Source of the DNA: Methylobacterium organophilum
GTDB taxonomy: Bacteria; Pseudomonadota; Alphaproteobacteria; Rhizobiales; Beijerinckiaceae
NCBI RefSeq assembly: GCF_022179465.1
Contig: NZ_BPQV01000004.1
Coordinates: forward strand, 62,001 to 126,000
DNA length: 64,000 nucleotides
Direction of reading: 5' to 3'
Shown here: positions 1-64,000 of the stretch, in pieces
Layout: each line of letters opens with the position of its first letter
Position numbering within the stretch: the first letter of the stretch is position 1
Translations under genes and position numbers: made by a program
Notes under the pieces: model-generated
What the model was told of the DNA's origin: nothing
Seen by the model: only the letters and a program-made list of their open reading frames with translations
The model's database searches: none

Positions 1-315
1 AGCGAATTCGGCTTCGCCGGCCTCACCCCCGCTCCCTCGCGCAAGGTGCGCCCGCCCCGCGTGGCGGAATCGCCCGCGGCGATCGAGTGCAAATGGCTCC
101 AGACCGTGCCGCTGGTGCCCCTGGGCGGCGGCGAGGCGGAAAACTTCCTGGTGATCGGGCAGGTGGTCAGCCTCTATGTCGACGACCGCTTCGTCGTCGA
201 CGGCCGGGTCGATACCGGCGCCATGCGCCCGATCCTGCGGGCGGGCTATTTCGACTACTTCACCACGGAGCCGGAGAACCGCTTCGAACTGCGCCGGCCG
301 AAGGGCGGCAGCTGA
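1..315 (+). CDS. Flavin reductase family protein, C-terminal part (5' end outside window)
   Basis: The frame is open from base 1 and ends at a TGA at 313-315, so only about the last 104 residues are seen. They read like the C-terminal half of the flavin reductase-like (FMN-binding split barrel) family: APSRKVRPPRVAESPAAIEC, then LQTVPL, LVIGQVVSLYVDD and a terminal DYFTT..NRFELRRP. Family members reduce or bind FMN, often as the reductase partner of a flavin monooxygenase. No partner gene is visible downstream; the next gene, a chemotaxis receptor, is 350 bp away. The family call is firm. The specific role is unknown because the N-terminal flavin-binding part is missing. Confidence 0.8.
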   Translation, partial: SEFGFAGLTPAPSRKVRPPRVAESPAAIECKWLQTVPLVPLGGGEAENFLVIGQVVSLYVDDRFVVDGRVDTGAMRPILRAGYFDYFTTEPENRFELRRPKGGS

Positions 316-664
316 CGGACGTCCCGCGTCCCGCCGATCCTGAAGGTCCGCGCCCTCCGGCCCTGGCCGCAGAAGGCGTCGCCCTCGCTCCCGCCGCAGC
401 GCCCCACCGGGCAGGGGAGGCCCCAGGCGCGACCTCCGACATCTCAAGACTATCGCCCGAAGAGTCGGTCCGGCCTGGAGGGATCGTCTGCCGAGCGCGC
501 TCTTCGCACAGCTGAACAGCCGGCCCAATCTCGCGACCCGACGCTATCACGAAATCTCGAGAACGGGTTTTTCCAGCGGCTTTTTCTGTTTTATCTCGTA
601 AATAACTTAAGTCAATTTTCATAGTATGACCTGAAAGTTCCCTAAGAAAAATGGGGACAAAACG
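316..664. other. Intergenic region, 349 bp
   Basis: No convincing gene is seen here. The last ~120 bp before the chemotaxis receptor are noticeably AT-richer than the surroundings (runs such as TTTTT, TTTTAT, AATAACTTAA), as expected for a promoter and leader. A GGGGAC stretch about 10 bases before the ATG at 665 may be its ribosome binding site. I could not assign a sigma factor class to the promoter. Confidence 0.5.
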
Positions 665-2356
665 ATGTCACTACTCGCAAACCTCAAGCTTCTGATAAAA
701 CTGTCTGCAGTTGTTGTTCTAATTGGTCTTGTAATTGGAGGTTGCGTCTGGTTCGCACAATCGCGAATGACCGAGATCGACGAGACCTACCGCTCGTTCA
801 TCGAGCACGACGCCAAGGCCGTCGCCAATGCGCGCCGCGTGAACCGGCTCATGTTCGAGATGAATTACTGGATCTACCGCATCATCGGCGAGACGGAGGA
901 GGTCCAGATCGAGGCGGCCAACGAAGGCTTCAAGGCAGCGGTCCCCACCCTGAGGACGGTGCTCGCCGAGTGGCAGGAGCGGGTCCCCCAATTTGCCGAC
1001 CGGATCAAGGCTCAGACCAAGCGCATCGACCTGTTCATCCAGGAGGCGACCGAGGTGCGCCGGCTCGGCACGGCCAATCGGAACGCCGAGGCCATCGCCC
1101 TCGTGCATCACGCCATCGACCCGATCTTCTCCACCATGGTGCAGGAGGGCAACCAACTCGGGGACGACATCCGCAAGGCCCTGGACAAGGGTTCGGCCGA
1201 GCTGACTGATCGCACCAATGCCACGCGCCACAGCCTGATCCTGTTCAGCGCACTCGGACTGGCCGCCGGGCTTGTCGCCGCGGCCTTCGTGACCGTCATC
1301 GGCATCACGCGCCCGCTCGGCAGGCTGGTGGAGGTCCTGCAGCGGATGTCCCGCGGCGAGATCGATGCCGCGATCCCCGAAGCCGCGCGCGGCGACGAGA
1401 TCGGTGCGGTCGGCCGGGCGGTGGAGGGCATCAAGGCCATGGTCGCCCGCAAGGCCGCCGAGGAGGCCGAGACGAAGCGGCGCACCGACGAGGCCGCCCA
1501 GGCCGAGCGCAAGCGCACGATGATCGAGCTCGCCGACGGCTTCGAGCGGGCCGTGGGCGGCATCGTCACCCGGGTGTCGTCCTCGGCCACCGAGCTGCAG
1601 GCGACCGCCAGCACCATGACCGCCACCGCGACCGAGACGGCCTCGCAATCCACCACCGTGGCCGCCGCCGCCGAGGAGGCCGCCTCCAACGTCCAGACCG
1701 TGGCCTCCGCCGCCGAGGAGCTGGGCTCCTCCGTGCAGGAGATCGGCCGGCAGGTCGCCGGCTCCGCCCGCCTCGCCCAGTCGGCCGTCGGCGCGGCCGA
1801 TCAGACCGCCGACCTCGTCCAGGCGCTGAGCCAGACCGCGGCCCGGATCGGCGACATGGTCGGCATGATCTCCTCGATCGCCGGGCAGACCAACCTCCTC
1901 GCCCTCAACGCCACCATCGAGGCGGCCCGCGCCGGGGAGGCGGGTCGCGGCTTCGCGGTGGTGGCCGCCGAGGTCAAGGAACTCGCCAACCAGACCGCGA
2001 AGGCGACCGAAGAGATCGCCCGTCAGATCGGCGAGGTGCAGGGCGTCACCGATCAGGCCGTGACGGCGATCGGCGGCATCACGGGCCGGATCCGCGAGAT
2101 CGACACCGTGGCCACCTCGATCGCCGCGGCGGTGGAGCAGCAGGGAGCGGCCACGCAGGAGATCGTCCGGAACGTGAGCCAGGCCGCCCAGGGCACGGGC
2201 GAGGTGACCAGCAACATCGCCGGCGTGGCCCAGGCCTCGGAGGAGACCGGCGCGGCCGCGAACCAGGTGCTCTCGGCCGCCTCCGAGCTGTCGCGCCAGT
2301 CCGAGCATCTCGGTGCGGAGGTCGCCCACTTCCTCGCCACTGTCAGAGCGGCCTGA
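665..2356 (+). CDS. Methyl-accepting chemotaxis protein
   Basis: A 563-residue transmembrane chemoreceptor. A first membrane helix is at about residues 9-30, then a mainly helical periplasmic ligand domain (about 31-190, four-helix-bundle-like), a second membrane helix (about 190-212) and a HAMP domain starting at the ITRPLGRL motif. The cytoplasmic signalling domain follows, with the highly conserved hairpin tip reading [19 protein letters not shown] and then [14 protein letters not shown]. It should form arrays with CheA/CheW at the pole and bias the flagellar motor. No ligand can be inferred. The C-terminus lacks a CheR-docking NWETF-type pentapeptide. The gene stands alone, followed by a strong hairpin at 2409-2443. 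Confidence 0.95.
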
Positions 2357-2408
2357 CTTCGCCCCACCGCTTTCAGCAAGTACAATAGGACTTGATCATC
2401 GATCAGGC

Positions 2409-2443
2409 GTCCGCTTCTGCCCCGACAGGTAGCAGAAGCGGAC
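2409..2443 (+). terminator. Hairpin downstream of the chemotaxis receptor
   Basis: A perfect 12-bp inverted repeat (GTCCGCTTCTGC / GCAGAAGCGGAC) with an 11-base loop lies 53 bases after the receptor stop. No long T-tract follows, so it is either a weak or bidirectional terminator or an mRNA 3' end stabiliser. Confidence 0.5.
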
Positions 2444-2545
2444 GGGCCAAATTCTACCCGAAACGACCCTCAGTACGCGCACCCGGCCTCCACAGCCTTC
2501 CCACTCGATTGCTCGGGACAAAAAAACCGGCCGCGCCGACGCCAT

Positions 2546-3202
2546 TCATGCGTCAGCCCCACCGCCTACACGCACGCACCCCGCCCCAAACCCGTCCCGG
2601 CGCGCCGCCGCCCAAAAGGCCGTCCCGTCGTCTCCCACATCCACCGCCTCCACGCCCGCCGCCGCGGCGGCGAGGCGCAGCAGGGCGCGGGCCTGAGCGA
2701 GGGGCGGGATCAGGGCGCCGGCCGTATCGCAGGGCGCGGCGCCGAGCTCGGCGGCCAGGGCGGCCGGGTCCCAGGCGAGGGCGCACAGACGCGGGCTCGC
2801 CCCGGCGAGGGGACCGGCGGCGAGGAGGCCGGCGGCGTTGTCGAGCCAGCCCAGGATCCGCGTGGCCCCGTCGGGCCGGCCGTGCTCGGCCTCGGCCACC
2901 GCGAGGCGGCTGCCGAGATCGGCGAGGTCGGCCCCCCGCCGCAGGCCGGGCAGCACCAGCCCCTCGGGGGCCGCCGGCATCAGGGCGTCGAGGCGGGGGC
3001 CGAGCTCCGGGTCGTCCAGCCCGCCGAGCCGGAGGAACAGGGCGGGGCCGCCCGGCGGCCGGGCGCAGAGGCGGGCCTTCAGCGCGGGCAGATCCGCCGG
3101 GGCGCGGGCCGAAACGTCGAGGAGGAGGGCGTCGGCCCTGCCCGCGGGACCCGGCCGCGGCGGGGCGAAAACCGCCGCCGGGAGGCTCAGGTAGCGGCGC
3201 AT
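2546..3202 (-). CDS. HpcH/HpaI aldolase / CitE-like family protein, short and divergent
   Basis: A 218-residue protein with the outline of the citrate-lyase-beta/malyl-CoA-lyase family: N-terminal MRRYLSLPAAVF, a LLLDVSAR strand, and a central ILGWLDNAAGLL followed by ALAWDPAALAAELGA. In active members the corresponding places read like LIETA and GAEDLAADLG. Here the metal-binding Glu and Asp positions are Asp and Ala, and the usual C-terminal HP..Q..IN segment is absent. It is therefore shorter than the usual 270-320 residues and may be inactive or have another role. The ATG at 3202 was chosen because the homologous region starts there, although no good ribosome binding site is seen. It is divergent from the transglycosylase gene at 3331. 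Confidence 0.6.
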   Translation of the reverse strand: MRRYLSLPAAVFAPPRPGPAGRADALLLDVSARAPADLPALKARLCARPPGGPALFLRLGGLDDPELGPRLDALMPAAPEGLVLPGLRRGADLADLGSRLAVAEAEHGRPDGATRILGWLDNAAGLLAAGPLAGASPRLCALAWDPAALAAELGAAPCDTAGALIPPLAQARALLRLAAAAAGVEAVDVGDDGTAFWAAARRDGFGAGCVRVGGGADA

Positions 3203-3330
3203 CGGGCGGGGGAGGGGCCTGCGCGGAAACGGGACATCTTCCGGATCCAAAATCTTCAATCTTCCTTTACCATGATCGCAGGAATGTCGTCTCCGGCGGG
3301 ATCGGGCGCGGTCCCCGCGGCGGACCCTCG

Positions 3331-4467
3331 ATGTTCCTGTTCACCAACACCTCCCCGGCCACGGCCCAACGCGACGCCGGCGCCAGCGCCGGGACCGGCC
3401 GCGCGGCCAGTGCGTCCACCGGCGCGGCCGACGGCACGGTGCTCGCCGCGATCCGCGACGGGGCGCAGAACACCGGCGTCGGCTTCGATTACCTCCTCGC
3501 CACGGCACAGCGCGAGTCGAGCCTCAATCCCGCCGCCAAGGCCGCGACCTCCTCGGCCACCGGCCTGTTTCAGTTCATCGAGCAGACCTGGCTCGGCGTG
3601 ATGAAGAATGCCGGGCCGAAGCTCGGGCTCGGCAGCTATGCCGACGCCATCACCGCGCGATCCGACGGCACTTACACGGTGTCCGACCCGACCACCCGGC
3701 AGGCGATCCTCGACCTGCGCCGCGACCCCAAGGTCTCGGCGACCATGGCCGGGGCGCTCACCCAGAAGAACCGCGAGGCCCTGCTCGACGCGCTGGGCCG
3801 CGAGCCGACGAGCGGCGACCTCTACGCCGCCCATGTCCTCGGGGCGAAGGGCGCGGCCACCCTGATCGCCGATGCCCAGGCGGTGCCCGAGCGGGCCGCC
3901 GCCCTCGACCTGCCGGAGGCCGCCGCCTCCAACCGCAGCCTGTTCTACGACCGCAGCGGCCGCCCCCGGGGCGCGGCCGAGCTCTACGCGACGCTCGCCA
4001 ACGCCACCGCCGGGGTGACGAGCCCGGTCACCGGCCCCGACACGGCGACGGGCGCGGGCGTGCCCACCGCCTATGCCTCCCTCGAAGGCGGCATCCGCGC
4101 CCTGTTCCAGACCGACCGGCGCCAGGGGGCGATCTCCGACGGGGTGGCCAAGCTCTGGCAGAGCCGCAACCCGGCCCTGCCGGCCGCCCCCGCCGCACCG
4201 ACCTGGTTCCCGCGCTCCGAGGAGGGCGAGGCCAGCACGGGGCCGGCCGAGGCGACGGCGACGACCGCGCCCGCCGCGGCGGCGGCGCCCGCGGACGGCG
4301 CCCCCATCCTGATCCCCCTGCCGCCGCGGCGGCCGGAGGGGCTCACCCCGACGGCGCCCGCGGCGGCGCTCGCCGCCCGGGCCGCGACGCCGGCCCCGCC
4401 CGGCGCCATCGCCACCAACGCCGCCCTGTTCGACGTCTCCTCCTACAAGCTCCGGAACGGCCCATGA
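3331..4467 (+). CDS. SLT-domain lytic transglycosylase
   Basis: A 378-residue protein starting MFLFTNTSPATAQ. An SLT-type transglycosylase fold covers about residues 40-110, with the catalytic Glu context ATAQRESSLNPAAKA and then ATGLFQFIEQTWLG. Family enzymes cleave peptidoglycan glycan strands to 1,6-anhydro-muropeptides. The rest is alanine/proline-rich, and no classical signal peptide is evident, which suggests non-Sec export or local remodelling around an assembly machine. The long upstream open frame is GC-driven; the ATG at 3331 fits the start of the conserved part. The 3' end overlaps the DUF2336 gene by ATGA, implying translational coupling. Confidence 0.8.
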   Translation: MFLFTNTSPATAQRDAGASAGTGRAASASTGAADGTVLAAIRDGAQNTGVGFDYLLATAQRESSLNPAAKAATSSATGLFQFIEQTWLGVMKNAGPKLGLGSYADAITARSDGTYTVSDPTTRQAILDLRRDPKVSATMAGALTQKNREALLDALGREPTSGDLYAAHVLGAKGAATLIADAQAVPERAAALDLPEAAASNRSLFYDRSGRPRGAAELYATLANATAGVTSPVTGPDTATGAGVPTAYASLEGGIRALFQTDRRQGAISDGVAKLWQSRNPALPAAPAAPTWFPRSEEGEASTGPAEATATTAPAAAAAPADGAPILIPLPPRRPEGLTPTAPAAALAARAATPAPPGAIATNAALFDVSSYKLRNGP

Positions 4468-6092
4468 CGATCCGCCAGCGCCTCCTCGCCCCCCAGTACC
4501 AGAGCGCCGAGCGGCGCGCGGAGGCCGCGGCGGCGCTCGCCCGCTCCTACCTGCACGGCGCCCTCGGGCCGGATGCGGCCTGGGAGACCAAGACCACCCT
4601 GCTCGCCCTCCTCGACGATCCCTCCGACCAGGTGCGCCGGGCCCTGGCCGAGGCCTGTGCCGGGGCGGAGACGGCGCCGCGGCCGCTCATCGTGGCACTG
4701 GCCTCCGACCAGCCGGACATCGCCTGCCTGGTCCTCGCCCGCTCGCCGGTGCTGATGGATGCCGATCTCGTCGACTGCGCCGCCATGGGCTGCGAGACGA
4801 TCCGCAGCGCCATTGCCGGGCGGGGCGACCTGTCCAAGCCCGTCGCCGCCGCCCTGGCCGAGGTGGCGGGGCTCGAATCCCTCACCGTGCTCGCCCGCAA
4901 CCACGCCGCCGAGATCGGCACCGCGGCGCTCCTGCGCATCGTCGAGCGCCACGGGGCGGATGCCGGCCTGCGCGAGGCCCTGCTCGCCCGGCCCGACCTG
5001 CCGATCGAGGTGCGCCACGCCGTGGCCGTGCGGGTGGCCGACTCCCTCTCCGCCTATGGCCGCGAATGCGGCTGGCTCAGCCCGGAGCGCAGCGCCCGCG
5101 TCACCCGTGAGGCGCGCGACCGCGCCGCCCTGGCGCTGGGCGACGAGACCGGGGAGAGCGGGCTCGCCCGGCTCGTGGCCCATCTGCGCAAGGAGGGCCA
5201 GCTCACCGCCGGGCTGATCCTGCGGGCGATGCTGTCCCTGCGCATGCCCTTCGCCGAGGCCGCGCTCGCCGAGCTCTCCGGCCTGTCCCGCGCCCGGGTC
5301 GCCGGGCTCCTGCTCGAGCCCCGCAGCGGCGGCTTCGCCAGCCTGCACCGCAAGGCCGGCCTGCCGCCGATCCTGCTCGGGCCGATCCAGGCCGCCCTCG
5401 AGGCTTGGCGCGCGGCGGCGACGGGGCAGGAGGCCTGCGAGGGGGCGCGTCTCGCCCGGCGGATGATCGAGCGGGCCCTGAGCGCCTGCGAAGCCCTGCC
5501 CTTCGCGGAAGCGCGCAGCCTCCTGGCGCTGCTCGCCCGCTTCGAGGCGGAGGCCGCCCGCGACGAAGCCCGCGAACAATCCCCCCTCCCCACCGCGACC
5601 AGACAGGACGGCGCGGAGGAGCCGCTCGCCCTTGGGGCGCCCGAGGCCGGCGCGCCGATGGTCCTGTCGGCCGACCGGACCGAGGCGGCCGACGGCCCCT
5701 GGCCCGCGGCGCCGCGCCCCAGCGACCGGATCCTGCCCGTGGCGGGCGAGGTGATCGACCTGCGCTTCGATGCGATCCTCGACGAGCTGCCCGAGGCGAT
5801 CGTGGCCAGCTATCAGGCGGAGCAGCAGCGCCGCAGCGCCGCCGCCACGCAGAGGGTGCTCGACGATCTCTCGGGCGCGCTGATGGAGAGCTTCATGGCC
5901 TCGCGCAACGCGGCCGTCGCCGTCAGCGCCGAGCCCGTAACCGCTTCCGCCGTCTTGGAGATTGTGCCGGAAGTTGTGCCGGAGCCGCCGCGGGCGCGCC
6001 CCCGGGCGGTCGCCCTGGCGCTCGCCGCCAGCATGATCCCGGAGGAACTGGTGCGCAGCTACGCCGAGGGCCGGCCGCGCCTCGCCGCCTGA
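4464..6092 (+). CDS. DUF2336 domain-containing protein
   Basis: A 542-residue, alanine-rich, helical-repeat protein. Residues from about 40 to 330 match the DUF2336 layout: LLALLDDPSDQVRRALAEA, then repeated ...CLVLARSPVL..DADLV, IAGRGDLSKPVAAALAEV and ESLTVLARN. The family is restricted to alphaproteobacteria and its function is unknown; its repeats look like HEAT/ARM-type scaffolds. The start codon overlaps the stop of the upstream transglycosylase (ATGA), so the two are very likely co-translated and may cooperate. The gene ends 10 bases from the convergent NAD kinase. Confidence 0.85.
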   Translation: MTIRQRLLAPQYQSAERRAEAAAALARSYLHGALGPDAAWETKTTLLALLDDPSDQVRRALAEACAGAETAPRPLIVALASDQPDIACLVLARSPVLMDADLVDCAAMGCETIRSAIAGRGDLSKPVAAALAEVAGLESLTVLARNHAAEIGTAALLRIVERHGADAGLREALLARPDLPIEVRHAVAVRVADSLSAYGRECGWLSPERSARVTREARDRAALALGDETGESGLARLVAHLRKEGQLTAGLILRAMLSLRMPFAEAALAELSGLSRARVAGLLLEPRSGGFASLHRKAGLPPILLGPIQAALEAWRAAATGQEACEGARLARRMIERALSACEALPFAEARSLLALLARFEAEAARDEAREQSPLPTATRQDGAEEPLALGAPEAGAPMVLSADRTEAADGPWPAAPRPSDRILPVAGEVIDLRFDAILDELPEAIVASYQAEQQRRSAAATQRVLDDLSGALMESFMASRNAAVAVSAEPVTASAVLEIVPEVVPEPPRARPRAVALALAASMIPEELVRSYAEGRPRLAA

Positions 6093-6102
6093 CCGCCCGG
6101 CA

Positions 6103-6870
6103 TCAGCCGAACTGCTCGCGCAGGATCCGCTCGTCGAGGCCGTGGCCGGGATCGTGGAGCAGCACGAGCTCGGTGGTGCGGTCGAGGGAGGTGTCGACGC
6201 TGCAGACTCGGCGGAACTCGGTGTGGTCGGCCACCGCCGAGACGGGCCGGTGCTCCGGCTCGATCACCTCGATTCGGATCTGCGCGTGGTGGGGCAGCAG
6301 CGCCCCGTGCCAGCGCCGGGGTCGGAAGGCCGAGATCGGGGTCAGCGCCAGCAGATGCGCGTTGAGCGGCAGGATCGGCCCCCCCACGGAGAGGTTGTAG
6401 GCGGTCGAGCCCGCCGGCGTCGCGGCGAGCACCCCGTCCGCGATCAGCTCGGGCAGGCGCACCTTGCCGTCGACGAGGATCCGCAGCTTCGCCGTCTGGT
6501 GCGTCTGGCGCAGCATGTAGACCTCATTGATCGCCCGCGCCGTATGGCGGCGCCCCTCCGTGTCGATGGCGACCATGCTCAAGGGATGAATGACGCTGCG
6601 CTGGGCCTGTTCCAGGCGCTCGATCAGGCCCTCCTCCCGGAAATCGTTCATCAGGAAGCCGACGGTCCCGCGGTTCATGCCGTAGATCGGCTTTCCGCTG
6701 TCCATCATGCGGTGGAGGACCTGCAGCATCACGCCGTCGCCGCCGAGGGCCACGACGACGTCCGCATCCTCCGGCGTCACATGGTCATAGCGGCGCATCA
6801 GGGCCGCCGCGGCCTCCCGCGACTCGCGGGTAGGGCTCGCCACGAAGGCGATCCGATGGAAACGCGGCAT
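6103..6870 (-). CDS. nadK: NAD kinase
   Basis: A 255-residue ATP-NAD kinase making NADP+ from NAD+ in the cytosol. The diagnostic motifs are present: [13 protein letters not shown] (GGDG ATP/polyphosphate site), [10 protein letters not shown], and [16 protein letters not shown] (substrate site). Length is typical of the shorter alphaproteobacterial form. The ATG at 6870 was chosen because homology begins with MPRFHRIAF and a GAGGGAC-type ribosome binding site lies upstream. An upstream ATG at 6942 would add an unconserved basic tail. Confidence 0.93.
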
Positions 6871-6987
6871 CCGCTCTCTCGCCTCGTCCCTCTGCCGCCG
6901 CTTTGGCCGCCGCGTTGACGCGGGTGCCGGGGCAGGGCTCATTCACGAGAGACGCCGCCCGCGGCCTTTCGATCAAGGAGCCATAGC

Positions 6988-7308
6988 ATGGAGCGCATGC
7001 TCCTCGTCTATACGACCTTTGCGGACGCCGAGACTGCGCTGGCGGTCGGCGAGTCCCTGGTGCGGGACAGGCTCGCCGCCTGCGTGAACGTGCTGCCGGG
7101 GATGCGCTCGGTCTATGCCTGGAAGGGCGCGGTCGAGCGGGGCGCGGAGGTGGTGGCGATCCTCAAGACCCGGGACGGTCAGGGGACCGCGCTGGCCGCG
7201 GCGCTGAAGGCGCGCCACCCCTACGAGACGCCGATCATCCTCCACCTGCCGGTCGACGAGGCCGATCCGGATACCGCGGCCTGGATCCTGGCCGAGACGG
7301 GGGCGTGA
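6988..7308 (+). CDS. cutA: Divalent cation tolerance protein CutA
   Basis: A 106-residue trimeric CutA1-family protein. It shows the start LLVYTTFADAETA, LVRDRLAACVNVLPGMRSVYAWKG, the EVVAILKTR strand, and the HPYETPIILHLPVD motif near residues 77-90. The family is linked to copper and other divalent-cation tolerance and is ubiquitous; its molecular role is unsettled. It is divergent from nadK and convergent with a small unknown gene. Confidence 0.93.
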   Translation: MERMLLVYTTFADAETALAVGESLVRDRLAACVNVLPGMRSVYAWKGAVERGAEVVAILKTRDGQGTALAAALKARHPYETPIILHLPVDEADPDTAAWILAETGA

Positions 7309-7327
7309 GCCGTTCGGGATCGCCCGC

Positions 7328-7543
7328 TCACACCTTGATGTCGATGAGCCGCCGCTCCGTCACGGGTTCGCTGCGCATCACGTCCGCATCCGCCCTCAGC
7401 TTGGTGGCGGGATCGACGGGACGCACGACCTCGACCGTCACAGTCTCCGGGGGCGCGTGCCGCGCAGCGGCATCGTTGCGCAGGGACAGGCCGAGCTCCG
7501 CGGCCCGCACCGGGCCGAGGGAATTGAGGGAACCGATGGTCAT
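7328..7543 (-). CDS. Small conserved-looking protein of unknown function
   Basis: A 71-residue charged protein starting MTIGSLNSLGPVRAAE and ending ERRLIDIKV. A strong AGGAGG ribosome binding site sits 7 bases before the ATG at 7543, which is the main support for a real gene. No membrane segment, signal peptide or recognisable domain. It sits between cutA (convergent) and pcm (divergent). Function not recognised. Confidence 0.6.
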   Translation of the reverse strand: MTIGSLNSLGPVRAAELGLSLRNDAAARHAPPETVTVEVVRPVDPATKLRADADVMRSEPVTERRLIDIKV

Positions 7544-7737
7544 GGTCCGCTCCTCCTGCAAAGGGAAATCGCAGCACGACGAGCCGGACCATGGGGTTAA
7601 TTCTTTCACTCGACTTGTCGGCAACGGGGCTCCATCCGGCGACGGCTGGGGAAAACCCGCTGGCGTCCCGCCAGGGAGCGTGCTGATTCGGCACAGGCGC
7701 GGCGGCGACATTCAGCCTTCGGGACACGGAACGCATC

Positions 7738-8394
7738 ATGCCTGAGGGCGACGAGGATCTGACCGAGGCGGTGGGCAACGCGGCGTTCGTGCTGTCCCTG
7801 CGGGAGCGGGGCCTGCGCGACACCGCCGTGCTGCGCGCCATGGAGCAGGTGCCACGGGAAGGCTTCGCGCCCGCGCCCCTGCGGTCTCATGCCCGCAGGG
7901 ACATCGCGCTGCCGCTGGCCTGCGGGCAGACCATGACCGCGCCGCGCCAGGTCGGGGCGATGCTCGCGGCCCTGGCGCTGACGCCGGGCGCGCGCGTCCT
8001 CGAGGTCGGCACGGGCTCGGGCTACGTCACCGCGCTGCTCGCCCGGCTCGGGGCTGGCCAACTCCACAGCCTGGATCGCTACGCCACCCTGACCCGGGCG
8101 GCGCGGGACAACCTGCACGCGGCGGGGATCCGGAATGCCGTCCTTGAGACCGCGGACGGGCTCGCCGACGGGGTCGCGGGGGAGGGGCGCTACGACCGCA
8201 TCCTGGTCAACGGGCTGCTCGCCGCCCTTCCCGCCGGGCTCACCGCAGCCCTCACCCCGGGCGGGCGTCTCGTCTGCGCCCTGCCGGGACCGGAGGGCGG
8301 CCGCCTCGCCATCATTGGCCCTGACGGGGCGACGCAATCGGGCGCATCCCTGCGCTTGCCGCCGCTCACCCCGGGCCGCGCCCGCATGTCCTGA
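7738..8394 (+). CDS. pcm: Protein-L-isoaspartate O-methyltransferase family protein
   Basis: A 218-residue SAM-dependent methyltransferase of the PCMT family, which starts repair of isoaspartyl residues in aged proteins. Visible motifs are MEQVPREGFAP near residue 40, the conserved ALPLACGQTMTAPR-like segment (LPLACGQTMTAP), and SAM motif I VLEVGTGSGYVTALLARL near residues 86-103. The C-terminal strand is GGRLVCALPGP. The next gene is an NlpD-like M23 protein, matching the widespread surE-pcm-nlpD order, which supports the call. Confidence 0.9.
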   Translation: MPEGDEDLTEAVGNAAFVLSLRERGLRDTAVLRAMEQVPREGFAPAPLRSHARRDIALPLACGQTMTAPRQVGAMLAALALTPGARVLEVGTGSGYVTALLARLGAGQLHSLDRYATLTRAARDNLHAAGIRNAVLETADGLADGVAGEGRYDRILVNGLLAALPAGLTAALTPGGRLVCALPGPEGGRLAIIGPDGATQSGASLRLPPLTPGRARMS

Positions 8395-8580
8395 GCGGCC
8401 TGTCCCGCGCAACGTGTCCCCAGCAACACGTTGCATCGAACCCGTTCGATAACCTTCCGATTGCGCTTCGAACGTGGTGAACGGGAACGGTTGCTTAACC
8501 TGAATCCCGTTTGAATGCCCCTATCAAGTTGCGTCAGGCAAACGGGTGCGTCGATGCGGATTCGCGGGGCTGGTCGGGGG

Positions 8581-9837
8581 ATGAGGACGCTGTCGCGCTT
8601 CGCCCTCATCGGAATCATCGGAGGGAGCGCCGCGGCCTGCTCGTCGGACGCTTCGCGCCTCTCGGATCCCTTCACCAATCCGTTCACCTCCAGCGAGCCG
8701 TCCGCCACGGGCAGCCTGCCGGAGGATGGCGGGGACCTCGCGCCGGCCCCCGCCATCCGCACGCCGCGGATCCGCTCGGAGGCGCTCGGCGCGCCCGGTG
8801 GCACCGCCCCGGCCATGACCTCCCGCCCGCTCCCGATCGCCCCTCCGCCCCGTGTGGCCTCGACCGAGCCGGTGACCGGCGCCGTCTCGGGCCTCAATCC
8901 CGATGCGGGCCGCCTCGCCCCGGCCATGACGCCCCGCACCGCGCCGGCCGCGCCGAAGCTGCAATTCGCCCCCGGTCCCAAGGCGGTGGACAAGGCGGCC
9001 GAGAAGAAGGCCGCCGAGAAGGCGGCCGAAGCCAAGCGCGAGGCAGAGAAAGCCGCCGAGGCCCGCAAGGCGGCGGAAAAGGCCGCCGAGAAGGCCGCGG
9101 AAGCCAAGAAGCTCGCCGAGGCCGAGGCGAAGAAGAAGCATATCCGCCCCGGCCAGACCGCCGAGAAGAAGGCCGACGACAGGAAGCCGACCGAGAAGGC
9201 CGACGCCGCGGCCAAGGCGGCGGAGAAGGCGCGCCTCGCCAAGGCCGAGGCGGCCAAGACCGCCTCCGAGCAGGCCGCCAAGCGCGTCGCCGAGGCCAAG
9301 GCGGCCGAGGCTGCGGCGAAGGCCGCCGCCAAGGAGAGCGCGAAGGCGAAGGAGAGCGCCAAGGTCGCGGCCAAGGAGCCCGCCCCCGCCAAGGAGGCGC
9401 CGAAGGAGGCTGCCGCTCCGGTCAAGGTCGCGAGCGCCGATCCGGCGAACGTGCCCGCGGCGGCCGAGGCAGAGGCCTTCCGCTGGCCGGCCCGTGGCCG
9501 GGTCATCACCGGCTACGGCTCGGGCGGGAACGAGGGAATCAACATTGCCGTGCCCGAGGGCACGCCCGTCAAGGCCGCCGAGGACGGCACCGTCGCCTAT
9601 GCCGGCTCCGACGTGAAGGGCTACGGCAAGCTCGTGCTGGTGCGGCACAGCAACGGCTACGTCTCGGCCTACGCCCATAACGGCGAGCTCGACGTGCGGC
9701 CGGGCGAGAAGGTTAAGCGCGGCCAGGTGATCGCCAAGTCCGGCGCCACCGGCAACGTCACCTCGCCCCAGCTCCACTTCGAGATCCGGAAGGGCGCGAC
9801 CCCGGTCGACCCGATCCCGCACCTCGCCTCGAACTGA
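8581..9837 (+). CDS. NlpD-like M23/LytM-domain lipoprotein (degenerate zinc site)
   Basis: A 418-residue envelope protein. A lipoprotein signal starts at ATG 8581 (MRTLSRFALIGIIGGSAAAC, lipobox SAAAC near residues 17-21), followed by a Pro/Thr-rich linker. A ~150-residue Lys/Glu/Ala-rich coiled coil (about 140-285) comes next. The C-terminal M23 domain (about 300-415) ends in QLHFEIRKGATPVDP. In active M23 enzymes the first zinc ligands read HxxxD; here the site reads NEGINIA, so both are missing, as in E. coli NlpD. It is therefore probably an activator of an amidase rather than a hydrolase. No LysM domain is seen. An in-frame ATG at 8554 is an alternative start. Confidence 0.85.
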   Translation: MRTLSRFALIGIIGGSAAACSSDASRLSDPFTNPFTSSEPSATGSLPEDGGDLAPAPAIRTPRIRSEALGAPGGTAPAMTSRPLPIAPPPRVASTEPVTGAVSGLNPDAGRLAPAMTPRTAPAAPKLQFAPGPKAVDKAAEKKAAEKAAEAKREAEKAAEARKAAEKAAEKAAEAKKLAEAEAKKKHIRPGQTAEKKADDRKPTEKADAAAKAAEKARLAKAEAAKTASEQAAKRVAEAKAAEAAAKAAAKESAKAKESAKVAAKEPAPAKEAPKEAAAPVKVASADPANVPAAAEAEAFRWPARGRVITGYGSGGNEGINIAVPEGTPVKAAEDGTVAYAGSDVKGYGKLVLVRHSNGYVSAYAHNGELDVRPGEKVKRGQVIAKSGATGNVTSPQLHFEIRKGATPVDPIPHLASN

Positions 9838-9861
9838 ACGCGCGAAACAATCTGGCTTCAG

Positions 9862-9892
9862 GCGGCGGCTCCGGGAGGGGCCGCCGCTTTCG
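9862..9892 (+). terminator. Terminator after the NlpD-like gene
   Basis: An 8-bp GC stem (GCGGCGGC / GCCGCCGC) with a 10-base loop is followed by TTTCGTTC. It lies between convergent genes. Confidence 0.6.
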
Positions 9893-9907
9893 TTCGACGC
9901 GGTCGCG

Positions 9908-10270
9908 TCAGGCGTCCCGCGGCGGCGGGCTCTGGAGCGTGCCGTTCGGGCTCTGCCGGTCCACCGCCTCCGGCAGCAGCTTGGACAGGGTGGCGAGAAC
10001 CTGGTCCGGCGGCAGGCCAAGCTTCTCGGCGATCATGCGGACATGGTCGTCGCCGATCACCCGGCGCAGGTCGCCCGTGGTGATCGGCTCGTTGGGCCCG
10101 CGGCCGAGCCAGGAATTGACCTGGGCCGCGTGGCCGGATTGCTGGAGCCGGTCGAGCAGGCCCTGAAGGCCGCCGGGAAGCACCGTCTCGATGATCTGCG
10201 GCAGGGCGGCGGCGGCCGCCTGCCCGAGCGATCCGCTCAGCGAGCTCTTGATGCTGTCGAACAGGCTCAT
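9908..10270 (-). CDS. YidB/DUF937 family protein
   Basis: A 120-residue protein matching the YidB family: MSLFDSIKSSLSG at the start, then QAAAAALPQIIETVLPGG, GLQGLLDRLQQSGHAAQVNSW and GPNEPITTGDLRRVIGDD. The function of the family is not established. The ATG at 10270 has an AGGAAG ribosome binding site in front of it. The protein has no export signal. It probably stands alone between the convergent M23 gene and a DUF815 ATPase gene on the same strand. Confidence 0.85.
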   Translation of the reverse strand: MSLFDSIKSSLSGSLGQAAAAALPQIIETVLPGGLQGLLDRLQQSGHAAQVNSWLGRGPNEPITTGDLRRVIGDDHVRMIAEKLGLPPDQVLATLSKLLPEAVDRQSPNGTLQSPPPRDA

Positions 10271-10450
10271 TGCGCTTCCTCCCCCCGACGCCGCCCATGG
10301 CGCGCCGCGGCATCGGCGGGGCAGTAGACGACGGCACTGCAGCAGACGGCAAGCCCGCGCTTCACGCCGGACGCCCGCGGCCCAGGGGCAACCCGGCGCA
10401 CGCGCCTTCGATCCCACCTCCGAGCCCGTCCGGCGCCCCGATCCCGCGCC

Positions 10451-11323
10451 TCAATCCAGCGTCTTGCCGAGCCGGCCGGCGAGATCCTGGATGAACTGGA
10501 CGGCGGTGCGACCGGAGCGCGCACCGCGGGTGGTCGCCCATTCGAGCGCCTCCGCCCGCAACTGCTCGGCCGGAACGTCGAGCCGGAACCGCTCCGCATA
10601 GGCGCGGATCATCGCGAGATATTCGTCCTGGCTGCACTTGTGAAAGCCGAGCCAGAGTCCGAAGCGGTCGGAGAGCGAGACCTTCTCCTCCACCGCCTCG
10701 CCGGGATTGATCGCGGTGGAGCGCTCGTTCTCGACCATCTCCCGGGCGAGGAGATGCCGGCGGTTCGAGGTCGCGTAGAACAGGACGTTCTCCGGCCGCC
10801 CCTCGATGCCGCCGTCGAGGGCCGTCTTCAGCGACTTGTAGGAGGTGTCGTCGGCATCGAAGGAAAGATCGTCGCAGAACACGATCCAGCGGTGCGGGTC
10901 GGCGCGCAGGAGCGCCATCAGGTCGGGCAGGGCCTCGATGTCCTCCCGGTGGATCTCGACGAGCTTCATCGGACGCGCCGCGCCGCCTTTCGCGTTGATC
11001 TCGGCATGGATCGCCTTGACCAGCGAGGACTTGCCCATGCCCCGCGCGCCCCAGAGCAGGGCGTTGTTGGCGGGCAGGCCGCGGGCGAAGCGCGCGGTGT
11101 TGTCGAAGAGCTGGTCGCGCGCCCGGTCGATGCCGGTGAGCAGCCCGATCTCGACCCGGTTGACCCGCGGCACCGGGATCAGGCGCCGCTCCGCCCCCCA
11201 CAGGAAGGCATCGGCCGTGGTCGTATCCACCGGCGGCAGGGCAGACGGGGCGGCCCGCTCCAGGGCAGTGGCGATCCGCTCCAGCAGGGGCATCAGGGCG
11301 GACAGGGTCGGCTCGGCCGTCAT
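10451..11323 (-). CDS. DUF815-family AAA-type ATPase
   Basis: A 290-residue P-loop ATPase. Walker A is GARGMGKSSLVKAI (about residues 95-108) and Walker B-like WIVFCDDLSFD is at about 145-155. The C-terminal part has the family pattern DRFGLWLGFHKCSQDEYLAMI, then [20 protein letters not shown]. Members are conserved in alphaproteobacteria and often sit near yajC-secDF, as here, where yajC starts divergently 205 bp away. The biological role is unknown. Confidence 0.88.
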   Translation of the reverse strand: MTAEPTLSALMPLLERIATALERAAPSALPPVDTTTADAFLWGAERRLIPVPRVNRVEIGLLTGIDRARDQLFDNTARFARGLPANNALLWGARGMGKSSLVKAIHAEINAKGGAARPMKLVEIHREDIEALPDLMALLRADPHRWIVFCDDLSFDADDTSYKSLKTALDGGIEGRPENVLFYATSNRRHLLAREMVENERSTAINPGEAVEEKVSLSDRFGLWLGFHKCSQDEYLAMIRAYAERFRLDVPAEQLRAEALEWATTRGARSGRTAVQFIQDLAGRLGKTLD

Positions 11324-11528
11324 GGCGGCTCCGGATTCGAGGAGGGGGTTCGTTCGTGCGGGCGTCCTTAGCCGATCGCGCCGCGGCCGGGGAGAAGCCC
11401 GCCCGCAGCACGCGGTTGCGTGACGTTGCTTTCGGGAAGCCCGTGGCTATAGTCCGCGCGCTTTTCGACAGGCCCCGCCATCCGTGGTGCAGCTCAGGCC
11501 GCCTGTCCGACCATCAGGAGTTCCAGCG

Positions 11529-11864
11529 TTGATTACCCCCGCCTTCGCGCAAGGGGCCGGTTCCACCGGCGGCGGCGCCGAGATCGCCATTCAGCTGGTG
11601 CCCTTCGTCCTCATCTTCGTGATCATGTATTTCCTGATCCTGCGCCCGCAGCAGCGCAAGCTCAAGGACCACCAGACCATGATCAAGAACGTGCGCCGGG
11701 AGGACACCGTCGTCACCAATGGCGGGATCGTCGGCCGCGTGACCAAGGTGGCGGACGACGCCTCCGAGATCGAGGTCGAGATCGCCCCGAACGTGCGCGT
11801 GAAGGTCGTGCGGAGCATGATCTCCGAGGTCCGCGTCAAGGGCGCACCGGTCAAGGCGGCCTGA
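11529..11864 (+). CDS. yajC: Preprotein translocase subunit YajC
   Basis: A 111-residue inner-membrane protein of the SecDF-YajC complex. The single membrane helix (FVLIFVIMYFLILRPQQRKL, about residues 24-43) and the following Lys/Arg-rich turn are diagnostic. The start is a TTG at 11529: no ATG exists in the conserved region, an AGGAG at 11516-11520 is spaced 8 bases before the TTG, and the N-terminus then reads LITPAFAQGAG as in related YajC proteins. It is first in yajC-secD-secF. Confidence 0.93.
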   Translation: MITPAFAQGAGSTGGGAEIAIQLVPFVLIFVIMYFLILRPQQRKLKDHQTMIKNVRREDTVVTNGGIVGRVTKVADDASEIEVEIAPNVRVKVVRSMISEVRVKGAPVKAA

Positions 11865-11931
11865 ACAGGCCGGATGAGGATGCCGGGCCAAGGCACGGCA
11901 TCCGCACAAGAAAAAGAGTCGGACCGGGCGG

Positions 11932-13533
11932 ATGCTGCGCTTCTCCAGAACCAAGATCGTCACGACGCTGCTGGCGATCCTGATCGGCCTCAGCCTGGCC
12001 GTGCCGAGCTTCTTCTCGGCCGACCAGCGCAAGCACTTCATGGCGGCTTTGCCCGCCTGGGTGCCGCACTGGATCGTCCCGAACCGGGCGATCGTGCTCG
12101 GCCTCGACCTGCAGGGCGGCTCGCAGCTTCTGCTCGAGGTCGACCAGAACGAGCTCGTCGGCTCCATGGCCAAGGGCCTGCGTGACGATGTCCGCCGCAT
12201 CCTGCAGCAGGAGAACGTCCGCGCCGATGGCGGCATCCAGGTACTGAAGCGCGGCGTCCAGGTGCGCATCGCCGATGCGGCCGCCCGTGCCAAGGTCATG
12301 CCGAAGCTGCGCGAGCTCTCGCAACCGATCCAGAGCCTCTCGGCCACCGGCGTCTCCACTGTCGAGGTCAACGAGCAGCCCGATGGGCTGATCCAGCTCG
12401 CCTACACCGATGCCGGCATCACCGAGCGCACCCGCCGCGCCGTGAGCCAGGGCATCGAGGTCATCCGCCGCCGCATCGACCAGACCGGCACGCTGGAGCC
12501 TTCGATCCAGCAGCAGGGCGCCGACCGCATCCTGATCCAGGTGCCCGGCCTGCAGGATCCGCAGCGTCTGGAGGAGCTGCTCGGCAAGACCGCCAAACTC
12601 GAATTCCGCATGCTCGCCGACAGCCCCTCGGGCGATGTCGACCTGCTGCCCTCGAAGGACGAGAAGGGCGCCAAGGTCCCGGTCGAGCGCCGGGTCATGG
12701 CCGATGGCGGCGACCTCACCGACGCGCAACCGGCCTTCGACCAGCAGAGCCACGAGCCGATGGTGAGCTTCAAGTTCAACCTGCGCGGCGCCCAGCGCTT
12801 CGGCCAGGCCACCAGCGAGAATGTCGGCCGCCGCATGGCCATCGTGCTCGACAACGAGGTGGTCTCCGCCCCCGTGATCCGCTCGGCGATCACCGGCGGT
12901 TCGGGACAGATCACCGGCAACTTCACCGTCCAGCAGGCCAACGACCTCGCGGTGCTGCTGCGGGCGGGCGCCCTGCCGGCCAAGTTCACCGTGGTCGAGC
13001 GGCGCGTCGTCGGCCCGGGGCTCGGCAACGACTCGATCGAGGCCGGCAAGAAGGCGACCATCGTCGCCGCCATCCTCGTCGTGATCTTCATGTTCGCGAC
13101 CTACGGCACCTTCGGCTTCATCGCCAACATCGCGCTGATGGTGCATGTCGGCCTGATCCTCGGCCTGATGTCGGTGCTGGAGGCCACGATGACCCTGCCT
13201 GGAATCGCCGGCATCGTGCTCACCATCGGCACGGCGGTCGACTCGAACGTGCTGATCTACGAGCGCATGCGCGAGGAGCAGCGGGCCGGGCGTTCCCTGG
13301 TCTCGGCGCTGCAGGCCGGCTTCGACCGGGCCTTCGCCACCATCATCGACTCGAACTCGACCATGGCGATCGCCGCCCTGATCCTGTTCTTCATGGGCTC
13401 CGGCCCGGTGAAGGGCTTCGCCGTGGTGTTCATCCTCGGCATCCTCACCACCGTCATCACCGCGGTGACCCTGACCCGCATGATGATCGCCGTGTGGTAT
13501 ACGACCTTCCGGCCCAAGACCCTTCCGTTCTGA
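11932..13533 (+). CDS. secD: Protein translocase subunit SecD
   Basis: A 533-residue RND-type membrane protein that uses the proton gradient to help proteins leave the Sec channel. There is an N-terminal membrane helix (about 10-28), the motif LGLDLQGGSQLLLEVD near residue 55, a large periplasmic P1 domain, and five C-terminal helices (about 360-525) including LTIGTAVDSNVLIYERMREE. The ATG at 11932 is 68 bases after yajC, so the three genes form one operon with secF. Confidence 0.96.
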   Translation: MLRFSRTKIVTTLLAILIGLSLAVPSFFSADQRKHFMAALPAWVPHWIVPNRAIVLGLDLQGGSQLLLEVDQNELVGSMAKGLRDDVRRILQQENVRADGGIQVLKRGVQVRIADAAARAKVMPKLRELSQPIQSLSATGVSTVEVNEQPDGLIQLAYTDAGITERTRRAVSQGIEVIRRRIDQTGTLEPSIQQQGADRILIQVPGLQDPQRLEELLGKTAKLEFRMLADSPSGDVDLLPSKDEKGAKVPVERRVMADGGDLTDAQPAFDQQSHEPMVSFKFNLRGAQRFGQATSENVGRRMAIVLDNEVVSAPVIRSAITGGSGQITGNFTVQQANDLAVLLRAGALPAKFTVVERRVVGPGLGNDSIEAGKKATIVAAILVVIFMFATYGTFGFIANIALMVHVGLILGLMSVLEATMTLPGIAGIVLTIGTAVDSNVLIYERMREEQRAGRSLVSALQAGFDRAFATIIDSNSTMAIAALILFFMGSGPVKGFAVVFILGILTTVITAVTLTRMMIAVWYTTFRPKTLPF

Positions 13534-13618
13534 CGACAGACGACGCCCGCCGGATCGTGGCGGGCGGCGACGCCGTTTCCGAGAGGTGCCCGGCACCGCT
13601 CCCGCTTCGAGACCGACC

Positions 13619-14557
13619 ATGCGCCTGCTTCGCCTCTGGCCCGACGAATCGCATTTCGACTTCATGCGGTTCCGGCGCTTCACCTTCCCGCTCTCGGCGG
13701 CGATGTCGCTCGCGACCGTGGTACTGTTCCTGACGATCGGGCTGAATTTCGGCATCGACTTCAAGGGCGGCACCCTGGTCGAGCTGCAGGCGAAGTCCGG
13801 CGCGGCCGACGTCGCCGCGATCCGCCACACCGCCAACGGTTTCGGCTTCGGCGAGGCGGAGGTGCAGGAGCTCGGCAACCAGGGCACCGTGCTGGTGCGT
13901 CTGCCGCTCCAGGCCGGCGAGCAGGGTCAGACCGCGGTGATGAACAAGGCCCACGCGGCCTTCGACAAGGATTACGAGTTCCGCCGCACCGAGACCGTGG
14001 GCCCGCGCGTCTCCGGCGAGCTCGTCCAGTCCGGCACGGTCGGCGTCGTCCTCTCCGTCGTGGCGGTGCTGCTCTATCTCTGGTTCCGCTTCGAGCGGGA
14101 GCTGGCGCTCGGCGCCATCATCGGCACCTTGCACGACATCGTGCTCACCGTGGGCGTCTTCATCCTCACCCGGATCGAGTTCAACATGACCTCGATCGCC
14201 GCGATCCTGACCATCGTCGGCTACTCGCTCAACGAGACGGTGGTGGTGTTCGACCGGACCCGCGAGTTGATGCGCCGCTACAAGTCCATCCCCACGGTCG
14301 ACCTGCTCAACCTCTCGATCAACTCCACCATGTCGCGCACGGTGATGACGGCGACCTCCGCCTTCCTCTCCCTGCTCGCCCTGGTGCTGTTCGGCGGCGA
14401 GGCAATCAACGGTTTCGCCGTGGTGATGCTCGCCGGCGTCGTGATCTGCACCTACTCGGCGATCTTCGTCTCGACCCCGTCGCTGATCTATCTCGGCCTG
14501 ATGCTGTCGGGGGCGAAAGCCTCGCAGCGCGAGGGGGTGCCCCAGGCCGCCGAATAG
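13619..14557 (+). CDS. secF: Protein translocase subunit SecF
   Basis: A 312-residue partner of SecD. It shows the start RLLRLWPDESHFDFMRFRR, a first helix near residues 22-44, LNFGIDFKGGTLVELQ, and the conserved DIVLTVGVF..TRIEFN and SLNETVVVFDRTRELMRRY motifs in the later helices. The ATG at 13619 is preferred over an in-frame ATG at 13586 because it begins the conserved sequence. It is directly followed by a strong hairpin. Confidence 0.96.
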   Translation: MRLLRLWPDESHFDFMRFRRFTFPLSAAMSLATVVLFLTIGLNFGIDFKGGTLVELQAKSGAADVAAIRHTANGFGFGEAEVQELGNQGTVLVRLPLQAGEQGQTAVMNKAHAAFDKDYEFRRTETVGPRVSGELVQSGTVGVVLSVVAVLLYLWFRFERELALGAIIGTLHDIVLTVGVFILTRIEFNMTSIAAILTIVGYSLNETVVVFDRTRELMRRYKSIPTVDLLNLSINSTMSRTVMTATSAFLSLLALVLFGGEAINGFAVVMLAGVVICTYSAIFVSTPSLIYLGLMLSGAKASQREGVPQAAE

Positions 14558-14558
14558 C

Positions 14559-14599
14559 GCCTCGCCCCGAAAGGCGCCCGCCGGCTTTCGGGGCGAGGC
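14559..14599 (+). terminator. Strong hairpin just after secF
   Basis: A perfect 15-bp inverted repeat (GCCTCGCCCCGAAAG / CTTTCGGGGCGAGGC) with an 11-base loop starts one base after the secF stop. No T-tract follows, so it may be a partial terminator or mRNA stabiliser between secF and the downstream Mth938-family gene. Confidence 0.6.
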
Positions 14600-14674
14600 C
14601 ACGACAAGGACCTTCCCGTCCCGGATGCGGTTTCAGGGATCATGCGGGAGAGGACAGGCCAGGGAGAGCACCGG

Positions 14675-15061
14675 ATGCCGGAAGGCCGGCTTCACGACGG
14701 ATTCGTGCCGGGGCGGTACGGGATCGACGCCTATGGCGACGGCGGCTTCCGCTTCGCCGAGATGTCCCATCGCGGCTCGATCCTGGCGCTGCCCTCGGGG
14801 ATCCACGCCTGGGACCCGATCGCGGCCGCGGCCATCGACGCGGCGAGCCTCGCCCCGGTGCTCGCCGAGCACGAGGCGATCGACCTCCTGCTCATCGGCA
14901 CGGGCGCCGAGATCCTGCCGCTGCCGGCCGCCCTGCGCCAGCGCCTGAAAGCCGCCGGGATCGGCCTCGACGTGATGCAGACGGGAGCGGCGGCGCGCAC
15001 CTACAACATCCTCGTGGCCGAGAACCGCAAGGTCGCGGCCGCGCTAATCGCCGTCGCCTGA
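14675..15061 (+). CDS. Mth938/DUF498-family protein (NDUFAF3-like)
   Basis: A 128-residue protein with the single-domain Mth938 fold pattern: GIDAYGDGGFRFAEMSHRGSILALP, then LLLIGTGAEILPLP and IGLDVMQTGAAARTYNIL, where the G.DVM.T..A..TYN.L block is the family signature. The human homologue NDUFAF3 helps assemble respiratory complex I. The start at 14675 has GGGAGAG upstream; an in-frame ATG at 14642 is possible. It lies downstream of secF and 10 bases before a phytoene-synthase-like gene, which also has a complex I assembly homologue. Confidence 0.88.
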   Translation: MPEGRLHDGFVPGRYGIDAYGDGGFRFAEMSHRGSILALPSGIHAWDPIAAAAIDAASLAPVLAEHEAIDLLLIGTGAEILPLPAALRQRLKAAGIGLDVMQTGAAARTYNILVAENRKVAAALIAVA

Positions 15062-15071
15062 GCGGGGCCGC

Positions 15072-15956
15072 GTGAGCGACGTCACCAGCAATCCGGCAAG
15101 CGCCCGCGAAGGCCTAGCCTTCGCCTTCCAGCATTGCGAAAGTCTCGTGCGCGAGGGCGATCCCGACCGCTACTTCGCCACGCTGTTCGCGCCGGCCGCC
15201 TTCCGGCCGCATCTCTTCGCCCTCTACGCCTTCAGCCTGACCATCGCCCGGGTGCGGGACGCCGCCTCGAACCCGATGGCCGGCGAGATCCGGCTGCAAT
15301 GGTGGCGCGACGCCCTCCAGGGCGAGGCGCGGGGAGACGTGAAGGCCAACCCCGTCGCCGCCGCCCTCGACGACGCCATCGTCACGCGTCGTCTCGGCCG
15401 CCAGCCCTTCGTCGACCTGATCGACGCCCGGGTCTTCGACCTCTACGACGACCCGATGCCGCGGGTGAACGACCTCGAAGGCTATTGCGGGGAGACCGCC
15501 TCCTCCCTGGTCCGCCTCGGCAGCCTCGTGCTGGCCGAGGGCGGGGAGCCGGGGGGCGCGGCGGCCGCGGGCCATGCCGGGGTCGCCTACGGCGTCGCCG
15601 GGCTCCTGCGGGCGCTGCCCTGGCATGCCCGTCAGGGCCAGGTCTACCTGCCGGCCGACCTGCTGCGGGAGAACGGCGTCACCCGGGAGGACATCGTGAC
15701 CGGCCGGGGCGGCCCCGGACTCGACCGGACCTGCGCCGCCCTGCGGGCCCTGGCGCGCCGGCACCTCGCGGCCTACGAGGCCGCCCGCAACACGATCTCG
15801 CCCGCCGCCCGGCCGGCCTACCTGCCCACCGCCCTGGTCGAGACCGTTCTCTCCGCGATGGAGCGGCCGGGCTACGACCCGCTCAACACCCTGATCGAGA
15901 TCCCGCGCTGGAAGCGGTTGTGGCGGTTGTGGCGCGGCGCCCGGAGCTTCGGCTGA
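15072..15956 (+). CDS. Squalene/phytoene synthase-like protein, catalytically degenerate (NDUFAF6-like)
   Basis: A 294-residue all-helical protein of the squalene/phytoene synthase family, starting at GTG 15072. Recognisable parts are LFALYAFSLTIARVRD (about 52-67), IRLQWWRDAL (about 76-85), LEGYCGETASSLV (about 137-149) and GQVYLPADLLRENGV (about 190-204). The first Asp-rich motif, which in true synthases follows YAF and binds prenyl diphosphate through magnesium, is replaced by SLTIARVRDAAS. It is therefore unlikely to make phytoene or squalene. Human NDUFAF6, a complex I assembly factor, belongs to the same non-catalytic branch. It is coupled to the NDUFAF3-like gene, which supports that reading over hopanoid or carotenoid synthesis. 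Confidence 0.85.
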   Translation: MSDVTSNPASAREGLAFAFQHCESLVREGDPDRYFATLFAPAAFRPHLFALYAFSLTIARVRDAASNPMAGEIRLQWWRDALQGEARGDVKANPVAAALDDAIVTRRLGRQPFVDLIDARVFDLYDDPMPRVNDLEGYCGETASSLVRLGSLVLAEGGEPGGAAAAGHAGVAYGVAGLLRALPWHARQGQVYLPADLLRENGVTREDIVTGRGGPGLDRTCAALRALARRHLAAYEAARNTISPAARPAYLPTALVETVLSAMERPGYDPLNTLIEIPRWKRLWRLWRGARSFG

Positions 15957-16075
15957 GCCCGGGCCGCATCCGAACGGAGCAGTCGACCGGATCTCGCAAG
16001 AGGCGGCCCACGTATGGGGGCGTGCCGTCATCCACGCAGAAAAGCCACACCTTATGAATGCATTATCACGCTCCG

Positions 16076-16104
16076 TTGAGCGGGTCCCACGGCTCTGCTA
16101 GCAG
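16076..16104 (+). promoter_or_regulatory. Candidate sigma-70 promoter of the lactate permease gene
   Basis: TTGAGC and TAGCAG hexamers are separated by 17 bases, placing the transcription start near 16111, inside the inverted repeat at 16109-16140. Judged by eye only. Confidence 0.4.
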
Positions 16105-16108
16105 GATC

Positions 16109-16140
16109 GGATCGGTACGGCGGCAAGATCGTACCGATCC
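16109..16140 (+). promoter_or_regulatory. Perfect inverted repeat before the lactate permease gene
   Basis: GGATCGGTAC and GTACCGATCC form a perfect 10-bp inverted repeat with a 12-base spacer, ending directly before the GGAGGA ribosome binding site of the permease gene at 16158. It could be a repressor operator over the transcription start (lactate genes are often controlled by FadR-type GntR regulators) or an mRNA hairpin next to the ribosome binding site. Confidence 0.6.
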
Positions 16141-16157
16141 GGAGGAGCGCGACGCCC

Positions 16158-17900
<1,743 letters not shown>

Positions 17901-17930
17901 GCCTCCCCGGCGAACACCGAAAAGACGAGA

Positions 17931-17959
17931 CCCCGCACCGGCCTCCGGTGCGGGGTTTT
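17931..17959 (+). terminator. Intrinsic terminator of the lactate permease gene
   Basis: A perfect 11-bp stem (CCCCGCACCGG / CCGGTGCGGGG) with a 3-base loop is followed directly by TTTT. Confidence 0.9.
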
Positions 17960-18033
17960 CTCGTTCCGGGTGGATGGAAAATCCGGCTCGGACGTATCTT
18001 TCCGTAGGATCCCCCGAGCCCAGTTCTCTCCCC

Positions 18034-18576
18034 ATGGGCCTCCTCGCCTCCCTCCGCCTCGGCCCGCGCCGGGACCGCCTTGACAGGCTGCCCGCGATCG
18101 AGACCGACCGCCTGCGCATCGCCCCGCTCGTGCCCGAGGATGCCGCCGCCCTCCAGGCGCTCACCGACGATCCGGCCATCACCGCCGCCGTGGATTTCCT
18201 GCCCGACCGCTTCCGGATCGAGGATGCCCGCAGCCTGATCGGCAGCGGGCAGCGGGGCCGCGACGTCTTCCTCGGCGTGCGCGGACGCGAGGACCCGGCC
18301 CTGCTCGGCGTGGTCGGCACCCATCTGCGGGCGAGTGCGGCTGTGGAGATCGGCTATTGGATGGGCGGCGCGGCACGGGGGCGCGGCTATGCGGCGGAAG
18401 CGGTCGGCGCCGTCGTGCGGACGCTCGCGCGCGCCTATCCCCGCCGCCTGCTCGTCGCCGAATGCCGCCCGCAGAACGAGGCTTCGAGCGGCCTCCTGCG
18501 CAAGCTCGGCTTCGAGGATACCGGCGAGGACGGCCACCGGCCGGGCCGGCGGGTCTTCGTCTGGCGGGGGCCGTGA
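18034..18576 (+). CDS. GNAT family N-acetyltransferase
   Basis: A 180-residue acetyl-CoA-dependent transferase of the RimJ/RimL type: IETDRLRIAPLVPEDAAALQAL near residue 25, then IGYWMGGAARGRGYAAEAVGAVV (acetyl-CoA-binding R/GxxG loop, about 108-130) and AECRPQNEASSGLLRKLGFED near the end. The substrate is unknown. The start at 18034 is preferred over 17974 because the upstream extension overlaps the terminator region and is not conserved-looking. It ends 6 bases from the convergent trmFO. Confidence 0.85.
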   Translation: MGLLASLRLGPRRDRLDRLPAIETDRLRIAPLVPEDAAALQALTDDPAITAAVDFLPDRFRIEDARSLIGSGQRGRDVFLGVRGREDPALLGVVGTHLRASAAVEIGYWMGGAARGRGYAAEAVGAVVRTLARAYPRRLLVAECRPQNEASSGLLRKLGFEDTGEDGHRPGRRVFVWRGP

Positions 18577-18582
18577 GGGGGA

Positions 18583-20001
18583 CTACTCCGCCGCCGCCCG
18601 CGGCGTCTCCCCGGCGATCCAGGCGGCGAGGTCGGCCCGCGCCCGGTCGGTAAGCGCCTTCTTCTTCAGGGCCGCCTTCTCGGGGCCGCGCAGGCGCTTG
18701 CCGGTTTCGTTGCGCGGCAGCCGCTCCAGGGGCGGGAACAGGCCGAAATTCACGTTCATCGGCTGGAAGGAACGGGGGGCGCCCTCGTCCTCGGCCGCGA
18801 TATGCCCGCCGGTGATGTGGCCGATCAGGGCGCCGAGGGCCGTGGTGGCGGGCAGGGGCGCAAGCGCGCGGCCCTCCGCCTCGGCGAGGGCGAAGCGGCC
18901 GGCCATCAGCCCCACCGCCGCGCTCTCCACATAGCCCTCGCAGCCGGTGATCTGGCCGGCGAAGCGCAGGGACGGCCGCACCTTCAGGCGCAGGGTCGCG
19001 TCGAGCAGCTGGGGGCTGTCGAGATAGGTGTTGCGGTGCAGGCCGCCGAGGCGGGCGAACTCCGCGTTCTCCAGGCCCGGGATCGTGCGGAAGACCCGGA
19101 CCTGCTCCGCATGACGGAGCTTGGTCTGGAAGCCGACCATGTTGAACAGGGTGCCCAGCGCGTTGTCCTGGCGCAGTTGCACGATGGCGTAAGCCTTGAC
19201 GGTCGGGTTGTGCGGGTTTGTGAGCCCGACCGGCTTCATCGGCCCGTGGCGCAGGGTCTCCGGCCCGCGCTCGGCCATCACCTCGATCGGCAGGCAGCCG
19301 TCGAAATAGGGGGTCGAGGCCTCCCAGTCCTTGAAGACGGTCTTCTCGCCCTCGATCAGGGCCCGCACGAAGGCCTCGTACTGCTCCTTGTCCATCGGGC
19401 AGTTGAGGTAATCCGCCCCGGTGCCCCCCGGCCCGGCCTTGTCGTAGCGCGACTGGAACCAGGCCTTGCCCATGTCGATCGACTCGCGGTGCACGATCGG
19501 GGCGATGGCATCGAAGAAGGCCAGGGATTCCGCCCCCGTCAGGGCGCGGATCGCCTCGGCCAGGGCCGGGGAGGTGAGGGGGCCGGTGGCCAGGATGGTC
19601 GGCCCCCAGCTTTCCGGGGGTAGCCCCGCCACCTCCTCGCGCTGGATCGTCACGTTGGGATGGGCTTCCAGCGCCGCGGTCACGGCCCGGGCGAAGCCCT
19701 CCCGGTCGACGGCAAGCGCGCCGCCCGCGGGCACTTGATGGGCATCGGCCGCGCGCAGGATCAGCGAGCCGAGAGTCCGCATCTCCTGGTGCAGCAGGCC
19801 GACGGCGTTGCCGTTGGCGTCGTCCGAGCGGAAGGAATTGGAGCAGACCAGCTCGGCGAGCCCGTCGGTCTGGTGGGCGTCGGTACCGCGGACGGGCCGC
19901 ATCTCGTGGAGCACGACTCGGCGGCCGCCTTCCGCGATCTGCCAGGCGGCTTCGGAGCCGGCGAGACCGCCGCCGACGACGTGGATAGGAGTGTCACTCA
20001 T
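18583..20001 (-). CDS. trmFO: Methylenetetrahydrofolate--tRNA-(uracil-5-)-methyltransferase TrmFO
   Basis: A 472-residue flavoprotein that makes ribothymidine-54 in tRNA using methylenetetrahydrofolate. It starts with the FAD-binding dinucleotide motif [17 protein letters not shown], followed by [32 protein letters not shown], a GidA-related signature specific for TrmFO, and later [14 protein letters not shown] and [12 protein letters not shown]. Length is as usual for the family. It is convergent with the GNAT gene and 31 bp downstream of the pseudoprotease gene on the same strand, possibly co-transcribed. Confidence 0.95.
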
Positions 20002-20032
20002 CGCCGCGGGATAGACCTGCGCCGGCCTGCGA

Positions 20033-21007
20033 TCAATGCAGCGGAGGCCGCACCAGGAAGGCCTCGCGGTCGACCGAGGTGACCGAGACCGTGAGCGTTC
20101 TGCCGTCCCGGCGGAGGGTCAGCGGCACCCGGATGCCGGCATCGCCCAGGGCCCAGACCTGCCGGAAGAAGCCGGCGAGGTCGCGCACCGGCTCGTTCGC
20201 CACCGCGGCGAGGATATCGCCCGGGCGCAGATCCGCGCTCTCGGCCGGCCCGTCGTCGGTCAGCCCCATCACCACCACGCCGTCCTCCGTCTCGGTGGCG
20301 TAGAGCCCGAGCCAGGGCCGGGGCGGGCGGTCGGCGCGCCCGCGGGTCTGGAGATCCTCCAGGATCGGCGGCAGCAGGTCGATCGGCACCACCATGTTGA
20401 TCGCCCGCGCCGGCCCGGTGCCGCCCTGCTGAAGTTGCAGCGAGCCGATGCCGATGAGCTCGCCCGAGGGCCCGATCAACCCCGTGCCGCCCCAATGCGG
20501 ATGGCAGGGGGCGGTGAACAGCGCCTCGTCGAGCACGTATTCCCAGTAGCCCGCGAATTCCTGCCGACCGATCAGCTCCACGGCGACGCTGTGCTTGCGC
20601 CCGCCCGCACCGGCGAGCACAGCCCGGTCTCCGGTCTTGAGGATGGAGGCCGTGCCGAGGGCCAGGGCCGGCAGGTCGAGATCGCCCAAAGCTTGCACGA
20701 GGCCGAAACCCGTGACCGCGTCGTAGCCGACGACATGCGCCGGCACGGAGCGGCCGTCATGGGTGGTCAGCCAGACGGTGTCCGCCTCCATGACGAGATA
20801 GCCGATGGTGAGCACGAGGCCGTCCTCGCGGATCACCACGCCGTTGCCGGCCCGCTCGGTGCCCAGCGTCTCGGCGGTGAAGGCCTCGAGCGGCACCCGC
20901 GTCGAAAGGGAGACCATCGCCGCGAGCGCCCGGTCGAGATCGTAAGCGTAATCGCCCGGCTTGGGCTGGGCGGAGGCGGGAATCTTGAAATCGCCGTGGA
21001 CGCTCAT
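20033..21007 (-). CDS. DegP/HtrA-like protein with lost catalytic triad plus PDZ domain (pseudoprotease)
   Basis: A 324-residue protein with the S1C trypsin fold (about residues 30-215) and a C-terminal PDZ domain (about 225-315, including [14 protein letters not shown]). All three catalytic positions are changed. The expected T-N-x-H-V-V is TIGYLV (His to Tyr), the D-x-x-S/T-D motif is DAVTGFGLV (Asp to Gly), and GNSGG is HWGGTGL (Ser to Gly). There is no signal peptide, so the protein is probably cytosolic. It is likely a binding or scaffolding protein rather than a protease. It is divergent from the ECF sigma gene 400 bp away and upstream of trmFO on the same strand. Confidence 0.85.
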
Positions 21008-21414
21008 CCGGCTCTCGATGATTCGGCGCGGGGCGGATCGCCCGACATCCCCTAACCTAGGAACCCGGCCCGCCTCGCGACAGCCTCTCGCGACGCGACA
21101 GGCTGCGTTCGGGCGGGATCGTCACGGGCCGCAAGCTCGCAGGGGGCCTTCGATCCTTCCCGGCCTTCCTGAGAAGCTCCTCTGGGGGCAGCGGGATCCT
21201 CGGCGTGGCGTAGGCGCCCGGTCTCGGATAGGGTTGTGCGCAACGTTCTCGCGCAAGCGCTCATCGCCGGACCGGACCTCGGCCCGGCGGCAGGGAAAAG
21301 CGGTGCGACGAGACAGGAGAGGCGGCCCTCGCGAGGCGACCGGGCTGGCTCGCGAACGAAGGATCGGGGGGCGTCACGCCATGTCACGCAGGGCCGCAGC
21401 CGGGGAGCCATGCC
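21008..21414. other. Intergenic region, 407 bp
   Basis: The divergent space between the pseudoprotease and ECF sigma genes. Short GC-rich frames exist, but none has a ribosome binding site plus a recognisable product. It should hold both promoters; I could not identify them with confidence. Confidence 0.4.
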
Positions 21415-21966
21415 TTGCGTGAGGACGAGACCCTCCGCCGGCTGCTCGCCCAGATCGCCGGGGGCGACGCGGCGGCCCTGCGCAGCCTCTACGACCTCAC
21501 GGCGCCGAAACTCTTCGGCCTGATCCTGCGTATCCAGCGGGACAGGAGCCTCGCCGAGGACGTGCTTCAGGACGTTTACCTGAAGATCTGGCGCTCGGCG
21601 GGATCCTACACGGCACAGGCGGGGCCGCCGCTCCCCTGGCTCTGCGCCGTCGCGCGGCACCGCGCGATCGACGTCATCCGGCGCAAGGGCGAGGTCCAGG
21701 GGCCGGTGAGCGAGGATGGCGAGGATTTCTTCGAGCGGCTCGTCGATCCGAGCGACGCGGCGGGCGCGTTCCTGAACCGGGACGCCCTGCAGCATTGCCT
21801 GGGCCAACTCGACCCGGCCCATCGCGACTGCGTGGTGCGGGCCTATTGCGAGGGCCTGTCGCGGGAGGAACTGGCCCAGATCCATGACCGGCCCGTGAAC
21901 ACGATCAAGACCTGGCTGCACCGGGCGCTCGCCAGCCTCAAAGGCTGCCTGGAGGCGCGGGCATGA
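21415..21966 (+). CDS. ECF-family RNA polymerase sigma factor (SigK/ECF19-like)
   Basis: A 183-residue sigma-70-family ECF factor. Region 2 is visible as LRSLYDLTAPKLFGLILRI then LAEDVLQDVYLKIWRSAGSY (about residues 20-60) and PWLCAVARHRAIDVIRR (about 72-88). Region 4 is LGQLDPAHRDCVVRAYCEG then ELAQIHDRPVNTIKTWLHRA (about 128-175). The start is a TTG at 21415 with GGGGAG seven bases upstream; the nearest ATG is out of frame. The stop overlaps the RskA-type anti-sigma gene by ATGA, giving a coupled sigma/anti-sigma pair. It is adjacent to a fasciclin-domain gene, as in mycobacterial SigK systems. Confidence 0.9.
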   Translation: MREDETLRRLLAQIAGGDAAALRSLYDLTAPKLFGLILRIQRDRSLAEDVLQDVYLKIWRSAGSYTAQAGPPLPWLCAVARHRAIDVIRRKGEVQGPVSEDGEDFFERLVDPSDAAGAFLNRDALQHCLGQLDPAHRDCVVRAYCEGLSREELAQIHDRPVNTIKTWLHRALASLKGCLEARA

Positions 21967-22658
21967 GCGCCCAGCATCCCGACGATCCGGACCTGCGTGC
22001 CGCGGAATACGTGCTCGGCACGCTGCCCGCCGAAACCCGCGCCGCCTTCGCCCGCGACCTCGCCGCCGATCCCGGGCTCGCGGCCCGGGTCGCGGATTGG
22101 GAACGGCGGCTCGCGCCGCTGGCGCTCTGCGTGCCCCCGGTCGCGCCGCCGGCCGGCGCCTGGGAGGCCATCGCCCGCCGGCTCTCCCCGGCGGAGGCGG
22201 CCAACGACAACCGCGTGGCGGCCCTCTCCGCCCAGCTCCGGCGCTGGCGCCTCGCGACCGCGGGGGCGGGCCTCGTCGCGGCCGGACTCGCCCTGTTCGT
22301 CGCCGCAGGCCTGCGGGCGCCGGCCCCCGACTCCCGCTACGTCGCGGTCGTGACGAGCGGCGGCGACCTGCCGGCCCTGATCGTCAGCGTGGACACCCGG
22401 GCGGGCACCGCCCAGGTCCGCCCCGTGGCCGCCCAGGCTCCGGCCGGCCGCAGCCTCGAGCTCTGGTATGTCGGGACGGGCAAGGCGCCCAAGACCCTCG
22501 GCCTGCTCGGCGAGCGCGCCAGCCGCATCACCCTGCCGGAGGAGGCCACCGCCCGCGGGGAGGGCGTCATCGCCGTCTCCGTCGAGCCCCCGGGCGGCTC
22601 GCCCACGGGCCAGCCGACGGGGCAGGTGATCTACACGGGCAAGCTGATCCGCGAGTAG
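21963..22658 (+). CDS. RskA-type membrane anti-sigma factor
   Basis: A 231-residue single-pass membrane protein. The N-terminal cytoplasmic anti-sigma/zinc-finger-like domain reads LRAAEYVLGTLPAETRAAFARDL (about residues 10-33). One membrane helix is at about 92-113 (LATAGAGLVAAGLALFVAAG), followed by an outer RskA C-terminal domain with ALIVSVDTRAGTAQVRP, RSLELWYVGTG, KTLGLL and PGGSPTGQPTGQVIYTGKL, the typical anti-sigma-K ending. It should hold the ECF factor at the membrane until proteolysis or a redox signal releases it. Start and stop overlap show translational coupling to the sigma gene. Confidence 0.92.
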   Translation: MSAQHPDDPDLRAAEYVLGTLPAETRAAFARDLAADPGLAARVADWERRLAPLALCVPPVAPPAGAWEAIARRLSPAEAANDNRVAALSAQLRRWRLATAGAGLVAAGLALFVAAGLRAPAPDSRYVAVVTSGGDLPALIVSVDTRAGTAQVRPVAAQAPAGRSLELWYVGTGKAPKTLGLLGERASRITLPEEATARGEGVIAVSVEPPGGSPTGQPTGQVIYTGKLIRE

Positions 22659-22678
22659 CGCGCCCCTCAGGAAGCATG

Positions 22679-22705
22679 AAAAACCCCGGCTCTCGTGAGC
22701 CGGGG
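22679..22705 (-). terminator. Intrinsic terminator of the fasciclin gene
   Basis: Read on the minus strand: a 9-bp stem (CCCCGGCTC / GAGCCGGGG) with a 4-base loop, followed by TTTTT. It lies between the convergent anti-sigma and fasciclin genes and could stop both. Confidence 0.85.
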
Positions 22706-22737
22706 CTGTTCTTGCGTCTTTCTCGCGCCCGCCCGGA

Positions 22738-23310
22738 TCAGGGCTGCAGCACGCCGTTGATGACGTGGATGACGCCGTTCGACTGCATCACGTTGGCAAT
22801 GGTCACGGTGGCGGTGTTGCCCTTGGCGTCGGTCACGTAGACCTTCTTGCCCTTGGTCGTGACGGTGAGGGGCTCGCCCTGCGCCGTCTTGAGCTGGGCC
22901 TCGCCGCCGCCCTGCTTCGCGAGGGCCATCAGGTCCTTGGCGGTGTAGGTGCCGGGGACGACGTGGTAGGTCAGGATCGCGGTGAGCGTCGCCTTGTTGG
23001 CCGGCTGCACCAGCGTCTCCACCGTGCCCGGGGGCAGCTTGGCGAAGGCGGCATTGGTGGGGGCGAACACCGTGAACGGCCCGGGGCCGGACAGGGTGTC
23101 GACGAGGCCCGCGGCCTTCACGGCGGCGACCAGCGTGGTGTGGTCCTTCGAGTTCACCGCGTTCTCGACGATGGTCTTCGAGGCATACATCGGCGCGCCG
23201 CCGACCATCGGGTTCTTGGCGAGCGCTGCGGCAGGCACGGCGGCGCCCAGCGTGAAGGCGAGCGCGAGGGTTGCGGCCCGCTGCGCAAGCGGCCGGCTGA
23301 GGTTGAACAT
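22738..23310 (-). CDS. Secreted fasciclin (FAS1)-domain protein
   Basis: A 190-residue exported protein. A signal peptide covers about residues 1-30 (ALAFTLGAAVPAAALA), then one FAS1 domain with H1 motif GPFTVFAPTNAAFAKLPPGT, LTYHVVPGTYTAKDL and the H2-like ending SNGVIHVINGVLQP. FAS1 proteins mediate adhesion or surface interactions. It is convergent with an ECF sigma/RskA pair; in Mycobacterium tuberculosis SigK-RskA controls the FAS1 proteins MPT70 and MPT83, so regulation by the neighbouring sigma factor is a reasonable inference. Confidence 0.92.
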   Translation of the reverse strand: MFNLSRPLAQRAATLALAFTLGAAVPAAALAKNPMVGGAPMYASKTIVENAVNSKDHTTLVAAVKAAGLVDTLSGPGPFTVFAPTNAAFAKLPPGTVETLVQPANKATLTAILTYHVVPGTYTAKDLMALAKQGGGEAQLKTAQGEPLTVTTKGKKVYVTDAKGNTATVTIANVMQSNGVIHVINGVLQP

Positions 23311-23438
23311 GGCGTATCCTTGAACGTTTCGCGCCCTCGATGGCGGGGCGTGAGCGGGATACGGCAGGGTCGGAACGGAAGTTTCGCGGCGCGCGTAGAA
23401 TAATCGCGCTGGAGCCGGGCCGGGGCGTTCGCGGGCCC

Positions 23439-23964
23439 ATGGGCGGTCTTCTTAACGCGCCCCTGCGAGGCTTCGGAGCCTCTCCCGACCGCTCCCCGGC
23501 AGGCCCGGGCGCTGCTGGCCGCCCTCGCCCTGCTCGTCGCCGCCGGGATCCTGACGGGATCGACGACCCCACGGCCGGTCCCCGCGCCCGCTGCGCCGCC
23601 GGCAGCGAGCGGGAATCCGCTGGCCGCGGAAGGCGACGCTGCCCTCTACCAGGCGATCGCGGCGCGCATCGCGGCCGGCGACGGCTACTACGCCGCGGCC
23701 GTCGCCGAGCACCGGGCCCGGGACTACCCGCTGCGCCCCTTCGTGACCGTGCGGCTCCCGACGCTCAGCCTCGTCGAGGCGCAGGCCGGCCCCCTCGTCG
23801 TCGGCGGCTATCTCTGCGCCTTCATGCTCGTCGGCCGGCCCGACGACACCTACTGGATCCTGATGGTCGGTCCCCTGCTGATGCCGGGCCTCGCCTTCGC
23901 GCCGGCCGCCCTGCGCGACCTCGGCTGTGCAGCCCTGCCTCGGCGGCGGGGCGCCGGCGCCTGA
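23439..23964 (+). pseudogene. Decayed membrane-protein gene
   Basis: The frame running to the stop at 23962-23964 reads like a real protein: a hydrophobic segment (LLAALALLVAAGIL), then GDGYYAAAVAEHRARDYPLR, FVTVRLPTL, a membrane segment, and FMLVGRPDDTYWILMVGPLL ending FAPAALRDL. However, the frame has a TAA at 23401 and no ATG, GTG or TTG before the hydrophobic segment. The only nearby ATG (23439) is in another frame, so a frameshift is likely. From memory, similar proteins carry several more membrane helices between RLPTL and the last pair, which suggests an internal deletion too. Start coordinate uncertain. Confidence 0.5.
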
Positions 23965-23979
23965 CCCGCCAGGCGAACG

Positions 23980-24008
23980 AAAAGGGCCGCCCCCATCGGA
24001 GCGGCCCC
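23980..24008 (-). terminator. Intrinsic terminator of typA
   Basis: Minus strand: GGGCCGC / GCGGCCC stem (7 bp, extended by G-C pairs) followed by TTTT, 30 bases after the typA stop. Confidence 0.75.
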
Positions 24009-24037
24009 GTCAAAATTCCCGTCCGAGGCGGCTCGCC

Positions 24038-25864
<1,827 letters not shown>

Positions 25865-26056
25865 CGGGGGTTCTCGAAGCATGGCGAGCCCGTCTCGTGG
25901 CGGAGCGCGGCAGACGCGACCGTCGACGGCGGGCTGGCGGGAATCTGGCAGTGTCGCGTCGCAATAAAGGGAAGGGCCTGTTCCCGCAAGCCGTCCGTCA
26001 TTCGCCGCGCGCGGGGTAGGGGGCGCGTCGGGCAGGGGGCGGGACGGCGCCCGCCC

Positions 26057-26569
26057 TCACAACCAGGGCGCGTCGGTCTTTGGGAGGCGGCCCTCCGGGT
26101 CGATGACGGACAGGCGCGGACCCTCCTCGCCATTCCAGCGCCACAGGGCGATGCAGGTGCCGCCGCGGGACATGAAGGAGGGATAGATCAGGCCGTGGAA
26201 ACCCGCCTCAAGGAGCCGTTCGGCCGCGCGATGCGTCTCTGGCAGCCGTCCCGCGTCGAGATCCGCGCGCCACTCCGCCCGGTGCAGGTCGTCGGGCAGG
26301 CCGAGCCCCCGCAGGCCGTCCGGCGCGGTCAGATCGGCCAGACGAGCCCCTTTGAGGATGAGCTGCGCGATGGTGGCGGGATGCTGCACGAAACCCTGAT
26401 TGTATTCCGCCCAGGCCGTCGACAACTCGCGGGCTGCGTAGAGGCAGGGCTGCCCGATCCTGTTCCAGCGTCCGCCGAAGCGAGCCGCCCCGGCCCCGGA
26501 CAGAGGATCGTGCGCCCAGCGGGGAACGTAGGCGCGCCAGAGGACGAGCCGGCTTCCCGGCTCAGGCAT
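26057..26569 (-). CDS. RES-domain toxin
   Basis: A 170-residue RES-family protein: VLWRAYVPRWAHDPLSG, then GGRWNRIGQPCLYAARELSTAWAEY (the R..S..E residues of the NAD-cleaving fold) and a late GLIYPSFMSRGG..IALW. RES toxins of Xre/RES modules degrade NAD+. Its start lies 8 bases inside the upstream antitoxin gene, the standard antitoxin-first operon, so the two are translationally coupled. Confidence 0.9.
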   Translation of the reverse strand: MPEPGSRLVLWRAYVPRWAHDPLSGAGAARFGGRWNRIGQPCLYAARELSTAWAEYNQGFVQHPATIAQLILKGARLADLTAPDGLRGLGLPDDLHRAEWRADLDAGRLPETHRAAERLLEAGFHGLIYPSFMSRGGTCIALWRWNGEEGPRLSVIDPEGRLPKTDAPWL

Positions 26570-26927
26570 AGACGCCGGCGCGCACCGCTTCGAGATAGGC
26601 GATGACCTTATCCGCCTTGTGCTCGCGCACGAGGTCGTAGGCCGTCTTGCCGGCCCAGCCCGGGATCGGCTGGTGCTTGAACCAGATCGCCGCCCGCATC
26701 TCGTCGCCGGTCATCTCCGCGGCCATGGCGATGATGCGCACGATGGGGCTCAGGGCTCCCTCGACGGAGCGCGTTCCGCGGGAAGCCGTCAGCGTGTTGC
26801 GCGAGATGCCGGCGAGCCGCGCGAGCTCGGTCAGCGTGAGACCGAGCCCCTCCGCCACCCGGCGCGGCGAAAGATAGGGCGCATCGGCCTCGCGGAAGAG
26901 GGTGGCGACGGAGGGCAGGGCGCTCAT
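26562..26927 (-). CDS. Xre/MbcA/ParS-type antitoxin (DUF2384)
   Basis: A 121-residue antitoxin for the RES toxin. An Xre-like helix-turn-helix occupies about residues 25-50 (VAEGLGLTLTELARLAGISRNT) and a DUF2384 toxin-binding domain the C-terminal half (PIPGWAGKTAYDLVREHKADKVIAYLEAVRAGVYA). The ATG at 26927 has AGGA about 9 bases upstream; a second in-frame ATG at 26933 is too close to it. It should repress its own promoter and neutralise the toxin by occupying its active site. Confidence 0.9.
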   Translation of the reverse strand: MSALPSVATLFREADAPYLSPRRVAEGLGLTLTELARLAGISRNTLTASRGTRSVEGALSPIVRIIAMAAEMTGDEMRAAIWFKHQPIPGWAGKTAYDLVREHKADKVIAYLEAVRAGVYA

Positions 26928-27201
26928 CGGCATATCCTGCTGAACGGGCGGGGCAGGAATTGGTCGCATCCTGATCCTGACAGTGCTCAGATTATGCAAG
27001 CCCTGCCGGTCCGGCAAGCGGTGGACGCGGTCCGGCGACCTCCCCGCGCCGCCGGGCTCGCGCAGAGGCGCCCTCCACACGCGGAACGGGATGAGGTGTT
27101 GACGGCCTCGCCGCTGAGGTGATCGTGGGATACGCGGGGTGGCGTCGGCGAAGGCCGACGGCTCCGCACATGTCATCGCCAGCGACAGGGCCAGATTTTC
27201 C

Positions 27202-27924
27202 GTGACCGCCGCCCGTCCCCCGATCCGCTTCCGCGGCCGTTCCTTCCTGGCGATGGTGCTGGCCCCCGTGCCGCCGATCGACCTGTGGCTCGCCGAGCTC
27301 GACGCCCTGAAGGAGCGCGCCCCCGCCTTCTTCACGGTGCGCGCCATCATCCTCGACGTGACCGGCCTGCGCTTCGACCGCTCGGACCTGCTCGACCTCT
27401 GCGCGGCGCTCAACCAGCGCTCCATCACCATCCTCGGCATCGAGGGGATCGGCCCGACCTCCCTCGGCCCCGGTTTTCCGCCCCCGCTCGCCGGGGGCAA
27501 GCCGGTGGAGGACATCGTCCCGCCCGAGCCCGCGCTGCCGGCCACTGCCGCTGCGGCGCCGGCGCCCGTGCCGCTTCCCCAGGCCGCGCCGCGCCACCGC
27601 TCCTTCGTGATCGACGCGCCCGTGCGCTCGGGCCAGGTGATCCAGCATCTCGACGGGGACGTGACCGTGCTCGGCTCCGTCGCCTCCGGCTCGGAGGTGA
27701 TCGCGGGCGGCTCCATCCACGTCTATGGCAGCCTGCGGGGCCGGGCCATCGCCGGGGCGGTGGGCGATCCCAATGCGCGCATCCTGGCCCGCAAGTTCGA
27801 GCCGGAGCTCATCGCCATCGACGGGCTCTACAAGACCGCCGACGATCTCGGCGGCCAGCTGCGGGGCCAGGCGGTGCAGGCCCGGCTCGACGGCGATTCG
27901 ATGATCCTCCTGCCCGTCGACTGA
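27202..27924 (+). CDS. Second MinC-like septum-site protein
   Basis: A 240-residue MinC homologue. The N-terminal MinC_N part reads FRGRSFLAMVLAPVPPIDLW then AIILDVTGLRFDRSDLLDL, and the C-terminal beta-helix has GDVTVLGSVASGSEVIAGGSIHVYG, LRGRAIAG and ARKFEPELIAIDGLYKT. It normally inhibits FtsZ with MinD. The GTG at 27202 gives an N-terminus like that of the other minC (28755); an upstream GTG at 27139 is in frame. It is not next to minD and differs clearly from the minCDE copy, so it is a diverged paralogue, perhaps with an altered cell-division or FtsZ role. Confidence 0.9.
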   Translation: MTAARPPIRFRGRSFLAMVLAPVPPIDLWLAELDALKERAPAFFTVRAIILDVTGLRFDRSDLLDLCAALNQRSITILGIEGIGPTSLGPGFPPPLAGGKPVEDIVPPEPALPATAAAAPAPVPLPQAAPRHRSFVIDAPVRSGQVIQHLDGDVTVLGSVASGSEVIAGGSIHVYGSLRGRAIAGAVGDPNARILARKFEPELIAIDGLYKTADDLGGQLRGQAVQARLDGDSMILLPVD

Positions 27925-27954
27925 GGCCGTCTTCCGGGTCGACGGCCCGCGGGA

Positions 27955-28149
27955 TCACTCCTCCCGCTCGTCCCACACGACCCAGCCCGCGCCCAGCGTC
28001 GTGGCCACGATCGCGATCCAGAGGCCGGTCTGGCCAAGGAGATCGCGCAGCCACCCGTGGAGGGTCGAGAGGCCGAGCGTGAGCAGGCAGTCCCAGATGC
28101 CGAGATAGAGGGCGAGGGCGAGCAGCGAGACGGCGAGGGGCCGCGTCAT
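27955..28149 (-). CDS. Small two-helix membrane protein B
   Basis: A 64-residue protein with two membrane segments (about residues 5-28 and 41-58), ending in DEREE. It shares the layout L-S-x-x-H-G-W-L..G.TG.....A with the protein encoded just upstream (28146-28346), and its ATG overlaps that gene's stop by ATGA. The pair therefore looks like a tandem duplication made as one unit. Function unknown. Confidence 0.65.
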   Translation of the reverse strand: MTRPLAVSLLALALYLGIWDCLLTLGLSTLHGWLRDLLGQTGLWIAIVATTLGAGWVVWDEREE

Positions 28150-28346
28150 CGGTCCTCCATCTCGTTCCAGAGGGCCCAGGCCCCGACCAGGACCATCGCT
28201 CCAATCACGAGGCGCATGCCCGTATGGCCGATGCGCTCGAGCAGCCAGCCATGGACAGCCGAGAGCCGGATCTCGAAGACCCAGCCGCCGCCCGTCACGA
28301 AGAGGGCGGCCCCGAGCACGATGAGGAGTTTGGCCCAGATCGGCAT
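28146..28346 (-). CDS. Small two-helix membrane protein A
   Basis: A 66-residue protein with two membrane segments (about residues 5-27 and 42-60), ending in NEMEDR. The central RLSAVHGWLLERIGHTG matches the LSTLHGWLRDLLGQTG of its downstream neighbour. It is the first gene of a two-gene overlapping operon sitting between two minC genes. No homologous function recognised. Confidence 0.65.
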   Translation of the reverse strand: MPIWAKLLIVLGAALFVTGGGWVFEIRLSAVHGWLLERIGHTGMRLVIGAMVLVGAWALWNEMEDR

Positions 28347-28754
28347 GCGGCCGCGCTAGCATCTTTTCGCGGCAGCGCCGAGGGTCCGGACTGATTTCGG
28401 CTCGCTCTGTCCTGGAAAATTGCTTCGCCCAGGTCGCCCTCGCCCCGGCGAATACGCTCCCGCGCACAGGATCTTCGCCGCGTCTTCCATGACCGATCTC
28501 GGCGAGATCCTGAGGCCGGATCGCCGATTCGCCGACGTCACGGGATCCAGGGATCCTGCGATCCCGGGCCGGATTAAGGTTCGCCGCCGCCCGCACCGGG
28601 GGCCAAATCCTTGCCTGAGCAAGCTTTTCTCCGGCAGCCCGAAGCACCGCCGGAATGTGTCCCGGCAAATTTTGCCGGGCGCCCGCGGAAAATTAACCGC
28701 CCGGTAACCATCCCGGCCATCAATGGGAGCATCGGTAAGGAAACGTAAACGCCC
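28347..28754. other. Intergenic region, 408 bp
   Basis: No gene is supported. It should contain the promoters of the small-protein operon (leftward) and minCDE (rightward). A TTAA-CCGCCCG-GTAA at 28689-28703 is one base off a CtrA-type TTAA-N7-TTAA box. Confidence 0.35.
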
Positions 28755-29435
28755 GTGACCAGCACCGCTCCACAACCCCGGACCTTCAGCCTGCGGGGCC
28801 GCACCTTCCGGGCGGCCGTGCTGGCGCCGGAGGCCCCGCTCGAGGACTGGCTCGCCGGTCTCGACGGCGCCCTGAAGCGTTCGCCGACCCTGCTCGACGG
28901 CAAGGCGGTGATCCTCGACCTCGCGGCCCTGCGGCCGGAGAAGGAGATCCTGGCGGGCCTCATCGCGGATCTCGCCACCCGCAACGTCCGCATCCTCGGC
29001 CTTCAGGGCGCGGATGCGGCGCTCGGCGAAGCCGGCCTGCCGCTTCTGGCTGGCGGCCATGCTGGCGCGGTGCTGGAGGTGCCGACCGAGCCCGAGAAGC
29101 CCGCGCTGACCTCCCTCACCATCGAGGGATCGGTGCGCTCCGGCCAGACCATCGTCCATCCGGACGGGGACGTGACGGTGATGGGCTCGGTGTCCTCCGG
29201 CGCCGAGATCCTCGCGGGCGGCTCCATCCACGTCTATGGCGCCCTGCGCGGCCGGGCCATCGCGGGCGCCGCCCGCAACCCGCGCGCACGCATCTACTGC
29301 CGCAAGTTCGAGCCCGAGCTTCTCGGCATCGACCGCCTCGTCCGCACGGCCGAGGACATGGGCACCCACCTGCGCGGCCAAGCGGTCCAGATCTGGAACG
29401 ACGGCGGCGCCATCAGAATCGCAGCCTTGGGTTAA
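28755..29435 (+). CDS. minC: Septum site-determining protein MinC
   Basis: A 226-residue MinC, GTG start with AGGAAA upstream. The N-domain has FSLRGRTFRAAVLAPEAPLE and KAVILDLAAL; the C-domain has HPDGDVTVMGSVSSGAEILA then GGSIHVYGALRGRAIAGAAR and CRKFEPELLGIDRL. Together with MinD it blocks FtsZ rings away from midcell. It is 12 bases before minD in minC-minD-minE. Confidence 0.95.
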   Translation: MTSTAPQPRTFSLRGRTFRAAVLAPEAPLEDWLAGLDGALKRSPTLLDGKAVILDLAALRPEKEILAGLIADLATRNVRILGLQGADAALGEAGLPLLAGGHAGAVLEVPTEPEKPALTSLTIEGSVRSGQTIVHPDGDVTVMGSVSSGAEILAGGSIHVYGALRGRAIAGAARNPRARIYCRKFEPELLGIDRLVRTAEDMGTHLRGQAVQIWNDGGAIRIAALG

Positions 29436-29447
29436 GGGGAAACGAGA

Positions 29448-30263
29448 ATGGCCAAGGTTCTTTGTGTCACGTCCGGCAAGGGCGGCGTCGGCAAGACCAC
29501 CACCACGGCCGCGCTCGGCGCGGCGCTGGCCCAGGCCGGCGAGAAGGTCTGCGTGGTCGATTTCGACGTCGGCCTGCGCAACCTCGACCTGGTGATGGGC
29601 GCCGAGCGGCGCGTAGTCTACGACCTCATCAACGTCACCAACGGCGACGCCAAGCTTCCCCAGGCGCTGATCCGCGACAAGCGCCTCGACAACCTCTCCC
29701 TGCTCCCCGCCTCCCAGACCCGGGACAAGGACGCGCTCACCGACGAGGGCGTGGCCAAGGTGATGGACGAGCTGCGCGAGAAGTTCGACTGGATCGTCTG
29801 CGACAGCCCCGCCGGCATCGAGCGCGGCGCCCAGCTCGCCATGCGCCACGCCGACGTCGCCGTGGTGGTGACCAACCCCGAGGTCTCCTCGGTGCGGGAT
29901 TCCGACCGGATCATCGGCCTCCTCGATTCCAAGACCGTGCGCGCCGAGAAGGGCGACACCATCGAGAAGCACCTGATCCTGACCCGCTTCGACCCGGCCC
30001 GGGCCGATCGCGGCGACATGCTGAAGGTCGAGGACGTGCTCGAGATCCTGTCGATCCCGCTGCTCGCCATCATCCCGGAGAGCCTCGAGGTCCTGCGCGC
30101 CTCCAATGTCGGCTGCCCGGTGACCCTCAACAACCCGCTCTCCGCCCCGGCCCGCGCCTATATCGACGCCGTGCGCCGCCTGAAGGGCGAGACCGTGCCG
30201 ATGGCGATCCCCTCGGATCGCAAGTCCCTGATCAACAAGCTGTTCACTCGGAGGGCCGCATGA
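29448..30263 (+). CDS. minD: Septum site-determining ATPase MinD
   Basis: A 271-residue membrane-associated ParA-family ATPase. The deviant Walker A is SGKGGVGKTTTTAALGAAL, followed by VDFDVGLRNLDLVMGAERR, the Walker B region IVCDSPAGIERGAQLAM, and the C-terminal amphipathic membrane-targeting helix SLINKLFTRR. It recruits MinC and is released by MinE. The stop overlaps minE by ATGA. Confidence 0.97.
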   Translation: MAKVLCVTSGKGGVGKTTTTAALGAALAQAGEKVCVVDFDVGLRNLDLVMGAERRVVYDLINVTNGDAKLPQALIRDKRLDNLSLLPASQTRDKDALTDEGVAKVMDELREKFDWIVCDSPAGIERGAQLAMRHADVAVVVTNPEVSSVRDSDRIIGLLDSKTVRAEKGDTIEKHLILTRFDPARADRGDMLKVEDVLEILSIPLLAIIPESLEVLRASNVGCPVTLNNPLSAPARAYIDAVRRLKGETVPMAIPSDRKSLINKLFTRRAA

Positions 30264-30532
30264 GTGTCTTGACCTTCCTCAAGCCCCGCGCGTCCAGCGC
30301 GGTCGCGCGCGAGCGCCTTCAGCTCATCCTCGCCCACGAGCGGGCGGAGAGCGGGCGCCCGGATCTGGTGATCACCCTGCGCGAGGAGATCCTCGCCGTG
30401 ATCGCCAAGCACGTCGCGGTCGAGCGCGACAAGGTTCAGATCAAGCTCGAGCGCGGCCAGGGCGTCTCGACCCTCGGGGTCGATATCGAGATCCCGGTCG
30501 AGGCCGCACCGCTCAAGCGGGCGGCGGGTTGA
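30260..30532 (+). CDS. minE: Cell division topological specificity factor MinE
   Basis: A 90-residue MinE: N-terminal anti-MinCD helix (SSAVARERLQLILAHERA, about residues 12-29) and topological-specificity domain (LREEILAVIAKHVAVERDKV then LERGQGVSTLGVDIEIP). It stimulates MinD ATPase to drive oscillation. Start overlaps the minD stop. Confidence 0.96.
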   Translation: MSVLTFLKPRASSAVARERLQLILAHERAESGRPDLVITLREEILAVIAKHVAVERDKVQIKLERGQGVSTLGVDIEIPVEAAPLKRAAG

Positions 30533-30548
30533 TCGGACACCCACCGGA

Positions 30549-30585
30549 ACCGGGGCGATCGCCGAGAGGCGGCCGCCCCGGTTTC
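30549..30585 (+). terminator. Terminator after minCDE
   Basis: A 9-bp stem (ACCGGGGCG / CGCCCCGGT) enclosing a 16-base loop with an inner GCC/GGC pairing, followed by TTCC. It lies between convergent minE and P450 genes. Confidence 0.6.
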
Positions 30586-30619
30586 CGTTCGGCCTGACCG
30601 CACACGGCCGCGCGGGGCC

Positions 30620-31986
30620 TCACCCCGCCCGGGGCGCGAGGCGGAAGGCGGGGGCGTGGTCCGGCTGCGTCGTCACGATCGCGGCCGGCAGCACCGGGCG
30701 TGCCTGGGCGCGATCGAGGCGGAACCGGCCGACGAGCCGCGCCAGGGCCAGCACGGCTTCCGCCAGGGCGAATTGCGCCCCGATGCAGACCCGTGGGCCG
30801 GCCCCGAAGGGCAGGTAGGCGAAGCGCCGCACCGGCGCCGCGCCCGGCAGGAAGCGGCCGGGATCGAAGGCGTCCGGATCGGTCCAGAGCCCGCGATGGC
30901 GGTGGAGCAGCCAGGGCGAGATCACCACGATCTCGCCGGGGGCGACCCTCTGCCCGCACAGGGTGTCGGCGGCGAGCGCCCTGCGCGCCAGCACGAAGGC
31001 CGGCGGATAGAGCCGCAGGGTCTCCTCGATCACCGCCCGGGTGAGGGGCAGGGCCTGGGCCGAGCCGGTGCCGGCGGCGCGGCCCTCCGCGAACACCGCC
31101 TCCTGGATCTCCGGCGCATCGGCAAGCAGCACGCAGGCCCAGAGCAGCGTCACCGCCGTGGTCTCGTGGCCGGCCAGGATCATCGTCGCGACCTGGTCGC
31201 GCAGGGCCTCGGCGGAGAAGCCCTCGCCGGTCTCGGGATCGCGGGCCGCCTGGAGCAGGTCGAGCAGGTCGCGGGCGCCCCCGCCGCCCCGTTCCGCCCG
31301 CTCGGCGATCACCCCGTCGAGGAACCCCGTCCAGTCCCGGCGGAACCGGGCCCGCGCCCGGTCGAGGGGCGTGCGCCAGGACAGGGGCAGCAGCGCGTCG
31401 AGGGCGTGCGGGCGCCCGAGCTTCTCCGCATAGGCGACGACGTGGTGCCGGAGCGCCGGGCCATGCCGGCCCATGCCGAGGGAGAACATGGTGCGGCCGG
31501 CGATCTCCAGGGCGAGGTGCTGGAGCGCAGCGAAGAGATCGACCGGACCGGCCTCGGCCGGGGCGGCGAGCGCGTCCAGGGCCGCGTCGGTGGCCGAGAG
31601 GATGTGGGGCATGAGCAGGTCCACCGCCCGGGGCGTGAAGGCGGGGCTCAGGGTGCGCCGCTGGTGGCGCCAGGCCGCGCCCTCGCTGATCAGCAGCCCG
31701 TCGCCCAGGAGCGGGCGCAGCATCCGCACGGTGATCGCCGTGCGCACGTAGTTCTCGAGGTTCTCGACGAGCACCCGGCGCACCGCCTCCGGATCGCTGA
31801 TCGTCAGGCGGGTGCGCCCCAGGATGCGGCGGCGCAGATACGGCGCCTCGTAGGCCTGTGCGGCCAGCAGCCGATGCCGTTGATGCGCATCGCCCGCACG
31901 AAGCGCCAGGTCGAGAGCTCCCGCGCCGGAGGTGTCGGCACCGGCGGCACCAGCCGCGGGAAGACGGGCAGAGCGAGGGCATCCAT
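30620..31986 (-). pseudogene. Cytochrome P450 with a one-base frameshift near its N-terminus
   Basis: The main frame encodes a full P450 core: I helix AGHETTAVTLLW, ExxR motif EETLRLYPPAFVL, and heme loop FGAGPRVCIGAQFALAEAV with the ligand Cys. The natural N-terminus (MDALALPVFPRLVPPVPTPP, then FVRAMRINGIG) is in another frame starting at ATG 31986. The frames meet at the GGCC at 31853-31856, and adding one base there restores ..RAYEAPYLRRRI. The restored length would be exactly 456 codons, a normal P450 size. Substrate unknown; no dedicated redox partner is adjacent. It may be a recent pseudogene or a sequencing error. Confidence 0.75.
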
Positions 31987-32124
31987 GCCCGGTTCCTATC
32001 CCATCGGCCGGGGGCGGACATCCGACATTCCGGTGATGCGGCGGCGGCCCGCCGTGTAAACGCGTGTTAAAGGGCAGGGCGCGAACCGCCGCTGACAACC
32101 GCCCCCGAACCGACCCCGGACGAC

Positions 32125-32451
32125 ATGGCCGAGCCCGCCCACCCCTATACGATCGAGGCCGACGGCCTGCGCCTCACGGTCCGCCTGACCCCGCGCGCCT
32201 CCCGCAACGGCCTCGACGGTGTGAATATCGGCGCGGACGGGCGGCCGGTGCTCGGCATCCGGCTCGCGGCCCCGCCGGTGGAGGGCGCGGCCAACGCGGC
32301 CCTCCTCGCCTTCCTCGCGGAAACGCTCGACCTGCGCCGGGCCGGGATCCGCTTCCTCTCCGGCGAGACCTCCCGGCTGAAGCGCCTCCATCTCGCCGGC
32401 GACGGCGCCGCTCTGGCCGCGCGGCTGGAGGCGCTCCTGGCGAAAGCCTGA
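32125..32451 (+). CDS. DUF167/YggU family protein
   Basis: A 108-residue member of the YggU/DUF167 family: LRLTVRLTPRASRNGLDGV, then LGIRLAAPPVEGAANAALLAFLAE and GIRFLSGETSRLKRLHLAGD. The structural family is conserved across bacteria and archaea with no settled function. The ATG at 32125 begins the conserved part. Confidence 0.9.
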   Translation: MAEPAHPYTIEADGLRLTVRLTPRASRNGLDGVNIGADGRPVLGIRLAAPPVEGAANAALLAFLAETLDLRRAGIRFLSGETSRLKRLHLAGDGAALAARLEALLAKA

Positions 32452-32608
32452 CAGGACGGGCTCCGCCCTCACGCGAAAGGGATCGGACGGACCCGCAACG
32501 GGTTGAAGTCCGATCGGCGGCCATGGCAAGCGCCCCGGCGGAGTCGGGGGGAGCGATGGGGCGGATCGAACAGGCAGGCGCGGGCGCCGCGGGCGGGAGC
32601 GGGCGGGC

Positions 32609-32752
32609 GTGAACCCGGTCGCCGTCGCCGTCCTGCTCGGCATCACCGCCGTGTTCCTGGCCCTCGTGCTCTACGCCGTCGGCTCGGGCCATGTCTGGAT
32701 CCTGGCGGTGCTCGCCATCCTCCTGGTCGCAGGCTTCGTGCGCTGGGGGTAG
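32609..32752 (+). CDS. Small two-helix membrane protein
   Basis: A possible 47-residue protein starting at GTG 32609 and ending at TAG 32750-32752. Almost the whole length is hydrophobic: a first helix at about residues 4-24 (VAVAVLLGITAVFLALVLYA) and a second at about 29-44, ending FVRWG. A GGGAG sequence is about 10 bases upstream. The strongly membrane-like composition makes chance less likely, but there is no homology evidence. Confidence 0.45.
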   Translation: MNPVAVAVLLGITAVFLALVLYAVGSGHVWILAVLAILLVAGFVRWG

Positions 32753-32767
32753 GGCGCAATCGGGGCC

Positions 32768-34099
32768 TCAGCCGTCGAGGGCCGGCCCGCGGGTAGCGTC
32801 GGCGCCCATGCCGGTGCCGGGCAGGGGGCCGACCGTGACGGGGGCGCGGCTGCGGGCCGCCTCGTAGATCGCCGCCATCAGGATCTGGTCCTGCAGGCCC
32901 TCCTCGCCCGGGGTGCGGGGGCGGCGGTCCTTCAGGATGCACTCGGCCATGTGGTCGAGCTCCAGAGCGAACTGGTTCTTCGGCGGGATTACCGGCTCGT
33001 CCTTCTGCACCCGCGTCCCCTCGCGATGGGCGATCATCAGGCGCTGGCCGCGATAGGCGAAGGCGTTCTCGAGGGTGAGGGCCCCGCCCTCGGTATGGAC
33101 ATCGAGCCGCCGGCTCTCGTGCACGCCGTAGCTCGTGCCGCACTGGGCGATGACGCCGGAGGGGAAGGTGAGGGTGAAGACGACGCTCTCCTCCACCTCC
33201 CGGAAGAGCGGGCTGTCGGGCGTCGAATGGACCTGCGCCGTCACCGAGACCGGCTCCTCGCCGGTCAGGGCCCGCACCCCGTTGAGGCAGTAGAGGCCGA
33301 TATCGGGGAGCGCTCCGCCGCCGGCCAGGGCCTTGCGGAGCCGCCACTGCTCGGGCAGGCCCGAGGTCTGGCCGTTGAAGGCCTGGATCAGGCGCAGGCG
33401 GCCGAGGCTCCCGGAACGGGCGATCTTCGTCACCTCGCGGTTGTTGGGCTCGTACTGGCAGCGATAGGCGATCATCAGCTTGACCTTGGCCTGGGCACAG
33501 GCCTCGATCATGGCCCGGGCCTCGTCCGGGCTCGTCGCCATCGGCTTCTCGCAGAGCACGTGCTTGCCCGCCCCCGCCGCCGCCACGACGTGCTCCCGGT
33601 GGAGCGCGTTCGGCGTCACCACGTAGACCGCCTGCACCGCCGGGTTCGCCTTCAGGCGGTCCCAGTCGCCGTAGCCGTAGATCGCCTCGGCGGCGATGCC
33701 GTATTGCGCGGCGACGAGCTTCGCCTTGTCCGGCGAGCCCGAGACCAGGGCGACGGGGCGCGCCATCTTCGCCTCGCCGAAGGCCGGCAGGATCTCCTCC
33801 AGGCTCAGGCGGCCGAGGCCGACGACGGCGAAGCCGACCCGCTTCTCCGGGGGCAGGGGCGCGGGCGGCGGGGGAGGGGGCGCGTCCCCCTGGCCGCGCC
33901 AGTTCGGGAACACGACCCGGCCGCCCTGGACCGCGCCGGTATCGGCCGGCACCGCCGGGCCGAGCGCCCCATCCTGTGCCTGCGCCGCGGCGGCGGTCGC
34001 GGCGAGCGCGGCGCCGGACAGGGTCGCCCCGCCGGCCGCCAGAAGATTCCTCCGCGAGGGGCGATAGGCCGCCTCGCCTTGCTTGCGCTCGTCGCTCAT
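32768..34099 (-). CDS. Tat-exported Gfo/Idh/MocA family oxidoreductase
   Basis: A 443-residue NAD(P)-dependent sugar oxidoreductase related to glucose-fructose oxidoreductase. It has a twin-arginine signal (PSRRNLLAAGGATLSGAALA, about residues 14-33), a Pro-rich linker, and the Rossmann motif VGFAVVGLGRLS. The conserved VLCEKPMATSPDEARAMIEA carries the Gfo/Idh catalytic E-K-P, followed by MIAYRCQYEPNN and DIGLYCLNGVRAL. The Tat signal means it is exported folded with its cofactor, as for GFOR. The ATG at 34099 is preferred; 34117 is an in-frame alternative. Confidence 0.88.
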   Translation of the reverse strand: MSDERKQGEAAYRPSRRNLLAAGGATLSGAALAATAAAAQAQDGALGPAVPADTGAVQGGRVVFPNWRGQGDAPPPPPPAPLPPEKRVGFAVVGLGRLSLEEILPAFGEAKMARPVALVSGSPDKAKLVAAQYGIAAEAIYGYGDWDRLKANPAVQAVYVVTPNALHREHVVAAAGAGKHVLCEKPMATSPDEARAMIEACAQAKVKLMIAYRCQYEPNNREVTKIARSGSLGRLRLIQAFNGQTSGLPEQWRLRKALAGGGALPDIGLYCLNGVRALTGEEPVSVTAQVHSTPDSPLFREVEESVVFTLTFPSGVIAQCGTSYGVHESRRLDVHTEGGALTLENAFAYRGQRLMIAHREGTRVQKDEPVIPPKNQFALELDHMAECILKDRRPRTPGEEGLQDQILMAAIYEAARSRAPVTVGPLPGTGMGADATRGPALDG

Positions 34100-34217
34100 C
34101 AGCCCTGCCACACCCATATCTCTGCCGTTCCGGGGATGCCCGGGAACGGCAGGGAGGGGCCGGCGTTCCGGCCCGGCGCGCGAGGCCCGCTGCCGCACCC
34201 GCCGGAGTCGAGGAGCG

Positions 34218-35222
34218 TCAGATCCAGCCCTTCACCCGGAAGAAGATCAGCGGGATCAGCGCCGAGATCGCGATCAGCGCGAGGCCGTAGGGGTAGCCGT
34301 AGGTCCAGCTCAGCTCGGGCATGTTCTTGAAGTTCATGCCGTACATTGAGGCGATCAGGGTCGGGGGCACGCCCACCACCGAGACCACGGTGAGGATGCG
34401 GAAGGCGTTGTTCTGCTCGATGTTGATGAGGCCGAGGGCGGCATCGAGCTGGAACTGCAGCGTCTCCGAGAGCCGGGTCTCGAACTCGTCGAGGGAGGCG
34501 ATGTCCCGGGACAGGGTGTCGAAGCGCGGCTTCTCCTCGGCATGGAGCAGCTCGCCGCATTCGTCCTTCACGAAGGGCACGATCCGGCCGAGGCCGAGCA
34601 GGCTGGCCCGGACCTTGGCCAGGGCCTTGCCCTGTCTCCCGATGGAGCGCAGCAGCCGGCGCAGCGCCAGGTCGCGGCGCTTGGGCGCGGTGGCGTCGTC
34701 CTTGCGCGCCCCGGGCCGGGCGCTCACGTCGAAGTCGAAGATCCGGGTCGAGAGGGCATCGAGATCGGCCGACATCTCCTCCAGGGCGTCGGCGAGGCTG
34801 TCGACCAGCTCCTCGACGAGCAACAGGAACACCTGGGTGCTGGTGGTCGCCTTGTCGTCCTGCTCGGCGATGCGCTTCTTCACCGTCGCGAAGGCGCGCA
34901 GGTCGTGGAAGCGGACGGTGAGCAGGTGCTCCCTGGTGAGCACGAAGCCGAGGGGCTTCAGGGAAAAATCCGCCCGGTCGAAGGTCACCATCGGCGTCGA
35001 GAGGGACAGGCCGTTGCGGTTGCGGCGCAGGCGGCTGGAGGATTCGACCTCGCTCAGGGCGGCCCGGGAGGGCACGCGCAGGCCGGTGCCCCGCTCCACC
35101 GCAGCGGCCTCCTCGGCGGAGGGGTCGTCGAGATCGATCCAGACGGTCGCCGGGTCAAGGGGACCCTGCCCCTCCAGGCAGGCGGTATCGACGGCGCCCT
35201 GCGGTCCCTGGAGGCTGATCAT
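34218..35222 (-). CDS. corA: CorA-type magnesium transporter
   Basis: A 334-residue CorA-family channel for Mg2+/Co2+. There is a large cytoplasmic N-terminal domain with the long stalk helix (about 170-265), then a first membrane helix (ILTVVSVVGVPPTLIASMYG), the signature GMN in YGMNFKNMPELSW, a second helix (YPYGLALIAISALIPLIFF), and a short basic end. It is in the same orientation as the downstream Gfo-type gene, 118 bp apart, and divergent from groES. Confidence 0.93.
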   Translation of the reverse strand: MISLQGPQGAVDTACLEGQGPLDPATVWIDLDDPSAEEAAAVERGTGLRVPSRAALSEVESSSRLRRNRNGLSLSTPMVTFDRADFSLKPLGFVLTREHLLTVRFHDLRAFATVKKRIAEQDDKATTSTQVFLLLVEELVDSLADALEEMSADLDALSTRIFDFDVSARPGARKDDATAPKRRDLALRRLLRSIGRQGKALAKVRASLLGLGRIVPFVKDECGELLHAEEKPRFDTLSRDIASLDEFETRLSETLQFQLDAALGLINIEQNNAFRILTVVSVVGVPPTLIASMYGMNFKNMPELSWTYGYPYGLALIAISALIPLIFFRVKGWI

Positions 35223-35297
35223 CGCGGGAGGAGACTCTTTTGCGAGAAGGGCGGCGCCGAGAAGAGCGAATTCGTGCAGGCCGCCTGCTGCGGCAGC

Positions 35298-35326
35298 TTG
35301 ACTCGGCGCGCGCCCGAGCCTATCTC
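35298..35326 (+). promoter_or_regulatory. Sigma-70 type promoter of groESL
   Basis: TTGACT (-35) and TATCTC (-10) with exactly 17 bases between them, placing transcription start just before the CIRCE element. Confidence 0.8.
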
Positions 35327-35336
35327 GCCGCCGTCG

Positions 35337-35363
35337 TTAGCACTCGACGCACGAGAGTGCTAA
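35337..35363 (+). promoter_or_regulatory. CIRCE operator (HrcA binding site)
   Basis: A perfect match to the CIRCE consensus: TTAGCACTC, nine bases, GAGTGCTAA. HrcA bound here represses groESL until heat stress. No hrcA gene is in the window. Confidence 0.98.
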
Positions 35364-35442
35364 CAGGTTGCTAGCGACAAGGTCGGGACGCGGTCCCCGC
35401 CGCATCAAGACCATTCGAGAATTCGAAGCAAGAGGGCAGCTC

Positions 35443-37453
<2,011 letters not shown>

Positions 37454-37480
37454 GTCCAGCCACCCGCACGAGACGGAAGA

Positions 37481-37507
37481 GGGGTCGCCGCGAGGCGGCC
37501 CCTTTTT
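37481..37507 (+). terminator. Intrinsic terminator of groESL
   Basis: GGGGTCGCC / GGCGGCCCC stem (9 bp with one G-U pair), GCGA loop, then TTTTT. Confidence 0.9.
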
Positions 37508-37623
37508 CGTGGGTGCGGGGTGACGCGCAGGAGGTTCGGAGGGGGCTGCTCGGTCGATCGACTCGGTCGGCGCCGCTCCCGCCGGCAAGGACGAGCGCGA
37601 CGCCGAAGCGGCCGATCCGACCC

Positions 37624-38115
37624 TCACCCCTTCTTCTTGTCCTTCTTGCCCTTCTTCTCGGATTTCTTCTCCGCCGGAGCGTCGTGGTCCTTGCCGTCCC
37701 AGGTCGCGGCGAAGGGGCGGCTCGCCAGAGCCCGCTCGGCCTGGGGCTCGGGGGCGGGCTTGGCGGGCGGGGTCTCGCCCTTGCGGATCGGGGCGTCGCC
37801 CGCCGCGAGCGCGGTCAGACGGCGCCGGAACCAGGTCGGCGTCGCCTCCCGGAGGCTCGGGTGATGCGGGTCGAGCCGCGTGACGAGGCTCTTCACCTCG
37901 GCATCGCTCATCCCGTCCGCGATCAGCGCAAAATTCTCCATGCCGACCACGTCGCGGATCAGGCGCAGGCCGGCCACCTTCAGGCTGCGGACCTTCAGCT
38001 GCTTCACGACGAGGGTGCGGGCGAGCCGGGGCACCTCGGCCTGGATATCGGGGAAGGCCTCGGGCGCGGCGCCCATCGCCTGCAGCACCGCGTAGCCGTC
38101 GACATCAAGCGCCAT
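37624..38115 (-). CDS. Unknown protein coupled to an orphan ParA
   Basis: A 163-residue protein starting MALDVDGYAVLQAMGAAPEA. A helical N-terminal part (about 1-105) is followed by a Pro-rich linker and a very lysine-rich tail (EKKSEKKGKKDKKKG), which may bind nucleic acid or membrane. The first 11 bases overlap the 3' end of the ParA-like gene, so both are one translational unit and probably one functional unit. I do not recognise a domain; a ParB-like or adaptor role for the ATPase is only a guess. Confidence 0.8.
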   Translation of the reverse strand: MALDVDGYAVLQAMGAAPEAFPDIQAEVPRLARTLVVKQLKVRSLKVAGLRLIRDVVGMENFALIADGMSDAEVKSLVTRLDPHHPSLREATPTWFRRRLTALAAGDAPIRKGETPPAKPAPEPQAERALASRPFAATWDGKDHDAPAEKKSEKKGKKDKKKG

Positions 38116-39016
38116 GGAGGATTCCCTTCACTTCCTCGACGAGGGGGACGAGCACCGTCGAGACGTAAGCACCGTACTTGCCCGAAAAGGTCGGCGGCGC
38201 GTCCTCGCTCGGCAGCAGGGCATCGGCCAGGGCAGCCGCCTGGGGGATGCGCGTGGACAGGAGCCGGAAGCCCGCATCCGGGGCGGCCGCTTCCGCCTCC
38301 AGCCGCGCCAGGGTCTGCTGGTGCTGGCGGACATGGGCCTGATAGCGGGTGACGAGGACATGCGGCCTCCCCCGCGGCGCGATCTGGCTGGCTTCGCGGC
38401 TGCTGCGCCGCCAGACCGTCTCGACGAAGGCATTGAGGCCGTAGGTCGACAGGAAATCGGGGATCGAGGTGACGAGCACGAGATCGGCGGCCCGCACCGC
38501 GACCTCGGTCATCGGGGAGATGCCCGGCGCGCAGTCGAAGAAGACGTAATCGTAGTCCTGGGTCAGGGGGACGAAGTCGTCGTGGAAGATCTTCCACAGC
38601 CGGCTCTCGATCTCGTGCATCGAGTATTTCTGCGCCGTCAACTCGTAGACGATCTCGCGCTCGATCATGCGCAAATGCGGGCCGGAGGGCAGCAGGGACA
38701 GGGTGAGCGGCGCGTTCCGGTGCATGGTCAGGCTCACGCCCGGCTGCACCCGCGCCCGCAGGTCGGGCTTGTGACGGGCAATCAGCTTGAGGGCGAGATA
38801 GGCCTCGAGGGTGCGCCCCTTGCCGATCATGTCGGCGAGCAGCCGGTCGCCAGCCAGGCAGACGGAGACGCTCGCCTGGGGATCGAAATCCGCCACCAGC
38901 ACGCGGGCGCCATCCGCGGCGAGGGCCTCGGCCAGCATCACCACGGTCGTGGTCTTGCCGACGCCGCCCTTCATGTTGGCGACCGCGATCAGCTTGCCCG
39001 TCACCGCTCCTCCCAC
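38105..39016 (-). CDS. ParA/MinD-family ATPase (orphan)
   Basis: A 303-residue ATPase with the deviant Walker A ANMKGGVGKTTTVVMLAEAL near residue 13, VLVADFDPQASVSVCLAGD, and Walker B DYVFFDCAPGISPMTEVAV. Such proteins position cargo such as plasmids, carboxysomes or chemoreceptor clusters. There is no adjacent parB, and the coupled downstream gene is of unknown type. An alternative GTG start lies at 39004. It is not the chromosomal parAB pair, so this is a cargo-positioning candidate. Confidence 0.88.
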   Translation of the reverse strand: MGGAVTGKLIAVANMKGGVGKTTTVVMLAEALAADGARVLVADFDPQASVSVCLAGDRLLADMIGKGRTLEAYLALKLIARHKPDLRARVQPGVSLTMHRNAPLTLSLLPSGPHLRMIEREIVYELTAQKYSMHEIESRLWKIFHDDFVPLTQDYDYVFFDCAPGISPMTEVAVRAADLVLVTSIPDFLSTYGLNAFVETVWRRSSREASQIAPRGRPHVLVTRYQAHVRQHQQTLARLEAEAAAPDAGFRLLSTRIPQAAALADALLPSEDAPPTFSGKYGAYVSTVLVPLVEEVKGILHGA

Positions 39017-39150
39017 TCCTCGCCCGGCCCGGCCGCACGCTCCATCGGCAGGATCCCGGCACCGGCCCCCGCTGAAAGGCTCGATTCGAGGGCGCCGTCA
39101 ATCGCCGCGCTTCACCGAGGTGAAGACACCATTTGCGGCCGGGCGTCCGA

Positions 39151-39372
39151 TCACGGTCCGGGCGGGACGAGCCGGGAGACGAAACCCGCCGCGATCAGGG
39201 CGATGCCGAGGGCGAAGCCGGGCTGGCTGATCTCCCCGCCGATCGAGGCGACGATGCAGCGGAACACGATCACGAGGCCGAGGAGCGGCGGCCCGAAGCG
39301 CAGGGCGAGACGCAGGGGCGTCCGCCAGGTCCTGCGCGGCGGCTCCCTCGCCGGTTTCACGCCCTCCGCCAT
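39151..39372 (-). CDS. Small membrane protein
   Basis: A 73-residue protein (ATG at 39372; 39408 also in frame). A basic, Pro-rich N-terminus is followed by two likely membrane helices (LRFGPPLLGLVIVFRCIVAS and QPGFALGIALIAAGFVSRLV). No recognised family. The hydrophobic pattern after a positively charged start supports a real inner-membrane protein. Confidence 0.45.
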   Translation of the reverse strand: MAEGVKPAREPPRRTWRTPLRLALRFGPPLLGLVIVFRCIVASIGGEISQPGFALGIALIAAGFVSRLVPPGP

Positions 39373-39438
39373 GCCCCCTCCGGCCTCCGCGCTCGATGCC
39401 GGGGTCAACGCGGGGAGGGCATCGCCGTTCGCCCCGGC

Positions 39439-40542
39439 TCAGCGTCCTCCGGCCACAGCCCGCGGGCGGGCGGCGGCAGGCGGGTCGGCGGCGATCGCAG
39501 CGCCGGCCATCGCCTCCGCGACCTGGTCGCTGCGCTCTAGGGTCGAGACCAAGAGGCGCCGGCCCCGGCCGCGCAGGGCATGCGCCCCGAGGGAGCGGGC
39601 GGTGACGCCCTCGGGCAGGCGCGGCAGCCGGGCGAGGAGGTCATCGGAGATCAGCACGTCGACGCCGAGGGGCCGGCACAGGGACTCGACTCGCGAGGTC
39701 ACGTTCACCGCGTCGCCGAAATAGGCGATCTTGTGCCGGTCGACCCCGACTTCCGCCGTCACCACCGAGCCGCCATGCAGCGCCGCGCGCAGGCGCGGCA
39801 CCGTGCCGAAGCGGGCCTGCCAGGCCGGCGCCTCCGCGGCGAGGCGGTCGCGCACGGCGAACAGGCAGGCGACGCAGCGGGCCTCCTTCAGGCCCCGGGC
39901 CATCGGCCAGGTGATCATGGCCATGTCGCCGATATAGTCGTCGGTCGAGCCCTGGTAGCGCCGCACCGGCTCGGCGAGGGTGGCGAAGACCGCGCTCAGA
40001 TATTCCTGGGCCCGCAGGTCGCCATGGGTCTCGGCGAAGGCGGTGGAGCCGACCACGTCGAGGAAGAGGAAGATGCGCTCCTCCTCCACCGGGCGGTGAT
40101 AGCGGCCGATCAGGAAGTTCACGAAGACCTCGCCGCCGATCAGGTCGCGCATGCGGATCACGAAGACGAGCAGGGCGGAGACGGCCAGGGCATAGGCCAG
40201 CACCCGCGGCGTCATGCGGATGGATTCGAGGAAGGGGTCCTGGGTCATGCCGAAGGCCCAGACCACGACGCCGCCGATCGAGTTGCCGACGACGATCATG
40301 GCCATGTAGGCGAGTTCGGCCGCGGGCACGTAGAGCCCCGCCGGCAGCCGCCGGATCCGCGCCTGCAGCCCGGCGAGCACGAGGCCGCGCTCGAAGGCCA
40401 GCGCCGCCCCGCCCATGAACAGGCCATAGGTCAGGCCCGCCAGCGGCGAGGCGCCGGCGGCGAAGATCACGTTGTAGATCAGCCCCGCCACGGCGCAGGC
40501 GAGCAGGATCAGGACCCAGAACCAGCGGTGCTGCGGCAGCAT
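39439..40542 (-). CDS. Membrane-bound class III nucleotide cyclase
   Basis: A 367-residue protein with about four to five N-terminal membrane helices (residues 8-160) and a C-terminal class III adenylate/guanylate cyclase domain (about 185-345). The metal-binding motif FLFLDVVGSTAFAETHGDLR is intact, as is the second acidic residue in YIGDMAMITW and the transition-state pair in FGDAVNVTSRVESL. The usual base-selecting Lys before x-x-G-D is Asp here (DDYIGD), so nucleotide specificity is uncertain. Probably makes cAMP. No ligand-binding domain is seen beyond the membrane part. Confidence 0.88.
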   Translation of the reverse strand: MLPQHRWFWVLILLACAVAGLIYNVIFAAGASPLAGLTYGLFMGGAALAFERGLVLAGLQARIRRLPAGLYVPAAELAYMAMIVVGNSIGGVVVWAFGMTQDPFLESIRMTPRVLAYALAVSALLVFVIRMRDLIGGEVFVNFLIGRYHRPVEEERIFLFLDVVGSTAFAETHGDLRAQEYLSAVFATLAEPVRRYQGSTDDYIGDMAMITWPMARGLKEARCVACLFAVRDRLAAEAPAWQARFGTVPRLRAALHGGSVVTAEVGVDRHKIAYFGDAVNVTSRVESLCRPLGVDVLISDDLLARLPRLPEGVTARSLGAHALRGRGRRLLVSTLERSDQVAEAMAGAAIAADPPAAARPRAVAGGR

Positions 40543-40780
40543 CTAGGGACGCCTCCGGGCGCGGCCGAAGGCGCCGGCGCAGCCGCGGCGCGCCGGATCG
40601 GGCCGTCGATGGGGCAGGGGGGCTGGCACGGGGCTCCCTCTCGCGGATCCGCGCGGCGGAGCCGGCGTCGGGCCCAGGCTCATGCCCGCATGATGGCGCC
40701 AATAGGGCGAAGCGGCCCCGGTCGGCCCGGAAACCGCCCGGACCGGGCGCCGCGCCGCGTCAGGGGCCGGATCCGCGCGC

Positions 40781-42982
40781 TCACTCGCCGACGCCGAAGA
40801 GCTTCTCCAGAAAGTTGCGGTCGTCGCGGCTCGGCCCCCGGGCCTGGGCCTCGACACGAGCGGACGGGCGCGGCGCGGAGGCGGTCTGCTCCGGCTCGCC
40901 CAGGAGCGTCCCGATTAGGCCGCCGGGGGAGGCGCCGTCGCGGGCGGCGACCGGGCTCTCGGGGCGGGCGCGCCAGCGGTTGAGGCCGGGCAGCGGCACC
41001 GGCTTCTCGCCGCGCAGGGCCACGGTCATGTAGGTCTTCCAGATCTCCACCGGCAGGTTGCCGCCGGAGGCCTTCTTGGTCGGCTCGCCGTCGTCGTTGC
41101 CGAGCCAGATCCCCGTCACCAGGGAGCCCGAATAGCCGATGAACCAGGCGTCGCGGTAATCCTGGCTGGTGCCGGTCTTACCGGCCAGTTCCCAGCCCGG
41201 GATGTCGCCCTTGCGCGCCGTGCCGATCGTGAAGACGTCGTGCATCATCGCGTTCATCATGCCGACCGCGTTCGGGTCGATCACCCGGCCGAGCCCACCC
41301 TCGCCGCGCTTGTAGAGCACCTTGCCGTTGGCGCCCTTGATGCTGGCGATGACGTAGGGGATCACCCCGGTGCCGCCATTGGCGAAGGCGCAATAGGCGC
41401 CGACCATCTCCATCGGCGTCACCTCGGAGGTGCCGAGGGCGATGGAGCCGTTGGCCTGGAGCGGCGAGGCGATGCCGAGGCGCTGGGCCGTCTGCGCCAC
41501 CGCCTTGGGGCCGACCTCCTGGCCGAGGCGCACCGCCACCGTGTTGAGCGACAGGGCCAGCGCTTCGCGCAGGGTCACGGCCCCGCGGTAATCGTGGGAA
41601 TAGTTCTCCGGGCTCCAGTTGCCGAGCCGGATCGGCGCGTCGTCGCGCAGGGTGTCCGGGGTCAGCCCGTGCTCGACCGCCGTCAGATAGACGAAGGGCT
41701 TGAAGGAGGAGCCGGGCTGGCGCTTGGCCGTCGTCGCCCGGTTGAACTGGCTCTGGGCGTAGTCCCTGCCGCCGATCAGCGCGCGGATCGCTCCGTCCGG
41801 CCGCATCGAGACCAGCGCCCCCTGGCCGACATTGTAACGGACGCCCTTGGTGTTCAATTCGTCGACCAGGGCCTTCTCGGCCACGCCCTGCATCGCGGAA
41901 TCGACCGTGGTGGAGACCACGATGTCGTCCTCGAATTTCGGCAGGAAATCGTCGAGGACGTCCATCACCAGATCGGCGACGTAGTTCGAGGAGCCGCCGC
42001 CGCGGGTCGAGGCGAGCCGGGCCGGCTGGGCCAGGGCGACCTTCACGTCCGGCGCCTTGGCGAAGCCGAGCTCCTCCATGGCCGCGAGCACCTGGGCCGC
42101 GCGGGCCTGGGCGGCCTTCAGGTTGCGGTTCGGGGCGAGGCGGGAGGGGGCCTGGACGAGGCCGCCCAGCATCGCGGCCTCGGCGAGGGTCACGTTCTTG
42201 GCGGGCTTGCCGAAATAGCGCTGGGCCGCGGCCTCGACGCCGTAGGCGCCGGCGCCGAAATAGACCCGGTTGAGATAGAGTTCGAGGATCTCGTCCTTCG
42301 AATATTTGTGCTCCAGCCACAGGGCCAGGATCGCTTCCTGGATCTTGCGCGAAGCAGAGCGCTCCGGCGTCAGGAAGAGGTTCTTGGCGAGCTGCTGGGT
42401 CAGGGTCGAGCCGCCCTGCGAGACGCCGCGGCGGGTCAGGTTCTGCACCACCGCCCGGGCGATGCCCACGGGGTCGACGCCGAAATGGTCATAGAAGCGC
42501 CGGTCCTCGATCGCCACGAAGGCGCGCGGCAGATAGGGCGGCAATTCCTTGATCGAGACGACCCGGCCGCCGGTCTCGCCGCGATTGGCGAGCAGCGAGC
42601 CGTCGCTCGCCAGGATCGCGATGTTGGGCGGGCGCTTGGGCACCGCGATCTGATCGATCGGCGGCAGCTGCGAGGCATGGTAGGCGACGAGGCCCGCGAT
42701 CCCGATCACGCACCACAGGCCGAGCACGACCAGGCCGTAGACCGCCCGGCCCAGGAAGGAGCCGCCGCGGCGGCTCTTCTTGCGGGCCGGCGCGCCCCGG
42801 CCGCCGCCGGATGTCCGCCGGCCGGCCGGCTTGGGTTCCGAACCCGCTCCGCGCTTTGCCACGCCGCCCCCCGCCCGTTCGGCGCGGGTGAGGCGCAGAT
42901 CGAGGCTGCCGGGATCGACGCGGCCTTCGGGCGCGTCGAAATTCGGCTCACCCCGTCTCGTCCGTCCGCGTCCGTCCGCCAT
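40781..42982 (-). CDS. Class A penicillin-binding protein (PBP1A family)
   Basis: A 733-residue bifunctional peptidoglycan synthase. A basic, disordered cytoplasmic N-terminus precedes one membrane helix (about residues 80-102). The glycosyltransferase 51 domain has AFVAIEDRRFYDHFGVDP, RRGVSQGGSTLTQQLAKNLF and KDEILELYLNRVYFGAGAYG. The transpeptidase domain has the catalytic SxxK in RQPGSSFKPF, SxN in SLN, and KTGT. The ATG at 42982 (MADGRGRTRRG) is preferred to the more upstream 43072. It polymerises and cross-links glycan in the periplasm. Confidence 0.95.
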   Translation of the reverse strand: MADGRGRTRRGEPNFDAPEGRVDPGSLDLRLTRAERAGGGVAKRGAGSEPKPAGRRTSGGGRGAPARKKSRRGGSFLGRAVYGLVVLGLWCVIGIAGLVAYHASQLPPIDQIAVPKRPPNIAILASDGSLLANRGETGGRVVSIKELPPYLPRAFVAIEDRRFYDHFGVDPVGIARAVVQNLTRRGVSQGGSTLTQQLAKNLFLTPERSASRKIQEAILALWLEHKYSKDEILELYLNRVYFGAGAYGVEAAAQRYFGKPAKNVTLAEAAMLGGLVQAPSRLAPNRNLKAAQARAAQVLAAMEELGFAKAPDVKVALAQPARLASTRGGGSSNYVADLVMDVLDDFLPKFEDDIVVSTTVDSAMQGVAEKALVDELNTKGVRYNVGQGALVSMRPDGAIRALIGGRDYAQSQFNRATTAKRQPGSSFKPFVYLTAVEHGLTPDTLRDDAPIRLGNWSPENYSHDYRGAVTLREALALSLNTVAVRLGQEVGPKAVAQTAQRLGIASPLQANGSIALGTSEVTPMEMVGAYCAFANGGTGVIPYVIASIKGANGKVLYKRGEGGLGRVIDPNAVGMMNAMMHDVFTIGTARKGDIPGWELAGKTGTSQDYRDAWFIGYSGSLVTGIWLGNDDGEPTKKASGGNLPVEIWKTYMTVALRGEKPVPLPGLNRWRARPESPVAARDGASPGGLIGTLLGEPEQTASAPRPSARVEAQARGPSRDDRNFLEKLFGVGE

Positions 42983-43231
42983 GCGTCCCGTCAGATCCGA
43001 AAGCCTCCCCGGCGCGACCGCGCGGCGGAGAGACCCGCATCGGCACCGTAAATGCGGCGGGTTTACGAACAATTAACCAGCGATTTTCTTTTCGTCAGCA
43101 AAAACATAGCCTTAGATTCGGCCGCCCGTGCGGGTCCGCACCCGCATCGCCGTGGGCTCGCGACAGGATCACGACGGGATCGCCTCTCCGAGCTTGAGCG
43201 TTGATGGGATGTCCCCTCGCGGAGACCGACC

Positions 43232-43417
43232 ATGCATCGATGGCTCGACAGGTTGCGGATCTGGCTCTGGCAGCGGCAGGTGAGGGCGCTGGAACGCGCG
43301 ATTCGGCCAACCGGCACGACGGAGGGCGACGGGATCGCCGCGACCGTCACGGGTTCCATGAACAGCAGCGGTCACGGGGCCGGCGCAACGTCCGGGATCG
43401 GCATGCCCCTGCCGTGA
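43232..43417 (+). CDS. Possible small protein
   Basis: A 61-residue frame starting MHRWLDRLRIWLWQRQVRAL with GGAGA about 7 bases upstream. The N-terminal half is an amphipathic, Trp/Arg-rich helix and the rest is Gly/Ser-rich and low in complexity. No homologue recognised; it may be spurious. Confidence 0.3.
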   Translation: MHRWLDRLRIWLWQRQVRALERAIRPTGTTEGDGIAATVTGSMNSSGHGAGATSGIGMPLP

Positions 43418-43637
43418 GTCGCGCCGGCCTTCGGCCACGGAACAGGCGCTGGTGAGACGATAAGCGACCGCGGGCTTCGGTCGAGCACATCCCCTTGCCC
43501 CGCTTCGGTCGGCCAGAAGCCTCGAAGAGTGCTTCGCTCGCCGCCCGTCTGATCAAATCCGCATCATTTCCCCGGGCCCCGCGTCGGAAATTTCAGCAGG
43601 CGGAGCGCTTGCCGCGCTGCGCATTCATATGCATTAT

Positions 43638-43666
43638 TTGGACATTGTATCCATATATCGGATAGA
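43638..43666 (+). promoter_or_regulatory. Candidate promoter of the hyu operon
   Basis: TTGGAC and GATAGA with 17 bases between. The palindrome at 43647-43665 fills the spacer and covers the -10 box. The leader to the ATG at 43678 would be very short. Confidence 0.4.
43647..43665 (+). promoter_or_regulatory. Palindromic operator, copy 1 (hyuA promoter)
   Basis: GTATCC-ATATATC-GGATAG, a near-perfect 19-bp palindrome 12 bases before hyuA. It has the same half-sites and spacing as three other copies in the window (50134, 56999, 57019), one of them in front of an iclR gene. Inferred target of that IclR protein. Confidence 0.7.
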
Positions 43667-43677
43667 AAGTCAGCGGC

Positions 43678-45729
43678 ATGGGCCTGCAGATCGCCATCGA
43701 CACCGGGGGCACCTTCACCGACGTCGTCGCCATCGACGACACCACGGGGCGGATCACGGCGGTGAAGACGCCGTCGACGCCCTCCGACCCGAGCATCGGG
43801 CTGATCGAGGGCGTGCGGACGGTGCTCGCCGAAGCCGGCGGCACGGATGCCGACCTGCGCATGCTGCTGCACGGCTCGACCGTGGCGACGAACGCGGTGC
43901 TGGAGCACAAATTCGCCGGCCTCGGCCTGATCGTGACCCGCGGCTTCCGCCACATGATCGAGATCGCCCGGCAATCGGTGCCGGACGGCTACGGCAACTC
44001 GTTCTTCTGGGTGAAGCCGCCGCGTCTGGTGCCGCTCCACCTCGTGCGCGAGGTGCCCGGCCGCCTGACCTTCGAGGGACGCGAGATCGAGCCCCTCGAC
44101 GAGGCGGCGACCCTTCAGGCGGTGCGCGAGCTCGTCGAGGACGGCGTGCGCTGCATCGGCGTCTGCCTGCTCCACGCCTATGCCAACGGCGCGCACGAGC
44201 AGCGCATCGGCGCGCTGATCCGCGCCGAGTTCCCCGACGTCTTCGTCTCGCTCTCCTCGGTGGTGCTGCCCGAATACCGCGAATACGAGCGGGCGATGAC
44301 GACGCTGATCGACGTGCTCGTGAAGCCCTATTGCAAGACCTACCTGCAGAACGCCGCCGACGCGATCCGCGCCAAGTCCGGCGACATCCCGTTCCTGATC
44401 ATGCAGTCGAACGGCGGCGTGGTGAAGCATTCGACCGCCGGCGAGAAGCCGGTGACCATGCTGCTCTCGGGCCCGGCCGCGGGCCTGCTCGGCTCGATCC
44501 ACATGGCGCGGCTCGCCGGCTACAAGGACATCCTCACGGTGGATGTCGGCGGCACCTCCACGGACGTGGCGATCATCGAGGACTACACCCCGATGTACAC
44601 CTCGTCCTCGATGGTCGAGAGCTACCCGGTCAAGACGCCGATGCTCGACATCGTCACGGTCGGCGCGGGCGGCGGCTCCATCGCCTGGACCGACCCCTAC
44701 GGCCAGCTCAAGGTCGGCCCGCGCAGCGCCGGCGCCGATCCCGGCCCGATCTGCTACGGCCGCGGCGGCACCAAGCCCACCGTCACCGACGCGGCGATCA
44801 CGCTGGGCCGCCTGCCCGCCTCGCTGATCGGCGGCGCGATCCGCCTCGACGACGGGGCCGCGCGCAAGGCCTATGCGGAACTCGGCGAGAGCTTCGGCAT
44901 GTCCGCCGAGGAGGTCGCCGCCGGCGCCCTGGAGATCGCCGCCGTCAACCAGGTCTTCGGCATCCGCCAGGTCACCACGACCCGCGGCCGCGATCCCGGC
45001 GCCTATGCCATGGTCGCCTTCGGCGGCGCCGGCGGCCTGTTCGCCACGGAGGTCGCCGACTTCCTCGACATCCGCACGGTGATCTCGCCGCCGAACCCCG
45101 GCAATCTCTGCGCCTTCGGCCTGCACGTCTCCGACGTGCGGCGCGACTACATCCGCACCCTGGTGCGCCAGCAATCGACCGTCGACGGGGCCGAGATCCT
45201 CACCGCCTGGAACGAGCTCGCCGCCACCGGCCTCGCCGATATCGAGGCGGAGGGCATCCCGGCCGAGCGCATCGAGATCCGCCGCATCGCCGACGTGCGC
45301 TACTTCGGCGAGGGCCACGAGGTGCAGGTGGCGATCCCCGCCGGCCTCTCCGACGAGGCGATCCTCGACCACCTCTGGTCGGACTTCCACCGCGTCCACG
45401 ACCAGACCTTCGGCTTCCACTACGAGGGCAAGCAGGACGTCGAGCTCGTCAACCTGCGCATCCAGGCCGTGGGCGAGCAGAGCCGGCCGAGCATCGCCGC
45501 CGACACCGTCGCGCGGGAGCCGGCTGCGCCCTTCGCCACCCGCCGCGCCTATTGGCGCCAGACCGGCTGGATCGACTGCCCGCTCTACCGCCGCACCGAG
45601 CTCGCCGTCGCGCAGACGGTCGCCGGCCCGGCCATCGTCGAGGAATACGGCTCGACGGTCGTGGTGCCGACGAGCTGGCGCGTCCGCGCGGACGCCTACG
45701 GCAACCTGATCCTCGAGAAGAGCCTGTGA
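43678..45729 (+). CDS. hyuA: Hydantoinase/oxoprolinase family protein, subunit A
   Basis: A 683-residue HyuA-type subunit. The N-terminal actin-like ATPase motif IAIDTGGTFTDVVAIDD begins at residue 4, followed by LLHGSTVATNAVLEHKFAGLGLIVTRGF, the second phosphate motif ILTVDVGGTSTDVAIIEDY, and VGAGGGSIAWTD near residue 330. Relatives hydrolyse 5-oxoproline or N-substituted hydantoins, or carboxylate acetone/acetophenone, using ATP. Here the partner hyuB follows after 11 bases. First gene of an operon with a CoxG-like and a creatininase-like gene, behind the palindromic operator. The substrate is unknown. Confidence 0.93.
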   Translation: MGLQIAIDTGGTFTDVVAIDDTTGRITAVKTPSTPSDPSIGLIEGVRTVLAEAGGTDADLRMLLHGSTVATNAVLEHKFAGLGLIVTRGFRHMIEIARQSVPDGYGNSFFWVKPPRLVPLHLVREVPGRLTFEGREIEPLDEAATLQAVRELVEDGVRCIGVCLLHAYANGAHEQRIGALIRAEFPDVFVSLSSVVLPEYREYERAMTTLIDVLVKPYCKTYLQNAADAIRAKSGDIPFLIMQSNGGVVKHSTAGEKPVTMLLSGPAAGLLGSIHMARLAGYKDILTVDVGGTSTDVAIIEDYTPMYTSSSMVESYPVKTPMLDIVTVGAGGGSIAWTDPYGQLKVGPRSAGADPGPICYGRGGTKPTVTDAAITLGRLPASLIGGAIRLDDGAARKAYAELGESFGMSAEEVAAGALEIAAVNQVFGIRQVTTTRGRDPGAYAMVAFGGAGGLFATEVADFLDIRTVISPPNPGNLCAFGLHVSDVRRDYIRTLVRQQSTVDGAEILTAWNELAATGLADIEAEGIPAERIEIRRIADVRYFGEGHEVQVAIPAGLSDEAILDHLWSDFHRVHDQTFGFHYEGKQDVELVNLRIQAVGEQSRPSIAADTVAREPAAPFATRRAYWRQTGWIDCPLYRRTELAVAQTVAGPAIVEEYGSTVVVPTSWRVRADAYGNLILEKSL

Positions 45730-45740
45730 GGGAGGCGACC

Positions 45741-47633
45741 ATGACGCAAGAGACCCGCACCACCCTCGGCCCGATCGAGCTCGAGGTCATCCACGGCACC
45801 ATCCGCGCGGCCGAACTCGAGATCGAGGCGGCGGTGGAGCGCACCGCCCGCTCGCCGATGATCCGCGACCAGCACGACTACCGGGTCGCGCTGTTCGACG
45901 CCAAGGGCCGCAAGCTCACCGGCCGCTCCTACTCGGCCATCGTCGAGCCGGTCTTCGAATATTTCGGCGCCGACGACATCCATCCCGGGGACGTGTTCTT
46001 CTGGAACGATCCCTACAATTCCTGCGGCGGCATCGGCCACGTGCCGGATCTCTGCACCACGGTGCCGATCTTCCTCGGCGAGCGGCTGATCGGCTTCAGC
46101 CAGGTCTTCGGCCACCACGACGACATCGGCGGCGCCGTGCCGGGCAGCCTGCCCGTCCACGCAACGGATTCGTGGATGGAGGGCGTGATGATCCCCCCGA
46201 TCAAGCTCTACGAGAAGGGCAAGCGCAACGAGGCGGCCTTCCGCATCATCGTGCGCAATTCCCGCCTGTCCGAGCACCTCGCCGGCGATCTCGACGCGGA
46301 GATCGGCGCGGCCAAGCTCGGCTCCCGCCGGGTCGTGGCCCTGGCCGAGCGCTACGGCGCCGACACGCTGGAGGCCGCCTTCGACCAGATCCTGAAGAAC
46401 ACCGCCGAGATCTTCCGCCGGGAGATCCTGCCGAAGATCGCCGACGGCGAGTACACCTTCGAGGACTTCATCGAGAACGACGGCGTCGAGAAGGACAAGC
46501 TCCACGCCCTGCGCGTGACGATGATCAAGACCCCGGACAAGATCGTCCTCGACTTCACCGGCACCGACCCGGAGGCCAAGGGCCCGATCAACTGGGCGCT
46601 CGACGAGGCGGAGGGCCGCTACTTCCGCAAGTGGCTCGCCCCGACGCTGCGCTCGCTCGCGAGCTCCCCGGAGCGGGCCGCCGAGATCGACTCGAACGAG
46701 GGCGTGCTCGACGTCATCGACGTGGTCTTCCCGAAGAAGGGCACGCTGATCACCCCGACCTTCGGCAAGCCCACCGGCATGCGCTTCTTCCTGATGCTGC
46801 GCACGCTGGGCTCGTTCGCCGCCTGCCTGTCCAAGGCGACGGGGGGCAAGATGCCGGCCGACCACGAGACCATCCGCATCTGGGGCGTCACCGGCGGCAA
46901 GACGCAGGAGGACTTCTACCTGTTCCGCGAGGTGTTGGGAGGCGGCAGCCCCGGGCGCCCCTGGGCGGACGGCTCGGATGTCGTGCACATCGTGCCGAAC
47001 TCCAAGAACCTGCCGGCGGAGTTCTCCGAGACCCGCTACCCGATCCTGGTGGAGGAGCTCGGCCTCAAGCAGGGCTCCGGCGGCCCCGGCTATCACCGCG
47101 GCGGCTTCGGTTACGACAAGCGCATCCGCGCCCTGCAGGAATGCCGCCTGATCTCCAACGCCGACCGCTCCCTGCTCGGCTGCTACGGCGTCAACGGCGG
47201 CAAGGCCGGCGAGAACTACCAGGTCTCGGTGATCGATGGCGAGAACCGCGAGACGGTGCATCCCGGCATGAGCGACACGGTCACGGTCGCGCCGGGCTCG
47301 GTGATCCGCATCGTCACGACCGGCGGCGGCGGCTGGGGCGATCCCCTGGCGCGGCCGGTGGAGCGGGTGGTGGCCGACGTGCAATGCGGCCTCGTCTCGG
47401 AGGCCTCGGCCCGGCACGATTACGGCGTGGTGCTGACGCGCGCCGGCCGCACATGGACAGCCGACCTCGCCGGCACGGAGGCCCTGCGGGCTCGCCTCGC
47501 CAAGGAGCGCGGCACGCCGGCCATGTTCGACCGCGGCCCCTATTTCGCCGCCCTCAAGGCGGCCGGCCGGATCACCCGGCCGGAGGGGCTGCCCGATCCG
47601 GACGAGGGCTGGCACGCCCGGCCGGTGCGGTAG
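45741..47633 (+). CDS. hyuB: Hydantoinase/oxoprolinase family protein, subunit B
   Basis: A 630-residue HyuB-type subunit. Family blocks are IELEVIHGTIRAAELEIEAA, SPMIRDQHDYRVALFDAKGR, HPGDVFFWNDPYNSCGGIGH, QVFGHHDDIGGAVPGS, FTGTDPEAKGPINW, and the Gly-rich ending VTTGGGGWGDPLARPVERVV. Length fits a separate B subunit rather than the fused 5-oxoprolinase. The ATG at 45741 has GGGAGG a few bases upstream. It forms a heteromer with HyuA. Confidence 0.93.
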   Translation: MTQETRTTLGPIELEVIHGTIRAAELEIEAAVERTARSPMIRDQHDYRVALFDAKGRKLTGRSYSAIVEPVFEYFGADDIHPGDVFFWNDPYNSCGGIGHVPDLCTTVPIFLGERLIGFSQVFGHHDDIGGAVPGSLPVHATDSWMEGVMIPPIKLYEKGKRNEAAFRIIVRNSRLSEHLAGDLDAEIGAAKLGSRRVVALAERYGADTLEAAFDQILKNTAEIFRREILPKIADGEYTFEDFIENDGVEKDKLHALRVTMIKTPDKIVLDFTGTDPEAKGPINWALDEAEGRYFRKWLAPTLRSLASSPERAAEIDSNEGVLDVIDVVFPKKGTLITPTFGKPTGMRFFLMLRTLGSFAACLSKATGGKMPADHETIRIWGVTGGKTQEDFYLFREVLGGGSPGRPWADGSDVVHIVPNSKNLPAEFSETRYPILVEELGLKQGSGGPGYHRGGFGYDKRIRALQECRLISNADRSLLGCYGVNGGKAGENYQVSVIDGENRETVHPGMSDTVTVAPGSVIRIVTTGGGGWGDPLARPVERVVADVQCGLVSEASARHDYGVVLTRAGRTWTADLAGTEALRARLAKERGTPAMFDRGPYFAALKAAGRITRPEGLPDPDEGWHARPVR

Positions 47634-47708
47634 GAACCCAGGCGCCGCGGCCGGCCCGGACGCGGCGCCCACCGACTTCTCCCTCCGACGTCTCTGGGGC
47701 GCGAGACC

Positions 47709-48311
47709 ATGAAGATCACCCAATCCTTCGAGGTGCCGCGGCCGCTGCCGGCCGTCTGGGACCTGTTCCAAGACATCCCGGCGGTCGCGCTCTGCATGCC
47801 GGGCGCCGAGCTGACCGAGGACAAGGGCAACGGCGTCTATGCCGGCAAGGTCGGCATCAAGCTCGGGCCGTTCGGGGCCTCCTTCGACGGGGAGGCCACG
47901 GTGACGACGGATCCCGCCACCCATAGCGGGCATGCCGAGGGCCGGGGCACCGACAAGCGCGGCGGCAGCCGCTCCAAGCTCGCCCTCGACTATCGCCTGA
48001 CCGATCTCGGCGGCAGCGCCACCCGCGTCGACATCGACGCGGACGTGCAGCTCGCCGGCCCCATCGCCCAGTTCGGCCGCACCGGCCTCGTCAACGAGAC
48101 CGCCTCCGTGCTGATCGGGCAATTCGTGAAGAACGTCGAATCTCGGCTCGCGGCCGCCCCGGCCGTGAGTGACGGTGCCGCCGCGTCATCCCCCCAGCCA
48201 CCTGCGGCGGCACCGTCTACGCAAACCACGCAGATCAGCGTGCTGGGCCTGCTCGTCCGGCTGATCGCGTCCCTGTTCAGGAAACGGCAGAAGGAATCGA
48301 CCCATGGCTGA
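47709..48311 (+). CDS. CoxG/SRPBCC family protein
   Basis: A 200-residue CoxG-type protein: MKITQSFEVPRPLPAVWDLF, then LCMPGAELTEDKGNGVYAGKV, GPFGASFDGEATV and GRGTDKRGGSRSKLALDY, the START/SRPBCC ligand-binding fold. A Pro/Ala linker leads to a C-terminal amphipathic or membrane-inserting helix (ISVLGLLVRLIASLFRKRQ). In CO dehydrogenase systems CoxG anchors the molybdenum hydroxylase to the membrane. It is in the hyu operon, while the molybdenum hydroxylase subunits are 5 kb away, which links the two operons functionally. The stop overlaps the creatininase-like gene by 8 bases. Confidence 0.9.
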   Translation: MKITQSFEVPRPLPAVWDLFQDIPAVALCMPGAELTEDKGNGVYAGKVGIKLGPFGASFDGEATVTTDPATHSGHAEGRGTDKRGGSRSKLALDYRLTDLGGSATRVDIDADVQLAGPIAQFGRTGLVNETASVLIGQFVKNVESRLAAAPAVSDGAAASSPQPPAAAPSTQTTQISVLGLLVRLIASLFRKRQKESTHG

Positions 48312-49119
48312 TCCCGCCTCCACCGCCCCCGCCGCCGGCGGGGAACGGCGCATGTCCTTCATGACGCAGATGGAGATCGCGGAGGCGATCGCGCAGAAGC
48401 GCGCCGTGATCCTGCCCACCGGCGCCACCGAGGCGCACGGCCCCCACATGCCCACCGACACGGACACGCATCAGGTCGAGCACATCGCCTGGCTGCTGGC
48501 CCAGCGGATCGACGCCCTGGTGGCGCCCCCCGTCGCCTACGGCATCTCCAAGACCTTCGAGTTCTTCCCCGGCACGATCTCGCTCTCGATTCCGACCTAC
48601 CAAGCCATGCTGTTCGAGATCGGCGCGGCCCTGGTCCGGCAGGGCTTCGAGCACCTGATCCTCCTCAACGGCAACCGCCCGAACGGCACCGCCAACGACG
48701 CCGTCGCCCGCCACCTCGTCGACGAGCTCGACGCGGCCCACAGCTTCAAGGTCTCCGCCGTGAGCTACTGGGAGCCGGCGGCGGAGAGGATCCACGCCCT
48801 GCGCCAATCGGTGCCGGGCGGCATGGGGCATGGCTGCGAGTTCGAGACCGGCTTCCAGCTCGCCACGCGGCCCGAACTCGTGAAGATGGATCGGCTGGAG
48901 GGCGCCCATTACGGCCCGGTCGGCTGGGACCTCGTGGCGCCGACGGAGCCGGTGCGCACCTATATGCGCCGGCCGCGCCCCGCCGCCGGCCATGCCGCGA
49001 TCTTCGGCGACCCGTCCTGCGCCACGGCGGAGGCCGGCCAAGTCTTCATCGACACCGTGGTCCAGGTGCTGGAAGAGACCTTCCGCACCCTGCGGGGCTC
49101 CTACGAGGAGCGGCGCTGA
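48304..49119 (+). CDS. Creatininase-family protein with altered metal site
   Basis: A 271-residue member of the creatininase/FAPy-deformylase/MftE superfamily: VILPTGATEAHGPHMPTDTDTHQVEHIAW with the Glu, His and Asp metal ligands, then GISKTFEFFPGTISLS and EFETGFQLATRPELV. The usual NGHGGN (or NGHYEN) metal motif reads NGNRPN, so its His is Asn and the creatininase second ligand Glu is Pro. Family members open cyclic amides or formamides. Its place in the hyu operon suggests a ring-opening or amide step on a related compound, if still active. It overlaps the CoxG-like gene by 8 bases and ends before a large hairpin. Confidence 0.88.
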   Translation: MADPASTAPAAGGERRMSFMTQMEIAEAIAQKRAVILPTGATEAHGPHMPTDTDTHQVEHIAWLLAQRIDALVAPPVAYGISKTFEFFPGTISLSIPTYQAMLFEIGAALVRQGFEHLILLNGNRPNGTANDAVARHLVDELDAAHSFKVSAVSYWEPAAERIHALRQSVPGGMGHGCEFETGFQLATRPELVKMDRLEGAHYGPVGWDLVAPTEPVRTYMRRPRPAAGHAAIFGDPSCATAEAGQVFIDTVVQVLEETFRTLRGSYEERR

Positions 49120-49142
49120 CCGCGCCGCGCCTCCGCAACCGA

Positions 49143-49194
49143 CCCGAAACCCGGCCCGGGACGTGCCCACGTCCCGGGCCGGCTGCGTTTCGGG
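49143..49194. terminator. Large bidirectional hairpin between convergent genes
   Basis: CCGGCCCGGGACGTG (49151-49165) pairs perfectly with 49168-49182, and CCCGAAAC (49143-49150) pairs with GTTTCGGG (49187-49194) across a 4-base bulge, giving about 23 bp of stem. No T-tract. It most likely ends both the hyu operon and iclR transcripts. Confidence 0.65.
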
Positions 49195-49235
49195 TTGATC
49201 GGAACGGTCGGGCGCTTCCCGAGTCGCCCTTGGCC

Positions 49236-50093
49236 TCAGCGGCCGTGGCGCCAGCCGAGGTCGAGGGAGATCGAGTGGGCGGCATGCCCGATCTGCTCGC
49301 GCAGGGTCTCCCGGCGCGCGTCGCTCTTCAGGAGATTCTTGCGGAAGACGAAGCAGAGCGCGGCCACGGTCTGTCCCGTCGCGTCGCGGATCGGCGCCGC
49401 CATCGAGGCGGCGAAGAGCTGAACGTCGCCGACGGTGAGGGCGAAATCCGAGGCCCGCACCTCCTCCAGGATCGCCCGCACTGCCACGGGATCCGTCACC
49501 GTCTCCGGCGTCAGGCGCTCAAGGGGGCGGGCGAGATAGGCGTCGATGAAGGCGGGCGGCTCATTGGCCAGCAGCACATGCCCCTTCGAGGCGCAGTGCA
49601 GCGGGAAGTGATAGCCGTAATGCGCCTTGGTGATGTCCTCATCGACATGCTGGTGCGAGTAGATCACCACCGATTGCCAGCCGATCCGCTCGACCACCTG
49701 CAGGGCGATTCCGTCCAGCTCGGAGAGCTTGGCGAGGTAGGGCGTCGCCGCCGTCAGCACCCGGTGATTCGACAGGTAGGCCGAGCCGATATGCCAGAGC
49801 CGCGGTCCGATCTGGTAGCGGCTGGTTTCGGGATCGCGGCGCAGGAACTGCGCCTTCTCGAGCTGGACGATCGTGCGGTGGACGGTGGCCCAGGGCAGAT
49901 CGAGGGCCCGGGTGACGTCGACGACACGGGCCGGCGCCTGGGCGAGCAGCTCCAGCACGGCGAAGGAGCGGTCCATGCCGCGCAGGGAGCCGGGATCGAT
50001 GGCCGAGGGGAGGGCGCCCTTCGGGGCCGGCGCCTCGGACGCAGCCTGATCCGCGGCGGCCTTGCGCCCCCGCTGCTTGCTCTGTGCCGTCAT
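49236..50093 (-). CDS. IclR-family transcriptional regulator
   Basis: A 285-residue IclR protein: N-terminal winged helix-turn-helix (SFAVLELLAQAPARVVDVTR then ALDLPWATVHRTIVQLEKAQ) and a C-terminal effector domain with YQIGPRLWHIGSAY, HYGYHFPLHCASKGHVLLAN and a late SMAAPIRDATGQTVAALCF. The ATG at 50093 (AAGGA six bases upstream) is chosen. A longer frame starting at a TTG at 50144 would begin inside the palindrome at 50134-50152, which is more likely its operator. It lies between the hyu operon and the uptake/hydroxylase genes and probably controls both and itself. Confidence 0.92.
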   Translation of the reverse strand: MTAQSKQRGRKAAADQAASEAPAPKGALPSAIDPGSLRGMDRSFAVLELLAQAPARVVDVTRALDLPWATVHRTIVQLEKAQFLRRDPETSRYQIGPRLWHIGSAYLSNHRVLTAATPYLAKLSELDGIALQVVERIGWQSVVIYSHQHVDEDITKAHYGYHFPLHCASKGHVLLANEPPAFIDAYLARPLERLTPETVTDPVAVRAILEEVRASDFALTVGDVQLFAASMAAPIRDATGQTVAALCFVFRKNLLKSDARRETLREQIGHAAHSISLDLGWRHGR

Positions 50094-50133
50094 GGGATCC
50101 TTCACGCCGCGTGCGATCGCGTCCGCGAGATCT

Positions 50134-50152
50134 GTATCCGACAAACGGATAC
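50134..50152 (-). promoter_or_regulatory. Palindromic operator, copy 2 (iclR promoter)
   Basis: Minus strand: GTATCC-GTTTGTC-GGATAC, perfect 7-bp arms (GTATCCG / CGGATAC). It lies about 41-59 bases before the iclR ATG and overlaps a possible -10 GATACA (TTCACG-N17-GATACA), the same geometry as at hyuA. Indicates autoregulation. Confidence 0.7.
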
Positions 50153-50277
50153 GGCCGTGAAGGTCGCGCCGGCGGATTTCCTGCGACGGATCCGTTCCGG
50201 TGCCCGGATCCGCGCCATGCGTTCGGCCCTGGCTGGGAGCCAGGGCCGGTGGGGTGTGCGGTGAAGTCCGCGCCGTC

Positions 50278-51246
50278 TCAGAAGATGTGCACGGAGACGC
50301 CGGCGAGGAAGGTCTTTTCTTCGGCGCCCGGGACGTTGTTCTGGTTGGTGCCGAACTTGTTCATCCAGTACTGGAAGCCGACGAAGGCATCGAGCTTGCC
50401 GGGCTGGCCCCAGACGAGCTTGCCCACGTCGAGCACGAGGTTGGTGCGCGACAGGAACTCGAGCTCGGTCTTGGCCCCGAAGCCGTCCTTGCCCTTGGGC
50501 AGGTTGACGTTGTTGAAGCCGGCGAGGCTGAGCGGCAGACCGGTGAAGGCCAGCGGGAAGTTGTAGACCAGCTCGAAATGCGGCACCGCGTCGAACTCGA
50601 CGCTGCGGAAGGGCTCGGCCACGATGCCGTTGCGATTCCACTCCTTCTGGACATACACGCCGAGGTTCATGAAACCGGCGGGCACGTCGAAGGAGAAGAC
50701 CGCGCCGGCGAGCAGCTTACGGACTTCCGGACCGAACTGGGTGTTCTTGGTGTTGGCGTCGAAGCCGTAGCCGAGCGAGATGTTCTTGAGAACGCCGGGA
50801 ACGCTGAAGGCCTTGGTGTTGAAGACCTCGTTGCCGCCGAGCGTGCCGCGGTAGAGGCCGTAGGCTTCCGTCGCGCCGTAATCGTAGAGGGCGAAACGCG
50901 GAGCGCCGGTGCCGGCGGGATCCTGCGAGCCGGACTGCAGGATGTCGAGGGAGAAGAAGTTGGTGCCGTAGGCCCAGGCATCGGCGTGCGAGATGTTGAG
51001 CACGTTCTTCGGGATCGAGCGGCCCGCGAGGGAATTGCCGGCCCGGCCGCCGGTGACGCCCGGCTCGCGCGCATCCGCCAGGTAGAAGTAGCTCACCTGG
51101 GTGTCGGAGAAGAGGAAGAAGGACGGGGCGGCGGCCGGCGCGGGCGGAGCCTCCTTCTTCGGCAGGTCCGCGGCCATGGCAGCACACGCGCAGGTAGCAG
51201 CCGCGACGAAAGATACAAACTTTGATACGAAAAGATGAGCTGACAT
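50278..51246 (-). CDS. Tsx-like outer-membrane channel protein
   Basis: A 322-residue exported protein with a signal peptide ending near residue 25 (CACAAMAADLP) and a beta-barrel-like remainder of alternating strands ending in Phe (VSVHIF). Patterns such as NISHADAWAYGTNFFSLDIL, ISLGYGFDAN and LDAFVGFQYWMNKFGTNQ resemble the nucleoside-specific channel Tsx/OmpK family. This is a pattern-based call. The next gene encodes a BMP-family binding protein whose known ligands are nucleosides, which fits a joint uptake route for a purine-like compound. Confidence 0.65.
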   Translation of the reverse strand: MSAHLFVSKFVSFVAAATCACAAMAADLPKKEAPPAPAAAPSFFLFSDTQVSYFYLADAREPGVTGGRAGNSLAGRSIPKNVLNISHADAWAYGTNFFSLDILQSGSQDPAGTGAPRFALYDYGATEAYGLYRGTLGGNEVFNTKAFSVPGVLKNISLGYGFDANTKNTQFGPEVRKLLAGAVFSFDVPAGFMNLGVYVQKEWNRNGIVAEPFRSVEFDAVPHFELVYNFPLAFTGLPLSLAGFNNVNLPKGKDGFGAKTELEFLSRTNLVLDVGKLVWGQPGKLDAFVGFQYWMNKFGTNQNNVPGAEEKTFLAGVSVHIF

Positions 51247-51566
51247 GTTGGGCAGTCCCCTCGGCTAATGCCAGAGAACTATTTTCCGACTCCAAAGATC
51301 AGTCAACGATGAGTTCCCGAACATCTCGAAGAGCAACATCGATTAAAGCGATCGTTGCACAAATATCACTGAAAGATTGTGCACAATCTATCGAGATATA
51401 ATGGTTGCAACCGGCCGTTATTTCCGGTCGCCGGTGCTCTGGTCTGCAATTTGGCACCCTAGCCTCCGAGGCCCCCGGGGACTAATGCCGCTCCGGCATC
51501 AATCCTGTCTTTCGGGGTTCGGCGCAGATGGACGCTGGTGCATGTCCCGTGCCGGCGCGTCGTCCT
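51247..51566. other. Intergenic, AT-rich upstream region of the Tsx-like gene
   Basis: 51260-51420 is AT-rich compared with its surroundings and should hold the promoter of the Tsx-like gene. It contains imperfect repeats around TTGTGCACAATCTATCGAG. No copy of the GTATCC-N7-GGATAC palindrome is seen here. Confidence 0.4.
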
Positions 51567-51662
51567 TCAGAAGCCGTAGCCGACGGTGAAGGACTGGGCG
51601 AGCCGATACTCGACACCGGCGCAGATCGCGAAGCCGTCGAACGACTTCGGCACTCCCGTCAG
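51567..51662 (-). pseudogene. Possible C-terminal remnant of an outer-membrane beta-barrel gene
   Basis: The minus-strand frame ending at 51567 finishes SFDGFAICAGVEYRLAQSFT then VGYGF and a stop. This is an amphipathic terminal beta-strand pattern ending in the C-terminal Phe typical of barrel proteins. No matching upstream barrel sequence continues in frame, so it could be a leftover of a porin gene, or chance. Confidence 0.25.
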
Positions 51663-51774
51663 GCAGAGAGCGGGCGACGCCCCAGACGAACCGCGCATCG
51701 AAAACACCGAAATCCGTCCAAGAAACAAAGGGCAGGGAGCGCCGCCGGCAGGGCCGGCGGCGCGGGCGGAGGGA

Positions 51775-52860
51775 TCAGCGCTGGGTGACGACGCCGGGGA
51801 GGAACCAGTCCATCTTCCAGAGCTCGGCATCGCTGAGAACCTTGCCCTCAGGCACCCGCTCGACACCGTCCCGATCCTTGAGGGGGCCGGCGAAGATCTG
51901 CTTGCCGTCGATGAGCGCCTGACGCTCCGCCATGATCCTGTCGACCGCCGCCTTGGGCACGGCCGGGCCGCAGCAGGCGATGTCCGGACCGCCCTCCTTG
52001 ATGGACAGGAAGGCGCCGAAGGGGCGCGGCTCCCAGGTGCCGGCTTTGATCTTCTCGATCGTGGGCACGAAGTAGCGCTCCCAGTACCAGACCGAGGAGC
52101 ACTGGGTCGCCGTCGGCGCGAATTCGCGCATGTCGCGGTGATGGCCGGTGGCGAAGATGCCCTTCTCCTGGGCCACGATCTGCGGGGTCGGCGTGTCGAC
52201 ATGCTGGCCGATCGCATCCATGCCCTGGCCGATCAGGGCCGCGGCGGCGGCCCGCTCCTTCACCGGATCCTTCCAGGCGCCGGTATAGACCGCGGTCGTG
52301 ACGGCGTTGGGGTTCGTCAGCCGGGCACCGAGTTCGTAGGCATTGATCGTCCAGTTGACGATGCCGAACGGGTTGGCGGCGACGAAGCCGATCTTGCCGC
52401 TCTTGGAGGCCGCGCCGGCGGCCATGCCGCAGAGGTAATGCGTCTCGTAGGTGCGGCCGTAGAAGGATTCGAGGTTGGGGCCGGTGGTCGTGCCCGAACC
52501 GTTCACGAAGGCGACCTTCGGATACTTCTCCGACAGCTCCTTGAAGGTGTCGGAGAAGGCATAGGCGGTGCCGATGATGATGTTGTAGCCGCGCTTGATG
52601 AACAGCTCGGCGGCCGGCCGGATCGAGGTCGCGGTCTCCTGGATGTTCTCCACCACCGGGATCGTGATGCCGAGGGCCTTCTCCGTGCGCTGCCGGGCCT
52701 CGTCCATGGCCTGGGACCAGCCGCCGTCGTTCTTGGGCCCGAACAGGATCATGGCGACCTTGGGCTCGCCCTCGAGCTTGAACGGGGCGGCGGAGGCGGC
52801 CGGGGCTTGGCCGGCAACAGCCAGGCCGAGGGCCGCGCAGGCGGCAACGCGTCGGATCAT
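51775..52860 (-). CDS. BMP-family (PnrA/TmpC-like) ABC transporter substrate-binding protein
   Basis: A 361-residue periplasmic binding protein. The signal peptide (about 1-25, ending AAS-AAP) has no lipobox. The mature part shows the BMP pattern: PKVAMILFGPKNDGGWSQAM, then GYNIIIGTAYAFSDTFKELS, YPKVAFVNGSGTT, YLCGMAAGAASKSGKIGFVA and WKDPVKERAAAAALIGQGMD. Known relatives bind nucleosides or related purines for NupPQ-type ABC importers. No permease or ATPase gene lies next to it, so the membrane part must be elsewhere. It stands between the Tsx-like gene and the molybdenum hydroxylase operon. Confidence 0.9.
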   Translation of the reverse strand: MIRRVAACAALGLAVAGQAPAASAAPFKLEGEPKVAMILFGPKNDGGWSQAMDEARQRTEKALGITIPVVENIQETATSIRPAAELFIKRGYNIIIGTAYAFSDTFKELSEKYPKVAFVNGSGTTTGPNLESFYGRTYETHYLCGMAAGAASKSGKIGFVAANPFGIVNWTINAYELGARLTNPNAVTTAVYTGAWKDPVKERAAAAALIGQGMDAIGQHVDTPTPQIVAQEKGIFATGHHRDMREFAPTATQCSSVWYWERYFVPTIEKIKAGTWEPRPFGAFLSIKEGGPDIACCGPAVPKAAVDRIMAERQALIDGKQIFAGPLKDRDGVERVPEGKVLSDAELWKMDWFLPGVVTQR

Positions 52861-53064
52861 GTGATGTGTCCCCTTGTCCTCGCCGGCCGTGGGTCGGACC
52901 CTGTTCTTCGATGGGCGGACGCGGCCGATTGTTCGGCAGCGTGCCGGAATCCCAGGCCAGCCTATCGCCCCCCCGCACGGGGACCCAATGCCGTCTGGGC
53001 GGCGGGCGATGCCCGCCCGGCATCGTGCCGCGGGCCGGCTCCGCTCCGGATCCGAGGGCCGCGC

Positions 53065-55452
53065 TCACGCGCCGGCGAGGGCGGCGTGGATCATGCTCGG
53101 CGTGATCGGCACGTGCCGGAACGGCCCGGCCCCGAGGGGCCGCAGCGCGTCCTCGATGGCGGAGGCGACCACCGAACCGACCGGGATGCAGCCCGCCTCG
53201 CCCACGCCCTTCACGCCGAGCGGGTTGAGGGGGGAGGGCGTCTCGAGATGCAGGATCTCCACCGGCGGCACCTCCGTGGCGTAGGGCACCAGGAAGTCGA
53301 CGAAGTTGGCGTTGACCGGGTTACCCTCCGCATCGAACTCGATGCGCTCGTAGAGGGCACCGCCGAAGCCCTGGGCGATGCCGCCCATGACCTGGCCCTC
53401 GACGATGGTCGGGTTGATCATGGTGCCGCAATCGTGGACGCAGACGTAGCGCAGCACCTTCACCGCGCAGGTCTCGGGATCGACCTCGAAGAGGCCGCCA
53501 TGGACGCCGTAGGCCCAGGTGGCGCAGGGCGGGCTGTAATAGTCCGTCGCCTCCAGGCCCGGATGCTCGCCCGGGCGGAGGGCCGGGCCGTCGTGTCGGC
53601 TCGCCGGGGCGAACTGGGTCGCCGCCTTGGCTGCCTCGTTGAAGGCGTAGCGCAGGGGATTGGTCGCCGTGGCGATCGCCGCCAGCGACACGCTGCGGTT
53701 GGTGCCCCGCGCCCAGGCGGCGCCGTCGCGCAGGTCGATGTCCTCGCGGTCGACCTCCAGCATGTTGGCGGCGGCCTCGATGGTCTTGGCCCGCACGATC
53801 GCCGCCGATTGGTGGATGGCGTTGCCGGAGACCACCGCCGCCCGGCTCGCGAAAGTGGCCACCCCCCAGTCATAGGCCTTGGTGTCGCCCTCCACGACGA
53901 TCACGTCCTCGACGGCGACGCCGAGCTGGTCGGCCACGATCTGGGCGAAGACGGTGTCGTGCCCCTGCCCCTGCGAGGTCAGACCGGTATTGACGGAGAC
54001 CTTGCCGGTGATCGGCTGGATGCGGACATGGCCGCCCTCGTAAGGGCCGAGGCCGGTGCCCTCGACATAGAAGGCGAGGCCCAGGCCGAGATAGCGACCC
54101 TGGGCCCGCGCCCGCTCCTGCTCCGCCGGAAAGGCTTTGGCGTCGAGCCGCTCCTCCAGCATGGCGAGCGCCCGGTGATACTGGCCGCTGTCGAGGCTGA
54201 CCGGCAGGCCGTCGGCGAAGAGCAGGCCCTCGCGCAGCACCGGGAATTCGTGGTCGGCGACGAGGTTGCGGCGGCGCACCTCGAAGCGGTCGAGGCCGAG
54301 TTCGTCGGCGAGCTGGTCGATCGCCCGCTCGATGGCGAAGTTCGCCTGGGGCCGGCCGCAGCCGCGATAGGGCGTGACCGGGACCGTCGGCGTGTAGACG
54401 CAGCGGAAGGCCACGTCGATGTTCGGGATCCGGTAGGGGCCAGCGATCGAGGTCGAGGCGACCTGGGGGATCGCGATGCCGTAGGGGATGAAGGCCCCGG
54501 TATCGTGCAGGAAGACGTCGCGCAGGCCGAGGATCGTGCCGTCCTTGCGGGCGAACAATTCGATCTCGTGGATCTGCGTGCGCTCCTGCGAGGAGCCGAT
54601 GAAGTTCTCGCGCCGGTCCTCGATATACTTGACCGGGCGGCCGAGCTGGCGCGCGGCCATCGGCACCAGCAGCTCGTCGGGATAGAACTGGTAGACCTTC
54701 TGGCCGAAGCCGCCGCCGACATCGGGGGCGATGACCCGGACCTTGTCCTCGTCGATCCCGAGGATCGAGGCCAGCGCCCCGCGCACGGAGATCGGCGCCT
54801 GGGTGCCGTCCCAGACCGTCAGCTCGCCGGTGACCGGGTCATGGACCGCGGCCACGGCGCGGCATTCCATCGGCGCGGCGGTGGAGCGGTCGACCTGCAC
54901 GCGGATGCGGGTGACGTGCTCCGCCTGCGCGAAAGCCGTGGCCGGGTCCCCGCAGATCTGGCGAAAATCGGCGGCGACATTGTTGGGGTGCCCGGCATGG
55001 ACCAGCGGCGCCCCGTCCGCCACCGCCCGCTCCAGATCGAGCTCGACGGGCAGCGGGTCGTACTCGACCCAGACCAGGGTGGCGGCGTCCTCCGCCGTGT
55101 AGCGGTCGACGGCCACCACCATCGCCACCGGCTGGCCGACATGGAACACGTCCTCCCGGGCGAGCGGCCGCTGCGTGCGCGGATCCATCATCGAGGGATG
55201 CGGGATGAGCTGCGGCAGCTCCAGATCGAGGGCGCCGATGTCGTCGCAGGTATAGACCGCGCAGACGCCCGGCATGGCCTTCGCCTCCGCCGTGTCGACC
55301 GACAGGATCTTCGCCCGGGCGAAGGGGCTGCGCACGAAAGCGACGTGCAGCGGATGGGCGAGCGGAATGTCGTCGACGAAGGAGCCTTCGCCGCGCAGGA
55401 GCTTGGGATCGATGTTGCGCTTGATCCGGGAACCGAAGGTGCGGGTCGACAT
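53065..55452 (-). CDS. Molybdenum hydroxylase large (molybdopterin) subunit
   Basis: A 795-residue xanthine-dehydrogenase/CoxL-family subunit. The start RIKRNIDPKLLRGEGSFVDD is typical; later come DVGGGFGQKVYQFYPDELLV and PVTPYRGCGRPQANFAIERA. This is the form II loop, since the CO-dehydrogenase loop with selenylated Cys (AYRCSFR) is absent. GLTSQGQGHDTVFAQI and LGVKGVGEAGCIPVGSVV carry the catalytic Glu. It hydroxylates a heteroaromatic or purine/aldehyde carbon with water. The true start is ATG 55452, two bases after the Fe-S subunit gene. Confidence 0.93.
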   Translation of the reverse strand: MSTRTFGSRIKRNIDPKLLRGEGSFVDDIPLAHPLHVAFVRSPFARAKILSVDTAEAKAMPGVCAVYTCDDIGALDLELPQLIPHPSMMDPRTQRPLAREDVFHVGQPVAMVVAVDRYTAEDAATLVWVEYDPLPVELDLERAVADGAPLVHAGHPNNVAADFRQICGDPATAFAQAEHVTRIRVQVDRSTAAPMECRAVAAVHDPVTGELTVWDGTQAPISVRGALASILGIDEDKVRVIAPDVGGGFGQKVYQFYPDELLVPMAARQLGRPVKYIEDRRENFIGSSQERTQIHEIELFARKDGTILGLRDVFLHDTGAFIPYGIAIPQVASTSIAGPYRIPNIDVAFRCVYTPTVPVTPYRGCGRPQANFAIERAIDQLADELGLDRFEVRRRNLVADHEFPVLREGLLFADGLPVSLDSGQYHRALAMLEERLDAKAFPAEQERARAQGRYLGLGLAFYVEGTGLGPYEGGHVRIQPITGKVSVNTGLTSQGQGHDTVFAQIVADQLGVAVEDVIVVEGDTKAYDWGVATFASRAAVVSGNAIHQSAAIVRAKTIEAAANMLEVDREDIDLRDGAAWARGTNRSVSLAAIATATNPLRYAFNEAAKAATQFAPASRHDGPALRPGEHPGLEATDYYSPPCATWAYGVHGGLFEVDPETCAVKVLRYVCVHDCGTMINPTIVEGQVMGGIAQGFGGALYERIEFDAEGNPVNANFVDFLVPYATEVPPVEILHLETPSPLNPLGVKGVGEAGCIPVGSVVASAIEDALRPLGAGPFRHVPITPSMIHAALAGA

Positions 55453-55454
55453 GA

Positions 55455-55997
55455 TCAGGCTTCCCCTCGGCGGACCGCGAGGCGCTCGGCCGCCTGGCGA
55501 TAGGCGGCGACGATGGTCTGGTAGCCGGTGCAGCGGCAGAGATTGCCGGAGAGCACGTCCCGGATGCCCTCCTCGGAGAGGTCGACCGGCTGCCCGGATT
55601 CGAAGTGGCTCAGGATGTTCATGATGAAGCCCGGTGTGCAGTAGCCGCATTGCAGGGCGTGGCAGTCGCGGAAGGCCTCCTGCAGCGGGTGCAGGGTGCC
55701 GTCCTCGGCGGCGACCGATTCGATGGTGCGCAGCTCCGTCCCGTTGGCCTGCACCGCCAGGGTGAGGCAGGAGCGGGCGGACTTGCCGTCGATCATCACC
55801 GTGCAGGCGCCGCAGACGCCGTGCTCGCAGCCGACATGGGTGCCGGTGAGGCCGAGCTCGTGCCGCAGGAAATCCGAGAGCAGCATGCGCAGGCTGACCT
55901 CGCGCTCGACCGCCTCGCCGTTGACGGTGAGGGCGACGCGGATCGTGGGATCGTCCGAGGTGACGGGAAACTGGCGCCGGGCCTTTGCGCGGGACAT
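55455..55997 (-). CDS. Molybdenum hydroxylase [2Fe-2S] subunit
   Basis: A 180-residue small subunit with both clusters visible: plant-ferredoxin type CEHGVCGACTVMIDGKSARSC near residues 58-78 and the four-helix C..C...C.C pattern CGYCTPGFIM...GNLCRCTGYQTIV near 117-160. It carries electrons from molybdenum to FAD. The N-terminus has a short extension (SRAKARRQFPVTSDD) before the core. Middle gene of FAD-FeS-Mo order. Confidence 0.96.
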   Translation of the reverse strand: MSRAKARRQFPVTSDDPTIRVALTVNGEAVEREVSLRMLLSDFLRHELGLTGTHVGCEHGVCGACTVMIDGKSARSCLTLAVQANGTELRTIESVAAEDGTLHPLQEAFRDCHALQCGYCTPGFIMNILSHFESGQPVDLSEEGIRDVLSGNLCRCTGYQTIVAAYRQAAERLAVRRGEA

Positions 55998-56009
55998 GGG
56001 AATCGTGCC

Positions 56010-56867
56010 TCAGGAAGCGCGGGAGAGGGCGCCCGCCACGGCCCGCCGGACGAGGCCGGCGAGGAGGTGGCGGCGGTATCCCGTTGTGGCGTGGAGATCG
56101 TCGGGGGCGGTGACCGCCGCCTTGGCCGCCTCGGCCGCGGCGCGGATCGCACCCTCGGAGAGGTCGCTGTCCGACAGGAGCGCTTCCGCCGCCTCCAGGC
56201 GAACGGGGCGGGCGGCGATGCCGCAGGCGGCGAGGGAGACCGCGTGGCGGACCGTGCCGCGCCGGATCACCGCGCCGACCGCGGCGACCGCGTAGTCGCC
56301 CCGGCGGCGGGCGAATTCCTCGAAGGCCCAGCCGGCCCCCTCGGGCAGGACCGGGAAGCGCGCCTCCGTGACGATCTCGTCCTGGCGGCGGGACGTGGTC
56401 ATGTGGAACGCGAAGAAGTCCCGCGCCGCGATCTCGCGCCGTCCTTCCGGCCCCTGCGCGACCACGCTGCCATCGGTGAGCAGCAGCAGCATCGGCATCT
56501 CGGCGGCGGCATCGGCGTGGCAGAGGCTGCCCACCACGGTGCCGCGGTTGCGGATCGGGATATGGGCGACATGGGCCATCACCGCGCGGATGAGCGGGTT
56601 CGCCCGATGCGCCTCGGCGCTGAGCTCCAGCTCCCGGTGGCGCACCATGGCGCGGACCGTGATCCGGCCCTCGCCCACCGTGATCCCCCGCAGGCCCTCG
56701 ACATGCTGGATGTCGACGAGGCGGCCGGGGGCGGCGAGCCGCAGGTTCATCGCCGGGACGAGGCTCTGGCCGCCGGCCAGCACCATCGCGCCGGGATCCC
56801 CGGCCAGCAGGGCGATCGCCTCGTCGAGCGTCCGCGGCGCGTCATATGCGAACAGAGACGGTTTCAT
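56010..56867 (-). CDS. Molybdenum hydroxylase FAD subunit
   Basis: A 285-residue medium (CoxM/XdhA-like) subunit: MKPSLFAYDAPRTLDEAIAL, FAD motif MVLAGGQSLVPAMNLRLAAP, the second FAD motif RNRGTVVGSLCHADAAAEMP, and the CO_deh_flav_C domain FEEFARRRGDYAVAAVGAVI. The ATG at 56867 is the family start. First gene of the three-gene operon, 130-170 bases downstream of two palindromic operators and a TTGACA promoter. Confidence 0.94.
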   Translation of the reverse strand: MKPSLFAYDAPRTLDEAIALLAGDPGAMVLAGGQSLVPAMNLRLAAPGRLVDIQHVEGLRGITVGEGRITVRAMVRHRELELSAEAHRANPLIRAVMAHVAHIPIRNRGTVVGSLCHADAAAEMPMLLLLTDGSVVAQGPEGRREIAARDFFAFHMTTSRRQDEIVTEARFPVLPEGAGWAFEEFARRRGDYAVAAVGAVIRRGTVRHAVSLAACGIAARPVRLEAAEALLSDSDLSEGAIRAAAEAAKAAVTAPDDLHATTGYRRHLLAGLVRRAVAGALSRAS

Positions 56868-56998
56868 GGCCTGTTCCGGTCTTCTCGCGGCATGAGCGGA
56901 CAGTCTTCGCAAGCTTTCGCATGGAAGCCCGATGCCCGGAACCGCATCGCCCACAAACGAGCAGGATGCCCAAAACGGCGGCATCGCTGCTCATTTGT

Positions 56999-57017
56999 TT
57001 ATCCGTATAGTGGATAT
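56999..57017 (-). promoter_or_regulatory. Palindromic operator, copy 4 (hydroxylase operon, downstream site)
   Basis: Plus strand reads TTATCC-GTATAGT-GGATAT: the same half-site and 7-base spacing as the other three copies. Its centre is 20 bp (two helical turns) from copy 3 at 57019-57037, so two repressor dimers could bind side by side. Confidence 0.65.
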
Positions 57018-57018
57018 G

Positions 57019-57037
57019 ATATCCTCGATTAGGATAC
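57019..57037 (-). promoter_or_regulatory. Palindromic operator, copy 3 (hydroxylase operon, -10 site)
   Basis: Plus strand reads ATATCC-TCGATTA-GGATAC. It covers the -10 box of the promoter at 57031-57058. Confidence 0.7.
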
Positions 57038-57058
57038 GTTACCACTTTGCCCTGTCAA
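57031..57058 (-). promoter_or_regulatory. Promoter of the molybdenum hydroxylase operon
   Basis: Minus strand: perfect -35 TTGACA (57058-57053), 16 bases, then TATCCT (57036-57031). The -10 lies inside operator copy 3, so bound regulator would block polymerase. Confidence 0.6.
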
Positions 57059-57368
57059 TCTCTCCAGTACTTCGAGGAAGGGATTTTTCTCTGCGGGCAC
57101 CCAGCGCGGCGCGAGGCCCCGAGGCTGGAGCGGCCCGCGGCATTCCCGGCCGAGGCGGCCGATCGGAACGGCCATCGCTCGCGCCGAACCGGTCTGCCCT
57201 TCGGCGAAGGGAGCTCTAGCAAGAGCGGGACCGACTCGCTTTTCCCCGGCTTCCCGCTGGCTCACGCTCCGCCCGGCCTCGCGCGACGAAGCGGCAGCCG
57301 AGGGACCGGACCGGGCGGCATGCGGCCCGCTCCCGGCGAGGCGCGCGGCATCCACGACTGAAATTTCC
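57059..57368. other. Intergenic region, about 310 bp
   Basis: Short overlapping frames exist on both strands, but none has a ribosome binding site together with a recognisable or hydrophobic product. I see no supported gene. Confidence 0.4.
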
Positions 57369-57400
57369 GCAGCCTGCCCGTTGCGCTCGCAACGGCTGCG
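57369..57400 (-). terminator. Terminator of the YbdK-like gene
   Basis: Minus strand: CGCAGCCGTTGC-GAGC-GCAACGG, a 3-base bulge, then GGCTGCG followed by GAAATTT, 13 bases after the gene's stop. Confidence 0.5.
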
Positions 57401-57412
57401 ACGGTCGCTGCC

Positions 57413-58534
57413 TCAGCCCGCCTTTGTCGCCTCGGCGAGCCAGTCGATCACCGCGCTCAGCGCCACGCGGGGGCTCTTGCCCGCCGCGAGCGCCGCCTCG
57501 TGCACGGCGAGTTGGCGATCGGCGCTCGTGCCGTCCCGGGCGATGTGCCGGGCATGGGCGACCTCCGATTCGCATCCCAGGGCCGCCGCGTCCTCGGCCA
57601 CGAGATCGAGCAGGGCGTCCACCGCCTTGCGGACCGGCACCGCACTCGCGGAAGTCTCGTCGATCAGGCTGGCATGGACGCCCTCGCGCTCGGCCCGCCA
57701 GAGATTCTCCATCACGAAGCCGCGGGAGGCGCCGGTCATGTGGGCGTGGATCTCGGGCCGGCGCTCGACCAGGCGCACGAGGCAGCGGAACAGGGCCGCG
57801 ACGGCGAGGCTGTCGGACAGGCGGGTGCAGCTGTCGGCCACCCGCAATTCCAGGGTCGGATAGCGGATCGAGGGACGGATGTGCCACCAGAAGAAGGTGG
57901 CGTCCTCCACCGCCTTCGCCTGGGTCATGGCGGCGACGTAGCGCTCGTAATCGGCCATGTCCTCGAACAGCTCCGGCAGGCCGGTGCGAGGCAGCTCCGC
58001 ATAGACCCGGGCCCGGTAGCCGGCGAGGCCGGTGCGCTCCCGCTCCCAGAAGGGCGAGGAGGTGGAGAGGGCCAGAAGCAGCGGCAGGAAGGGCAGGAGC
58101 CGCCGCATCAGGTCGATGCGCGCCTCGGGCCGGGGCACCTCGACATGGACGTGCAGCCCGCAGACCACGGAGCGTCGCCCGACGATCTGGAGGTCCTCGA
58201 TCATCTTGCGGTAGCGCGCCTTGCGGGTCGGCTTCTGCTCCGACCAGAGCGCGGTCGGATGCGTGCCGGCGGCGAAGACCTTGAGCCCGTAGTCCCGCGC
58301 CACCCCGGCGAGGCCGGAGCGCAGGGCGGTCAGACGCTCCCGGGCCTCGGAGAAGCTCGCGGAGGGCGGCGTGCAGATCTCGATCTGGCTCTGGAGCATC
58401 TCTCGCTCCACCGCCTCGAGCCGGCGCCGGGCCTCGTCGTGGAAATCCCTGGGCACCTCGCGCGGGGCGGAGCGGGACCGGGTGCTCGCGAGAAAGAGCT
58501 CTTCCTCGATCCCGAAGCGGTAGGCGTGGGCCAT
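57413..58534 (-). CDS. Carboxylate-amine ligase, YbdK/GCS2 family
   Basis: A 373-residue glutamate-cysteine ligase type 2 family protein: start FGIEEELFLAST, then LQSQIEICTPP, GTHPTALWSEQKPTRKARY, VCGLHVHVEVP and a late TLELRVADSCTRLSDSLAVA. E. coli YbdK has weak glutamate-cysteine ligase activity; related plant-type enzymes make glutathione precursor. Whether this is the main GshA cannot be told from sequence. The ATG at 58534 begins the conserved FGIEEE block; 58594 is further upstream in frame. Confidence 0.88.
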   Translation of the reverse strand: MAHAYRFGIEEELFLASTRSRSAPREVPRDFHDEARRRLEAVEREMLQSQIEICTPPSASFSEARERLTALRSGLAGVARDYGLKVFAAGTHPTALWSEQKPTRKARYRKMIEDLQIVGRRSVVCGLHVHVEVPRPEARIDLMRRLLPFLPLLLALSTSSPFWERERTGLAGYRARVYAELPRTGLPELFEDMADYERYVAAMTQAKAVEDATFFWWHIRPSIRYPTLELRVADSCTRLSDSLAVAALFRCLVRLVERRPEIHAHMTGASRGFVMENLWRAEREGVHASLIDETSASAVPVRKAVDALLDLVAEDAAALGCESEVAHARHIARDGTSADRQLAVHEAALAAGKSPRVALSAVIDWLAEATKAG

Positions 58535-58699
58535 TGGTTCGTCCTGGCGGCTCCCCGTCTTTTTCCGCGCGCGGGGCAGCGAAGGGACAGGCAAGACTTT
58601 GGCCGCGCGGGACGCCGCACGGCCGTGACACGGGAAAAGGGTGGATCGGGGGGGGCCGCCGCAAGGGGTCCTAAGCGCCCGCGGCGGCGCCCCGGGGCG

Positions 58700-59266
58700 C
58701 TACTTCGGGAGCTCTTCGGCGAGCTTGAGATGCGCGTCGAGGGTCGGCTTCATCTTGGCGGCGAAGGCCTTCAGATCGGGATTGTCGCCGCCATCGGCGT
58801 AGCGCTTGTAGAGGTCGACGGCGTTCTTGTGGGCCGTGACCTGGTCCGAGCGGTACTGCTTCACGAAGTCGTCGCCCTTGAGGCCCTTGAGCGTGTCGAG
58901 CTTGCTCTGGTGGCTGCTGTCGAGGGCCGTCGGCCAGTCGGCCTTGACCTTGCCGCCATCGACCAGGGCCTTGAGGCCGTCGGTGGTGGTGCCGTGATCG
59001 GCGATCATCTTCCGGGCGAAGGCCTTGGTCTTGTCGTCGCCGCGCTCCTCGGCGAGCTGGCTCGATTGCTTCTCGAACAGGTCGCTGATCACGGCCTGGG
59101 TCACGAAATCCTGGGTCGAGGGGCTGACCCCGAGCACCGAATTGACGCCGGTCTTCTCGCCGACGGACTGGGCCGCAACCGGCCCCGCCAGCGCAAGGCA
59201 CAGGGCGGCGAGCCCCATCCCGGTGACGAGTCCCGTCCCGATTCCGGTCCTGCCTGGGCTGATCAT
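58700..59266 (-). CDS. DUF4142 exported protein
   Basis: A 188-residue protein with an N-terminal signal peptide (AALCLALAGPVAAQ, to about residue 33) and a ferritin-like DUF4142 domain: TQDFVTQAVISDLFEKQSSQ, FARKMIADHGTTTDGLKALV, DFVKQYRSDQVTAHKNAVDL and PDLKAFAAKMKPTLDAHLKL. Periplasmic, function unknown. Strong AGGAGGAGCG-type ribosome binding site before the ATG. Confidence 0.92.
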   Translation of the reverse strand: MISPGRTGIGTGLVTGMGLAALCLALAGPVAAQSVGEKTGVNSVLGVSPSTQDFVTQAVISDLFEKQSSQLAEERGDDKTKAFARKMIADHGTTTDGLKALVDGGKVKADWPTALDSSHQSKLDTLKGLKGDDFVKQYRSDQVTAHKNAVDLYKRYADGGDNPDLKAFAAKMKPTLDAHLKLAEELPK

Positions 59267-59341
59267 GGTTCGCTCCTCCTTCCTTCGGCAACCAGAGGAG
59301 GGAGGCGCGGTTCCGCGCCGGGCGCGCCAGCGCGGGCCGCC

Positions 59342-59737
59342 TCAGGACTTCACGATGCGGTCGAGGCGGTTGTTGACGAAGAAATAGAGCTCCTTGGCGC
59401 CGGGCTCGGTGTAGAGCACCTGCACCTCGCGGCCGGCACGACCCTCGCCCACCAGCACGTCGGTCGGCGGCTTGCCCTTGAGACGGACGAGCTCGCATTC
59501 GCCGATCCCCGGCTCGATCGCCGCGGCACCACCCGGCACGGGTCCGGTGCAGGTGCCGCTGCCGTCGAGGACCGGCCCGGAAAAGGTCGGCGCCACGGGG
59601 GCTTGCACCCGGGGAGCCGGGGCGACGGCCGCCACCGGCGGCGGGGCCGGGGGCCGGCCGGACTCCATGCAGCCGGCCAGGGAGCCGCCGACGAGCGCGA
59701 GAAGCAGGAACCGGGCAGACGCGGACAGGCAGATCAC
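59342..59737 (-). CDS. Small lipoprotein of unknown function
   Basis: A 131-residue protein with a lipoprotein signal (LLLALVGGSLAGC, lipobox LAGC, Cys near residue 23), a Pro/Ala-rich linker and a C-terminal domain (about 62-130) ending REVQVLYTEPGAKELYFFVN, reminiscent of small outer-membrane lipoproteins. Its ATG overlaps the stop of the S10 peptidase gene (59734-59737), so the two are co-translated. Function not recognised. Confidence 0.8.
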   Translation of the reverse strand: MICLSASARFLLLALVGGSLAGCMESGRPPAPPPVAAVAPAPRVQAPVAPTFSGPVLDGSGTCTGPVPGGAAAIEPGIGECELVRLKGKPPTDVLVGEGRAGREVQVLYTEPGAKELYFFVNNRLDRIVKS

Positions 59738-61329
59738 GGGGTCGGGTTCTCCATCGGACGCTCGCGGACCGTCGAGGACGGGGCGCTGCCCTCCGTGCGG
59801 CCGCGCAGGGCGGCGGCGAACATCGCGGCGACGTCGTCGTGGAAGGCCATGCGCGCCTCCGGCCGGGAATAGAACATGTGGCCGCCGGGATAGACCTTGA
59901 GCGACAGGCGCGCCCCCGCATCGCGCAGGGGCACCTGATCGATCAGCAGCTTGGAGGCGAAGTAGGGCGTCACGAGATCCGTGTAGCCGTGGGCCACGAG
60001 GATGCGCAAATTCCCGTCGAGGGCCATCACGTCCTTGAGGGCGCCCATCGCCTCCGGGGCGGACCGGCCCGAGCCCCAGGACCAGCCGCGGTTCACGGTG
60101 TTGCTCAGGAGCTCGTAGCGCAGGTCGTTGACGCGCCAGTTCAGGAGGCGGGTGGTGAGATCGACCATGGCGCTGGTGAGCGGCGCCTGCATGGCGGTGA
60201 GCAGCGGGTCCTCGAAGCCGGAATGCGGGGCGGTCGGGTCCGGGTCCCAGCCGGTGACGCCGGTGTCGTAGGCCGAGGCGACGCGGCCCGCCTCTCGGCC
60301 GATCTCGCGCTGGTAGCTCGCCGCCGTGGGCCGCCCGGCCTGCCGCCGCACGGTCTCGGGATCGAGCCCGGTCAGGGCCGAGACGCGCTCCGTGAGCCGG
60401 CCCACCGCCGCCCGGTCGTTCGGCCCCTTCAGGAGATCGGCGAGGTAGCCGCCGGCGGCATAGGCTTCCGCATCGGCCATCAGCTCCCGGGTCGGCAGCC
60501 GGCCCGCGCGTTCGAGCCCGGCGGCGGCGAGGGAGGGCAGGCGGGTCACGAAGCCCCAGGGCGTGGTCCGGGCCGATTGCAGCCAGGCGAAGTCGAGCAC
60601 CGGGGAGACGAGGACCAGCCCGGACAGGCCGATGCCGACATCGCCCTGCAGCTTCTGGGCGATCAGCGGCCCTCGGAAGCCGCCATAGCTCTCGCCGACG
60701 AAGAATTTCGGCGAGGCGAGCCGGTCGTTCTGACGCAGATAGCGGGCGATGGCCGCGGCCAGCACCGAGGCGTCCGCATCGACGCTCCAGTACTTCTTGG
60801 CGTCGTCCCCGGCGGCGCGGCTATAGCCGGTGCCGACGGGATCGATGAAGACGAGGTCGGTGACGTCGAGCCAGGTCGCCGGGTTCGGCTGCAGGGCGAT
60901 CGGCTGCGAGGGGCTGATGCTCGCCCCGTCCAGCGGCAGGCGCCAGGGGCCGATGGCGCCGATATTGAGATAGGCCGAGGACGCCCCCGGCCCCCCGTTC
61001 ACCGCGAAGGTGACGGGCCGGGACGCGGCCTCCTCCGGCTTGCCCCGGGTAAAGGCGGTGAAGGCGATCTCGGCCTGCAGCGCCCCGCTCTCGTCCACGA
61101 GGGCGAGACTGCCGGCGGTGGCCGTGAAATCGAGCTTGCGGCCCTCCGGCAGGACAAGGCTGTGCTGGGTGACCGCATCCGCGGGAAGCTTGCGCCCCTC
61201 GGGCCGCCGCTCGGGGGCCTTCCGCCCGGATTCCTGCGCGCCGCCATGGGGCGCCCCCTGCTGCGCGCCGGCCCCGAGGGGAGCGAGCCCGATGGCGAGG
61301 GCGGTGAGCCCGATGAGGAGGCGATTCAT
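59734..61329 (-). CDS. Exported S10-family serine carboxypeptidase-like protein
   Basis: A 531-residue alpha/beta hydrolase of peptidase family S10 with a signal peptide (about 1-23, ending GAGAQQG). Family motifs are VTFAVNGGPGASSAYLNIGA (oxyanion loop), VFIDPVGTGYSRA, the nucleophile in FVGESYGGFRG, Asp in LVAHGYTDLVTPYFAS, and His in VYPGGHMFYSR, so the triad is complete. It trims C-terminal residues of peptides in the periplasm. It forms an operon with a lipoprotein gene. Confidence 0.92.
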   Translation of the reverse strand: MNRLLIGLTALAIGLAPLGAGAQQGAPHGGAQESGRKAPERRPEGRKLPADAVTQHSLVLPEGRKLDFTATAGSLALVDESGALQAEIAFTAFTRGKPEEAASRPVTFAVNGGPGASSAYLNIGAIGPWRLPLDGASISPSQPIALQPNPATWLDVTDLVFIDPVGTGYSRAAGDDAKKYWSVDADASVLAAAIARYLRQNDRLASPKFFVGESYGGFRGPLIAQKLQGDVGIGLSGLVLVSPVLDFAWLQSARTTPWGFVTRLPSLAAAGLERAGRLPTRELMADAEAYAAGGYLADLLKGPNDRAAVGRLTERVSALTGLDPETVRRQAGRPTAASYQREIGREAGRVASAYDTGVTGWDPDPTAPHSGFEDPLLTAMQAPLTSAMVDLTTRLLNWRVNDLRYELLSNTVNRGWSWGSGRSAPEAMGALKDVMALDGNLRILVAHGYTDLVTPYFASKLLIDQVPLRDAGARLSLKVYPGGHMFYSRPEARMAFHDDVAAMFAAALRGRTEGSAPSSTVRERPMENPTP

Positions 61330-61480
61330 CGTTTCCGTTCTCCGGCGGCTCGCGATGTCTGTCAGGAAGCGCCGTCATTCGACGCACCGGAGCCACCGCG
61401 TCGGAAAGCACGACAGGCCGGGACCCTAGCAGCCGGGGCAGGGCGGGGCGATGCGGCCTTGCGCCCGCACGAGCACCGCT

Positions 61481-61509
61481 AAAACAAAAAGCCCCGGCGG
61501 AGCCGGGGC
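61481..61509 (-). terminator. Terminator of the Bax-inhibitor-1 family gene
   Basis: Minus strand: GCCCCGGC / GCCGGGGC (8 bp), 3-base loop, followed by TTTTTGTTTT. Confidence 0.9.
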
Positions 61510-61535
61510 TTCTCGTGGTTCCTTCGTGCTCGGGC

Positions 61536-62303
61536 TTAGCGGCGGTCGCCGAGCAGCGAGAGCAGGAACTGGAACATGTTGATGAAGTCGAGATACAGCG
61601 TCAGGGCGCCGTTCACCGACATCTTGGCCGCGCCCTCGGCGTCGAGGCCGCTGTAGAGATACATCTCCTTCAGCTTCTGCGTGTCGTAGGCGGTGAGGCC
61701 CGCGAAGATCAGGACGCCGAGCACCGAGATCGCGAACTGGAGCGCGCTCGAGGCGAGGAAGATGTTGACCAGCGAGGCGATGATCAGGCCGATCACGCCC
61801 ATGATCAGGAACGAGCCCATCCCCGACAGGCTGCGCTTCGTGGTGTAGCCGTACAGGCTGAGCGCCCCGAAGGTGGCCGCCGTGATGAAGAACACCCGCA
61901 CCACGCTCGCGCCCGTGAAGACGAGCAGGAGGGTGGACATCGAGGCGCCCATCACCGCCGCGAAGGCCCAGAACATCGTGCGGGCCGAGGCCGACGACAT
62001 CCGGTCCATGCGGAAGGAGAACACGAAGATGAAGGCGAGCGGCGCCAGCATCAGCACCCACTTCAGCGGGCTCGTGTAGAGCGCCTGCCCGAAGGGGGTG
62101 AGGATCGGCCGCGTGCCCTGATAGGCCGCGACCGACAGCATGTTGAGGCCGAGCGCGACCAGCCCCGAGATGCCGAGGCCGACGGTCATGTTGTTGTAGA
62201 CGCCGAGCATGAAGGAGCGCAGGCCCTGGTCGACCTCGACCTGGGTGCCCGCGTAACCCTGCGGCTGGGCGCCGTAGCGGAACGGGCTATTCTCGAATGC
62301 CAT
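61536..62303 (-). CDS. Bax inhibitor-1/YccA family membrane protein
   Basis: A 255-residue protein with seven membrane helices (from about residue 30 to 245). Typical pieces are LRSFMLGVYNNMTVGLGISG at the first helix, FVFSFRMDRMSSASARTMFW, FGALSLYGYTTKRSLSGMGS, and AGLTAYDTQKLKEMY with the conserved Asp-containing tail. BI-1 relatives are pH-gated calcium leak channels or quality-control factors such as YccA on FtsH. Which role applies is not known. Confidence 0.93.
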   Translation of the reverse strand: MAFENSPFRYGAQPQGYAGTQVEVDQGLRSFMLGVYNNMTVGLGISGLVALGLNMLSVAAYQGTRPILTPFGQALYTSPLKWVLMLAPLAFIFVFSFRMDRMSSASARTMFWAFAAVMGASMSTLLLVFTGASVVRVFFITAATFGALSLYGYTTKRSLSGMGSFLIMGVIGLIIASLVNIFLASSALQFAISVLGVLIFAGLTAYDTQKLKEMYLYSGLDAEGAAKMSVNGALTLYLDFINMFQFLLSLLGDRR

Positions 62304-62654
62304 GGGAGTTCCCCCGGGAGCCTCTCTCAGCGTGGACTTGAAACGCGAGGTTCACGCGAAACCTCGGGCATCTCGCGGATGCCTCGCCGCGAAATATGTT
62401 CTGTCGGCCCGTCATAAACAAGAGGCCGGCCGAGCTTGCCTCGACGAATCCAAGTGCCGTCGAGCACATGGAATTTTATCAGAAAACGCGGGATTAAATC
62501 TTGCGTGTCGGCGTTGTGACGCCCGCGTGAACTTTTGGAAACCATTCCGCCGCTGCGGGCAACGGCAAAGCCGGCGCACGGTCCGCGTGCACCGGCCCGG
62601 CAGGGCGACCCTGCCGACGGGCGACTTCCGGGAGGATCGTGGCGCCGTCCCGCC
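62304..62654. other. Intergenic region, 351 bp
   Basis: No supported gene. Contains the promoter of the Bax-inhibitor gene and a 7-bp inverted repeat (CGAGGTT / AACCTCG, 62346-62366). The stretch 62430-62520 is relatively AT-rich. Confidence 0.4.
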
Positions 62655-62990
62655 TCAGAGCTGGCGGGTGGGTGCGCGGCCCATCAGCCAGATCCGGGCG
62701 CGGGCGACCAGCGCCGGGCGGACACGGGCGACGTCCTCGTCGTCGAGGAGCGGGGAGGTGGAGAGGGCGGCGAGATAGGCGTTCTCCCGGTCGCGGCACT
62801 CGCGCAGGGCGGCATCGGCCGCGAGCGTCTTGCCGGAGAGGGCGGCCTTCAGGCCATAGGCCTCGCGCAGGCAGCTCTGCCAGGCGGCATGACTCTGGCC
62901 CGCGGCACCGGCAGGACCTTCGGCCCGGGCGGCCGGGGCCGCCAGGAGAGCGAGGGCGATCAGCGCGGTGCGGGGGAGGGAGAACGGCAT
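62655..62990 (-). CDS. Small secreted protein of unknown function
   Basis: A 111-residue protein with a clear signal peptide (ALIALALLAAPAARA, cleavage near residue 23) and a mature helical domain with two Cys (WQSCLREAYGLK and ALRECRDRENAYLAAL) that could form a disulfide. The layout resembles small periplasmic YARHG/lysozyme-inhibitor-like proteins, but I cannot assign a family. Confidence 0.75.
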   Translation of the reverse strand: MPFSLPRTALIALALLAAPAARAEGPAGAAGQSHAAWQSCLREAYGLKAALSGKTLAADAALRECRDRENAYLAALSTSPLLDDEDVARVRPALVARARIWLMGRAPTRQL

Positions 62991-63133
62991 CGGGCTCGCG
63001 CGAAGGCTTTGGCCGGAGAGATATTTCTCGAAAAGCGATAATCCGAGAAACGTTCCGTCAACCTTCGCGCAAGACGCCTTAACGGGGCGCTAACCGCCGG
63101 CAGAGGGGCCGTCCCGCCGCGGGACAGGCGCGG

Positions 63134-63796
63134 TCAGCGGTTCGCGGTGGTGGCCGGATCGGGATCGCGGCCGAGGGCGACCCAGGCGACGGCGTCCTGG
63201 CTCTCGCGCTTGACGAAGACGTAGCCGGTCTGGCGCCAGGGCAGGACGGCGTTGGTCTTGTTGTCGAGGATCAGGTCACCGCGGTCGGTCAGGATCGTGA
63301 GGACGGCGTGGCCCTCGCCCTTCTCGTCGACCACCACGGTCATGCGCATGGCCCGCCGCGGCAGCCCGGCCTCGGCCAGCAGGCGGCGCTTGAGCAGCTG
63401 GAAGTCCTCGCAATCGCCCATGCCGTCCTCGGCGAGGTCCCAGCGGTCGGCCGAGCCCCAATGGTCGAGGTCGGTGACCGCGCGGATGGACTTGTTGACC
63501 CGCTTGTTGACCGCGTTGATCGTCTGCCAGGTCGCGTTCGAGAGGGCGATGCGGGCCGGCTCGCTGCGGTCGAGGGCGCATTCGGCCGGATAATTTTCGC
63601 AGAAGGTGGCCCAGGCGGCGATGGGCTTGGCCGGGCCGGTCACGGTGGCGGTGGACGGGGACCGGTTCGGCAGGGCGGCGAGCGTCTGGGCGGCGGCGGG
63701 GGCCGCGGCGGCAAGGACCAGGGCGAGGCCCGCGGCGAGCACCCGGAGCCGGGCCCTGCCCGCGCCGCCGACCCGCTTGGAGAACCCGTCACGCAT
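63134..63796 (-). CDS. Bacterial transglutaminase-like cysteine peptidase (BTLCP)
   Basis: A 220-residue exported protein. The signal peptide (about 15-37, ALVLAAAAPAAAQ) is followed by a BTLCP domain: WATFCENYPAECALDRSEPA, INAVNKRVNKSIRAVTDLDH, and the triad Cys in EDGMGDCEDFQLLKRRLL, His in GEGHAVLTILTD, and Asp in LILDNKTNAV. The family acts in the periplasm, LapG being its best-known member. No LapD-like partner is seen here. Confidence 0.93.
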   Translation of the reverse strand: MRDGFSKRVGGAGRARLRVLAAGLALVLAAAAPAAAQTLAALPNRSPSTATVTGPAKPIAAWATFCENYPAECALDRSEPARIALSNATWQTINAVNKRVNKSIRAVTDLDHWGSADRWDLAEDGMGDCEDFQLLKRRLLAEAGLPRRAMRMTVVVDEKGEGHAVLTILTDRGDLILDNKTNAVLPWRQTGYVFVKRESQDAVAWVALGRDPDPATTANR

Positions 63797-63821
63797 GACC
63801 CGTACTCACCGTTAAGCTTTC

Positions 63822-63836
63822 GTTTAGGAAGCTCGC
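63822..63836. promoter_or_regulatory. Imperfect CtrA-type box
   Basis: TTAA-GCTTTCG-TTTA, one base off the CtrA consensus, 26 bases upstream of the BTLCP ATG on the minus strand. Confidence 0.35.
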
Positions 63837-63865
63837 ACGGGCGTCGCCGACCGGCAATCGCGAGG

Positions 63866-63880
63866 TTAAAATTCGGTTAA
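63866..63880. promoter_or_regulatory. Perfect CtrA-type box
   Basis: TTAA-AATTCGG-TTAA, an exact match to the alphaproteobacterial CtrA consensus TTAA-N7-TTAA, about 70 bases before the BTLCP start. Suggests cell-cycle control. The rest of 63797-64000 holds no supported gene. Confidence 0.55.
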
Positions 63881-64000
63881 CGGCATTTTTAGGATTCGAG
63901 CGATTCCCTCCGGAGAGGCTTCAGACAGGAGCCTTTCGTCCCGCTCCGCGGTCCCGGAACGAAGCGGCGACGGCACGAACGTGGCATGCTTGGCCGCGCC

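Follow-up and report, generated by a model that had tools for sequence, protein, structure and literature searches.

A predicted four-box IclR operator at the hydantoinase and molybdenum hydroxylase promoters of a Methylobacterium organophilum gene cluster

The palindrome TATCC-N7-GGATA is probably (at roughly 85%) the operator of the IclR protein encoded in a cluster of hydantoinase and molybdenum hydroxylase genes, within the 64-kb stretch of DNA analysed here (hereafter the window). The protein would repress hyuA and the molybdenum hydroxylase (cox) operon through four-box arrays, autoregulate at iclR, and be released by an inducer. An operator and a compact regulon would then be assigned to an uncharacterised IclR orthologue, tying together five gene families. 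Such an assignment would make the substrate testable through the compound that releases the repressor. The arrays also provide a natural case for how an IclR protein may fill boxes of alternating direction where promoter and operator appear to share bases.

In the window, hyuA, hyuB, coxG, and the creatininase gene are read rightward and iclR leftward. The BMP gene and a three-subunit molybdenum hydroxylase are also read leftward, from 57 kb (Table 1).

Table 1. Genes, predicted operators, and predicted promoter elements of the cluster (window positions).
Feature	Positions	Strand	Remarks
hyuA predicted -35, TTGCCG	43609..43614	+	Consensus scoring, whole promoter 8/12
hyuA four-box operator (predicted)	43628..43664	+	TATGC-N7-GGACA-N3-TATCC-N7-GGATA, 2/20 mismatches; conserved at hyuA of relatives
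hyuA predicted -10, CATTAT	43632..43637	+	Consensus scoring; within weak upstream copy
hyuA, hydantoinase/oxoprolinase A subunit	43678..45729	+	Pfam PF01968, PF05378, PF19278
hyuB, hydantoinase/oxoprolinase B subunit	45741..47633	+	Pfam PF02538; start codon from translation
CoxG/SRPBCC family protein	47709..48311	+	Pfam PF06240
Creatininase-family amidohydrolase	48304..49119	+	Pfam PF02633; nearest PDB creatininase 1q3k
iclR, proposed repressor, 285 aa	49236..50093	-	Pfam PF01614, PF09339; recognition helix PWATVHRT; start codon taken as ATG at 50093
iclR single-palindrome operator (predicted)	50134..50152	.	GTATCC-N7-GGATAC; 40 bp to start codon
BMP/PnrA-type substrate-binding protein, AtzT-like, probable last cox operon gene	51775..52860	-	Pfam PF02608; PDB 6pi5 AtzT E=8.5e-56
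Molybdenum hydroxylase large subunit, ORF, start codon uncertain	53065..55650	-	Nearest PDB quinoline 2-oxidoreductase 1t3q
Molybdenum hydroxylase [2Fe-2S] subunit	55455..55997	-	
Molybdenum hydroxylase FAD subunit, first cox operon gene	56010..56867	-	ATG start used in upstream tests
cox four-box operator (predicted)	57000..57036	-	TATCC-N7-GGATA-N3-TATCC-N7-GGATA, perfect
cox -35, TTGACA	57053..57058	-	16 bp from -10; consensus scoring

A scan of the window found TATCC-N7-GGATA exactly at 43648, 50135, 57000, and 57020. Allowing one mismatch, 0.38 sites were expected against 4 found, a number that no shuffle out of 100 attained. The original prediction had described a 19-bp element, GTATCC-N7-GGATAC, at four places with identical 6+7+6 geometry. 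The 5-7-5 core was exact at all four, whereas the 19-bp form was exact only at iclR (50134), with 1 mismatch at 43647, 2 at 56999, and 1 at 57019. As a conserved unit the 19-bp palindrome was rejected: at up to 3 mismatches the window contained 19 against 14.07 expected, and 10 of 100 shuffles reached 19. It was replaced by the 5-7-5 core and a 20-bp tandem, both of which hold up against controls. No further copies had been noticed in the window, which was correct for the exact core but overlooked a degenerate copy, TATGC-N7-GGACA, at 43628-43644.

Searching the whole own genome (5,064,441 bases, 113 contigs), a check proposed with the original prediction, returned only these four exact copies, all in the cluster. 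A further 27 sites had one mismatch; the pattern read backward gave 20. A crude composition test placed 19 of the 27 in coding-like frames, and the sequence 20 bp away had at least 5 mismatches in every case. For these two reasons no regulon wider than the cluster is claimed. In the genus, 64 of 112 genomes contain at least one exact palindrome; no genome but the own one reaches four, the other 111 having 0-3 each. A single exact palindrome is no marker there.

At hyuA and cox the unit is a 37-bp array of four boxes, made of two palindromes 20 bp apart and larger than an isolated 19-bp palindrome. The boxes alternate in direction and their TCC or GGA cores recur every 10 bp (TCC-N7-GGA-N7-TCC-N7-GGA). 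At hyuA the degenerate, weak copy is followed at exactly 20 bp by the strong copy at 43648-43664. At cox the two copies start at 57000 and 57020, exactly the 20 bp that had been predicted. The array scan found no close partner at 20 bp for the iclR palindrome in the window.

Twelve loci of relatives, 232,073 bases in all, showed conservation of both the spacer and the tandem distance. Spacer 7 gave 15 exact and 28 near sites (up to one mismatch), while 14 of the other 15 spacers (0 to 15) gave 0 exact sites and one gave 1, with near sites numbering at most 7. When near sites were paired with a second site of up to 3 mismatches, a distance of 20 bp was found in 16 counts and no other distance up to 60 bp more than once; in this tally a pair of two near sites is counted twice, and some sites are doubled because loci L067 and L075 overlap by 9.5 kb. 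The window and these loci together gave 37 hits to the 37-bp array at up to 6 mismatches; 20 first-order Markov controls averaged 2.25. Eleven of the 12 loci had at least one such hit, the exception being L069.

Consensus scoring predicted the promoters TTGCCG-17-CATTAT at hyuA and TTGACA-16-TATCCT at cox. It had been proposed that the right half-site of the hyuA palindrome holds the -10; the best-scoring -10, CATTAT, falls instead in the weak upstream copy. The TTGACA promoter postulated for cox was recovered, with its -10 (TATCCT, 57036-57031 on the minus strand) not in the third of the four copies, as had been thought, but in the fourth (57019), where it is the array's first box in the direction of transcription. 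For iclR the proposed placement held: the -10 of the best pick, TTCACG-17-GATACA, shares bases with the half-site that transcription reaches second, though the pick is weak (7/12).

Across 18 hyuA and coxM arrays the best-scoring -10 started at array positions 1-5 in 17, the exception being coxM of genome G913, at position 11. On these predicted promoters the operator overlaps the promoter of the regulated genes, as in autoregulated repressors of the IclR family. In a control of 500 runs, where the upstream 45 bp were shuffled and the array was kept, a -10 at positions 1-5 was found in a mean of 3.1 and a maximum of 8 of 18. Promoter scores, each the best of many positions, averaged 9.3/12 for the real and 6.7/12 for the shuffled sequences. 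TTGACA was exact at 7 of 8 coxM promoters. The eight iclR promoters scored were poor and uneven (7-8/12), and their -10 elements had no common placement. At hyuA and cox, box 1 seems to serve also as the -10 element.

IclR orthologues were found at 4 loci in the genome_contigs set, in 3/112 genomes of the genus, 5/397 of the order, and 4/385 of the class, and in the families of G460 (2/103), G579 (8/21), and G290 (1/8), all tallies including the own or centre genome. IclR identity in the relatives was 42-95%. Their loci had largely the same genes, arranged in different orders. Upstream regions of 250 bp were tested at 49 gene starts from 18 clusters, the window included, and were scored positive if they contained a palindrome with up to one mismatch or an array with up to four. 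The gene coxM was tested only where it heads an operon, and loci L017 and L018 were excluded because, judged by length, their contigs are those of L071 and L072. Forty of the 49 starts were positive: hyuA 10/11, coxM 8/8, iclR 14/18, and 8/12 other operon heads, the last picked after the maps had been seen. The iclR of G965, outside the 49 and tested separately, has an exact palindrome, giving 41/50 in total and 15/19 for iclR. An operator upstream of its own gene, as expected of an autoregulated repressor, is therefore predicted in 15 of 19 clusters, including the window (50134-50152). Permuting the half-sites (29 permutations) yielded a mean of 0.55 and a maximum of 5 positives out of 49. 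Related species had been suggested as a comparison for the probable regulon of this IclR, and the outcome agrees with it: in relatives with an orthologous IclR, the sites recur at the promoters of hyuA, cox, and iclR.

Nine of the 50 starts had no site: iclR of G012, G913, G462, and G655; hyuA of G655; the creatininase gene of both Bauldia; and bmp of G693 and G971. The 20-kb locus of G655 (L069) contains no array at up to 6 mismatches, although its gene set is similar and its IclR (51% identity) has an unchanged recognition helix. Of the 112 genomes of the genus, the three that encode an IclR orthologue are also those that encode a HyuA orthologue; among 347 genomes of the order, a search for HyuA was positive in 3, and all of these have the IclR too. 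The 37-bp array at up to 3 mismatches was present in 6/112 genus genomes and the pattern read backward in none. In the three genomes with IclR and HyuA, arrays at hyuA and coxM account for 6 of 7 hits; the seventh, in G012, lies elsewhere. The remaining three genomes (G060, G072, and G105) are without a close IclR orthologue and have one array-like hit each, with 3 mismatches.

The hit in G072 (G072:C1:722052-722088, L094) is well formed, in a genome without an IclR match at E<=1e-60, and is perhaps the operator of a related regulator. In G913 (L107) further exact palindromes at 1549-1565 and 3345-3361, about 2.9 and 1.1 kb upstream of hyuA, suggest further regulon members in that genome. Within L066 (G462), at 4584-8564 and 15114-18929, hyuA, hyuB, bmp, and coxL were each matched in several pieces, with hyuA and hyuB in different frames; these split matches may reflect either assembly errors or a decaying cluster.

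The IclR protein of the window exceeded the cut-offs for the N-terminal helix-turn-helix domain (PF09339, 36 bits vs. 22) and the C-terminal effector domain (PF01614, 87.7 bits vs. 24). The nearest NCBIfam model was the PcaR/PcaU/PobR subfamily TIGR02431, for which the score fell below the cut-off (114.1 vs. 284.75 bits). The WAT-x-HRT of the recognition helix is kept in all 19 aligned IclR proteins, G655 included. The nearest named relatives are from M. zatmanii (94%) and M. dankookense (76%).

The geometry of these sites follows a published rule for the IclR family. The main text of Suvorova and Gelfand 2021 (PMC8222616) describes a group 1 with a TYC-N7-GRA core and a group 2 with half-sites in inverse order. 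Of 181 groups, 94 have tandem sites at a spacing of 18-22 nt; three-box sites are given there for 32 groups. All four of our copies have TCC-N7-GGA and so contain the group 1 core TYC-N7(8)-GRA; palindrome centres are 20 nt apart at hyuA, at cox, and in relatives, within the 18-22 nt range. The full group 1 consensus GKTYCRYW3-4RYGRAMC does not fit in a by-eye comparison, the outer TA and the inner N7 departing from it. An array may be read as overlapping group 1, group 2, and group 1 sites. Like the group 1 tandem operators described there, the present sites combine the core with a tandem of about 20 nt and regulation, here predicted, of the own gene and adjacent operons; they differ from the group 1 subgroups listed in that text by the outer bases TA, the four alternating boxes, and a first box that apparently lies over the -10. 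GenR of Corynebacterium glutamicum (ATTCC-N7(5)-GGAAT; Table 1 of PMC8222616) shares the 5-7-5 geometry and the CC...GG core, but has other outer letters and controls 3-hydroxybenzoate/gentisate genes. Alternating box direction is also described there for the three-box sites of PcaU, PobR, and HmgR, which have three boxes of different sequence against four here. TtgV, a regulator of RND efflux pumps for which the same text cites tetramer binding, has been solved as a tetramer-operator complex (PDB 2xro); it is an IclR-family protein on DNA and a sequence relative of the present IclR (E=3e-5), whereas a tetramer at the present arrays is our proposal.

The words GGATA, TATCC, hydantoin, and creatinin are absent from the main text of PMC8222616, and the operator sequence with this gene set was not found in the literature searched; an earlier prediction may be contained in the supplement of PMC8222616 (1340 regulators) or in RegPrecise. 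Where GTATCC occurred in the literature searched, it stood in primers. The original claim of an undescribed operator thus stands for the sequence within the literature searched and falls for the geometry. The design is known; an uncharacterised IclR orthologue with its operator and a regulon of three promoters is what appears to be new.

We propose that a dimer of dimers of IclR would sit on the four boxes along one face of the DNA, from about -12 (-16 at hyuA) to about +25, and block RNA polymerase. Because a protein so placed would cover the likely transcription start, we infer a repressor. At iclR one dimer on the single palindrome would give autoregulation, and an inducer, probably an N-heterocyclic substrate or breakdown product, would release the protein. 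PcaU and PobR act mainly as activators. The present IclR might be an activator or dual regulator on its sites, the inducer turning the bound protein into an activator. The IclR family does include activators, PcaU and PobR bind three alternating boxes (main text of PMC8222616), and the PcaR/PcaU/PobR model is the nearest to our protein, though far below its cut-off. We regard activation as unlikely nonetheless: the 17 of 18 hyuA and coxM arrays that start at the predicted -10 span the likely start, where a block is expected rather than polymerase recruitment, and the cox promoters have TTGACA. It is doubtful, but less so, that the functional unit is a three-box site, with an inner everted pair GGATA-N3-TATCC (the group 2 arrangement) and one outer box, in place of two palindromes. 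Such sites are published for 32 groups (PMC8222616, main text), and the everted pair was the second strongest arrangement in the 12 loci (22 sites with up to one mismatch), a strength explained by the fact that any tandem array must produce such pairs. Over 23 arrays, listed by hand and some without orientation by a known promoter, matches per position were 22-23 in box 3 and 19-23 in box 4, and in only 12 and 13 arrays at the last two positions of box 1. The overlap with the predicted -10 would explain this drift of box 1. Box 2 of the supposed inner pair is itself uneven (16-22 of 23), and the iclR site of the window and of several relatives is a single inverted palindrome without an everted partner.

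The repressor reading could also be wrong about the protein. If a different regulator encoded elsewhere bound the palindromes, the IclR gene would be a bystander; the G655 cluster, with its IclR and no sites, speaks for this. This we consider very improbable, since site, IclR, and cluster recur together across divergent genomes, iclR itself has a site in 15/19 clusters, and the sequence fits the IclR-family rule given in the main text of PMC8222616. That the palindromes arose by chance, in promoter patches rich in AT within a GC-rich genome, is scarcely credible: an exact copy or two is common in the genus (at least one in 64/112 genomes), but spacing, tandem distance, and position are all conserved, and the permuted and Markov controls fail to reproduce them.

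The regulon probably serves N-heterocycle catabolism. The nearest solved relatives of its products, AtzT, quinoline 2-oxidoreductase, N-methylhydantoinase, and creatininase, point to an N-heterocycle that would be imported, hydroxylated, and opened by hydrolysis. A BMP-type binding protein, a molybdenum hydroxylase, the ATP-dependent lactam hydrolase HyuAB, a creatininase-type amidohydrolase, and CoxG would fit uptake, hydroxylation beside the ring nitrogen, and hydrolytic ring opening. HyuA resembles the ATP-dependent lactam hydrolases N-methylhydantoinase, its nearest solved relative (PDB 7hk5, E=7e-146), and caprolactamase CapAB, with 506 bits against the NCBIfam CapA model, below the equivalog cut-off of 1000 bits. 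AtzT is described in PMC6834077 as a guanine/2-hydroxyatrazine-binding protein. In our own reading of the alignment, the BMP protein keeps the stacking Trp194 and has His and Asp for the guanine-pocket residues Asn218 and Asn220, and as a pointer to the substrate the comparison is only suggestive. The fullest version of the proposal is evenly balanced between holding and failing. It is that scattered Alphaproteobacteria share an undescribed IclR regulon in which an AtzT-like transporter would import an N-heterocycle, the molybdenum hydroxylase would convert it to a lactam, and HyuAB with the creatininase-type amidohydrolase would open the ring, while a tetrameric repressor bound to a four-box operator, with box 1 also serving as the -10, would keep the whole route shut.

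The region 43500-57300 had only partial matches in the plasmid collection (28 records, none covering 80%), IclR had zero tblastn matches there at E<=1e-40, and no relative was found in the viral contigs searched. Following the BMP gene, a short remnant at 51570-51722 resembles an ABC permease (53% over 51 aa), and a full ATPase and two permeases stand at the matching place in M. zatmanii (L017) and M. dankookense (L114). The transporter core seems to have been lost from the cluster of the window. An ORF at 50278-51246, between iclR and the binding-protein gene, is without a Pfam match; two Methylobacterium plasmids encode a similar hypothetical protein, at about 74% DNA identity. A relative of this ORF (82%) adjoins the transporter genes in M. 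dankookense (L114).
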